A stretch of 64,000 nucleotides of DNA, taken from positions 17,632,434 through 17,696,433 of the forward strand of contig CM055095.1 in the NCBI GenBank assembly GCA_029204225.1, in the 5' to 3' direction. Under the pieces are notes generated by a model, which saw only the letters and a program-made list of their open reading frames with translations, searched no databases and had not been told where the DNA came from. This DNA comes from Diphasiastrum complanatum. Taxonomy: Eukaryota; Streptophyta; Lycopodiopsida; Lycopodiales; Lycopodiaceae. The first letter of the stretch is position 1. Every line of letters begins with the position of its first letter. Of this stretch, positions 1 to 64,000 are shown piece by piece. Made by a program: the position numbers and the translations under genes.

Positions 1-3000
1 GATCTGTCATAGATGATCAAAACGCAGTGATGCAACTGCTTACAAGCTCATACGATAGCTGGGTGATGATCATCACGACACATCCAAAACTAACTCTTTT
101 GAGAGTCATTACTATGTTGTTGCAGCAAGACACGCGGAGGAACGAAACATCAAATTCTCATGCTTTATACACCAACAAGAGCACGACTAAGCAGAAGAAA
201 AAGAAAGGCCCGAAGCAATCAAAGCCAGAACAGAAACTAGCATATCACAAAGAACAATCGAATCCATAGACGAAGAAGAAGCTGTTCTATAGATACTGCA
301 AGTGAAACAACCATGAAATTCAAGACTGCCGGATACTGCAAGCAAAGAACAACAACAAGGGGCAGTCGAATCAAGTGGCAAATGCAGCTGCAGAATATCC
401 ATAGCCTATTCAAGAAGCGGATCATGATGCCTTCATGACCAACCATCAAGGAGCATCCGACGACAGTTCTTGGTTCTTGGATTCTGGAGCCACCCAGCAC
501 ATGACCAGTCTCATTGGCTGTTTCGAGTCCTATACACCTTACAGTACCAAGAAATATATTTACCTTGGCGATAATAGCACACAAGCTATTAAAGGTGAAG
601 GTATTATAAGATTAAGCTTTGCAAATGATCAGTCTAAGCTACTTTCTAAAGTCCTGTATGTACCAAATTTATCTACAAATCTGCTCTCTGTAAGCAGAAT
701 CACAGATCTAGGACATAGAGTAGAATTCGAATGTGATCAGTGCAAAGTAGTTGATAGGAGATGCAAGATCCTAGCACTAGGAAAGAGACATGGATACTTG
801 TATAAATTAAGTCATTGCTTTTCTACCTCTAGTCAGGCGCTCAGTACTTCTATTTATGCAAATAAAAGTTTACTTTGGCATTATAGACTTGGTCACTTGA
901 ATCATGCTACTGTACAACAAATGTCTAGACAATCTATGTTTTTGATCTCGACTATCCTCGTGATAAAGTCAAGTTACCTGTCTGTCAAGACTGTCTAGTT
1001 CTAGTTGGTAAATAGACTAGGAAACCATTGAAATTAAGCCATCAACATATTGCTAGAGGATTGTTAGACATTGTACATTCAGACATTTGTGGCCCGATGA
1101 AAAATCCTTCGCTGAAGGATGCAAAATATTCTATAACTTTTGTTGATGAATTTTTCAGAAGAACTACGATGTACTTTATAAAGAAAAAATCAGAAACCTT
1201 CAACTGCTTCAAAATCTTCAAGGAGCGTGCAGAGAAGGAGAATGGAAGGATGATCAAGGCACTAAGGTCTGACAATGGTGGAGAATACATCTCTATCAAG
1301 TTTAAGGAGTACTGCCAAAGCCAAGGCATTGAGCAGCAATTCATCACTCCTTACAGTCCTCAGTCTAATGGCTTAGCCGAGAGGAAGAACTGTACCCTAG
1401 TTGAATCAGCCAAATGTATGCTAGCACATGCATCGTTGCCCAAGAAATTATGGGCCGAAGCTGTCTCCACTACAACATACGCTCAGAACAGATGTTCGAC
1501 AAAGGCCCTCTCAGGAAAGACACCCCACGAGGTGTGGACAGGATCTAAGCCTTCTGTGAAGAACCTAAGAGTGTTTGGATGTGTTGCCTACTCGCGGATC
1601 CCAAAAGACACGAGGAAGAAATTGGACTTCCAAGGTCTCAAGACCATCTTGATTGGATATACTTCATCTAATAGTACATACAAGCTGTATGATCTTGATA
1701 CCCAAAAAATCTTATATAGCCAGGATACAATCTTTATCGAGGATCAGTTCGTCACCATCAAAGGCAAGGATGTTGCTCTAGGAGAACCTTCATCACCTGC
1801 CATTGATATGACTGTCCGAGCTTCTGGCTTAGGCGTGTCCATTGTCGACCCACTTTTTGACAGCGAATCAGACAAAGATGTTGTCACTACCCAACAACAA
1901 GTCCCATGAGTGGTTCATCAATCGAATCCTCCCAGAAGATCAAGTCGAGTGCACACCCAGCCCAGTCTGCATGTCTCTTGATATAGGAACTGACGACAGT
2001 CGAAGAGGCACTCAGCCAACCAGACTCTTATCTCTGGAGAGAAGCTATGGACAGAGAGTAATTATTTCTTATCAAGAACCAGAAGTGGTCACTAGTCGAA
2101 GCTCCTATTGGCTGCAATATCATTGATTGCAAATGGATCTTTAAGATCAAATACAATGCCAACGGAACAATTGATCGAAGGAAGGCAAGACTGATAGCAC
2201 AAGGATTCACTCAGATCCCCAACGTTGACTACAACGAGACTTTCAGTCCAGTAGTCAAGCATTGGTCGATGCGAGCACTCTTGTCTTATGCTGTAGCTGC
2301 CGACCTCGAGGTACATCAACTTGATGTACAAATAGCCTATCTGAATGGAGTTATACAAGAAGACATCTACATTTCTAGCCTGAAGGATACGTTATGGAAG
2401 GTATGAAGAATCATGTCTGTAAACTTCACAAAGCACTTTACGGCTTGAAACAGTCTGTCAGAGCTTGGTTTCAGAGGATCAACACATTCCTCATCGAACA
2501 AGGATTCAAACCAAGCACTGCTGATTGCAATGTCTATTCCAAGTCAATGCCGCAATCTTTCATCATCATCACCTTATACGTGGATGATACGTTGCTCTTC
2601 AACAACAATACCAATTTGGTCAAGAATTTTAAGCAGATGTTGTTTTTAGAGTTCGACATGACTGATATGAGTGAAGCTCACTTCTGTCTGGGCATTCAGA
2701 TCCACAGAGACAAAACAAGATGACGGATTTACATCAATCAACAAAGGTATCTTCACAATGTTCTTAACAGATACAATCTAATGAATTGTAAATTAGCTTA
2801 CTCACCAATGGATCCAGGCCTGCATTTGTCAAAGGACCAATGTCCCCAGACCAAGCAAGAAGAGGAGCAGATGGGAGAGTATCTTTATCGATCGATACTT
2901 GGATCTCTCATGTACGCAATGGTCTGTACAAGACCATCTCTTTTGCAGTAAGCTCACTCACCAATATATGGCTAATCCTGGCATTACCCATTGGAAGGCT

Positions 3001-4774
3001 CTCATAAGAGTCATGAGATATATTCGAGCCACCATGGACCAATGCATCTGCTATGGAGATGTCAGCAACGACAATCTTCATCAACTCAGTGGATATTCTG
3101 ATGCAAATTGGGGAGGAGATGTAGACAATCGTAAGTCCACATCTGGATTTACATTCTTCTTCAACGACAGTCCTATCTCATGGAACAGTCGTAAGCAGAC
3201 CTCTATCGTATTTTCTTCTACAGAAGCATAATACATTGCTGCTTCTCAATCTATTCAGGAAGCTTTTTGGTTGAGAAATTTACTGTCAGACACTAATTTG
3301 TATCAATACAACTCCACAATTCTATTCTGTGATAATCAAATTGCTATTACCTTGTCGGCCAACCCTAGAATTCACTCTAGGAGTAAGCACATTGAAATCA
3401 GATATCACTAAATCAGGGGCAAGGTTCTCAACAAGGAGGTGAGCTTAACGTACTGCAGAATGCAGGACATGGTTGCAAATATATTCACGAAGGCATTAAG
3501 TGTAAATGCACACAACAAATTTTGTGCATTCCTCAGTCTGAAGATCAAGGCATTTATGGATCCAAATTAAGAGGGGGTGTTGGATTTATCTCCTCTACTC
3601 TCCTAAATCCTATTTAAATCTGCCTCCATTCATGCTGCATTTTTTACTCATGTTGTTGCACAGTCTGCATATTTACATGTAAAAGACAGGCGAAAAACTC
3701 AACTGTCTGCATAAATACAAGTAATTTTCCACAGGCAAAAAGGACAAAAAATGCGACACTGTGTTTTCACACGTGATTTGTGATAGGCGAAAAAGACGAC
3801 ACTGCCTTACAAAATGCCAAAGGTGCCCTAGGAAAAGTGAAGGCACCCTGTAAATCAAATACTAAGACATTTCGTCAGAGTGTCGCATTTTTCGCATCTT
3901 CACCAACGTTCATTTCAGCAAAGACTGACGTTGCGGCCTTTTCATGCTCATCCCATGCAACTGTGCTAACAGATTTGACAACGACAGCAGCCACCCACGA
4001 TCTCCTACGGACAACACATCCACTTTGTGCTTTCTTCATATGCACACTTGTAAAATTGTGTACATATTGAATACCACTTGCGTATTTAGTGAGAGTGTGT
4101 GAAAATAATAGCATCAGAAATTTATCAGAGATAGACGAAGTAGATGCCTTGTGCATTAATTCTTTTGTATTGTCAGTAATAGGTTCATTCCTTTTTATAG
4201 ATTGAATTAGCATTGTAGAGCACGCGGTTTCGTTCGCTATTGTCTTGTGCTCCACAACATTATTGACATGTATATTTTGCTATACTTAATATGTTAACAA
4301 CTCTGTCAGATTTGTGTCAATATTGCTATGTATTTCTACATTCTATCCGACTCTCTTATTGCTCAATCTGGTAATCTATTTTTAGCAAATTATTATTAGT
4401 CTAGCTGTTGGTGACTAATATTTAGTCTTGTCTTTCACGACTGATTATCAATCGAGCTTAGTCTAGCTCTCCGCGAATCATTCACGACTAATAATTTGTC
4501 TAGTTGTTCACGACAAATTATTATTCTGATGTTTTGTTGCTTAATGTTTATCTACGTAATCAGATCGACCGTGGTTTCTATCACTAACGTTCTGCTGATT
4601 TTTGATAAGCATAGTCATGCTTACGGAAAGAGTAATATAGCTCATTCCACTGCGCACGAACACTTTCCGTTCGACTTCGTTTCTCATTCGAGTTTTGAGT
4701 TCGCTTCTTTTCGTGTTCGTTTTTTTTCGAGCTATTTTTGTTTCTCACACTCTCACACCCTCCTTTTTCCAACA
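1..4774 (+). mobile_element. Ty1/copia element, family A, 5' truncated by window edge
   Basis: A copia-order element in the order gag end (1-440), retropepsin with DSGAT (about 475-500), integrase with the LLWHYRLGHLN zinc-finger start (about 870) and the SDNGGEYIS / SPQSNGLAERKN core (1,260-1,400), reverse transcriptase with YVDDTLLF (about 2,575), RNase H (about 2,980-3,520), polypurine tract (3,569-3,577) and one LTR. Integrase before reverse transcriptase places it in Ty1/copia. The 5' LTR lies outside the window. It is broken, with roughly half a dozen interruptions along gag-pol, so it is an old copy. A minus-strand relative of the same family lies at 19,733-23,400. Confidence 0.93.
3578..4774 (+). 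repeat. 3' LTR of copia family A
   Basis: The LTR starts TGTTGG directly after the purine tract AAGAGGGGG and ends CCAACA, so the short terminal inverted repeats match (1,197 bp). The minus-strand LTR at 20,768-21,916 is a relative, roughly 85% alike by eye over its first 200 bases. The interior carries motifs such as GGCGAAAAAGACGACACTG and AAGGCACCCTG that recur in other LTRs of this window. Confidence 0.88.
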
Positions 4775-4796
4775 GCATGTCCTTTTGGTTTGAGCT

Positions 4797-5489
4797 CTGT
4801 GCCATGAACGATGTCCCACAGTTCTTTGGCTAGAAGTATAACCTTCATCTTGAATTTCCAGAGATGGTAGTTATCTCCATCCAGATGAACTAAATGATGG
4901 ATCCATTATGGTTGAACGAGATCGTTGGTAGAAACAACGATTGTCAGAATACTGTTGGCTGCGCGTTTGCTTGAAAGATGTCTTGATAAAAACAAGACTG
5001 ATAATCCGCAGAAGAAATGCAGATTACTGAAATGCCTGCTCTGATACCATGTCGTAAAATGTGGAGATGACTGGCAGCGGAAGCTTGAAGCTTTGAGCGT
5101 AGGCATGTAGGAACGGAACGCAACAGTTAGCAGCAAAAATATTCAAGAAGAATGATTCATACAAATTGCACAAATGAACAATACAGTAGTGAGACAAAAA
5201 TTGCACTCTAATTAATATCAACAGTGAGTACAATGGCTTGAAGTAATAACTTCAGCTTGCAAAACGTGATAACGCTGCTACAGATAACTCTGATTGAAAA
5301 AGAACACTTACATAGCTTGATTAAGCTAGTACATATATTTACAAGTGTCGAGAGACAAATATCCTATAAGCCTTAAATGCCATTTATGCCAGTCTTTGTA
5401 TATGTACAAGGTGGGTAACCGCCCTTGGGATATTTAACGGTCCAGCTGCTTTTAGGGTTGATGCTAAGTTGGCGACGTCGGTCTGCCAC
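4797..5489 (-). mobile_element. Ty1/copia family B fragment: gag start, primer-binding site, LTR
   Basis: Read on the minus strand this is an LTR (about 5,489 to 5,050), a primer-binding site, a short leader and the first part of gag. It matches 13,560-14,050 on the plus strand closely through both LTR and leader, which defines family B. The fragment stops at 4,797 against the family A LTR. The far edge of the LTR was not fixed. It is a short, truncated fossil. Confidence 0.8.
5038..5049 (-). promoter_or_regulatory. Primer-binding site of copia B (initiator Met-tRNA type)
   Basis: The minus strand reads TGGTATCAGAGC, the standard plant copia primer-binding site complementary to initiator methionine tRNA. 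It directly follows an LTR ending in CA. Confidence 0.88.
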
Positions 5490-6230
5490 TGTTGGAAAAA
5501 AACTGAAAAACCTGATGGTGCCCTTAGACTGAAGGTATGTAAATCCCAAAGGTGCCCTTAGACTGAATTCATGTTAATCCCGAAGGTAGGCCTCTAGAGC
5601 GAAGGCATGAAAAAGACGAAAAAGCCGAAGGTAGGGAAAATGCAAAAAAGCCAAAGGTAGGCTTGAAATGGATTTTAAGGCATTCTAGCCATTGTGTCAC
5701 ATTTTTTGTGAAAGTGCAAAAAAAGGCGAAAAAGGTGAAGGTGCCTTAAAAAATGTTTAAGGCACAAAAAATCGCAAAGGGAAAAGATATGAAGGTCCGA
5801 AACATGTAGTCGGCCTTTGGTTGTTTTCAAGATGCTCATTACTTAAACGATTTCTTAAGCAGTTGTGAATACAATGATCAGATCACAATCCTGTGCCCAA
5901 GAATGGTGCACTATGTACAGTGATCTTACTTAGCTAGTTATAGATTAAATAATTATCTCTATCTTCCGAATGGCTATCACTCTCTCTAAGATATCTAATC
6001 CTATGAAATCAGATAATTAAGACACAATGGAGTTCTCGCAGGAACTCTGTTCTACTCTTTTCCACTTGCATGTATGTTTATCATAGATTGTCTCATCATC
6101 GTTTATGTGAGTTGCCATTATGTATATATGTACATGGAGTAGTTACAATGACTATTTGGACAACGAGCGTGAAACAATGCAGTTACTTAAAAGTACTAAA
6201 GTGAACTGTGACATAGTCTGCGTCGGGTGG
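5490..6230 (-). other. LTR-derived noncoding DNA rich in AAGGTGCC motifs
   Basis: No gene is seen. The stretch begins at TGTTGGAAAA, the reverse of a CCAACA LTR end. It carries many copies of GGTGCCCTTAGACTGAA, AAGGTAGG and GGCGAAAAAGGTGAAGG. The same motifs in reverse (AAGGGCACCTTCAACTTT) fill the family C LTR at 17,440-17,700. It is probably a decayed minus-strand LTR related to family C. The right edge is uncertain. Confidence 0.5.
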
Positions 6231-6401
6231 GGCAGTGTGGATGACGTGGATCTCAAACTGAAGACTTTGAGGTCATAGGATAATGAAGAAGATGTAATCG
6301 AAGATCTCGAACTCGAATAGTTCGTTGTCAATCTCGCTTCTGCTCCAGTTGATTATTGCACAGACGTTCACCTTCAGAGAGTAAGATTGCAATGTTGTCA
6401 T

Positions 6402-6534
<133 letters not shown>

Positions 6535-6540
6535 TTACAT

Positions 6541-7480
6541 GGGTTTTGACATTCTACGAGTGACTTTTTGCGAGAGTTGCGAGTTTCTTCCATGACATGC
6601 TCCAACAAAATGGTAGCACATGGTGTGCTACTCTTTCTATGCCACTACATGATTTTTTAAGAACAAGAATGATGGTTTGATGCATACTTAAAAATGTGAC
6701 TATCCATCAAATTCTAAATAGGTCCATCACAAAATACTTCGTTACTCTATAAATACAAGTTCCATTTTATTTAAAAAAAATTGTCCTTGAAGTTGTAAAA
6801 GTTAGCATGCCGGTGTGCTAGCCTGCAAATTTTTCATTTCAAACACATGAACTTTCTTTGAAGAACTTTTTGAAAAAATAGATTTTTTTTTTGGAGCTGA
6901 TTCGGCTAGCATGTCGTTGTGCTAGCCAAGTAACCTATAAAATAGAAAAGCTATTTTGACACATTTGAGAACCAAAGTTTGAGTAAAAATATTATTTCGA
7001 AATATTTATTTAAACCTCCCAACATAGTAAGCCGACATGCTAAGTAAAACAACTAAAAACAAATTTTACAACCTTTAAAGATAGCACGCCGGCGTGCTAT
7101 ATGAAATGAGAATTTTTTTTGCAACAAACCAAGATAGCACGCCGACGTGCTATATAAAATGAATTTTTTTTTTTGCAGCCAACCTAGATACCACACCGGC
7201 GTGCTATCTGGGTTGGCTGCACACACACAAAAAAAAAAATTCGGCATGCCACTTAGCACGTCGACGTGCTATCTAGGTTGGATGAAAAAAAAAAAGCTAA
7301 TTTGAAATTTTTTTTACTTAGTGGGATTTTTTACTATGTACCAAACCACATTCTTAATAATGAACATTGAAGTAGTAGCATAAAAAGAGTGGCACACCAT
7401 GTGCTATCTTTTTGTTGAATGATGGCAGAAAAGAAACTCGCAAAACTCGCAAAAAATTTACTCACAAAATGCCAAGGCCC
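6541..7480. mobile_element. Non-autonomous foldback DNA transposon, Mutator-like
   Basis: The element is flanked by identical 9-bp direct repeats TATTTACAT (6,532-6,540 and 7,481-7,489). It has long terminal inverted repeats of about 120 bp. The left end begins GGGTTTTGACATTCTACGAG and the right end, reversed, begins GGGCCTTGGCATTTTGTGAG. Both arms continue with a shared TTTTTGCGAG...TTGCGAGTTTC block and then TAGCACATGGTGTG. A 9-bp duplication with long inverted repeats is the signature of Mutator-like elements. There is no transposase, so it must have moved with help from elsewhere. The interior consists of spaced palindromes (see next entry). Confidence 0.88.
6803..7271. repeat. Array of about 18-20-bp palindromes inside the foldback element
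   Basis: The core TAGCACGCCGGCGTGCTA and variants occur at 6,803-6,820, 6,907-6,924, a partial copy near 7,028-7,043, 7,081-7,100 (perfect 20-bp palindrome), 7,134-7,153, 7,188-7,207 and 7,254-7,271. Related palindromes lie inside both terminal arms (6,614-6,630 and 7,390-7,406). The copy at 7,188 is embedded in a longer imperfect palindrome, 7,175-7,220, bounded by GCAGCCAACC and GGTTGGCTGC. Most copies are separated by A- or T-runs. Confidence 0.9.
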
Positions 7481-7489
7481 TATTTACAT

Positions 7490-8419
7490 AATGTACTAGA
7501 GCTTAGGATTTGAGACGAATTCGAACAATTTGTAATATGATGACACGAATACTAATGAGTCAAATTCTAATGAGTTGGAGTGATGCTCAATTCCAACACC
7601 TGGGTAGAAGAATCACCAAACATATAGTATCGTTTGGCTATTGGAAGTCATGTTCTTGGAAAACGGTTTTTTGAATTTTGTGAATGTTTGATGGAGATTG
7701 CTTGATCTACATTGATTACATGTTTTATCTTGTATATTTCTTTCAACATAGTCTTCCTAACAATCTCCTCGGTAGATCCATCATGTCAGATCATGAAATC
7801 CACTATATCTTTCCATCCGAATCGAAGAAAATCAGAGAATCATCACTTTTTTTATTTTCAAATCAAGAAATAGTGCAATACTTAGATCTCAACAGAACTT
7901 CAACCGACTATTTGGCAGGTAACAAAGGAGACCCAGATCTATCTCCCTATCATATTTTAGGTCAAACCATTTTTTCAAAAAAACTTTGACTTTTTTTATG
8001 TTTGGCCATAGAGAGTACCTTCAACCGAATCATACTATTCTGAAGGTGGCTTAGTGTCCTTTGTCAGACTGTACCAAATTCGGTCGAAGTTGTCTTTCAA
8101 TTCTGCCGAAATTAAATTTTGTCAAAATCTTTCAAACTTGACCTTGAAAAAAGAAAAATGACCTGGATGATGTAATTAGACTCATGTCTAATGCAAACCA
8201 CCAAATGTTCGGTTAGCTACTAAAACCATCAGAACTAGAATCAGAACCGAACCAAAAAACACAAAATCCAAGATTCCAGATGAGCCTTACATCAACTTTA
8301 ACCAAATTTTGGAGAGGTTTTATATCAAAATAACTTGACTACACATTCGATTGAAATTATATATCTACTTGTATAGAATCCATCAAATCATAATATGAAA
8401 ATTAATGAACAAGAGATAT

Positions 8420-8421
<2 letters not shown>
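7490..8421. other. Noncoding stretch, nothing recognised
   Basis: AT-rich DNA. The longest open frame, 7,684-7,989 on the plus strand (101 codons), has no recognisable motif, no repeat and no plausible splice partner. It is not called as a gene. Confidence 0.5.

Positions 8422-8507
<86 letters not shown>
8422..8507. repeat. (CT)n microsatellite
   Basis: A perfect CT run of about 43 units in unannotated AT-rich DNA. Confidence 0.97.
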
Positions 8508-8510
<3 letters not shown>

Positions 8511-8947
8511 TTCACACATGGGAAATTAAAGTAGCAATAAATGATGTCAAGACATCATCAAATTCACCAAATTGTTGATTATAGGTTAGCTAAAGTAAAA
8601 AGCAAGAGATAGGACCATCAACCATGAACATTGATGAAGAGAAATGAAAGTTATTGCTCCTAGAGGTGGAGCGCACCTAGAGAGAGAAAGATAAAGCTAG
8701 TAAGCATTAAAATATCAAGAATTGCAATGATCCACCAATAGACACAATAATTGGAATAAAGGAGGGACAATAGGAAAGAACCCAATAGGTTCTCTTTTTC
8801 TCATCCTTCAAAATTACCTATTTCTGAAGACAATTATATATATACTATTTAATCCATAAGTCCCATTTAACAACAAATTGAAGGGTAAGTTGTTTCAAAT
8901 TCAACATAATTTGACAAAATTGAGGAAACGTACTTGATACAATAACA

Positions 8948-9460
8948 TAACTACATTTTGGTCTTCAACTAAGCAATATCGCATCCTAAATGGCATTAGG
9001 ATAATTTTGGATGTAACAGACTGCACCTACATGTTTAGGAGACATCAGGGATCTGCAAGAAGCCTATATACTAAATTCATGTGGGTCGAAGTTGTTTTTT
9101 ACTGGTGAGATATGTCCTATATAGCTCCAAAAACTCTAATAAGAGGGCTTTTGAAAGTCTGTCGTACAAAGGGTGCAAACTAGCAGTTCTTAGATGGTTT
9201 TGATACATGTGGGAGTTTGAGATGGTAATAGGCACAATTGTCCAATAGCCATGTGAGATCCTTTTAGTAGAATTTGAAACTAGAAGTTCGAAATTCAATC
9301 CAAGAAGGCCAAAACAACTCATTTTGGATTTCAATTGAGCACTATTGCATATGAAATGGCCTTAGGGTCATTTTGGGCCTCCTACAGATCCAAAAATCCT
9401 ACTCAAAGGGATTTCAAAAGCATAGCATACACCGTGTCAAAATTAGCATTTCTTAGTTAG
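8948..9460. repeat. Degenerate direct duplication
   Basis: Two related blocks follow each other. CTACATTTTGGTCTTCAACT (8,951) pairs with CTCATTTTGGATTTCAATTG (about 9,318). CTCCAAAAACTCTAATAAGA (about 9,123) pairs with the block starting GATCCAAAAATCCTACTCAA (about 9,386). Both blocks then continue into AAACTAGCAGTTCTTAG-like sequence. The first copy carries about 100 extra bases. No protein is encoded. Confidence 0.6.
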
Positions 9461-9654
9461 TGTCAATTCCCCTAGGAGCCCAACACTGTAATTTTTGCAA
9501 TCGTTCAACAACTTGGGGAGATCCTTTGTGGGGATTCCAAGATTCCCAAGTCGAGCACATCTACTAAACTTCTCGGACTTCCAGAGATTCCATACTTCCA
9601 CAGCCATGTGGATACATCTATAGAACTTCGGCCACCCACCGATAACTATGATCA

Positions 9655-10027
9655 ATAGGCCTATGTGACCTACTACACAAGCCTATGGTAGGCCATGTGA
9701 CAAGACAGACAAGCCTATGGTAGGCCTACGTGGCTTGCCACATGGCCAATCCTAAGCCTACATGGTTTTCCATGTGGCTTGCCATGTGGCAACTTTTGAG
9801 CTCCAACTCTGTCTCTCTCTATGTTCACTCAGGCCTACGTGGCAGAGTCTGGTTGGCTTGCCACGCAAGCCTATGTTAGAACTACATGGTTTGCCACATG
9901 GAAAACTCCAAGCTTGCATGACTTGCCATGGAGTAGGCCTACATGGCTAGTCTGCGACATGATTGGTAGATAGCAGACCTATGAAATGCCTATGTGGCCT
10001 ACTACACAAGCCTATGGTAGTCCTACG
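9655..10027. repeat. Degenerate minisatellite (CCTATGGTAGGCCTACGTGG core)
   Basis: The words AAGCCTATGGTAGGCCTACG, TGGCTTGCCACATGG and CCTACTACACAAGCC recur at irregular spacing. Many units are themselves partly palindromic. The array stops where the copia fragment at 10,028 begins. The open frames across it are low-complexity and not genes. Confidence 0.8.
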
Positions 10028-12126
<2,099 letters not shown>

Positions 12127-13190
12127 TGTTGGAGTTCTATGCTCAGCCTCAAATCCATTCAATAATGAGCATCCTGAAAAACTAGAAACACAAGACTTGA
12201 ATTTCTGAGCAGATATTAAAAAGTTCAGGATTGATTTTTTCTAGACTTCTTCGATACCGGATCGACTCAAAAAATTCTATATTTTTTGAGTTAGTATTTT
12301 TTAAGTCATTGTACATTTTTTGATGCTTGTAAATTTCAATACTGTCGGTCTAAAATCCAACGACTTCATGTTGACAGTCCGCCCACTTTGTACATGCATT
12401 AACTATAATGAGACGGTTGTAATTGTGAGAAATTGACAAAAATCTAGCTTGGTATTTTTTATGATAGAAGTGTGTAAGTGAATCTCACATGTGTGGAGGA
12501 TGTTCCTACGTGTGGAGAATTGTAGAGTAAATAAACATGTTTGATATAGGGGTCTCATAGAATTTCATAGTCAAGCATTTAGGTGTAGGATGTTGATAGG
12601 GTCAAATTTGGCATAGATGACAAATTATCCATTTCCACTTGTAATGCCACTATTGAGCCAAAATAGAGTAGGAGGCCAAACTTGTGCCAATCAGAGTGTA
12701 GACAAGTGTAATGCTTTTGTTTGATGAATTCTAAGAGGTCCAATAGGATTTAGAGGTGGAACCATGTGAGGTCCAATAGGAATTTGAGGTGTGCTTGAAT
12801 ATAGTACAATAGAATTAAGAGGTGCATGGATCAATGGTCCAATAGGATTAAGAGGTGACAAAGTATGGTCCAATCATAGTTAAGCATAGTGGTAGCTCGT
12901 GGATCTACTAGTATCATTGTACTCCTCATTTTGAAGCTAATTGATTTGGTGATCATATGGATTTTGAGTGCTATTGGATTTCTAGCTTTCTCTCTCTACC
13001 CGAGAGCTCATGATGTTTTTTCTCTCTCTACTAGAGCAGCTTGTTTTTACTTAGAATAATTTTTTGAATACTTCCCACATGTGTGAGTGAGAGTTGGAAG
13101 TGATTGAATGCATGTAGTAGTGTGTTTTTGCCAGAGGATCTAAGATTGATCTTGAATCTCAATCTAATCTTAATCTTGGTGCATCTACAC
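12127..13190 (+). repeat. Probable 3' LTR of the copia fragment, right edge unresolved
   Basis: TGTTGGAGTTC follows the purine tract immediately, as expected for an LTR start. No clear CA end was found before the Helitron helicase fragment at about 13,199, so the right edge is a guess. The stretch is AT-rich, holds a minisatellite and encodes nothing. Confidence 0.55.
12728..12880. repeat. Minisatellite, GGTCCAATAGGATTAAGAGG unit
   Basis: Four to five degenerate copies of GGTCCAATAGGAtTtAGAGG at 30-36-bp spacing. It sits inside the presumed LTR. Confidence 0.75.
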
Positions 13191-13198
13191 ACCTTAGC

Positions 13199-13540
13199 AG
13201 ATCACAAGTAGAGTCCTCATTCCACGGATCCCTTTAGTGCCGAGTGCTTCAGACTTGCCATTTGAATTACAACGAGTACAATTTCCTATTAGAGCAGCTT
13301 TCGCCATGACAATAAACAAGGTGCAGGGGCAGACTATGGAGACTATTGGATTGTACTTGCCACGTCCCGTATTTAGTCATGGTCAGATGTATGTCGCATT
13401 ATCGAGAGCGTGAAATGCAGGAAGTGTACGAGTGTTGATTACTGATACTAATGACCGATTTACAAATGTGGTAGGAGTGGCGAGGTGCACTCAAAATATT
13501 GTGTATTCCGAAGTGTTCCAGAATTTTCATCAAAAAATGC
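13199..13540 (+). pseudogene. Helitron Rep/helicase fragment (helicase C-terminus)
   Basis: The frame reads [19 protein letters not shown], then [18 protein letters not shown] and [10 protein letters not shown], and ends with VRVLITD. These are the last motifs of the Pif1-family helicase that plant Helitrons carry: the IPRI strand, the NK.QGQT motif and the YVALSR motif VI. In Helitrons this helicase is fused to a rolling-circle Rep nuclease. Only about 114 codons remain. There is an in-frame TGA at 13,411-13,413, where an arginine is usual. The Rep and N-terminal helicase parts are missing, and a copia LTR abuts on the right. No Helitron end hairpin with CTRR was seen. It is a dead DNA-transposon remnant. 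Confidence 0.88.
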
Positions 13541-13544
13541 CTTC

Positions 13545-14880
13545 TAGTTATTCGAGTTTTTCTGTATCCAGAGTTATCACACAAAATGATTGTAAGCTGA
13601 AGTTATCACTTCAAGCATTGTACTCACTATTTGATATTAATTAGAGTGCAAATTTTCAATCCTACTATTGTATCGTTTCTTTGTGCATTTGTCCGAATCA
13701 TTCGATTTGAATATTCTACTATTGTTTGTGGCGTTTTCGATCCTACACGCACCCGTTCGAGCTTCCGCTGACTAACCTCTTGATTTTTGACATGGTATCA
13801 GAGCAGGCAGTTTAGTAATCTACATTTTATTGTAGATTATCAAGTCTTGTTTCTATCAAGACGTTGTTCTAGCAAGCGTGTAGCCACAGTATCTCAAAAT
13901 CGTTGTTTCTACCAACGATCTTGCTCAACCAAAATGCATTCGTCTTCTAGTTCTTCTCTAGTTCACAGACTCGATAGAAGCAACTACCATCTCTGAAAAT
14001 TCAAAATGAAGGTCATACTACTAGCCAAGGAATTATGGGACATCATTGATAGCACATAAGTTAAACCTGAAGGTGATGTAGCCACTATCACCAAATGGAG
14101 GCTGAAAGATGGCAAGGCTTTTGCCATGATCACTTTCAACATAAAGGACAATCAAATTAGTCACATAAGAGATACTCAGACTGCTAAGAATGCATGGGAC
14201 ATCCTAGCAACGCTCTACGATATCAGGGATGTCTCCTCCAAACTCCATTTGAGGAAGAAATTCTTCACCATGAGAATGTCTGAAGCAACAAGTGTTTCGA
14301 GCCATATCAACACCTTTCAAAATCTTATGGAGCAAATGACTACAACTGGATCAGTCATTGAAAATACCAATGCTATTATGACTCTATTATCAAGTCTCCC
14401 TGAGGCCTATGAAAATTGGGTCCTAGCAATTTTAATCTAGGAGAAGATCACCCTTTCAAGAGTGATCTCATTACTCCAACAAGAGGAGGCCAGAAGATCT
14501 GCAACCTCCTCAGGCACACGGTCGGATCCTCAAGCTTTATATTCCAAAAATCAGAAGTTCAGATTCAAAAAGAAGAGCAATATGCAGTCAAGATCGAATT
14601 TTGACTCAGACTTGAATTTTGGCTTAGGGTCGAATTTAGGCTCAGGGTCAAATTTGAACTCTTCATCTTTCAAACCAAAGCAAAAGCTTTTCTGCAGATA
14701 CTACAAGAGAACTGGACATGATATCAAGGACTGTAGAACTTTAAAATTCAACAATGAGAAGAAGAAGCAGTTTCAACAACAAGTGAATTCAGTCTCAATC
14801 AATTTTTCGCAAGAGAAAGATGAAGCAGCCTTTATGAACAAGGTCGGAGAACAACAAGATGGTCTTCTCTTGATCAACGT
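13545..14880 (+). mobile_element. Ty1/copia family B: LTR end, primer-binding site, gag
   Basis: The fragment has LTR sequence ending TTTTTGACA at 13,792, the primer-binding site TGGTATCAGAGC at 13,793-13,804, and then gag: a leader, a UBN2-like gag core (about 14,000-14,440) and a CCHC knuckle (CRYYKRTGHDIKDC, about 14,690-14,740). The LTR and leader match 4,797-5,489 on the other strand. It is broken, with a few interruptions, and is truncated at about 14,880 where a minus-strand element takes over. Confidence 0.87.
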
Positions 14881-14884
14881 CAGG

Positions 14885-17015
14885 TGTTGACATTGCCTCT
14901 ATAACAACATTTGATTCCTGCACAAAGTAGCAGGCCAGATGATTCGTAAATCATGATGGAGGTTGTCTTGATTGGTTCGATCTTTTGGGTTGAACTGCAA
15001 TCCTCTGATGTGATTTGTTTTTGCTGAGGGATTGCCTCGTTGTTGGAGTCAGTGTAAGTGTTAGTGTCAGTGTCAATCTTTTGATTAATCTTGAGATGTT
15101 CGTAGGTGTTGGTGTCGACTCTAGGATCTGAATTCGAAGTAGCTTTTCCCTTGTGGTCGATAAACTGATCTTCCCCAAAAATGACATTTCTGCTCATGAA
15201 AGTCTTCTAAGAGTCTAAATTGAAGAGCTTGTATGTCTGATGGTCTAAGGAATAGCTGATGAAGATCGACCTTTTGCTGGTGTTGTCCAGCTTCCTACTT
15301 AGATCAGTAGAGGACTGTGAGTAGGCTATGCATCCAAACACTCGAATATTTGTGAGTGATGGCTTTGATCATGTCCACACCTCATAAGGTGTCTTGCCAT
15401 TCAGGGCCTCTGAGATGGATCGATTTTGAAGGTAGGCTGCTGTAGTAACAACTCTTGTCCAGAATTTCTTTGGAAGAGAGGCATGGGCCAACATGCTCTT
15501 TGCACTTGCAATGAGTGTCTGATTCTTCCTTTGAGCTACACCATTGGACTGAGGTGAGTAGTTGGCTGAATGTTGTTGTAAATGTATTTTAAATGATTGG
15601 CCTTCAGAAAGCTTTGAACTCGGTGGAAATAAATACTCCCCCTGCATCAAAGTGTAGAGCTTTGATTCTTCTCAGGGTCGATTTTTTTGATGATGCCTTG
15701 AACTGCATGAAGTACTTGAGAGTCTCGGATTTGTTCTTCAAGAAATATGTTTTAGTCCTCCTAGAGAAGTCATCAATGATAGTCAATAAATAGACAGCTC
15801 CCCCTGTGAAAATAGTCTGCATAGGACCACAAATGTTCATGTGTACAAGATCTAACAAACCTTTAGAAGAACAAACTGAATCAGAAGTGACTGGAGTCCT
15901 AGCATGCTTGCTGGAAATACAACTTTCACATGAAGAATTTGATTTGCTAATGAAGGGTAGATCTTGTACTAGATTTTGTTTTGACATTTGCTGAATACAA
16001 TTGGAATTTAAATGGCCTAATCTGAAATGCCAAAGCATCTCAGTTGATTCATAAGTTGAAGTAAAAAGAGCTTGACTACTTTCAGAATAGGAGTGATTGA
16101 ATTTGTACAAATTGCCACACCTTCTACTGAAAGCAATAACTTTCCTAGATTCATCAAAAATAGTGCAGTCCTGTCTATCAAATTCAACCCTCTGACCCGA
16201 ATCTGTGATTCTCTAATTGAGAGTAGGTTTTTGGTCAGATTTGGAATGTGAAGAACATTGGACGAAAACATTACATCACCTTTCTTGAATTCGACTTTGA
16301 CTATTCCTACACCCTCGATAGTATGAGTTGAGTTGTCTCCAAGTTGCACAATTGTAGGATGGGTGTATGACTTGTAGTCATGGAACCAATGTCGATGGTG
16401 AGTCATGGGCTGTGATGCACCTGAGTCCAAATACCAGGAATTGATATCATGTTGTTCTTCGACTTTGGTCAAGAAGGCAGCTTCATCTTCCTTCTGTTGC
16501 TGGATCGAGTGACTGGAAGAAGCATTATTAGCTGGTTGTTGAAATTGTTGCTTCCTTTCGTTGTTGTATTGCAGCATTCTGCAATCCTTGATAAGGTGAC
16601 CAATCCTCTGATAGTACTTACAAAATAGATTATGTCTTGGCTAAAAGGATGAAGACTCTGAAGTTGATGGTGTGTTTGATACAGGTCGTTGCATATTGCT
16701 CTTGATGTCAGGATAGTTTGACTGTGTAGACCTGTTGGATCTAAACTTCTGATTTTTTGAATACAGAGCTTGAGGATCCGATCCTGAGCCTGAAGAGGAT
16801 GCTGATGTTCTAATCTCCTTTTGTAGAAACAATGATATTACTCTTGATAGAGTGAGATGCTCCTGGGTATAAATTGTCATTACCTACTTTTCATAGGATT
16901 CAGGTAGACTCGATAATAGAGTCATGAGTGCATCGGAATCTTCTATGACTGAGCCAGTTGCAGTCATCTGCTCCATAAGATTTTTGAACGTGTTGAGATA
17001 ACTCGAAACACTATT
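14885..17015 (-). mobile_element. Ty1/copia family B fragment: gag, protease, integrase
   Basis: The minus strand reads gag end (17,015-16,600), retropepsin (SWYLDSGASQPMTHHRHWF, about 16,440), integrase zinc finger (LWHFRLGHLNSNCIQQMS, about 16,030) and integrase core (YSPQSNGVAQRKNQTL, about 15,570). It stops in the linker before reverse transcriptase. The shared string DPQALYSKNQKFR links it to the plus-strand gag at 13,545-14,880. The family C LTR at 17,016 cuts into its gag. It is truncated at both ends, with several interruptions. Confidence 0.9.
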
Positions 17016-18532
17016 TGTTGGAAATTAAGCCCAAAGTTGTCTCCTTGGAATCACAAACTCAGACAGCCAATTAGTTGAAGAACGTCTACACGGACTTCCG
17101 GCTGATCGCCAACAAAGGGTAACCAATCCCATTATAATTTTAAGTTCAGATGTTAAGTTTAATAACTTGAAGTCATTGAAGACTTGGCCATCTTCAAGGA
17201 CTTCCACAAAACTTGCATTTAGAACAAGTCTGCAGATTTACATTATTTTTGAACAGTTTGCAGAAAAATACACTGGGTGTTGCAGTTCACATTTTTTGCA
17301 CTTTTCCGAAAACTGCAACACTTACCTTCGACTTCTTTCGTTTAACTATTTTGAAGAAGTCAACTTGTTCACAATTCAATGGTTTAACTATTTTCAAACA
17401 CCTTCGTCCCTTTTCACATTTTTCGAAAAATGCAAAGAGAGAGAAAATTTCAGGAGGTCCTCTATTTTTAAGAGTTAAACTGTTAAAGACACCTCCACCA
17501 ACTTTTTAAGGGCACCTTCAATTTGTTTCAAGGGCACCTTCTGCTTTCCCGAAAAGAACGAAAGAGTTGAATTGTTAAAGAGATATTCGCTTTTTCTGAG
17601 GGCACCTTCAACTTTCTAAGGGTGCCTTAAACTTATTTAGGACACCTTCGACTTTTTCGTAAAAGCCCGAAGAAAGAGAGAAAAATGCCGAAGGTCGTCT
17701 AAAATGAACGAGGAACGTTCCCAACCACTTCCCGTAATTAGCAAAGTGAGAGAAAACCACTTCACGTAAAATGCGAAGTGAGAGATTTTGCGACTTCCTC
17801 GTCTGCATCAATGATACTAATTTGTTGACCCTATACACTATGTACAGTTGCCACAGAAGCCATATACTTCCAAGTACAACAACTTACCTAATTAGGTGAC
17901 AATAATTTATTGTAGTTAATACATGGATGCAATCTATAAATAGATCATCCTAGCACAGATTGCATGAGTTGCTCCGTCCACGAGACATATTATTTGAGCC
18001 TCCCAATTACGCCATCAATTTTAGGTTGTAATTGCTATTTGTATTGTGCTTCAGTGTAATATAGCAGTAGTATCTTTTCTATCTATGTATAACGTAGATG
18101 AATGCTTGTTGTGATTGAATGCACTTTATCACTGTTTAATCGCGTTTGTTTACTCACTCTGATCAGAACACAGACATCTACGACTCCTCAGTTTTTGATC
18201 AGTCGATGGTTGTCTTTGACGCCTGAGGAACTCGTGATATGATACTGCTCTTCCATTTATTTCAGAACCATACTTCACATTAAATCTGATTTTCAGTAAT
18301 ACCACACACAAACCATTTCTAATCTCTTGGGTGGACTGTACTCCTATTTTTAGAGTGTGAATTATTTTTATCTTGTTGGGCAATCAGAATGCATAAAGTT
18401 GTGATTATCTTTAGCATAAGTTGTCTATTAGACTGTTTTTGCACCTAGCAGTTGATTAGAATGGGAGAGCTGTTCCACAATAATCCTGATCTCTTCTCCA
18501 TTCTCGTTCTTCCTATCTCCCTTGCCCCATCA
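17016..18532 (+). repeat. 5' LTR of copia family C with TATA box
   Basis: The LTR starts TGTTGG and ends CCCCATCA three bases before the primer-binding site (1,517 bp). CTATAAATAG at about 17,934-17,943 is a good LTR TATA box. The U3 part at 17,440-17,700 is built from repeats of AGGGCACCTTCAACTTT and TTTCGAAAAA-like words. Confidence 0.82.
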
Positions 18533-19732
18533 GATTGGTATCAGAGCATCGCTCAAATAAACCGAGAGATTAAGTCTGTTCTATTTGTATATTGTTATCA
18601 TGTCTCACATAGGTAGCTCTTCATCATCATCACTCAGTGAAGCTAGAGTCATTGACAAGTTCAACGGTTCTAACTTCTACATCTGGAAGTTAAAACTTAG
18701 AATGATGTTGATAGATAGAGATCTTTGGGATGTAGTAGAAGGTGCAAACCTGAAACCAGAAGATGGTGAGGCCTGGAGGATCAAAGATCAGAAGGCCTTA
18801 GCATGTATCACACTCAATCTGGACGACTCCCAAATATCTCATGTTACCACGTACAAAATCTCTAAGGAGGCACCAGACTTGTTATCAAGTCTCTATGAGA
18901 CTCACGATGTAACCACGAGATTACATCTTAGAAGGAAGTTCTTTACTCGTAGCATGTCTGATTCTATTGCCATCACTTCACACATCAACAGCTTCAAGTC
19001 CCCGTTAGATCCGTTATCAGTTGTAGGATGTTCTATTCAAGATGATGATGCCGTTATGACCTTGCTTTCTTCTCTTCCAAAGTCGTATGAACACTTTGTG
19101 GTGATGATCTCCACACAACCCGACCTCACTCTTCAAAAGGTGATTGGTCATCTTCTTCAATAAGAAATGCGGAGAAAGACTAGCAGCCTATCCATCAAAG
19201 ACAAATCCATGGCTCTATACACCAATAAGAAAGATCATTCCAAGGGCAAGAATTAGGTGCAGCAGCAACATCAAAAGCCTCATGCTCAGACTCAGCATGG
19301 TGGATCACAGAAGAAGCTCTTCTGCAGATATTGCAAAAGAGCTAAACATGACATCAAGGAGTGTCGCATCAGGATCTACAACAAGACAAAGAAGCAGCAA
19401 CAACAACAACAACCAGACTCTTCCAATGCGGTCGAATTCAAGGAACAAGACACACACTTATTAACGGTTTACAACAGTAGCGAAGACTGTGATAGATGGT
19501 ACCTAGACAGCGGTGCTACCCAAGACATGACCTCTCGCAAGGAATGGTTTACGAAGTACACAGCTTACAGCAGAGACCAATTTATCTACCTCGGAGATTC
19601 TAGCACCATACGCGTGGAAGGCAAAGGAGAAGTAAAGATCAGCTTCAACAATGATCTGTCCATTTGTATTCCTAATGTCCTTCATGTTTCTCAGTTTTCA
19701 AAGAACCTGTTATCAGCAACAAAGATCAATTT
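17016..19732 (+). mobile_element. Ty1/copia family C: 5' LTR, primer-binding site, gag, protease start
   Basis: LTR (17,016-18,532), primer-binding site TGGTATCAGAGC (18,536-18,547), gag with a long intact-looking frame (18,585-19,163), CCHC knuckle (CRYCKRAKHDIKEC, about 19,320) and retropepsin (WYLDSGATQDMTS, about 19,500). The element stops near 19,732, where minus-strand family A sequence begins. It inserted into the family B gag at 17,015, so it is younger than that piece. Broken, with one or two interruptions besides the truncation. Confidence 0.88.
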
Positions 19733-20767
19733 TGTGCTTTTGTCATCCAGCTTCTTCTTGAGATCTTCAGGGTTTCTGAGCATAAGCAACGCAACAAAAC
19801 ACTCTGGTATTGGTTTTGATCATGTCCACATTTGTAATATTCGGCAGTCTTGAATTTTGTGGTTATTTCGTTTGCAGTATCTATAGAACAGCTTCTTCTT
19901 TGTCTGCGGATTCAACTGTTCTTTATGTTGTGCTAGTTTTTGGTCTTGCTTTGATTGGTTCAGGCCTTTCTTCCTCTTCTGCTTAGTCGTGCTCTTGTTG
20001 GTGTACAAGACGTGAGAATCAGTTGAGGAACTAGAGGCATCGTTCCTCCGCATGTCTTCCTGCAACAACATTGTAATGACTCTCGAAAGAGTCAGTTTTG
20101 GATGTGTCATGATGATCATCACCTAGCTGTCGTATGAGCTTGGCAAGCTTGTAAGCAGTTGCATCACTGCGTCTTGATCGTCTATGATAGATCCGACAGC
20201 GGCCATTTGCTTTAGCAAGTTCTTGAATTGGTCGATGTGATTCTACAGGGAATCACCATTCGCCATCTTGAGGGAGTAAAATTTCTTCCTGAGATGTAGC
20301 TTGGAAGCTATATCTCGCACTTCGTATAATGTGCTCAAGATATCCCAGACTTCTTTGGATGTCTAGGCTTTGCATACATGGTCGATCTGAGTATCCGAAA
20401 TGTTTAGGACAATGAGCGCGAAAACCTTTCCATCCTTTAGCTTCCATCTGGCGATTGCTGCGTCGTCAACTTCGGGTTTCCCTTCTGCACTTGTAACAAT
20501 GTCATACAATTCTTTAGCCATTAGCACTGTTTTCATCTTAAATTTTCACAGATGGTAATTGGCTCCATCAAGCTTGTCCATGATAGGACTGGATTTCCCT
20601 TGGGAATCCACGTGAAAGATTAATCTAGGTGATAGAAATAATTATCAGTGACTTAAGTATGAAAATATGGTGCGAAATTATAGAACAAGAAGACAATTAC
20701 TCTATCGGCTAGTAGAGTCTTGTTACTGTGGAAGCTTATCAGGCTATGGAAAATGACTCTGATACCA
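19733..20767 (-). mobile_element. Ty1/copia family A fragment: primer-binding site and gag
   Basis: The minus strand has a primer-binding site (20,756-20,767, TGGTATCAGAGT) directly against the LTR, then gag including YRYCKRNNHKIQDC (about 19,850), then a scrap of integrase end (19,733-19,825). The gag block is about 90% alike by eye to the gag at 1-430. Most of protease and integrase is absent, so there is a large internal loss. Confidence 0.85.
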
Positions 20768-21916
20768 TGTTGGAAAAGAGAAGTGTGTGAAGCGAAAGAT
20801 AGTTCAAAAAGAAAAACAAACACGAAAAGAAGCGAACTCGAAACTCGAAGAGAAACAAACTCGAATGGAAAGTGTTCGTGCGCAACGGAAGAAGCTATCT
20901 CACTCTTTTCTTAAGCATGACTACGCCTATCAGACTCAAACAGAACATTAGTGGTAGGAATCACGTTTGAGCTGATTACGTAGCCAAATATTAAGTATCA
21001 AAATATCAGAAAGATAATTAGTCGCGAATTAGTCGTGACAAGCAAGACTAAATATTAGTCGCGAAACAACTAGACTAACAACAATTCGTGAAGAGCAGAC
21101 TACCAGATTAAGTAATAAGAAAAGCATTTCAATATTGACACAAATCTGAACGCAGAACAAAGAGAGCTATAATCAGATTAAGTATAAAAAACTATACAGG
21201 TCAATAATGCAGGTGAGCACAAGACAATAACGGACGTAACCGCATCTTCACAAAGCTAATCACACAATCTGTGAAGGTGATAAATCTATTACTGACAATA
21301 CAGATCTAGAAGAAAGAAAATCGATGCGTGAAAGCATCTACAATGTCAGTTTCTAATTATCAATGATGTTTTGCTCTAATGCTGTTATGCTTGTTGTTGT
21401 TTTTTCTGAATACGCAGATGGTATTCAATATATACATAAATTTTACAGGTGTGTAGATAAAGAAAGTACAAAAGTGGATGTGATGTCTGTGGGAGATCGT
21501 GGGTGGTTGCTGTCGTTGTCAAATCTGATTGCACAATGCATGGGATGAGCGTGAGAAGGCCGCGACATCAGCCTTCGCTGATGTTAACGTTGATGAAAAT
21601 GCGAAAAATACGACACTCTGACAAATGCCTTAAAAATTGATTTACAGGTTACCTTTACTTTTCTATAAAGACACCTTTAGCATTTGTAGGGTAGTGTCAT
21701 CTTTTTTGCTTGCCACAAATCACATGTAAAAACACAGTGTCATCTTTTTCGCCTTTGAAAATTCACTTGTATTTATGTAGATAGTCCCGTTTTATTTGCC
21801 TGTCTTATTTTACATATAAATATGCAGACTATGCAACAACACAAGTAAAAATACAGCAGAATGAATGGAGGCAAATTATTATAGGATTTAGGAGAGTAGA
21901 GGAGATAAATCCAACA
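20768..21916 (-). repeat. LTR of copia family A, minus strand
   Basis: On the minus strand it starts TGTTGGATTTATCTCC and ends CCAACA (1,149 bp). It is flanked by an RNase H end and purine tract on one side (21,940-21,950) and a primer-binding site plus gag on the other. One LTR therefore serves as both the 3' end of one copy and the 5' end of another. Confidence 0.88.
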
Positions 21917-23400
21917 GTAAGAAGGAGAATAATCCAATACTCCCCCTTAATCTGCATCCTTGAATACCTTAATCTTCAAACTTAGTTCTACATAGAATCT
22001 TCTGCGTGCTTCCAAACTTAATGCTTTGGTAAAAATATCTGCTGTCATATCTTGCATTCTACAGTACTACAATCTGACTTCTTCGTTGAGAACTTTGCTT
22101 ATGACGGAGTGATACTTCAGTTCAATGTGCTTACTCCTAGAATGAAATCTAGGGTTGGCTGATAAGGCAATGACACTTTGATTGTCACAAAATAATGTCG
22201 TCGGAGCATATTGATTCAGACTGATATCTGAGAGTAAGTTCCTCAACCAGATTGCTTCCTTTGTAGCTTGAGAGACTGCGATATACTCTGATTCAGTGGA
22301 AGATATAGCTATTGAAGATTGTTTGCGACTATTCCAAAAAATTGGACCATTGTTGAGGAAGAATGTAAATCCGAAAGTGGATTTATGAGTGTCTACATTC
22401 TTGCCGAATTTAGATCTGTGTAACCATTGAGTAAATTGAGTTTATCGTTGCCGACTGCTCCATAACAAATGCAAAACTCCATAGTAGCTCAAAGATATCT
22501 CATGACTTTGATAAGAGCCTTCCAATGTGTTACACCAGGATTAGTCATAAACTGACTGAGAGAGCTAACTGCAAAAGCTATGTCTGGCCTGGTACAAATC
22601 ATGGCGTACATAAGAGATCCTATAATAGAATGGTAAGGATACTCACACATCTGCTGTTTCTCGTGAATTCTTTGGGGACACTGGTCCTTTGACAATTTGA
22701 GTCCTGGTTCCATTGGTGAGAGAGCTAACTTGCAATTAATCAGATTATATCTGACTAACATGTTGTAGATGTACCTCTGTTGTATAATGTAAACCAACTT
22801 CTGTTTTATGTCTCTGTGGATTTGTATACCAAGGCAGAAATGAGCTTCGCCTAGATCAGTCATGTCAAATTCGAAAGATAGCATTGTCTTGGTCTCTTTT
22901 ATCAGATCGGTACTGTTGCTGAAAAGCAATGTATCATCCATGTATAAAGTGATAATGATAAAAGACTGCTGCACTGCTTTGAAGTAAACATTTGAATCTG
23001 AAGAGCTAGGTGTGTAGTCGTGATCAATTAGGAAAGTATTGGTCCTTTGAAACCATGCTCGAGCAGATTGCTTCAAGCCATAAAGTGCCTTATGGAGTTT
23101 ACACACATGATTGTGTTTACCCTCGATAATATAACCTTCGGGTTGCACCATGTAAATGTCTTCTTCGATAACTCCATTGAGATATGTTGTCTGTACATCC
23201 ATTTGATGTATTTCCAAATCTGCTGCAGCGGCAAATGATAGCAAAAGTCGAATAGAAAAATGCTTAACTACTGAACTGGAGGTCTCAATATAATCGACAT
23301 TGTATATCTAAGAAAATCCTCTGGCGACAAGTCGTGCCTTTCTCTTGTTCATGCTTCCATCTGCATTGTACTTGACTTTGAAAATCCGCTACCTACTCGA
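21917..23400 (-). mobile_element. Ty1/copia family A fragment: reverse transcriptase and RNase H
   Basis: The minus strand carries reverse transcriptase (LHKALYGLKQSARAWFQR about 23,070; LYMDDTLLFSN about 22,930) and RNase H down to about 22,080, then the purine tract. The long intact RT stretch (22,489-23,244) suggests it is younger than its neighbours. It is truncated at about 23,400 inside the RT N-terminus. It is broken, with few interruptions. Confidence 0.9.
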
Positions 23401-24849
23401 TTGTTTTTGATTTCAAATTCATATTTGGTTTATTAAAATTAAATAGATAGGGACCTGAACCATCACATTGATCAACATGGCACTCAACTTGATACGGTGA
23501 AGATATGGTTCGGCCTATCGCTATAAGTATTTCTCAATAAGGGAAGACTGGATTATGAATTCTTATCTTTACCGCATGCTGATTAGCTAAGTAAACTTAT
23601 TTTGTACATGGATTACAACTGACATTCAGCGTTGACACCTGTCTTCCTCACTGTGCTAACTTGCACGGTTTTGTGTGGTGGGATGGTGCATCGTATTTAT
23701 TGTGTGATGATTGTCATAAGCGATTTCAAAAAAGTATTCTCAAATTTCACGATTTAATATTCATGTTTCATGAAATTACTCACCTATTTCATAATTACAA
23801 TTCTCAAATTTCAAAAACTATTCATAAATGTCACAATTTATTATTCATGACTTCATGAAAACACTCATCATCACCAGTATTCATGATCTTACTACACAAA
23901 AGCAGTCACACACAATCATATGATTTGGATTCACAAATTTCATAACTGGTAAATAATCACAAATTTTAATATTTCATGATTCATTACTCACTGATTTCAT
24001 GGTCCAGTTTTGATAAAAGTCATGTTTTATATTATGAAAATTCATTATTCATTATTCAATATTACAAAATCCTTTAGTATATAAAAAAGTCATGATTCGC
24101 TACTGATTAGTGCATTTAAAAAAAAAATGCACGACACAATATTCATATCTTCACAACTGAAAAAAATGTCATGATTCAATACCTACATTCTAATCATTCA
24201 ATATTTCATGATTTCACAAGTCAAATATTCACAAAAGTGTTTCATGGTAATAATTTTTTTATTTGACAATACTAATGATGTCAAAATGTGAACTACACTT
24301 GATGTCACCCACAAAAACATATGGAAAGTCTCACTTCCAAAGATTACTAAAGGTGTAAACTCATCAAATTGCAGAAGTAAACATTCCAAGAATCATAGAA
24401 AATAAAACATATATAATAAATGACCACATCTCATCGATCATCCACACATGCAAATCATTAAGAGGTAAAAAATGGGGACCACACCCCATCTTTTTTCGGG
24501 AATTTTTTATATCCACCAATAAAAATTGTTCACATAATCAATTTCTTCAAAGGAGCCTTTTTAAATTTGATCTCTTGCTTTTTTGCAAAATAGAAAAATG
24601 CACTTCAACATATGTAAAGAATAGCAAATCATCTTTTTCACTAGTTTCCTTCAACATGCAACTTCTAACTTGAAGATCCTTGGTGTGAGAGAGGTTTTAA
24701 AAAAGAGAGAAAGTAGGTTTTGGTAGAGAAGGAAATCCATGCTAGAGAGAGAAGTTAAGGAGTAAAAGTGACAAGAGAGTGCTCAATGAAAAGTGGGTGT
24801 TGTGAAAGAGAAAGTCAAAAGTGGTGTGAGGAAGGTGATAGGGAAGAGA

Positions 24850-24853
<4 letters not shown>
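23400..24853. other. AT-rich noncoding DNA with TTCATGATT / CACAAATTTCA words
   Basis: No gene is seen. From about 23,720 to 24,260 the words TTCATGAT, TCACAAATTT and ATTCATG recur in both orientations without a fixed unit length. This looks like a decayed simple repeat. The rest is featureless. Confidence 0.5.

Positions 24854-24929
<76 letters not shown>
24854..24929. repeat. (GA)n microsatellite
   Basis: A perfect run of about 38 GA units. Confidence 0.97.
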
Positions 24930-24933
<4 letters not shown>

Positions 24934-25088
24934 GATCAAAGCTCTTCTTGACAAGTCAAGACCAAAACCTTTTAAAACCCTTTATTCATAAACCAACAAG
25001 AAAAAACATGGCTGAATGCATACAGTACTAGAAAGCACCGTAAAGCAAAACGTAATTGCCGTTCACATGATTTTAAGGGTGTTTCAAG

Positions 25089-25115
25089 CCCTATATTATT
25101 TTGCATAATATAGGG
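25089..25115. other. Perfect 11-bp hairpin
   Basis: CCCTATATTAT and ATAATATAGGG pair perfectly around a 5-base loop (TTTGC). It stands alone between two GA tracts. It could be a miniature element end or chance. Confidence 0.6.
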
Positions 25116-25170
25116 CCCCGAAGTGATTTTTTTAATTTTTAGATTGAGATTTGTGCGACAACGACGCGTG

Positions 25171-25304
<134 letters not shown>

Positions 25305-25399
25305 CATGCTGATCAGTGATGAGATTGTTTAAAGTGTTGCTTTAATAAGGCTTTATTTGTTGATTGGAATCGAGAGAGTGAAACAGGAAACAAGAAAGA

Positions 25400-26200
25400 T
25401 GGGCTTGATAGGCTGCGATGCAGTAGGTGTATTTGCAGAATCAGATGCTTGGAGCTTTGGCTGCTCATTGGTTGAAATGTGTACAAGGGGCTGTTCCGTG
25501 AGTGCATACCTATCTATCCTACTGGCTTATGTTTTACAATTAGGCTTGAAGAATCAATATTCTTGCAGATGATGCGTTTTGTGCGGTCTTAAATCGAGTG
25601 GAATGCTAACTTGTTTTATGCTCACATGAAACTTTTTGCCAAAAAGGTGGTTAGGTTCCAGTTTAGAAGAAATTTATAAAGCTGTCGTTAAGGCAAAAAG
25701 ACGCGGGTGTAGTAGGTGGAGGAATACCCAGAGACTTGTGGAAGATGATCAGTGAATGTGTGCACTTCAAACCCTCAAAAAGGCCTAGTTTTCATGCAAT
25801 GCTTTCGTCACCTTCGAGAGATACCATGGAGCCCTCAAGGAGGAAAAACATAGCGTGGATTAGAGAAGCACACCCAGTTTGGTGGAAAAGTCATCGGATG
25901 CAGAGGAGGTACATCCAATTGAAGAATTGGTGAATGGGGTACATGCGATGGTGGTGACAACAGATAGACAGACTAGCATTGAGGCCAATGTTGAAGCTGA
26001 TCAAAGCCCTGAATTGGGAAGGGATGAAGGAGTGGTTGAAGGAGTGGCTGAAAGCAGAAATGTGAGCACACCGGCAACAAGTGATAGTGATAACAGTAGA
26101 TGTCGGCAAGATGGCGGTGAGGTGCAAAAGGGCTGCAGTGTCAATCCAGTTGGGAACAAGAGTGGGAAAGCATTATCAGAATCTCCCAGTAGCACTCAGC
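25400..26200 (+). pseudogene. KEG-like kinase-domain fragment (KEEP ON GOING)
   Basis: The frame DAVGVFAESDAWSFGCSLVEMCT (split here as DAVGVFAESDAWSFG then CSLVEMCT) matches kinase subdomain IX of plant KEG. KEG is a RING E3 ligase with kinase, ankyrin and HERC2-like repeats that controls ABI5. A 149-bp GT-AG intron (25,498-25,646) splits the domain, and the second exon reads WLGSSLEEIYKAVVKAK and then, in another frame, GGGIPRDLWKMISECVHFKP SKRPSFHAML (subdomains X-XI). One extra base just before the intron and a frame change near 25,700 disrupt it. The RING, the N-lobe and all repeats are missing. Downstream to 26,200 an open frame continues without recognisable domains. It is a truncated gene copy, not functional KEG. 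The family assignment is from memory. Confidence 0.82.
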
Positions 26201-26285
26201 GAGAGAGATAGAGAGAGAGAGGGGAGAGAGAGAGCGAGCGCAGAGAGGGAGGGAGAGAGTGCCGAGGGAGAGAGAGAGAGAGTGT

Positions 26286-26351
<66 letters not shown>
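26201..26351. repeat. Imperfect GA-rich tract with perfect (GA)n core
   Basis: A purine-rich GA tract with interruptions, perfect from 26,287 to 26,351. It ends about 340 bp upstream of the proposed start codon of the axis-protein gene, so it lies in its likely promoter region. Confidence 0.95.
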
Positions 26352-26352
<1 letters not shown>

Positions 26353-26414
26353 ACGCGGAGGGAGAGGGAGAGAGAATCACCCTGCAAAGAATCACGCGAA
26401 CGTCAATTACTCTA

Positions 26415-26571
26415 GGTAATGGCAATTGGGAGGGCCATTACCATAAATAATCCGGGACCCGACACTCGTTGTCGGGTCTCGAATTATTTATGGTAATGGC
26501 TCTCCCAAGGAGGCCACTCGCTATCGGGTCCCGGATTATTTATGGTAATGGCCCTCCCAATGGCCATTACC
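26415..26571. mobile_element. 157-bp MITE with TA target duplication
   Basis: The two ends form a strong inverted repeat of about 50 bp. The left end starts GGTAATGGCAATTGGGAGGG and the right end finishes CCCTCCCAATGGCCATTACC. Both are flanked by TA. A third copy of the inner block (ATTTATGGTAATGGCTCTCC) lies in the middle, so the element is internally repetitive. The TA duplication suggests a Tc1/mariner-type (Stowaway-like) origin. It ends 116 bp before the proposed ATG of the next gene. Confidence 0.82.
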
Positions 26572-26687
26572 TAGTACATATTTCAAAACATCCAACTAAA
26601 ATGAATGCATGACCTATTGCAATAAATGAAATGAAAAAATGAAAAAAATGTAGAAGAAATGAAAAATCTAATTTTAATTTCAAAACA

Positions 26688-29600
26688 ATGGCTTCAGCCT
26701 TGGAATTGGCGGTACAAAGAATTGGCATGCTAAAAGTTCTAATACGTGCTGCTCTCTTGTTTTCAGTGTTGCTTTCCTTTTGCGAGCTAATAATTGTGAA
26801 TGCTGAAAGTACTTTCATTGTCTTCTGGTTCTTTGAAACGAAGCGGCTCGACGGATACGATACACTGATATTAAGATATTTCACTAGATGAGACCATCCT
26901 AGCTCAGATCTATGTCGGGACCTGATTCTTTGTTGCGAATGAATCGTAATTTCATGTTTGAAGGTGAACAAAAGTGACAAATTCGGCACGGTTTACAGCA
27001 TGATGTCAGCGGCACAAGATTTTGAACCTGAGGAGTTCCAACGACTGACTAATTTTTTGGAATGTCCTCCAAACAAGTGTATCTCGAGTGAATTACTGCA
27101 AATATTGTACAAATTTCTGAGCAATGTAAGAATTTATTTACTCAATTGTAAGGTGTCTTTCTTCTTTTCTTGTTTTTATTTCTCTTCTATAAGGTGTAAG
27201 GTGTCTTTCTTGGATCTATGTGGTGTAATCACCTGTCTGGACGCAACATTTGGTGTATGATTTTAGTTTACAAATTTTCATACTCTAATTGATAGGCTTT
27301 AGCTTCGTGAAAGTTGGTCAATGATGTGCCTTTGTAACATTTCGTTGATAATTGTTGGTGAAGCTTCATTTTGCAACTCCTTTCCAACATTGTCAGATTA
27401 CTAGGCCTCCACGGTCGCTTACATGTAGAATAGTCAGTAAACCGTATCATGAGACCGTGAGCTCGCAGGAACAAATCAGGAAACTTATATTACTGATAAC
27501 AGCTGCGGCGATAGTGCTTGTAATTTTGGTCGGACGAGTAAACTTAACTAATTTACTATACTTTAGAGAAGTGGTGATTTTGGAGGTTGACTTCAGTCGT
27601 TATCTATGGCGACAAACTTATTTAGCGCCATTTATCCACTTAAGTAGATGTATTGGAGAATTTGAGAATTTATTGGCAGAAATTTTTGAACTCGGGCCTA
27701 GAAATTATCATAGACCTCCATATTGCTGATAAGTTTTTCTGTTTTGATACAATTCCACTTAAGGTGTGCATGTCCATGATGAGTTTTACTGGATTCTGTA
27801 CTCTCAACTGTCAACTGCTTGACATTTCATGACTTTTGATCCAAGGCTAAGTGAATTGCTGTACTTTCCTATTTGTTGAAAACTGGTATTTATTATTCGT
27901 TAGGTGGTAACGAATGCAAAAGATGCTTTAGATTTTTGTGATTTTCAACCGTTTTCTTTAAAAAATGAGTTGTTCACGTAATTCAAGGTGCAGGTTCAGA
28001 AATCCCTCAGATCCGAGTTATCTGACTGTCTAATGCTGCGACGGCTCTTCAAGGGACTACAGAGTTGTTGTGTACCCCTCGTAACGTTTCCGCAAGCTTT
28101 GTTGCAGAATCATTTTGTCCAAGCTCTAGCGAAGACATACGACAGCTTGCTATTGAGAGATTATGATAAGCAGGATGTCTTATCTACTCTACTCGAGCTT
28201 CTGTTCTTAATAGAAGATATAAGTGAACATCCAGAAGGTTGTAATCTGTATACTCAGGGGCTTGGTTACCTACTCCTAAATTACAATAACTATTTTCAAT
28301 TTTGTTTGTTTCTGAAATCAAAGGCTCCGATGGGATAACGTTTGCATACAATTTATACAGCGAAAAGGATGTGAATGCATTTCACTGCATCTTAGTAGAT
28401 AATTGAAAATAGTGAACCCCACAACTTTCCCCATCAACGCATGCAGAAGTCTTTGCTGATTGAAAGTACAAATCAGTTACAGTTCCCTTTTGGCTTATTT
28501 ACGGTTCTTTTAAGATTAATCTAGGGTTAAGAATAGGATTAAGATTGGCATATACGCCCAGCCTAGGAGTAAGAAAATTCCTTCTTGAGCTCAGATATAG
28601 CTCACTGGAGTTGCTCACTTAGATGTGTCTGTTTTAGTTCTGACATTCTGGTTTCTATGCTAAACAGTAGTCTGTCAGGAAGTGTGCACTATTTTGAGTC
28701 TGAGCAGATGATGCTACTGTTATAGCATTTGTTTGATCTCATTCCTCAGATTCGACAGGCACTGCAGTTGCCTGCTGAACTACTCAGGAAATCGGCAGGG
28801 AAAAGGACCTCCCAGTGTGTTTCATTTCTTGCAGATTTTAGCACATCTAGCTGACAGTTCCTGTCTGTCAGTGATTTACAGGCAGTTTACAGTTCACCTG
28901 TACGTTGGGTGGTAGCTGATAGATCCATTGGGGATAAGTTTTTTTGTGTTCTGTTTCTTTCCTCCACTTTTTTATGTATTCTGCAGTTGCATAGACCAAC
29001 CACCGGGCTGAGAAGCTGTTATAGCTCCTCATAGCATCAAGTGTGTTTTGACAATTTCAGGGAAAATCTCATATGGTAAAGTCTTTGTTCCACGCCTTCT
29101 GGTGCTGGCACCTGTGCGAGGTAATGCTGTCAACCTACAGCGTGCCGTTATGGAGACTCTCTGCGCTCTCATTACAAGGTCCTTAGAAAATCAGCAGGCA
29201 GTTCTAGACTCCGTTTTGGATTGGTGAGATTCTCATCTCGTGCATGAACGCATACGCTTATAAACTTTTGTTTAAGAGCGTCGAGATACGCGTAGATGAA
29301 TCTACCTCTTCCTGTTTTTTTTCACTAATTAAATTGCTTGCATACGCACTGAATTTGCACCTTTAAATTGTCATTGTATCAACCGAATTCACAATCAACT
29401 TAAAATGTTTGGCAGCTATAAGCTTTTCAAGGTTTTTCTGCCTAAATGTGGAGATTTCCATCTTCAAGCAAGCATTGCAGAGATATTATACAGACTGTCA
29501 CGAAGGGATGCTCAGCTTCTTGACTTGATAGATGATACTGCTTCAAAAGTAGCCATTCTAAACATTCATAACATGAAAAAACCAGACCTCGTTTTTGAAC

Positions 29601-32600
29601 TCAGAAAATTCGTTAATCTACTAAACGAGTCAACGGGCTCCCTTAGAAGGTATGCACCTCTCTCATTTGAGATTACTACAAGTCAATTATGCTATTGATG
29701 TCAATACTTTAAACTCTAAGGTTTGATATGCACCTTCAAATAGAGAGCATCTAATTATGCTGCTAACTGTATTCTTTGTATTAGTGTGCACTCTTTTCTA
29801 GTAGACAAAATTACTGTGAACGGGCATGAGGCAACTTCGGAGGAGAAATGGATAGATTTTGGCTCAAGTCATATTAGCTGTTACATATTCAAGGTATCTT
29901 TGTTGTGCATCATGAAAGTCCTGTGTTGTTTTCCTACAAAAGGAATGTTGCCCTTTTTTTGTGGATGTTACTGGAAGCTTTGCTCAATAATTGTGAACTT
30001 GTTTTCGCAGAGTGGCAATGATGAAGCCCACATCTGTGACTTGCTATACCAGGATATTATTAAGATACACCGTAAGGATCTCTTTTGCGTCCATCCCATT
30101 TCGTTGGCAAGTTTTCTAGTTAAGAATCTGCTAGCATTCATGCATGAGACTAGGTTATTTGCTTTTCTGACATAGGTACTGGTGGGGTCCCTTTTTACTT
30201 TGAGATATCTGTAACTAATACTTCTCAATTTAGAAAATGAAAATACAATTTAAATCGAATAAAATCTGTAAATCTGTCCACGTTGACCATAGCACAACAA
30301 GTTACATATTTTGCTGTCATCTTTGAGCCTTGATTGTGGTAAAGAACCAGGGCTGAAATTAGGGAATCGCACAATAGCTAAAGCTGTAACTCAGAATCAT
30401 TTTGGATAACATTCAAGAGATGCAGATTTGAGAACACATTCACAGAGACTCATGCACAGATAGACCAAGAGAACAAACTATCAAATGATAAAGATCATCA
30501 ATTACAAGCTATAGTACAAAGTACTGTAAATGAACTCCAAGAATTGCTGCATACTGTTCAAGTGAATAATGATAGGAGAAGGTTAGTAGAGATTATAGCT
30601 AAGACTGATCCAATCAATCATCTGACTGATGAGGAGACATCATGTCTCCCTTAGGGTTCACCAGTTAGAGTTCAGGGGCCCAAATGCCAAAAAATTCGCA
30701 AGTTTCTACATTAGGGCCCCAATGGCCAAATGTCAGTAACAAATTAAGAATGACAGGTCCCTGGGGCCCAAACTATATGCACAACTGATCGGAATGCCTC
30801 ACCGAGAGCCCTTAGTCCCACTTAAATAGCCACAGTTTAAGGCCACATGGCCTGGGTACTTGCTTTGCAGTTGCTCCCACATATTTAACTGACCACGGTT
30901 TAGCTAACTATACTGACACTGTGTGGTTGCTTCTAGTTAGTACCTAACCTCATTGTTCCCCCTAACCCAAGGGTACACTGACGTATTGTAATTAATGAAG
31001 GACATAAAATGGACATTGTAATTTTCACAAAGGAACTTTTATTAGACCAAAAGTGCTAAATAACTATAGGAAGACAAATCCCAAGCTATACGAAGTGACC
31101 TTGATGACTGATAGCAGTTGCAAGAAGTGACTTAGGAGATACCAGTCATAGAACCCACGGTTCCCAGAACCATGGGTCCTGGGAACCTTCCACGGTTCCT
31201 TGAACCGTGGTACGGTTCATCTAAATAAATAATTATTTAATTTCCCCCCTTTTTTAGTATGTACTGTTTTTTGTTTTTTTATAAAAGTGCAGATCAAGTA
31301 CGAGTCAACGAACATGAGAAGTAGGAGTCATGACTGTTAGAACATCACAGTACTGACCTGTTTCACTATGAAAAACATCACAGTACTGACCTGTTACTGA
31401 CCTGTTTCCAGAGATCACTGTTTTGCATTTTTCTGGCATTTTTTTGGGCTATTTTTGGGGGTGGGACAAAAAAAAATCAATTAATTACCTGTATGGTTCA
31501 CCACGGTTCCAGGTTAAAATTTGTGAGAACCGTACGGTTCACTGTACGGTTCTCAGAACCGTGGTGAACCGCCCATGGTTCATTAATTCTATGATACCAG
31601 TATGGTCAGTCATTTAGCTCAATAGAAAAAACCACAACCAAAGTGGATGACGCATAAAACAGAAACATGGCCCATGCTTTATGACCGCATCCAAGGGTGC
31701 CAAATAGTAGTAGCAACTGTAATACCCAAAATAACTTTCGTATTTGTAGTACGGCATTATCAATTGCCTGCCCACATTGTACACGTGGGTGATGTTAAAC
31801 GTGGGGACTTTACGTTTTAACTGGCCAGAGCATGTTATGAATATTGAGTAGTCCAAGGACGGAGTGCTTTGTGCAAACAAAGGACTGTTTAGATTGATGC
31901 CTTAGAGCTGAAGCATGCAATGGATGTGTTCTTGCTGAACTTCTTTTCAAGAGAAGTTCAGTCATAGGAGTAGCTACTGTTAGGAATTTTTTTATAAACT
32001 TTGAATCATGGTTAGCCAATATTGTGCCTATGTAGACCTTTATAGTATAAAGCAATGTTAATGCAAACTGATCGAAAGTATCCACTTGTTATCTGTCATC
32101 ATCCCACTATACTAAGTTTTACAAATTGTACAAGTTAGTATAGTGAGGAAGACATGTCTCGTACTTCAAGACCAATTGTTATCCATGTTGAGAGCAATTT
32201 ATAACCTCATTAGGTTGAGTAGTGTTTCCAAAAGTCTTATGATATCACTATTAGTAACCTCAAAAATCTTAGGCGTTTTTTGGAAAGGATGTCAGGGCTT
32301 ATGCCATACTGACCCTAATTTTAGACTGAAACAAATGTTTAAGCCAAAATAATCTGAAGCAGAGCCAAGCACACAATATGTACACACATTCATGGTGTCC
32401 TGGGAGTTATCAGCATCATGTGTCACTGCTTCAAAGTGAGCTAGGGACTAAGTTCCCTTCGATGCACTATTCATGAATGTCAAATGGTTTATTGCGTTGT
32501 GTGGTGTGTGGTGTGTTTTCACTATTATATCAAGGTTTTGTAACATGGGCCCTTGTGTCCAACCAACAATCATGTCTAACTAGTGTTATGAGAGACTAAT

Positions 32601-35600
32601 AAAGCTATATACTAAAAATAGCCCCTAACTAATATACCTTTACGTATTGGGCCAGTTACCATTAAGGGAATGTCCTAGTGGGTTCTAATCTCTAGAAGGT
32701 TCCACTAAGGGCCTCTAGACAGTATATGTAGGTCTATTATTTAGACATTAGTAATTGATCGGTTATTCAGCTCATTGGTATTGCTTGGTTATCCAGCCTA
32801 TTGGTATTGCTTGGGCTCTTTGTGGGGGAACCCTTTCGCTATTGCTTGTAGGGCTTTAGCCATTGATTATATCAGATGCTCTTGGTCATTCTTCATGGTA
32901 GATTGCTTGACTGTGTCTATTATAGTCATTGCTGCTTCATTCATACAATATCCATAGATTGAGTCTATAACTCGGTATTAGAGCACTTCCTTGGTGGGAG
33001 TGCTAGTTTTTTCTCCATACTTGGCGGATTTCCATTATGTTATTTTAGTTCGTTTTCTGTTTGGGGGCCTGCCATAGGTTCTCCTCACCATTGTATGCAC
33101 CAAAGCTTATATTGAAACACCAAGTTACAATCGGATCAGCTGCAGATTCATATATTGGTCATATCAGTGAAATCAGAGCTGGACGCTGAGCAATTAAAAG
33201 ACAATTTCGGACAAACACGTGCTACATGTCAGATTTCAATCAGCCAAAGATTTTTTGAAAAGTGTTAATGGTGTAGGTGTCTGTTTTATGGTCTAATGGA
33301 AATTCTAGAGGGATAGCTTCTTATGTCCAGAAAAAGGCCAACCTTTGAATGGTGTGCATCCTTTGATACATGGTTAAGAATTAGTGGATTTGCAGAAATG
33401 CTATACAAGATGCTTAGTTGTAAGCCAAGCACAGAGGAAAAAAGAGAGGAATCCTGCAGGCATTGATAACCAAAAACTTAGGCCACCCACAAATCATATT
33501 GCCAGAAATGACCAGGGAAATCTTAGGGAGTTTTTAGTTTTTGGTTAGCGTAGAGTAGCATAAATGCCAGCTGCTGCTTCTGTTCACCAATTGGACGACA
33601 TCAATTTCATGTGCTATCAACTTCTGGTTATCCCCAGGTTATAGTTTTTTCTTTGATTGTTTTGGCCTTAAGTGGTGATCAGGTACTCAGTTTTCTGCAG
33701 GTTTGCTGATGCAGGGTGCTCCTTAACAGACTTGGAGATTGTAATTCAAGAAAAGTGCACAAATCCCTACTTTCAACAGGTTTGATTCACTAAGAATGCT
33801 TAAACCAGGAGTTGACTTGATTGCAAATCCTTTATGTGGTGCATTGTTGTAAAAGGATAAGTATTGGCTACAACATGTTTTGCTGGCAGGATGTTGCTGA
33901 TCATCTTGGACAATCTAGCATTCACCTTTTCTTTTCACCAGAAGGTGGAGTCTAAAAGAATTGTGCTTGTGATTCAATTTCCTCTTCATTAACATTCAGG
34001 CTTGAAACTTCTCTAGAAGTAGTATTGCTCCCAGCTTTCAAATTTTTGTTTCATCATTCTTTGCACGATTATGAATGCAGATCTTTCAGTTATCATCTTT
34101 TCTGTCATACCTCAGATACGAAAGTTGAAGAGACAAGACTTCAAGGTGAACTTTGTGTGCTATTTATCTATGGTTCATGCTTCTTACAGAACAGAATTCA
34201 TAAGCTGTTTTGCCATTTGGTGAAGACGATAATAATTAAAACAATCAGTTTCTTTAATCAAAATAAGATATTCAGAATGAAAGGACAGGCCTTTGGTAGA
34301 GAGTCCAGACTCCCTTATTGCTGCTTGTGCACGGTATCAAGTCAGTTCCTCAATCATTCAAATGTTCACAACAACTGCAGTTAACTTTTCATGATCAAAG
34401 GGATCAGACTTACTTGACGACCCCTTATAAAAGCCCACAGAGAAGGATTGGCATTCGCAAAGTATCTATAGGGTTAAGAGTCCCATTGCCAAAAGCAATG
34501 GCGGTGGCTCTGCCGGTTGCCCAGGAATTACTACAAGATGTGATCGAAGATTTGAATACAGCAAATGAAGAAAACGATGTTGTCAATGCAAGTGACAACA
34601 AATTTAAACAGGAAGAAGATAGACAGCGATCTAATGTGGAAAAGGGGCAGGAAACAAATGAGATCACAAAGCAATGTGTTATCATGGTGAAAGAGGCACA
34701 GATGAAGGACAAGATAGTAGTTGCATCCAATCCCAGGGAGTATGGAGCGGGCAAAGCCGAGGCGGATAAGGATCAATATACTGTGGAAAGGATACAGGAA
34801 ACTCATGAGATAATGGAGCAACGTGCTATCATAGCGAACGAGACACAGACGAATGACACGATACTTAATATATGCAATCAAGTGAACTGTGGTGCAAAAG
34901 CTCATGTTCAGATCATCCACCATGAACCACCCCTGCCACCACTCTATTTTTCTCGTGACATTACTGCGGACTCAAGTGATGAGATGGAGCCAATGCTAAA
35001 GCAGAAGGATGTTCCGAAGGAAAAAATTGAAGACTTATCTCCAACTGTTCTGAAAGCACCTAAAACGCTCGAAGTAAATGCCAAAAAGAAAAAAGTTTCT
35101 CCCTATGACTTTGAGCATGACAGCATGCCCATAATTATGGAGGAATCACTAGAGGAGGTCAAGTTTTCCACCTTAATGAGTACAAAGAAAAAACCGAATC
35201 GCAGAAACAAGCGTATCAAGTTATCTTCCCAGCAACTTGCCCATACTTTAAACCTTGAACCCTCTAGTTGCCAGCTCTCTGTCAATGGGCAACAGAGTTC
35301 TATACCTGATAGAAAAGTTCTCCAGAGCAAAGATCCTGAAGAACATAATAGTTTAGATGAAAAAGATGTCTCTTTACCTGGAAGGAATATACAAGTACAA
35401 GTGGAAAGGAACTCAACAACCGTACATAGCCCAAGGACAACTATTTTTCAGTTTCAAGGCTCAGAGAGTAAAAGACCAAAAAATGGTGTTTCTGACCCTA
35501 TCGAGACTGACAGTGACAAACATCAAACTATAATGGCAAAACCGTTCACAGTGCCATATGACCAGAAAAGAACAACTTTAGCCAGATATAAGATTAAAAA

Positions 35601-38124
35601 ACAGAGGGCACCACTTGGCCAGAATATATTAATGAAGACCAGTTGTGAATATCAGAAGACAGCTTCAAAAGACAAATCAGGCACTTTATCAAATCTACAG
35701 CTTCGATCGGCTTTGCGAAGTACTATTATCAGTGCTCACGGACAGACTTTCGGTTCTATGGTTGCTCCAAATAAGATAACCCCGGATCATAGGCAGTCAT
35801 ATTCAAAGAAAGCAAGGAAAGATAAAGCAAACATAGAACACCTAGGAAATAAGGACACCGGTCCTCATCCCAGGAGATTAGTTGATTCTTTCATGTGTTT
35901 TGGCCCTTTAGCTGCTGTTCCGGAATCGCCAGCCATTTCTGTATCCTTTCATCGGACCGAATTTCTCCTTATCGTTCTTATTTGACCAGAAACTTTGAAG
36001 CTTGACTATCTTTTGAATGTACAATGTGTAAGTGAATTTAGGCACGAAGCTGTGTTCATTTCTAAAACTTCAAATATGTCGAAGCTGCTGTTGCATTTGA
36101 CACGGAGATATATTGTGTTTCTTAACTGTTGAACATAGTCACCAACTGTGAAAAAAGCATTCATGAATGCAGAAAAGGATGATAGTGCAGAAAGCCTGCC
36201 TTTTGAGGTTGAGGAAATAATGTACTGTTTCACTGAAGCCAAGACCGCCAGGGCAGAAGGTGACTCATCAATTAGCATATTATTTTATCTGACCTTGTGT
36301 ACTTAATCTGCATTCTGATTTTTTATGACAGCAATCAATCTTGCAGGTTCTGTTGTTGTTCCTGAAATATTGCATTGTGCCAGAAGAGGTCGGCGGCAGA
36401 GGAGTTCTAAAAAATTTTCATCCATAGTATCGAGTCCTTTTGATGATCGGCAGGAGGTGGCAACTGAAACTGAAATTTCACCACCTGCAATTCCATCAGA
36501 TGAAGAGGAAAATGCATGTTAGTGCATTTGTTCTGCCAAACTATACCCAGTCATATTGTTAGTCGTTCATCTTTCTTATGAGGATGCAAAAGTAAATAAA
36601 TTGTGTTCGGTGTATTAGGTAGAGAAGCAGAGGATGTTACACCGTATGAAGATTCCAGCATTGATGGGTATGCGTTAAGAAAATCCCTAAATTTTGTTAT
36701 ACGTGAAAAGAAATCATTAGCTTAAACTTATATCTTGCTTCTCCTCGGTGTGAGGGTCATGCTTGCTATGGTAATCATAAATTTCATACTCCAAGAAAAA
36801 AATTATTCTCTATATACTTCAATAAGGCCTTGCTTTTAAATTCTGCAGAATTTGTAAAATGGTCGGAAGACTTTTGCAGAAGTTCAGACAGAAAGTTAGA
36901 GTGCAGGCACAGGCAAAGATGAAGCAAATTCTAATTTCCACATCAGAGAAGGCGTTGGTAGAAGTACAAGCAGTGAAGAGCAAAATTCAAGACGATGTGT
37001 ATGTTGAAAAAATTCTAAGTACAAAATTATTGCTGCATTTTCTTCTGTGCATCCTGATTTTGTGGTTATGCTGATTGCAGCGACGAGTATTCAAAGGTTT
37101 GCAAGCAGAAATTTCAAAAACTAGAATTTCAACTAGCAGGTTGTATTTCGTCAACCTGACTGTGATGTGATGCAAATTTGTTGATTTATTAACGGTGTAC
37201 CAATGAAGTTTTTGGCTGCTGAGACCTATTTCTTCTTTCTAAAGATCAAAAGAAAAAGTTTGAAGAGATCTGCCACAAATTTAAAACTGATTGCGAAACT
37301 CTGCTTCATCTGTGGAATCACTTCAATTCCCAAACGGAAAGTACTGAGATTGAACTAAGGAGCCTTGCAGACAAGCAGAGTAAGCATGCTGGTCAGTGAA
37401 GCATTTGGGTGTAGTAATTAGCACTTTGATTTTTTACTTAAGCTGATTTCTGGTTACATTTGAATGTTTTGGTAGAGATCACACACAAAAAACTCTTGGC
37501 ACACGCACATGAGGCGAGTCAACACTACATGGCTGAGGCTGAGAAGGAGCTTTCTACTATAAGAAAGGTTAGAATCAATCTCAAACATCACGATCTTATT
37601 AATTTAATTACAAGATCAGTCTGTCTTCTTAACATTTGAATAATGAATCTAATATTCTCTTTCCTTTGTAGTGGCAGTCACCTCTGAATTCTAGTACAAC
37701 ATTCCTCGTTGAAGTACATACATTTTTGACCTTAAGATATCTAAATCATGCATTCAATAGCAATTTGTAGCTCTCTTTCAATATATAGCATTTGACTTTG
37801 AATTGTCCCGTTTATGTTTTTTGTGAGCTCAGAGGACTGTTATGTAGTTTTGTTCACACCAGTACACCACCCTTGTGACCTTGATAACATGCTTAGGTAT
37901 TCCAGATTGTTAGCGCATGCTTCACTGGCAAATGTAAAATTGTACATTTGAGCTTATAACTATATGGTATTGGATTGTAGAGGCTCAATAAGATAGCAAA
38001 GATGTACATGAGACAAAAGCAGAGAGTGGCAACTGGAATAATTAATTGTTACACTTTTTCTCAGGCCGCCCAGGATATGCAAGGACTTCGAAATCTGCTT
38101 ACGGATGCTGCTGCAAAAATTTGA
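26688..38124 (+). CDS. ASY3: Meiotic chromosome axis core protein, ASY3/SYCP2/Red1 family, with SYCP2-type N-terminus
   Basis: Proposed spliced gene of about 1,230 codons. Exons: tentative first exon from ATG 26,688 (context AACAATGG); then 26,964-27,125; 27,988-28,237; 29,061-29,223; 29,416-29,649; 29,785-29,893; 30,011-30,071; 33,571-33,637 (tentative); 33,701-33,779; 33,890-33,944; 34,116-34,145 (tentative micro-exon); 34,346-35,940; 36,139-36,259; 36,332-36,517; 36,619-36,667; 36,849-36,998; 37,081-37,139; 37,245-37,379; 37,476-37,567; 38,065-38,124 (TGA). All junctions after the first exon are GT-AG and keep phase, and the total is divisible by three. Family role: axis core proteins bind the HORMA protein ASY1/HORMAD and build the meiotic axis through a C-terminal coiled coil. 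Length lies between Arabidopsis ASY3 (about 790) and human SYCP2 (about 1,530). Similarity was judged from memory. The first-exon donor is unresolved (26,736 is poor). Confidence 0.82.
30390..30652 (+). other. Unrecognised open frame inside the long intron
   Basis: An ATG-less open frame of about 80 codons runs through HAQIDQENKLSNDKDHQLQA, NELQELLHTVQVNNDRRRLV and ends DPINHLTDEETSCLP before a stop. Its composition looks coding and helical. It does not resemble any SYCP2 segment expected here, and the intron is otherwise full of transposon DNA. It could be a passenger fragment or an alternative exon. Confidence 0.3.
31147..31593. mobile_element. 447-bp hAT-type MITE inside the axis-protein gene intron
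   Basis: Flanked by 8-bp direct repeats ATACCAGT (31,139-31,146 and 31,594-31,601), the duplication size of hAT elements. The ends are short inverted repeats, CATAGAA and TTCTATG. Both subterminal regions are packed with ACGGTTC/GAACCGT words in both orientations, as hAT ends often are. No transposase is present. It lies in the intron between the exons at 30,011 and 33,571. Confidence 0.87.
32584..32984 (+). mobile_element. Probable LTR end with decayed primer-binding site, intronic
   Basis: TGTTATGAGAGAC starts an LTR-like block. At 32,973-32,984 CGGTATTAGAGC resembles the copia primer-binding site TGGTATCAGAGC with two differences. No gag could be recognised after it. It is probably an old copia LTR fragment in the 3.5-kb intron. 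The edges are approximate. Confidence 0.45.
34346..35940 (+). other. Large central exon: disordered linker with ASY1-binding-like motif
   Basis: A single 1,595-bp exon (about 531 codons) rich in charged and polar residues, predicted disordered. Near its start is SPQRRIGIRKVSIGLRVP, with RKVSIG at 34,456-34,473. Arabidopsis ASY3 carries RKISIGV close to its N-terminus, in the region that binds the HORMA protein ASY1. In SYCP2 the equivalent closure motif follows the Spt16M-like domain, which is where this one lies. Basic clusters such as TKKKPNRRNKRIKL could be nuclear localisation signals. No globular domain is seen. The donor is at 35,941 (GTATCC). Confidence 0.78.
36849..38124 (+). other. 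Exons for the ASY3-type C-terminal coiled coil
   Basis: Five short exons encode a continuous helical region: LLQKFRQKVRVQAQAKMKQI, then FQKLEFQLA, then KKKFEEICHKFKTDCETLL, then ITHKKLLAHAHEASQHYMAE, ending NLLTDAAAKI and TGA. Arabidopsis ASY3 ends with a matching series (LQNFERKLKSAAEKKSSEI ... RTSHQKLIAHFEGGIETKLD ... KMLQLKMIVAECL). In the family this coiled coil assembles axis filaments, with ASY4 as partner in plants. The preceding exon at 36,332-36,517 carries a basic patch (RRGRRQRSSKKFSS) and is probably part of the nuclear-localising linker. Confidence 0.85.
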
Positions 38125-39765
38125 GGTTCACAATTGCAAAACATCGACATCAATATTCTAAATTCAAGGTCCCACTTTGAGTTGCTTTTATGTTTTCTTG
38201 GTGGTAATTTCAGCAGCATAAAATTTCAAGTAATATGCATGGTCTACCTAAAAACTCAAGAAATCTGGTGAATTTGATATCTTAACACTACTCAGATCAT
38301 GTTACATTATTTCTTGAGGTGTCAATTCAGATGCTTTGCCTTTGCTTACTTTATAATTGTACTCCAAATTAACAGGAGCTCAGAAATCTCAAATCCTTAT
38401 TTGAGATAAAGTGATACATGCTCAAAATTTGCTTGATCAAGTGGTGCTCACAATATATTTTTTCATTACATTTTGGTAATCTAATGGCCAAACTCTTAAG
38501 ACTAATGGCAATCAATAGTTGCAATTTTGAAACCAAAGTGGAGCTTCAACAGTCGAGCCAAGCTTTGAAATACCAAAGAATGTTGAGATTATCATACATG
38601 AATCAATGCAATAGACATAGAACATGCCACACTTTGGGGTTGAGTAAAAAAATGCCACATTTTGGGGTTGAGTAGAAAAATTGATCATACCTCCCAATAA
38701 GTTGACTGTGAAAGATTATCCAACTTAGTCTAAATGTGTTATATGGAAAATTAGGCCAACATTGCAATTGTTAACTTGGGCCAACATTATGGGAGTTTGT
38801 CCACATGGTAAAGTAAAATGCCAAATTAGGCCAACTTATGAAGATAATATTGTGCAAACTTCAGCCTCAAGTCACCTCTTTGGAGTACTACACAAGTTAC
38901 TAAATTTTATTGGTTACATTTACCAATGTCTCATCTTGACCATTGGTGACAATGTGCGTTCAGGATTAGAGATGTAATTTGCACATTAGGTTAGGGTTTG
39001 AGAAGGAAACTCGCCCTCCATACTTCATGTAAATAGGGCTTAGCCCATTCATTTTTATTTTTGGAATAGAGAGTATTCTCTTCATTTGTTGTATTGTGGA
39101 GAGATAGTAGGAGACAAGAAGGCCATTGCTTCATGAACTAATATTGTGATATTTCTTATGTAATGTGTATGGGCACATGAATAATGGTCATTGGCATTTT
39201 GTTGATCATATGTAGAGCTCTTGTGAAATGCTTGAATAGAACCTTAAAGATCTTGGTGATGTGATAAAGCTATAATGTGATATTGTGGCTTATTGCATGT
39301 AGTTTGGACTTCCATTATTAATGAATCACTCTCATATGAAGAATAGTTTGTGAACTATCATGTACCAGATAGAAACCAATCTTCAATGATATATCATTAT
39401 TATACACATGTATAATTGGATATTGAAGTTAAACAAAAGAAAAGGGAGAACAAATTTTTGTATGTTTCATTTAGTCCATGGCAAGTTTATTTGTAGCATG
39501 TGTCCTTGCCAGGAAACTATTTATGCATTTTTATCCTTGCAATTAGAAGCAAACAAATTTAAGAGAGTAAGGGCCAATCTGTACTTGCCTTTAGTTTAGC
39601 TTAGATTTGTTTATTTTCTTTAGTGCTTTTAGATTTGACTTAACAAAAAGGTTGATTGCATTTATCCTAACTGAAAACATTTCATTGCAAAGGTGATGAT
39701 TCAAGATTGCATTCACACTTGCTTATATATTTTGTGTGCAAAAAACTAACATAAAGGGTAAATTT

Positions 39766-39768
<3 letters not shown>
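38125..39768. other. 3' flank and intergenic DNA, no gene recognised
   Basis: AT-rich. It holds a 28-bp tandem duplication (next entry) and several AAATTAGGCCAACATT words near 38,740-38,840. There is no open frame with coding character. Confidence 0.5.
38624..38679. repeat. 28-bp tandem duplication
   Basis: Two adjacent units beginning ATGCCACACTTTGGGG and ATGCCACATTTTGGGG, 26 of 28 positions identical. Confidence 0.9.

Positions 39769-39829
<61 letters not shown>
39769..39829. repeat. (GA)n microsatellite
   Basis: A perfect run of about 30 GA units. The 430 bp that follow, up to the gypsy element, show nothing. Confidence 0.97.
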
Positions 39830-39831
<2 letters not shown>

Positions 39832-40280
39832 CTGTGAAGTGACTTGGATTTTGGGTGAAAAGTATAGCCACTTATAGGGCAAAGTTATTACTTTAGGTTC
39901 AAAGTTAATCTAAAGGATGGTGCGAACTGGCTTAGAGTTTTAGACAATCCTTAAAAAAGAAGCACCTTTTAAGTAAAGCTTTTAAGCAATAATATATTTA
40001 ATAAAAATGCCACATACTTTTGAAAGCTTGCATTGGTTTCATAATTGGGTGTTTCATGTGTAACTTTCAAGATTGATTTTGAGCACAAATTGCAATTGAT
40101 AAGTTGTTGGATTATATACATATGGCTTAATCTTAATCTGTACTTTACAATTAGAATTAAGGCACTACGTGCTATTTGTAATCGCCTTCGGACAGTATTT
40201 GATTCAGTTAGAGATTTTGTTCGGGCGTGATTCAATGTACTTGTTGATCCGCCAATAGTCGGATTGCGGTCGATTATTCG

Positions 40281-40388
40281 AGGATGGCCAAATAATCGAA
40301 TATGGTTAGATAGTTCGAGATGGTCGAACTATCAAGGATGGTCGAATAATCAAGGATGTCCAAATAGTCGAAGGTGTCCAAAGAATCG
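40281..40388 (+). repeat. Six tandem 18-bp units in gypsy gag
   Basis: Six consecutive 18-mers around the consensus AGGATGGTCGAATAATCA. In the gag frame each encodes a hexapeptide of the form G-W/C-P/S-N-N/S-R/Q, so the protein would carry a short basic-aromatic repeat. Confidence 0.88.
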
Positions 40389-43260
40389 GGAAACATTGTC
40401 ATTAGGGCCAGCCAATCAACAAGTGGCCCATGTAAACTTGACAGCAGCAGAACAAGAAATGCAAATGCCACCTCAACCTGAGCAGCAGTAGTGGTACAGA
40501 CCAGATGAACCATTTATGGATTCTGCCATAAATGAATATGTTTCGGCCTATGCAGCTCAAACTCAACGTCAAGGTGGAAGAAATTACGGGTGCGACGAGG
40601 GACACATAATTGCAGAATGTCCCTACAAAGGACAATATACAACCTCCTGCCGGGATTGCGGTTATGGACACTGTTTCAAGAATTGTGCATTTAAACCTGG
40701 AACCAGTGCACCTCTTAACCTCATTGCCATACAACAATCAGCAATTCCAGTGGGGATGCCATCAAAAGGTCTACACGACCATGCTCCTGTGTTAGCTGTT
40801 ATGCGAGCACAGAAGAGGAAGGAAGTGGCTCCCTCACCACCACCATCGGTCACTGACGACCAACCCTCAACTTCAGTGCCATATCCAAATGTGAGGGAAG
40901 AGAGAAGACAATACCAGAAAATAAGACACTTGGTACAAAAAGCACAAGATGATGAAACAAGTAACATCCTCCACATTGGAGCAGCATGGGAAAGTGAGGA
41001 ACACAACATCACTTTGCCAATCAAACACAAGAGATACGAGGACGAGGCGGCAGTGGTAGATGGAGGATCGGGTGTCAATCTGATCTCCACTAGTTTGTAC
41101 GAAAAATGGGGATTACAAGGATTGAAGCCAACCAGATTCGCCATCAAGCTAGCAGATCAATCCTGTGTGAAACCAAAAGGTGTAGTTGTTGATATTTTCG
41201 TAAAGATAGCAGGCATGCAGTATGTGATTACTTTTGTGGTCATGGATATACCTGAATCTCCATCTGCATACCGTATTTTACTGGGAAGACCATGGTTGAG
41301 GGCTGTGCAAGTAGTACACAATTGGGGTACAGGGAAACTCACATTCGAGGACGGAGAACAAGTTGTAAAGGTAGATCCAACCACATGGGCAGTGAAACCT
41401 ATTGCACCCAAAGCTGATGACGGATCATCCACGACAGATCATACGATTGACCGCCCAAGGCCAGCCAAGGGAGATCACTATCATTCAGAGACGGATGTTA
41501 TGAAATGGACGGATGCATTAGCAACTATTGACTGCCAGGCATGTCAATATGAATCAGATCCAGAACCGAGTACATCTTCACCCAAATGTTACACTATGGA
41601 CACACCAATCACATTTGGGGTGAATATGATAAACGTAGCATGGCTGTCAGCGAAGCCGATTGAGAACCCAGTGGATGATGATCTAGTCCCTTGGCAAAAT
41701 GCTCCAACTTATAATAAGGAGATTGAGCTGACTGATGAACAAGTCCTACACCACATGGACCCAGATCGTTACGGAACCAAGAAGGTACCAGCGCAACCAC
41801 CACAAAGGTCTACTATGGCGAAAGTCTCAAGGATCGAACCACCCAAGGCACCTGCGAATAAGAAGAATCAGTTGAAGCAACGCTACAACCAGGTGATCCG
41901 ATGGAGTGACCTACCCGAAGAGGCAATAGCTACAGTAGATGTTGATATTTGCAACCATGAGGCGAATGTCACAATAGTCCCAAAGAAAGACAACAAGGAT
42001 GAACCCACCAAAATGACAAAAAAGGGCAAAAAGAAGGTGTTGGATTCCTTGAAGTCAATCAAGTTGGACTCAGATACAGCGTCATCTTCTACACAGGTGA
42101 CGGAAAATAAAAAAATGATCAGTCGGGCCAAGATCAATATGCTGAAAGAGGAATCTCGACGAGCTCCAGTTCGTGAGATGCCTGATACTTTCAAGAATTA
42201 TACATTGGACGACGTGGTAATCATGATGTCGCAAGCCCAACGAGAACCTGATCAAAGTCAGGCACCAGCGGAACAAGTCTTCGAGGGACCTGCGTGAACA
42301 CAGCCGATGAATCTTGCGGAACCAGAAGAAGAAGAAAGGATAGTGCATGTGGGAGAACAGTTAACGCCCACGCAGTTCAAGAGACTACGATCCTTGTTGG
42401 TGGAATATAAAGACTGTTTTGCCTGGAGCTATAGTGATCTACAGGGCATTCCGCCAACAGTAGTCCAACACACCATACCTTTGGTGGACAGAGCAGTCCC
42501 CAAGATAAGCCGCTACTACTGCTGCAACCTGAATTATACAGAACTGATCAAGCAAGAGTTGCAGAAACTTATGGATGCAGATTTCATTTACGAAATCGAG
42601 CACACAGAATGGGTATCGTCGATAGTTATAGTACCCAAGAAGAATGACAAAATGCGTATCTGTGTGAATCTGAAGGCGCTTAATGCAGTCACCAAAAAGG
42701 ACCATTTTCCTTTACCATTTACGGAAGGTGTCCTCGATAGAGTAGCTAGCGATGAAGCCTACAGTTTTCTGGACGGCTTCAGCGGCTACAACCAGGTGAA
42801 ATAGCCCCCCAGGACCAGCACAAGACAACATTCGCCACGGAATGGGGAACTTATGCCTATAAAGTGATGCCATTCGGACTTTGCAATGCCCCAAGCACTT
42901 TCCAAGGAGTCATGCAGGCAGCATTTAAAGATTATTTGCAAAAATTTTTGGAAATTTTCTTGGACGATCTGTGTCAGAACACTTATCCAATTTGGAGAAG
43001 GTGCTACAAAAATGCCGCAAATACCAGATCTCCTTGAATCCGGAAAAATGTCAATTCTAGGTGATGCAAGGCTTGATACTCGGCCATATAGTGTCAAGAC
43101 ACGGGATCGCCACAGATCTATCAAAGATCAGGATCATTGTTGATCTACCATCACCGGGGACGATTCGCAAGGTCTACATCTTCATGGGTCATGCTAGCTA
43201 TTATAAGATCTTCATTCTTGATTTTGCGGAGAAATCCCCATCCAGACTAACAATGGTTAA

Positions 43261-46019
43261 TTGATAGAAGCTATCACGGAACCCGTCATTAAGACAGCTG
43301 CGCATCTGTTGAATAACTTTCTGGTTATTTCAACATTTCGCAAGGACAGAATCCAGTCTACGCTGTTGAGTCAGATAGTGGAATCCTTTCTGGAATTCCC
43401 TAACCCCTCCATTGTGCCATACGACTGGCATAGCTTCCTTATTCGAGAACTAACAAACTCCATCAAACCCAACAACCGTGAGCGAATCGCTGCAGGCCCC
43501 TTGTTGTGTGACTTTGCCTGCGAACTTCTCGAGGCGAAAGTGCGTGGTTTTCAATGCTCATCCCTCATGTCTACCCTTGTGCCACATACTAACCTTCACT
43601 CACCATCTCAAGCATCTACCTCATCCCAACCCGTAGTCATTAACACAACGGCCAACAAACGAATGCGTGGCGCTGCCTCTACATCCACATCTCCACCTGT
43701 TATTCGACGACGTGTCTCCACTGCTGCACTAACTACTCCATCAACCACCACCACTTCTTCTTCCGTGCAATCCCCCACTCCAATTTCTGTTGTCGCTACC
43801 TCTCTTCCTATTCCATCCACATCTGTTTCTGTCTCCATCCCCGTTTCTTCTGTTGATACCACTCCTACTTCTCTTCCAGTGTCCGCTGCTCCATCCATCA
43901 CCATCGCATCCTCCATTACTCCTGCCACCACCGTTGCTCCTCTCACATTCAACCCTTCTGATTCGCAACTGTCCCCCGACACTCTGGCATGGATGCAAGT
44001 TATCAATTTTTCAACCCCACGCCAGAAACTTTCTGTTCCATCTTCACCTTCTTCCATACTCCACACCACCCTTCAGTTCCCCATTGTCCTCCCATCCTCT
44101 CGTTCGGACAAACCGTCCTCGCCCCTGTTTCCACAATTGTTTCTCACACCCCACCCGCTTTGCCAAAGGTTGTCGAGGGTAGCCAACCGCTGCCAAATGA
44201 CGCATTTGTACAAACATTTTTTGTAGCATCACCAGATCGAGCTGACCTTACCGCCCCAGATGACATCAGGACAAATGAAAACCTGATCGAAGACAATGAC
44301 GACGGAATTCCACAAGTCATCGGGGCCGATACAACACAAGCCCCTGCTAGTGCCAGTGTATCAGCTGCTCCCACGGATCTAACGACGACGTACCAAACCC
44401 TAGGAAAATACATCCTAGATGCGGTAGCAGCCAAAGCTATTCTGGAAAGCAGGATGCTACAGTTGGCAACAAGTAATACACATTTGCAAGCAGACCTCAC
44501 CAAGCTGCAGCAAGAGCTGATTCTGGCTCAGCAACACGAACAAGCAGGGCACCAGGAGATTGCCAAGCTGCAACAGAAGGAGGAGGGCCTAAACAAATAT
44601 ATTCAAAGCCTCTCCAAAGCGCTGACTGAGGCCTCCACAAAGATGCGAGAGCTTCAAGCTGAAGCATCCCAACGGCTTGCCCCTATCCAGACGCAACTTA
44701 CACTTTTGGAAGCAGAGAACACGCGCCTGGGGCGGAGGTTAAAGCCTTACAAGACGAGAAGCTCGTCTGGTTAGCTCAATCTGCACCGGACACAAGGCCG
44801 CTTTCCCAATCAGAGATGAATCTTCTACGGCGTCAGGTGTAGATTTATAGCCAAACCCTCAACAGCTATCAGGCGGAATTCAATAAGTATCGGGCAAGCA
44901 CAACGCAAGAGCTCGCCCAGGCCAAGCAAGCCTTCAAGGCATGCCAGAAATACATGGAAACGAAGGCCCAGCCCACCCCCATGGTAATTCCACCGCCACC
45001 TAATTTTGACGCTGCACAGACTAGTACCAGCCAAGATCAGAGCTAGCAGGCAGCAGAGGGATTTCAACCAGATCAAGGGTCTGAAGGCCAAGACCAAGGG
45101 CAGACAGATGCGGTCGCTGAGACGCGCGACCAGAGCCAAGGCGTAACCACCAACCAGGGCCAAGCAACATCATCCAGAGGGTCACGAACGATATCTGTCA
45201 GCCGGGCCTTCCGAAGACCGAAATCCGTGGAGGAGAACATCAATGAATTTTTATCCAAATATCTCCACGAGTCATCAAGAGGCGGTTGGTAGATATTATT
45301 CTCAGCTCAGACCATCAAGGGAAAAGAACTGCAAGCCTTACCCGCCCTCCAACCACAACCGGAGTGGCGACAACAGTTATTTGAGAGAGACCCTGCGGCC
45401 ATCAGGGCTTACGTGACGAGTTCGCAACAGCTACAAGTGAACGCGCATTTCCTGCCATGTCCAAGAAGATCCAAATGGGCGGAATGCGGCACTCCTCTGG
45501 ACCAGATCACACTCAACAATCTCAATTGGCCAATCATCAAATCCGAATATGGGTGGAGAAGGGATGCAGACGCCAGAAGGGCTCTCTCCACATTCGCCAG
45601 TCACTACATCAATTGCCCCGATCTCACAGTCCGCGCGGCAGCCACTTACGTCCGGGACTTGGAATATTTAATGGGCATTGAAACAAAATGGGATGATTCC
45701 CTCCCCTCCATATTTTTTGATCCAAACAAGGCGCTCGCTTCCGACAAAGTCGAAGACCAGTTGCCAGTCGCTCGCTTAGATTACCGAGCTGCATTCCTTG
45801 GAGATCCCTGGACGAAACGATTCCAAGCATGGGTGGATTAGGAATGGCTGACAGGAGTTCACAAGTCCTTCCATACGCCAAAGGACTCAAAGAAACTGGA
45901 CCGTCTCAACTTCATGGAAGACGTTACGGGATATCTCATCCACCAGAGGCGGTCCAAGAGAACGCCCTACTAAACCGGCAAAGTGCCGAGGGACCGACAC
46001 TACGTCAGGCCGTGGGTCC
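43261..46019 (+). other. Uncharacterised accessory coding region of the gypsy element
   Basis: This stretch lies between the reverse transcriptase remnant and the LTR. It has three zones. Zone 1 (43,261-43,570) has globular-looking sequence (EAITEPVIKTAAHLLNNFLV). Zone 2 (43,600-44,350) is a Ser/Thr/Pro-rich low-complexity stretch, followed by a strong coiled coil (44,380-44,740; LQADLTKLQQELILAQQHEQ). Zone 3 (45,190-46,010) has another globular-looking part (RAFRRPKSVEENINEFLSKY; VRAAATYVRDLEYLMGIETK). A second copy of part of zone 3 is at 56,085-56,400. It matches no retroviral domain that I recognise. It is broken in several places. An envelope function is not supported: no signal peptide or membrane span was seen. 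Confidence 0.65.
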
Positions 46020-46790
46020 TGTTGGAGGTATTCCCAACAAAGTGTAAATAAATAAAATCCTCCAATAAAATGTGTTGCGAGGGCATGGCATCTTGCGTGT
46101 ATAAGCCCATGGCCCAATGAGCACACAATTGAAGTTTTAAATAAAATAAACTTGACTTGGGCCTTGTAATTAAAATAAAACTAGAGGCCCAATGTCATTT
46201 TTAAACTTAGAGATCACTTTTTAGAGTTGGGTTCAAATTGGGACTCACATGAATCTTGTGATTTCTAATGTACTTTTTGTGGACCCTTGGATCAAGTTGG
46301 GTCCAAGATGAATGGTTAGGATCATTGTGAATATTAGCCAATAAGATTGAGGGGCAAGGGCCTTCCCCATTTTATAAAAAGGCACCATTTGTACACTATT
46401 TGGATGCTTAATAAAAAGGAGAAAACTCTACAATTTTTGGAAGAGAAGCATCCTCATTTGCTATTCACTACTTGCTATTGCTCTTGATTGTGTTTTCTCT
46501 TGCTTTCTATTTCCATGTTTATTGTTTGCCAATAGTGAATGTTTTTCCATTAGCAAGCATAAGGAGCATTTGAGCTAACCTCCACCCTCACTCTCTTTCT
46601 CTCTCTTTCTCTTCTCTTCTCAATCTCTTCTTCTCCATTCCTTCCCTTCAACCAAACTATGATGAATGTTAGTGTAGAGGAGTAGAGTTAAAGAGGAGTA
46701 GTATAGTGGTGAGTAGAGTTAAGGGAAAAAGTAGGAAATTAACTAGAAGTAGCATCTATGCATAATTAGGCACCTATCCAGTGATCTAAC
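46020..46790 (+). repeat. Probable gypsy LTR with CCAAT and TATA boxes
   Basis: It begins TGTTGGAGGTATTCCCAACA. CCAAT (about 46,338) and TTTATAAAAA (46,371-46,380) form a credible promoter, followed by a pyrimidine-rich leader (46,580-46,640). The right end was not fixed: it may be near 46,790, before GATAGGCGG. Confidence 0.6.
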
Positions 46791-46852
46791 CTTTGTTGAT
46801 AGGCGGAAGGGCTATACGACGAGAGATCTTCGACCCCACAAATATACATGCC

Positions 46853-46990
46853 TGTGCGAGTAGTAAGTTTCCTTGCACGAGTCATTTTTTTTGTGAGTCA
46901 TGTGCGAGTAGTACGTTTCCTTGCATGAGTCATTTTTTGTGCGAGTCATCTTCCTATGCGAGTAATTTTTTGTGCGAGTCCCTAGCAATT
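46853..46990. repeat. Degenerate minisatellite, GTGCGAGTAGTAAGTTTCC
   Basis: GTGCGAGTAGTA(A/C)GTTTCCTTGCA and TGCGAGTCATTTTTTGTG words repeat two to four times between the LTR and the next gag. No protein is supported. The rest of 46,990-47,337 shows nothing. Confidence 0.7.
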
Positions 46991-47337
46991 TTCTATCAGT
47001 TTCTTGCTCTGTGGTCCATTTGAGTTGACTAGGTCAAAAATAACTCGCACAATTGTACGAGTCATTCCATGATTTTTGCAAAGACTCTTGTCAATTACAA
47101 GAGGAGGTGAGAAAGTTGAAAAAAGAAAAAATCATAAAGAAAAGAAAAAAAGAAAACATCAACCATCGGCAAAATAATACTGCCACGTCTAATTGGAATA
47201 AGCCATAGGCATATCTAGTAGGGTACCGGCCTTAGACATGACCTAGATGGAAGCTATAGACTAGGGAGAGACATTTGCCCTCATCCATCCACCCAAACCA
47301 TTTGTCTGGTCTTGTGATAATCCGTTCAAATCAACAT

Positions 47338-50300
47338 GGCCAAACCATCCAATCCACCACCCAAGTTGGAGAAAAGACTTTCAAGAATTGACGCACCTAA
47401 GTACGATGATGGAGAATCAGATCCAACATGATTTCTCCAAGATTTCAACAATGCTTGTAAATTCTATGGGGATGAATCTGACACCGAAAAGGTACGTTTG
47501 TTCCCCATGGTTCTACAAGGCAACGTGAAAGAGTGGTTTTTGAACCTTGAAGCCTCGGACAACACGTCTTGGGAGACCATCGCTGCCCTCATCAAAAGGT
47601 TCAAGCCCTCTAAATTGACGCAAAGTCCTTTCATCCAATTGACGCATATCAAGATGTGCAATAAAGATCCGTACGCACCTACATCAAGCGCTTCAAGCGT
47701 CTTAAAGTAGAGTGTGTAGATGATAACATAACTGAAAAAATGGCTCTTAAGCTTTTTTTAGTTGGTTTACCCAAGGCCATTAGAAGAGAATTGAAACTCA
47801 TAGATCGTACGACCGATTGAAAGATGCCATAGATGATGCCATCCGTGAAGAAGATGAAGGGTCTGACGAGGATTTTGACTATCGCGACAAGAAGGGAAAG
47901 GGGCTAGTTAAGCATGAGACTTCCCGCATGGAAGGATTGTCCTCATCTAGCGAGGTTGATATCATTCAACACCTTGAGGGTTGGCAAAAAGCACAACAAG
48001 CTCAGGTGGAGAAGCTCACCTCAGAATTCCAAAAGGTATTGAAGGATGTTGCTGAAAAAACCTTTCCAGTTCGTGAGAATGTGTGGTGTCAAATTTGTTC
48101 TCAAAACCACACTGCCAATGAGTGCCCTCACGTAAGGACATATTTTCCACAAGCCACACGACCTATGTATCACCCTTATAGGCCACCTGAACCTCACTAT
48201 TACACACCAAATTACAATCCAAATCCACCCGCGCGAGGCCATGACAATACTGACAAAATTTTCAGAATTCTCACACGTGTGGGAATGATCCACAAGTATG
48301 ATTGACCTTATTAAGCTTTATGATTAGCACAATAATCTGATTCTAGATTGAATAGCAAGATCTAGTACAGAATTTATGGCTTAACCACAGTCTAGCATGC
48401 TAAGAATCAGAGAATGATAGCATTGAGTCACAAACGAGCAAAAGTACAAGAAATTAGTGTATGAGCATTAGTCTCAACACGAGTTAGAGAGAGAAAGAGA
48501 GATATATATTCAAGCAAATATGGTATAGATCCAAAATGGTATGGAATAGCTACAAAGCTTTGGTTCTTCATCATAGATTATGTGAATAGCTACACATATT
48601 TATGGAGTTTGAGGTAGCTCGAGGTAGAACCACATCCGTCCACCTTTCAATCACATCTAAAGTGAAAACTAGAGTCTAAGTGACATTTGTCACATCTCAT
48701 GCATGTATCTCTACCTACTTTTACCAAGTGTCCTACTTCTAACTAGAATTGTACAAATCATCATGCATGTGTCCATTCCACTTTGTGCATGCCTTGCATG
48801 TCACTATGGATCACTTACAATAAATGCATGTGATATGCCACGAGTTTCTACAGGCATATTAATGCTATTTCTAAGTCTACAATCTATATGCAAGTTGTAT
48901 TCAACCAACTAAATATGATAAATCTGTATAGCTCGAGTTCTATCTAGGCCAAATTTGGCATTTACATTTATGAAACAACATACTTGCATAGTAAAAAGTT
49001 TGTAGCAAGCCTAAAGTCAAGATAGATTATTTTTCAATTTCAACAAATACCAACCCAAGCCCAGTTCCTTATCAACCCAGACAACCATTTGTAGTCAATC
49101 AGCCTGCGCCACATGTACAATCTCACATGGTTGATACTACCTATTTCGATCCTGCTACCTATTATGTAGAGGATCCCAATGCCACTGTTTATCAAGCAGA
49201 AGCGAGTTACTCTTATCAGATGGCACAACCTGGATACAACCCCAATCAACCTCAATATCATCCACAACCAATAGCATATGTTGCACAATCGATGCCAATT
49301 TTACGTGGTTGCTTTGTGTGTGCGGGAGACGACATCCTAGCATTTGTTGCCTTGACAAGTTACAATATCCGTCTCTTTGTGAAAATTGTGAATAGAGCAC
49401 CATATCAAAGACTGTCCAAAATGACCCAGCCCCGCAGCTCTTGTTAACTCTATCCAAGTAGAGACAATCCCAGCCAGGGTCATGACTCGAGCCCAACACC
49501 GGTAGACTAGCGAAGCTGCAACGAGATGCATCAATAAGCCCTCACCCGCTCCGTCCAGTGACAGAACCATACCAATTGTCTATCCTAACCCCAATGAGGA
49601 GATCCGTCTGAGAGAAAAATATCAAAAGCTCATCCACGAAGCCGATAATAAGGATGAGACTGTAATCGCTCCTAAAGATCACATCCAAGATATCCCAACC
49701 GTAGAAGGAGCTGAGATATGGGGAAATTTGCTTCAAGCAAACGTTACCCTCCCAATTGAAGTACTCTGAAAGTACACCGGAAAATGGCAAAAAGAGTTGT
49801 GCTCCATTGGAGATACCATCATGCCTCAAGACTTCCCTGAGGTGCCCCTGTATCTCACTAACCTTGTGAGCGACAAGGGAAATATACACATTCCTGCAAC
49901 TTACGGACGTTCCCGCGTTGTCTTGGTAGTATTAGATGGCAGATCGGGAGTCAACATCATATCAACATCCCTGATGAAGGAGTGGGGTCTTCAAGCTTCC
50001 CACAAATGGTCGAACTGTCAACTTCGAATGGCAGATCAAAGTGTGGTAAAACCATTGGGCCCGATACCAGACGTAAGACTGAAACTAGGAGATTTGAGCT
50101 TCACGCTGGATTTGGTAGTGCTAGATATCCCTAGCAACGCAAATTCCTTTGAATTGCTCCTAGGTAGGCCATGGCTCTCTAATGCGCGAGTAGTGCACGA
50201 TTGGAATAGAGAGCGCATTACATTTGGCAATCGAGAAACATCAGTCACCATCGACTCTACTGGTAAGATCAAACCCGCACAAATCACCGAATATGGATCC

Positions 50301-51170
50301 TCTACCACAGAGTCTATTCTTGAAAATTACCGTGACATCGAAGATAAGAGCCACTATACCAAGGCTACAAATATCATCAATTGGAGCCACAACTTGGCAA
50401 CAATCGATTGTGTCAATGCGGAACATTGCGAGCTCAATACACATCACACTGATAACTATGAATCCGCAATGGAACCAACTGACTTGGATACTCCCATTTT
50501 CAACGTCAATTATGTTATTATTAAGCCCCACAACGAGGACTTGCTTCACGTCGCTTGGCTACCTCATGACGAATCAATAACCTTTTATATCGACAACGCG
50601 AGTGTTTTATGCTCTCAAGAGTTTGATACTCACTCCGACATGGCTAATATTACAGATGTAGCTATTCTGCGCTTCATGGACGCAATTCCCCCACGGCTAC
50701 TCCCTGAGAAGGTTTGAGAGATAGAGCCTAAGACTAGCATTACTACAGCCAAACCGGACCAAAGTAAAATGTATCGTGTCAAACGATCGGTATACGAATG
50801 GGAGATACATGATAATGAATCTATCTATGCAATAGATGACACAATCTTAACCAAAGTCCCTCAACTTCCAAGCCACACAGAAACACCGTTCACAAGGTGC
50901 ATGCGAAACCAACTAGGAAGGAAGCTATCCACGAGAAAACAAAAAAGATTATAGAGGTGGAGCCTCCTCACGATTTCACAATAGCTCGAGAAACCCCGGG
51001 CGAAGCACAATCCTCTAGGTCCACAAGCCACACAGCTAGGACCCCAAAAGATCCACCTAAGGTCAGGACTAAGAAGCCCTACACCCATGACAAAATTGAT
51101 GTGCCCAACCATTTCAAGGAATTCACCATTGAATATGTGACTATCTGAAAGAAATTTGATGTCCAGAACG
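47338..51170 (+). mobile_element. Ty3/gypsy fragment: gag, knuckle, retropepsin
   Basis: Gag runs from about 47,338 (KVRLFPMVLQGNVKEWFLNL, SPFIQLTHIKM) to 48,240. It is split by an insertion of about 790 bp and resumes at about 49,045 with TYYVEDPNATVYQAE and a CFVCAG knuckle. Retropepsin follows at 49,900-50,220 (DGRSGVNIISTSLMKEWGLQ; LLGRPWLSNARVVHDW), then the protease-RT linker to about 51,170, where copia sequence begins. RT onward is absent. It is broken, with several interruptions. Confidence 0.87.
48250..49040. other. Insertion of about 790 bp in gypsy gag, unclassified
   Basis: Comparison with the related gag at 55,200-55,350 shows that this block interrupts gag. It is AT-rich and encodes nothing, and contains TCACACGTGTGGGA near its left end. 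No inverted ends or target duplication were identified, so the class is open: MITE, solo LTR or other. Confidence 0.5.
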
Positions 51171-51176
51171 TCAAAC

Positions 51177-54100
51177 GCTCTGATACCACTTATGAGAGTT
51201 GTAATAAGCTCAGATGTGAGTTCGATTCTGTTTGTTGGTCTACTGCCAACTACAACAAATTTACAATCCTCTAGAGCATGGACAGACACTGCTGACCTAT
51301 TTTATAATTTATTTTAGCATTCAACAAGATGAAACCAGTGTGTGGAAGGAATAGTAAATAGTTGACAACGAACATATATCAATCTGACAATAAGGCATTC
51401 AATAACATTTAAGATAAGAAAATCATCTGCATAACATCTACTATTTTAACAATGAATTTCTTGAGCGTTGTGTGACATGTCCACCCAGCGCGTCGGCGTG
51501 AGAGGCACTAACTCTCACGAACTATATATAGTCGTCTCGCTTACTAGCGGACTTCTGGACATCTGCTAGCAACACTGTGCTTAGCTTACATTGGCATTCA
51601 ACCAAATTGATGTTCAACATGTTCCCTCGTTCTCAATTTGTTTATATAGATGGATAGAGAGAACATGTTTAAAGGTTGATCAGGGCTTACAAGAACGGCT
51701 GGTTAAGCACGTTCTTATGGTACCCAAATGGTCCGTGGAGGAGTGACGTCCTCCTTGTACTTTCCGGATCTCCTTTGTACTTTGAGACGTGAAGATCCAC
51801 CGCCTCTCGGTCTTCGTGGCTTCTTCGTCTTTTATGGCTTCTTCTATCTTGGTCCTTGCCATTGAGCCTTTTTGGGTCCACGAACATTTCTTTTTCATAT
51901 TCGGGTATCCTTTAGTCAACGAACCCCGTCGTCCTCGGGTCTTCACTCCTCGAAGCTTTGGTCTTCGCATCCAAGCAGCTCCCATGCGTTTCTGCAGACT
52001 TGAGCTCTAAAGCTAACAAAGCTTTGTGGCTCAAAACAAATTGTTTCTTCAACTCCCTCTCAAAGCATGGTAGCTTTATGACTCCCAGACTCTTCCTCTG
52101 CCTCTCGAACAAATCTTTTTGTAAGGCCTTGGTGAAGATGTTTGCCACCATCTGCTTCGTTCCAATGAAGCTGGTCTTCAATTCGTTTCTGGTGACTAGG
52201 TCCCTTATCAGATGGTACTTGATTGCAATGTGTTTCGTCCTTGAGTGAAACACGGGATTCTTCATCAAGTGTATTACAGATTTGTTATCCATATGCAAAA
52301 TCAGAGGCTCTTTGGTGTTCTCACCTAGTCCTTCAAGGAACTGTTTGAGCTATATGATTTCATTGGCCATCTTCACAACTGCTATGTATTCAGCTTCACA
52401 AGATGACTGAGCTATAATGGTCTGCTTCTTGCTGACCTAGAGAATTGCTACGCTTGCTGCAATTGTGCACCCTCCTGAGACACTTTTATAGTTGTCATTG
52501 AGTGATGCCCAACTTGCATTGTTGTAGGAGTGCATTTGGAAATCTGCATCACGAGAATAACACAACCCATAGTCCTTTGTCTGTTGAAGGTACGTAAGAT
52601 TCACTTCGTGATCTTCTAGTGTGCTAAGCCGGGATTTGTGCTGAATTGGCTCATTCTAAACATGGCATAAGCTATGTTAGGGCGTGTGTTATATGCTAGA
52701 CACATAAAGATCCAATTGGCCTCCTGTAAGACGTGTGCTGCATGATCTCTTTCTCTTTTTTAGTTTTCGAACAATCTTCGTTCGTCAGGATTGTTCCTGC
52801 AAGCATTGGGATATTTGCCCCTTTGCAATCTATCATCCCAAAATCATCAAGGATTTTCTGGAGGTACCTTGACTGATGAAGGTATAACTTTCCTTCGTCA
52901 TAGTTGTGGTCGATTTGCATGCCTAGATAACATCTAGCTTCTCCTAGGTCTGTTATCCCAAAATGTTTCGAGATATCGCTCTTCACTCCTGCAATTAGCT
53001 CTTTGCTTCTGCATAGTATCATGGTGTTGTCCACATACACGACAACAATGATAATTTTCCCATCTGTGATCCTCACATAGACATTGGAATTAACCATCAG
53101 TGGCTCGAATCCCAAGGACTCAGGGCATGATCTTTCTTCTTGTACCATTGTCTGCTTCAGACCATAGATACTTTTGTGCAGTCGGCATGCATTGGTAGGA
53201 AGTGGGTCGAAGATATAGCCTGGAGGTTGATTCATGTAGACTTCTTCGTCTAGCTCGCCATGTAGGAATGCTATCTTCTCATCGACGATGTGAATCTTGA
53301 GGTCGTATGCAACTGCATATGCAAATAATAGGTGTAAGGATGCATGTTTCACCACTGGAGAGAAGGTCTAAATGTAGTTGATGCCGTACTTCTAAGAGAA
53401 TCCCTTTGCTACAAGTCTGGCCTTGTATCTCAAAATATCTCCATTCGGTCCATACTTGAGCTTGTAAACCCATTTGCATTGTACTGTCTTTCGCTTGTCT
53501 CTGACACTGGTTGTAGTGTCCATACCTCATTTTTCTTCATGGATTCGATTTTTTCGTTCATGGCTTGGATCCATTTGTCCTTATCTGGACTGTCGATGGC
53601 TTCCTCGAATGTTTGTGGTTCGCCACTGAATCCACAAAACTCTTCGGATGTTGAAGTCGAACTGCAAATCTTGTTGGCGCTCTTCGCTCTCTTATTGATC
53701 TCCTTGGAGATTCTTCGGGTATTGCAATGCTCTTGCCTTTGTCTCTTCGGCTAGGTCCGGAATCATCTCGGTTTATAGGAGTTGTAGCAACAGGCAGACT
53801 TGCGGTCCTTTCCTCGTCTGACTCATCGCTCAGCTGATGTGGAGTTCGAACATCTTCGTATGAGTGTTCATACCCGACGAGATATCCTAATTCAACTTTA
53901 TTATCAAACTTCTTTCGAAGCTTATCAGGAATATGTGCATAAGCTGCACAGCCAAAAATCCGAACATGTGTTAGATTGGGCTTTCTACCCCACCATAGTT
54001 CATGTGGTGCTGTGTGAGGAACACCTTATTTGCCTATCCTGTTCTGGATGTAGGCAATTGTAGCTATTGCTTTAGCCCATAGCACTCTTAGTGCCTTTGA

Positions 54101-54591
54101 GTAGGCCATCATGCATCTTGCGGCCTCCATGAGTGTCCTGTTCTTTCTCTTAGCCACACCGTTGTGTTGTGGTTTAAAGGATGCAGTCCTTCTGTGAAGG
54201 ATTCCTCGATCATTGCAGAAGCCAGTGAAGCGGTTCGTGATGTATTCTCCACCACGATTAGTCCTAATCTGCTTCACCTTGCTTCTTGTGTATCTTTCTT
54301 CCCAGTTCACATATTTTGTGAACTTGTCGAGTGCATCTAATTTGTTGTGAATGAAGTAGACTCGCGCGAACTTGCTATAGTCATCAATGAAGGTGATGTA
54401 GCACTTCGTGCCTCCTAATGAGATCATATCGAAAGGTCCACATATGTTTGAATGTACCAGCTCCATAATCTTTGTTGTTCTGTAGGAGTCTTTGGTGAAT
54501 GGAGTTCGGGACATCTTCCCTTTCATGCACGCATCACATGTTGTCAAATTGGTTGCATTCGTGATGCTCATCCCTGTGATAGCTCCATGTT
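51177..54591 (-). mobile_element. Ty1/copia family D: integrase, RT, RNase H, LTR, primer-binding site
   Basis: The minus strand reads integrase (CDACMKGKMSRTPF about 54,530; TNRGGEYITNRF about 54,240), reverse transcriptase (LHKSIYGLKQ; VVYVDNTMILC about 53,030), RNase H (MDNKSVIHLMKNPVFHSRTK about 52,280) and a purine tract (51,620-51,635). An LTR (51,193-51,619, TGTTGAAC...CTCTCA) and a primer-binding site follow (51,177-51,188). The sequence differs clearly from families A-C. Gag and protease are missing, and both flanks are gypsy. It is broken, with several interruptions in pol. Confidence 0.88.
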
Positions 54592-56400
54592 GGCTTGCCC
54601 TTGAAGCTCCTGATCTTGCTTCTTGGACTACCCTCAAGGACGCTCTCATCAAGCGTTTCAAACCTTCTAAACTGACTCAGAGCCCATTCATCCAAATCAC
54701 ACATATTAAGATGCGTCACGAAGAGTATGTTAGAAGCTACATTGAGCGTTTCAAATGCCTCAAGGTAGAATGTATTGACGAAAACATCATCGAATGAATG
54801 GCCCCCATCGAACTATTCTTGGTTGGACTTCCTAAAAATATCCGCCGAGAACTGAAACCTGTTGACCTTTATGATCAATTTAATGACATAATGACTAATG
54901 CTATCCATGAAAAAGATGAGGGGTCTGATGAGGACTTCGATAACCGAGAAAAAAACTAATTTTTTTTTGAACTTCTTAATCATCAGAACTTTGAAAATAC
55001 CGCCCAATCCTCAGAATTTCTACTACAAATGGAAACTTGGCAGAAAGCTCAACAAACCCACATGGATAAACTTGCTACTGATTTTCAAACCGCTATGAAA
55101 AATATTGCTGACAAATCCTTTCCAGCAAGAGAAAATATATGGTGTTCTATCTGTTCACAATGACCACACTTCCAATGAATGTCCCCGACTGAGACACCAT
55201 TATCTGGTGGAACCCAGACCCATGTATCGGCAATACCGTGCTTACAATCCACAACAGTCCATGCTACGACCAGGAGTCTATCAACCACGACCAACTGCAT
55301 CCAATCAGTATCCACCACGTCAACAATTCGTTGTTAATCAACCTGCTCCACAACAAGCTGTCCACTATCTTGATCCCAAAACCATTGATCCAACAACTTA
55401 TTATGTGGAAGACACTACTCAACCATGGTACTTCACTGAGACCATCATGTATTATGCGTATGATCCTAATGCTCAAGTGGTTGACCCCAATGCCCAAACC
55501 TATGATCCTAACCAAGCTGTGTCTGCAACGCATCAACTTCCAGCAATACGCGGATGCTTGATCTGTGCAGGTAAACATCCTAGTATTCGCTGCCCAGACA
55601 AACTTCGCTTTCCACCAGCTTGTGAAAATTGTGGCATTGAACACCATGTGAAGGATTTTCCTTCCCAACTAAACCAGCTGCTGCTGTATGCTCTGTGCAA
55701 GTAGAAACCTTGCTAGCTGAAACTCAGCCAGCCTGGGTCTTGACTTGTGTACAAACCCAATGTCAAGCCCCTACCATTGCACCCAGCAACATCCAACAGC
55801 CCAACATTCCCCCGAGTGAAGGTTCTACACCAATTGTTTATCCTCAACCTTCTGAAGAGATTAGGCTACATCACAAATATTGTCAGCAAATTCAAAATGC
55901 AGACCAACATTCTACCATTTCCCATCACGCACCTCACATGCCTTTTGAGACTAAAACCATTGAAGGCACTGAAGTCTGGGGAGATCTATTACAAGCTAAT
56001 GTGACTCTCCCTTTCCACGTTCTATGGAAACATGCGGGTAATCGGAAACAACAACTCCAATCCACCAAAACCACAACTGCCCTGAACCAACAGTCCGCGC
56101 GGCAGCCACTTACGCCCGAGACTTAGAGCATTTAATGGGGATTGAAACCATGTGGGACAATTTTCTTCCCCCCATATTCTTTGATCCTAATAAGGCGCTA
56201 GCCTCCGACAAAGTCGAAGATCAGTTGCCACTCGCTCGAGTCTATTACCGAGCTACATTCCTTGGCGATCCCCGGACGCGCTGATTCCAAGCGTGGGTCG
56301 ACCAAAACTGGCTAACTGGAGTCCATAAGTCCCTTCACACGCCCAAGGACTTGAAGAAAATGGACAGAATCAATTTCATGGAAGATGTCATGGGCCCCGT
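54592..56400 (+). mobile_element. Ty3/gypsy fragment: gag plus part of the accessory region
   Basis: Gag resumes mid-domain at 54,592 (ALIKRFKPSKLTQSPFIQIT). It runs through the proline/tyrosine-rich part and a CLICAG...CPDKLRF...CENCG knuckle (55,550-55,650), then the pre-protease linker. At about 56,085 it switches directly to the accessory sequence seen at 45,620-45,930 (RAAATYARDLEHLMGIET; FFDPNKALASDKVEDQLP). Protease and pol are absent. It is a close relative of the 47,338-51,170 copy, with several interruptions. Confidence 0.85.
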
Positions 56401-57543
56401 AACCCATGGCTTCCATAAAGATTCGATCATGACTCGCATATCCTAAAAATGACCCATCTAGAATGCGAAGTGCATAAAGTTTCTGATTATCGTTTATGAA
56501 TGATGTTGTTTCTTTGAAAGACTAGGACACTTCTTTTAAGAGTGAACAACATAGGGTTTTTTTTGTGGAGATAATCAAGTTGTTTGCAAACTCACCCATG
56601 ATCTCACTTGTTTTCACAGGCCATTTGACTGATTTGGGTGCACTTTCGAATTTTTCATCCCCTAATTGGTTATTGTTATACCTTTTCTCTTTCCATGCTT
56701 GTTATTTTAGTCTTGAGATTTTGTGGTATTAACTCAAGGTATTTCTAACAAGGTGCTGGTGGGGAAGGTCATGATGGGGTTGTATTTGATCCAATGCTAA
56801 TAGATTTCTCACTTGTTACCTTGATACATCTTTTCACTTTCATATCTCGGCTTCGTTTATTTTTTCTTTTGGTTAGCTAGCGTGCCCGTGCTAGTGAATG
56901 GACCCGGGTTCTAGGGGATCGTGAATCCCGCAATGCCCGTGTAATCCAACAGCACAATGGGAATTGTATTCTAAGTGTGCAACATAAAAACCGATATAGA
57001 GTTGATTCTTAGGCCCGGGAGGATATTCCACCTCGCCGGGTTTCCTCCCTCTATGTTCCAAGAGGTCAGGGTGAAATAACCCGAAACATTATTAATCGCA
57101 AATCATTCACATCTCATACGTGTTGTTTATGCATCATTCCAAACTTACGATTTAAGATGATATGAACTACTGAACTTTAGGGACATTCCATCCTTTTTTA
57201 ACATAGTGCTAGTTCATGCGAAAAACTGACGTGCACACCACCAAGTCGTGTTGAAAGACTAATGTACGTGTAAAGAACTTCTACCTTCAATATTAGTCAT
57301 CTCTAGAAATATCAGATACTACAAAAAAGTGAGAAATGTTAGTCACTCAAAGACAGTTTTTTGTAACTCACATCATTCCAAACTTTGCAAGACATATATT
57401 GTATCACACAATGTAGCTCCTTCGAATGCTTTGGTATGGTAACGGTTAATGAGGTGTGGACCCTCCTTTTCCAAATTCAGTTTTTTTCCACGGCCCTAGC
57501 CCGCAGATGAACGTGATTGGGTGACTTGTTGTCATGCTTTCAG
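56401..57543. other. Noncoding stretch, nothing firmly recognised
   Basis: It starts at the end of the accessory fragment. A GC-richer patch at 56,885-57,080 (CCCGGGTTCTAGGGGATCG, CCCGGGAGGATATTCCACC) stands out but folds into no tRNA or rRNA that I recognise. Confidence 0.4.
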
Positions 57544-57803
57544 GTTTTCAGGTGGGACAGAAAGGTAAAGCATACACTCGCACTATCAGAAGAGAGCAGG
57601 GAGAACACAGAGAGATGCCTAGGTCGCGGCTGGTTGGACAGGCAGATCCATGGCCTCGAATCCCGATCAGTAGGAAAGAGGCACTTGTTACAGGCAGCAG
57701 GAGAAGATGAGCCACTTCTTAATGTCCTACTTTATGACTCGCATCAAGAGATGCCTCTAGAACTCGATCTAGACTTGCTACTGTCTGCGTGCGCAGATCC
57801 ACA
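57544..57803 (+). other. Possible host exon of unknown function
   Basis: After a pyrimidine stretch and CTTTCAG, an open frame reads VKHTLALSEESRENTERCLG, QIHGLESRSVGKRHLLQA, LLNVLLYDSHQEMPLELDLD and LLLSACADPQ, and then meets GTAGAG, a possible donor. The mixed composition and the acidic end look coding. I recognise no family and found no partner exon. It could be an exon of a truncated gene. Confidence 0.3.
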
Positions 57804-57839
57804 GGTAGAGATTTTATGACACAGAAGCTTGATCCATGT

Positions 57840-59190
57840 AGCGCATTTGCAGATGGTCAGATCCTACATGGTGTGCCTTCTGGTCTGATTTTTTAAGAAA
57901 GTGGTGAGCTTCTTTTCAAGATTGGCTCTCTTGTTGTTCCATAACTAGCTAGCAACTGTCATCATCTGCCATGAAACTCAAAGCCTGCCTCGCTTTCAGA
58001 GAATAGGATGGGTTGGTGATGAATTATTTGGCAACAGAGTGTTATGTAGTTGCTTGTCAGTTGCAGACAATTCTCTAATCAGTGCAGGGCTGTGACAGAT
58101 CTGTGGAGAGTAGGTTGGTAGGATTCTAAGGCTCCCTTTTCACTAAAGCTTTCTTATTTTCTTTCTTGAGCAGCAGGAACTACATTATACTCACAAATGC
58201 ACCATCTGAATCACGGGGTGTATCTACTCCCCCTATGTGTTAAAGAGGATGGAACCACAGCTCAGACCATGTTTGGAATATGAAACAGAGAAGTTTGGAT
58301 GCACCGGCTTGTAAACACAGTATCCACCATACTACATTGTCTTACATTTTGGAGGTCAAAGCTCTATTTACAATGGACTAGAACTGAACAGATAATTGAC
58401 ATAGCAGAAAACATAACAGCCAAGATATGGCATGTAATAAGCCAAGGATAATTTTGCAGAACATCATCACAACACTCTCAGTATATTTTTGAAGGGTAAG
58501 ACTATAGAACTATCTTGAGCACATCACTGAGAACGATTAGTCACTTCTCAAGAGGTTTTTCTTTTTCTTTCAGTAAGCAAAACACAACACACCAGTCTTC
58601 ATGAGAGAAATCAGCTTGAGGTAAAGCTCATCACCATCCACAGAAGAAGATTTATCATTGCAATTTGAGAACATGCTCTTGAGACAGAAAAGGGCCTTAG
58701 TAAGACTGTAGGGTCATGTGAGGGGAATTTCCAGCTTGAGAACTACAAAAGACAGGTCTTGATAATGAGATGTAAACCATCAACATTCTGTTTCTCTCAT
58801 AGCTCACCAGGCAAGTCCACCAGCAATATGAGATAACATCCTTGAACCTTACAAGAAATCTCACCACCATAGCTAGTTCACACAGGAGTGATGGGAGCTT
58901 AGTTACAAACAATTACGCTATGGCTGATCTATGAAAGCAGGACATAAGCAGGAATCAGTCTAGAAAGCAAGAAAGAGAGCTTAAAGAGATTAAAGAGGAG
59001 AGAGATCAATATCATAGCTGAATAACAAATGACACGGATTCCCTACTTATAGCCTAAAGGAAGCCCTAAAAAGGAGGTTTCCAGTGGCAAGGGCCCAACT
59101 CCACGAAGTGTGAGGGATAATAGTGCGCCCTCCAAGAAGGCCCCCACTCTCCAGTAATATGTCCAAAAGACCCAATTGTCGAAAAGAAAC
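57840..59190 (-). other. Noncoding, probable minus-strand LTR of the downstream gypsy element
   Basis: The minus strand has a purine-rich run near 59,150-59,125 (GGAGAGTGGGGGCCTTC) and GGCTATAAGTAGGGAATC (about 59,055-59,038), which looks like an LTR TATA box. Their position after the chromodomain-like segment fits a 3' LTR. The edges could not be set. Confidence 0.4.
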
Positions 59191-59194
59191 TGGA

Positions 59195-62100
59195 TCAAAC
59201 AGCAGCAAGCCCTGGTGCATCAACAACTAGAGCAACATTTGATGTAGAGGAATCAACAAGTGCAGCAAGAGCACGATCATGATCCGCAAGTGATGGCGTA
59301 TGATAAAAGACATCAATAGGCTCCCATGTGGCCTCCTGAATAGGACAACCATCCCACTGGATCAAAAACTGAATCTGCCGGCAGCGTCGACTATGGTGAA
59401 GGCAAACCTGGTGAATGGCAGCTGGTAAGAAAAGGAATAGCTCAGGATCAACATCGTGGCGACGAAGGGAACATCTCGGCCGTGTCATAAAAAACCAAGC
59501 AATATGGAACAACCAGGAATGCCAAGGAACCAGAAGAAGATCAAGCAGCAACCAGGAGTGCCAAAGTATCTGTAATGCCCAAGCTAGTAGAGGATCAGCC
59601 CAAAGATAGGGACATCATACCAAGGTATCGAAAAAGCCCGAGAAGGTAGAACTGCATCAGCAACGGGAAGTCAATAAGGAAACTGGAAAAGAGATGGACC
59701 ACTCATCGCGAATAGCCGCATCATACACGTAACCATCAACCATATGTGCAAGGTGCCCCAAGAAAAGATAGCAGCATCGGAAGACTAGCACCAAGGAGTA
59801 GGAATATAAGCAGGATGACAGGCATGCTGTAACAACATGGAAAAACAAGCGATATGCCAGGAAACATGGAGCATAAAGAGATCATCCTGACCAAGGATAG
59901 CTTAAATGAATAAATATGCACCAACATGGTCAAAAGCCCAAGGTATCCTTAAGGCCCATGAATGAGAAGTACTAATGGCACACGGTACCTTCAAGGCCCA
60001 TATCACGAGAAGAGCAGCATGCCAAAAGCTCCAGAAGGTCCAAGAAATCAATGCATCATCTAAAAAGACATGATGCATGAAAACAATAGCAACAAATCTA
60101 GAAATAGTAGAGGCCCCAACTGAAAAACTATAGCCAAAAAACTCATCCAGAAAGACCTCATATGGACATACCAATCCATCATAGGATATACCAAAAACGG
60201 ATGGAGAATCAGATGACCCATCGGAACTGCCCGCAAGTGTAATCCCAAAGTACACACCAGGCGCACAAGTGAGAAATAGAAGAAATGCACTAGAACGAGG
60301 AACAGGATCTGCAAGATCAGTAGCAAGCATTGGAGCAATATCCATGTGTAACTAAGAATGAGTATCAAAGCACATATGAGCAACATTGAAGTATATGGCG
60401 GCAAAATCCCCAGAAACTATCCAAGAGAGGAGAAGGAACTCTCTCAAGGTACCCTGATGGTCTCGGAACACCAGAACAAAGTGGCAACTCAGCATCGGAG
60501 ACCAAGCGATATGGAGCAACCCGAAATGACGGGGAACCTGAAGATCGCCCCGACAAACAATAGCTGGAACAGAGGCAATAACCCAAGCCATCACAATATG
60601 CCAAGCCTGACAATGAGCAACAATCCAAGGAATAGATAGAGAGCCACATGCATAATCATAGAGATATCCGCACCATAGGTGATATGGAAAAACCAACACC
60701 AATCAACAAGTCCAAATGAAAACCAAACTATACGTAATAACCAGGAATGCCATATATCCATAGCTGAAAATGGAGTAGTAGTGTGAGCAATAGGTCCAAA
60801 TGAAATCCAAGCGATACGTAATAACTAAGAATGCCAAATATCAAGAGGTAAAAAGGAATCAGACGCATGAAAAACTTCTAATGCATAAAAGCCCAAAAGT
60901 GTATACCATCGGCATGGACTGCAGCAAACCTATATGTAGAAACACCAGGAGAGTGAAGGATACCCATGTACTCATCTAGAAAGATCCCAACATATAAATA
61001 CCCTAGATAAGTAATAGTGACCATCTGACAAATATTCTCAGATGAAAAATGTATAACGGTAAGGGCCAAAGGCGCATGAATCATGTCAAGAATCGTAGAA
61101 ATATCATGAGACAAATCACAAATCTCAAGCAGAGATCCATGGAGTAAAGCGAAAGAAGATACAACCTGATCACCAATAGCGAGGGAACCATCAAACGTGG
61201 ACCCGTGAAGAACCCCATAGAAATCAGCAGGAACATCGGCCATAACGGACTCAAGAGATGGAGATATAGAGACCAATGGAGAAGATACTGCACCAACCAC
61301 CGAACCAGGAGGGCTATCTAAGGTATGCACAAAAGCAATAGTAGAAATACCACCAAGGTATATGGCCTCAATATCAATGAAACCAGGAATTACCACTAAA
61401 TACGAAATCTGTGAATCAAGGCATATAGGCACAAGGCACGCATCAACAACCTATAACTGAAGCAGCATCAACTTGAGGAAGAGGACCCACGGATGGTGAA
61501 AGTGAAGCAGCAACTGATGTACTCTGAATGGAAAGAAGAGCTGCATCGTGAGCCTTTGGCAGACTATGCATAAATTGCTTCCCGGTAATCAACATAGTCA
61601 CCCTGGGAATCAATACCAACAAGTGAATGATGTTGACCAGCATGAGTAAAGGAAAGTGTCTGCTGAGAGAGATCCACAACAACAATACCAAGTGAAGAGA
61701 ACCAGTCTGCACCAAAAATAATGTCATAGCACTCCAAAGGAATGATGTAGAAATCTGCTTGACCAGAAAAATCACCAATGCGATAATCCAAGCCTTGAAA
61801 CATCTGAGAATTGGGAAAAGAATGGGAACGAGCAACCTCAACACTGAGAGGTTGGAAAGCAGGAACATGTGTAGTACAAATCCTGGTGAAAATGTAACTG
61901 CTAATAAATGAATGTGTACTGCTTGTATCCACTAAAAAAATATGCTCTCGCCTAGCATCTAGAATAATATGATTCACAAATGGAAAAACATACGTAGGCA
62001 TAATAACAGAAGCATCAATTGATAAGTTCTGGCCTAAATATGCATCTAGAAGAACCACATACTCATCTAGACAGGTATTAGCAAAATAAACTAGTGAGTA

Positions 62101-62340
62101 TTTGCCAAGTATTGGAACCAAATGGGGCACTGGACAACCACCAAGTAATTGTGAAAAAAGTGGATCTTGAATGGATCCAAACTCCCAAAATACTTGGCTA
62201 AGATCTTTGCACAACAAGTTACAAAAGCTAGAAATGGCAAAGCATCCTAATGCTACCTTTGATACACATGAACTTGACAAAGCATTCAAGAGACAAAAGA
62301 AACTAATTAAAGGTACTGATGGCAGCCAAAAATAGTAGCA
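59195..62340 (-). mobile_element. Ty3/gypsy element, chromovirus-like, heavily rearranged
   Basis: On the minus strand a retropepsin region lies at 61,560-62,000 (IFLVDTSSTHSFISSYIF; PLECYDIIFGADWFSSLG). At the other end is a chromodomain-like segment at 59,297-59,389 (IQFLIQWDGCPIQEATWEPI), which chromoviral integrases carry at their C-terminus. Between them no clear reverse transcriptase or integrase core is seen, and much of the middle is a degenerate repeat. It is broken, with many interruptions, so it is an old fossil. Confidence 0.75.
59490..60850. repeat. Dispersed degenerate repeat, CCAAGCGATATGGA...AACCAGGAATGCCA
   Basis: Related blocks of about 40 bp occur near 59,497, 59,550, 59,838, 60,503, 60,720 and 60,806. 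Each joins a CAAGCGATA(T/C)G word to (A/C)CAGGAATGCCA. A second word, GCCCAAGGTATCC / CGGTACCTTCAAGGCCC, recurs near 59,936 and 59,980. All lie within the gypsy fossil. Confidence 0.65.
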
Positions 62341-63640
62341 AATAGGGCTCCCACTTTTGGAAACCTCTTAGGATCATACACAAAAGCTTGAAGACAATAC
62401 ACAAAGCAATGCTCTCAATGGAGGAAGAAATTGTGACAATGTTCTATTGATCTCTCTCAACAATACAATAAGTTTTTCCAACCTGTTCTCCACGAATTTC
62501 AGCCTAATATAGGTGAGAGAAATGACTCTCTCTCCTCTCTCTAGAACTTAGGACCCAATTTTAGGACACCAGTAGCCTAAAATAGCCAATTTGGCCTATA
62601 TGTCCAAATAACATGATTTTGGTATCATTTTGAAGGTCCTGAAGTTTGAGACTTCTTCAATATGAAATATATACTAAAATAAAAGTATCTGGGCCTCTTT
62701 CACACGTGTGAAAGGTTAGATCCAAAACTATGTACAAAAATTGTCAATTTAGGCCTCAAACTAGCTAGGAAATGTTGACAATTTTTATAGTAATGCTGCA
62801 AGAGACACTGGAAAAAATGTGTTGAAAAGGCTGGAAAACCGTGAATATGAAGGCTATAAAAATGCACGGACAACAAATATAAAGGCTAGAAAAACATCAA
62901 GTATGAGGGTAATGATGAGCATGCAATCAAATGTGGATTTGGGGTAACAAACGGAGGCAGAACAACTTGAAAACACAGTATTTCGGTTTTTGTATTAGTA
63001 TAAAAAATCACAGTACATTGCAATATTTTGGCACAGTGGCCGAAACTATACTATAAGTCGATTTTTTAAAGGCCATCAAAATTTTTTAAAGGCCGGCCGT
63101 AATTTCTCTAGCCACATTACGGATGGGCTGGGACCCCTATCTATTGGTGATTTCCAACCATTTTACATTGAAATTTTACGACTTTTACATGCCGATTTCT
63201 ATACTATAGGAAAATTAAGCTTTAAAATTAGCCCGATTTTTGGTGTCAAAAAATCGGCTAACACTCGCCCAGTATAACTCGCCATCAGAAAAAAAAAAAT
63301 CTAGATTTTTCCAGATCTTTTGACAATCAGAACCCATTTGTGTTTTTCTGTTATTTTCATTTTTCTCGTTGTCTTTTGGATTTGCATTTACACCGCTTCG
63401 CATCTATCTGATTTTCGTTTTGATCCCGATCTGATCTTGATCTGAGATTCATCATCACATCAGGTAGATACTTAATCAGATTCAGCATCTGACCACCTAT
63501 ATGCCGAAAAGTTCTACAAAAATTATCTGAGAAAAAATAAAATGAAAAGATAAAAAACAACCGAAAAACAAAAATACCAAAAATAGTCCTATTTTCCATT
63601 CTGTTGTATGCATCTGAGATCTGGTAGGAGATTAGCCACC
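62341..63640. other. Noncoding stretch between two gypsy elements
   Basis: AT-rich. It includes ACACGTGTGAAAGG and short T- and A-runs. A 93-bp or shorter frame here and there has no coding character. It probably contains LTR and leader sequence of the flanking elements, but no ends were identified. Confidence 0.4.
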
Positions 63641-63699
63641 TTGGATCTCCCTGAATTAGAAGAATTTGTCAATGTACCGATCGAAATATTACCTGAACC

Positions 63700-64000
63700 C
63701 GTTGACATAGCATCCCCGATGGACAATCCTAGGCCATTTGTACCCCACGCAGTCTAGAATTTTTCCAAGATCGACCTTCTGAGAGTTAATGGCAAGGGAG
63801 ATCTGTGATGATTTTTACAGATCTACACCCAAGAGTGTAGAGCCTATGGAGACAACAACCCACAAGAGTTGTTAAGATATTTCAAAATGTGCATGACCGA
63901 CACTGCAAAATATTGGTACTTCAATCTTGATCAAAACAAATGAGATGATTGGAACATCTTGTAGGCTGAGTTCATCACTAGATTCAAAACCACCTGCTTC
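63700..64000 (+). mobile_element. Ty3/gypsy gag start, runs off the window
   Basis: Gag-like reading (KIDLLRVNGKGDL, YKLFKMCM-like RYFKMCMTDTAKYWYF, AEFITRFKT) typical of the gypsy gag matrix/capsid region. It is interrupted more than once and continues past the window edge. Confidence 0.65.

Follow-up and report, generated by a model that had tools for sequence, protein, structure and literature searches.

The gene described here lies on the plus strand of the window, that is, the whole 64,000-nucleotide stretch of contig CM055095.1 (positions 17,632,434 to 17,696,433) from the clubmoss Diphasiastrum complanatum, a species placed in Lycopodiopsida. When spliced from the window, the gene at 26688-38124 comprises 19 exons and 1,200 codons; GT..AG boundaries were found at 18 of the 18 introns, and the reading frame is unbroken over all of them (Table 1). 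The protein search gave O6H91_04G030900 from the same species (1,172 amino acid residues, designated P0001) with 99% identity over 98% of the query. The spliced window protein contains this public sequence, annotated only as "hypothetical protein", unchanged as its C-terminal 1,172 residues; exon 10 and the first part of exon 11 were set to agree with it. As for the gene span given by the sequence-only reading, the stop at 38124 agrees with the public model, whereas the start at 26688 is uncertain. The public start codon corresponds to M29 of the 19-exon model (window position 27000, in exon 2), and exon 1, together with residues 17-28, is an uncertain part of the model without outside support. 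All six peptides quoted in that reading occur in the spliced sequence, namely in exons 4 (FVPRLLVL), 5 (GDFHLQASIAEILYRLSRR), 6 (EEKWIDFGSSHISCYIF), 9 (SSIHLFF), 15 (RLLQKFRQKV), and 18 (THKKLLAHAHEASQHYM).

Table 1. Exons of the clubmoss gene and retroelement fragments in the window
Feature	Position	Strand	Basis
Exon 1, proposed (MASALELAVQRIGMLK); uncertain	26688..26735	+	Open frame with GT donor; absent from public model
Exon 2, ARM-like helices begin; contains public start codon (27000)	26964..27125	+	P0001 and predicted structure
Exon 3, ARM-like helices	27994..28237	+	Spliced model and predicted structure
Exon 4, ARM-like helices (FVPRLLVL)	29061..29223	+	Aligns to 5iwz
Exon 5, ARM-like helices (CGDFHLQASIAEILYRLSRR)	29416..29649	+	Aligns to 5iwz; invariant block KCGDF.LQAS
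Exon 6, ARM-like/PH-like junction (EEKWIDFGSSHISCYIF)	29785..29893	+	5iwz sequence search and predicted structure
Exon 7, PH-like strands	30011..30071	+	Spliced model and predicted structure
Exon 8, PH-like strands, 3' of 3,643-base intron	33715..33779	+	Spliced model and predicted structure
Exon 9, PH-like strand (SSIHLFFSPE)	33890..33944	+	Spliced model and predicted structure
Exon 10, final PH-like helix (DLSVIIFSVIPQIRKLKRQDFK)	34081..34145	+	Public model; homology to Calypogeia DLSTIESSVLPKVRAL; P0001 helix 351-366
Exon 11, closure-motif-like site (RKVSIGLRVPLPK) 25 codons in, then disordered region	34381..35940	+	
Exons 12-14, remaining disordered linker	36139-36259, 36347-36517, 36619-36667	+	Spliced model and predicted structure
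Exons 15-19, ASY3-like coiled coil and stop	36849-36998, 37081-37139, 37245-37379, 37476-37567, 38065-38124	+	PF20435; P0001 helix 1006-1171; Arabidopsis ASY3 alignment
Retroelement fragments	405-1909, 22489-23307, 49770-50717, 52696-53367, 61564-62367		Pfam matches

In the first Pfam, PDB-sequence, and protein searches, we used a preliminary gene model that differed at residues 381-402; in Pfam, P0001 gave the same ASY3-like result as the preliminary model. The structure work was based on P0001.

The front of the protein is SYCP2-like, as had been proposed. In the PDB sequence search, the window protein matched the N-terminal domain of SYCP2 (5iwz) with an E-value of 3.5e-7, and the liverwort protein P0002 (see below), used as a single query in this search, gave no 5iwz match. 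The AlphaFold model of P0001 was modest (mean pLDDT 45.3, 0 residues at 90 or above, four sequences in the alignment) and consists, in this region, of helices at 10-251, followed by strands at 258-349 and a helix at 351-366. The ARM fold expected by the sequence-only reading within residues 17-409 is thus present in the model, and the sequence match, the model helices, and the structure searches agree on an N-terminal ARM-like helical domain. A PH-like domain follows it directly, and the alignment to 5iwz runs through model residue 374. Foldseek matched the P0001 model to 5iwz with an E-value of 2.5e-10 (rmsd 9.3, TM-score 0.53 by target length, 17% identity), and VIA-align, in which SYCP2 was likewise the best structural match, gave an rmsd of 7.2 with 16% identity. 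Pfam has families named for SYCP2, and the Pfam scan returned none of them for the window protein or for P0001 to P0004. A precomputed Pfam label, PF26290.1, is attached to P0001 to P0004; our Pfam scan of these four proteins returned no such match.

The other end of the protein is ASY3-like. Residues 1027-1185 of the window protein matched the Pfam family PF20435 (ASY3-like) with an E-value of 9e-13 and 47.7 bits against a cut-off of 25.7, covering positions 619-777 of the 793 in the profile, and the same family was matched by P0001, P0002, P0003, and P0004. In the AlphaFold model of P0001, the C-terminal coiled coil is one helix (1006-1171). When the coil of P0001 was compared with those of Arabidopsis, it scored 188 with ASY3 versus 119 with ASY4; 500 shuffles each gave means of 42.6 and 44.1 and maxima of 81 and 71, respectively. 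The coils of P0002 (196 versus 130) and P0003 (184 versus 92) gave the same picture, so that all three proteins compared are nearer to Arabidopsis ASY3 than to ASY4.

Between the two ends, a closure-motif-like site, RKVSIGLRVPLPK, is located after the PH-like domain. Its counterparts are GKTSIGIAVPLPR in Selaginella and DKSTSIGPV, likewise after the PH-like part, in Calypogeia, and Arabidopsis ASY3 has SRKISIGV within its putative closure motif region (residues 8-35). With the 11-residue core of Arabidopsis ASY3 as the query, the site ranked first of 1,162 positions in P0001 and first of 1,059 in P0003, and 14th of 1,201 in P0002 and 13th of 1,216 in P0004. With a 15-residue query, the ranks were 1 (P0001), 4 (P0003), 23 (P0002), and 22 (P0004), and with a 28-residue query, they were 12, 36, 146, and 143 in the same order. 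In gapped alignment of residues 1-40 of Arabidopsis ASY3 to the whole proteins, the best match was not at the site in P0001 or P0002, and shuffles scored as high in 65 and 102 of 500 cases, respectively; in the case of P0003, SIG was aligned, yet 478 of the 500 shuffles scored as high. The pattern [KR]x(0-2)SIG occurs at one site in each of the five proteins (P0001 to P0004 and Arabidopsis ASY3), but it was picked after the sequences had been seen, and at least one site was present in 100 to 204 of 2,000 shuffles per protein. West et al. 2019 (PMC6349405) place the closure motif of SYCP2 and Red1 directly after the ordered N-terminal domain and report that the ASY1 HORMA domain is bound by residues 1-50 of Arabidopsis ASY3, which include the putative motif at 8-35. 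These similarities are suggestive of a candidate closure motif after the PH-like domain. Being a short match, it is the weakest part of the three-part architecture (ordered front, closure motif, and coil), which our analysis otherwise supports as proposed.

The protein search gave four hits among 8,000 scored candidates, from lycophytes and a liverwort only. The ARM-PH part, the linker, and the ASY3-like coil are found in Selaginella moellendorffii (SELMODRAFT_445497, P0003) and in the liverwort Calypogeia fissa (P0002 and P0004), so that the domain set is the same as in the clubmoss. The overall identity of P0002 to P0004 with P0001 in the full alignment is 28-31%, and the linkers are the most divergent part. 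Blocks such as CYKLFK.FLPKCGDF.LQAS do not vary among the proteins of clubmoss, spikemoss, and liverwort. None of the hits of this search, of a profile search (three of 7,999 scored candidates), or of a region search (two of 2,622) came from a fern, moss, gymnosperm, or charophyte; the region search was restricted to proteins between about 370 and 1,178 amino acid residues long. The profile search missed P0002, which was a row of its own query, and its silence therefore means little; with hits from lycophytes and a liverwort only, the searches are uninformative on ferns, mosses, and gymnosperms. The two Calypogeia proteins are nearly identical; P0004 has 32 additional residues in the PH-like part, resembling a retained intron, and is without the IHFFNPA stretch of P0002. 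Residues 3-49 of Selaginella P0003 are a piece of a GDT1 antiporter (PF01169, E-value 4.3e-9), which is probably an annotation error.

Computation establishes the order of the domains and the homology of both ends. We conclude, with a probability of roughly 0.93, that the locus is a single gene for the SYCP2-type meiotic axis core protein (ASY3) of D. complanatum, in which the ancestral ARM-PH front is retained. Alternatively, two adjacent genes, one for an ARM-PH protein and one for ASY3, might have been fused both by the gene prediction and by the first reading. Such fused models occur, as the GDT1 piece at the start of Selaginella P0003 exemplifies, and intron 7 (30072-33714) is 3,643 bases long, whereas the other 17 introns are 82-868 bases. 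However, this intron lies inside the PH-like domain and not between ARM-PH and the rest, the frame is held across all 18 introns, and the same N-to-C order is observed in the public gene models of three species (clubmoss, Selaginella, and Calypogeia). Moreover, an ordered N-terminal domain and a C-terminal coil are reported in one protein for SYCP2 and Red1 (West et al. 2019, PMC6349405), as are ARM, PH, and coiled coil for RED1 (ecRED1) of the brown alga Ectocarpus (2025, PMC12678776). We therefore regard a fusion of two genes as very improbable. To a similar degree, we do not expect a pseudogene or a non-meiotic paralogue; Calypogeia does have two near-identical proteins, but an uninterrupted frame of 1,200 codons, 19 exons whose 18 introns are all GT..AG, and the blocks invariant across the three plants argue against this explanation. 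That the front belongs to a generic armadillo protein, ARM repeats being alike, is hardly credible, because 5iwz alone covers both ARM and PH (5..374) with a lead of 4.6 Z units among the 50 matches listed by VIA-align, has a Foldseek E-value some six orders of magnitude lower than that of the runner-up, and was the sole PDB sequence match at E-values up to 10 (residues 126-331 of the window protein).

The clubmoss protein shares the order of ARM-like and then PH-like domains with mammalian SYCP2, from which it differs in its ASY3-like coil. With Arabidopsis ASY3 it has the [KR]x(0-2)SIG site and the C-terminal coiled coil in common, but the motif-like site of the clubmoss comes after roughly 370-400 residues of ARM-PH, whereas the putative motif of Arabidopsis is at 8-35. 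Ectocarpus RED1, judged from its published description, has a similar ARM-PH-coil order in a brown alga. The clubmoss protein would build the axis filament through the coiled coil, probably with an ASY4 partner, and the short motif that follows PH may capture the HORMA domain of ASY1. By analogy with what has been proposed for SYCP2 and Red1, the ARM-PH module may contribute to anchoring on chromatin or cohesin.

The lack of the N-terminal domain in plant ASY3 has been called a mystery (West et al. 2019, PMC6349405), and the loss of the front of the SYCP2-3 family in Spermatophyta was published in outline in 2021 (Tromer et al. 2021, PMC8131943). A 2023 plant survey detected ASY3 in all the major lineages of Viridiplantae that it used; the ARM-PH part is not discussed alongside ASY3 in the available portion of that survey (PMC9957857). 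An ancestral SYCP2/Red1/ASY3 protein with loss of the front inside plants, as the sequence-only reading suggested, fits the present evidence, which on the side of the loss is one sequence, that of Arabidopsis ASY3 (AT2G46980), for which the PDB sequence search did not yield 5iwz. The loss pattern in seed plants is therefore not new, the clubmoss gene is a further member of the family, and the accepted family history is unchanged by it. What the gene adds is an exon layout that shows a possible way in which ARM-PH was lost, and, with its intact exons, a concrete protein for testing the role of the lost module. Exon 11 opens with LTFHDQRDQTYLTTPYKSPQRRIGIRKVSIGL and RKVSIG starts 25 codons into it; RKISIG of Arabidopsis ASY3 starts at residue 18. 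With exons 1-10 coding for ARM-PH and the motif lying close behind the start of exon 11, a layout like that of seed plants could have arisen if exons 1-10 were lost or if a new start came into use before exon 11, judging from the exons of one species. In a further reading, which we consider less likely than not, non-seed plants would load ASY3 on chromosomes via its own ARM-PH, in the manner proposed for SYCP2 and Red1, and seed plants, with ASY3 truncated at the exon 10/11 boundary, would now depend on another route, such as the central chromatin-binding region of ASY1; the order of axis assembly would then have been rewired within land plants.

Intron 7 contains short palindromic repeats around CCACGGTTC and is possibly an old insertion within the PH-coding part. 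A missing PH strand in this intron, suspected from the 32 extra residues of P0004, was rejected, since P0002 is without these residues and they have the look of a retained intron; in a filtered list of candidate exons from intron 7, none resembled anything placeable. A fold-back element at 26412-26574, some 110 bases before the proposed ATG (26688), has 51-base arms that are 98% complementary; an inverted repeat of 39 bases is nested in it, and it also holds a direct repeat of 46 bases. It resembles a MITE-type insertion close to the promoter. The gene is flanked by long GA microsatellites (24854-24929, 25173-25302, 26201-26375, and 39769-39829). In the Pfam scan of nine of the 27 long open reading frames of the window, three matched nothing and six matched retroelement families, including integrase, RVT_2 reverse transcriptase, and retroviral-type protease, on both sides of the gene.
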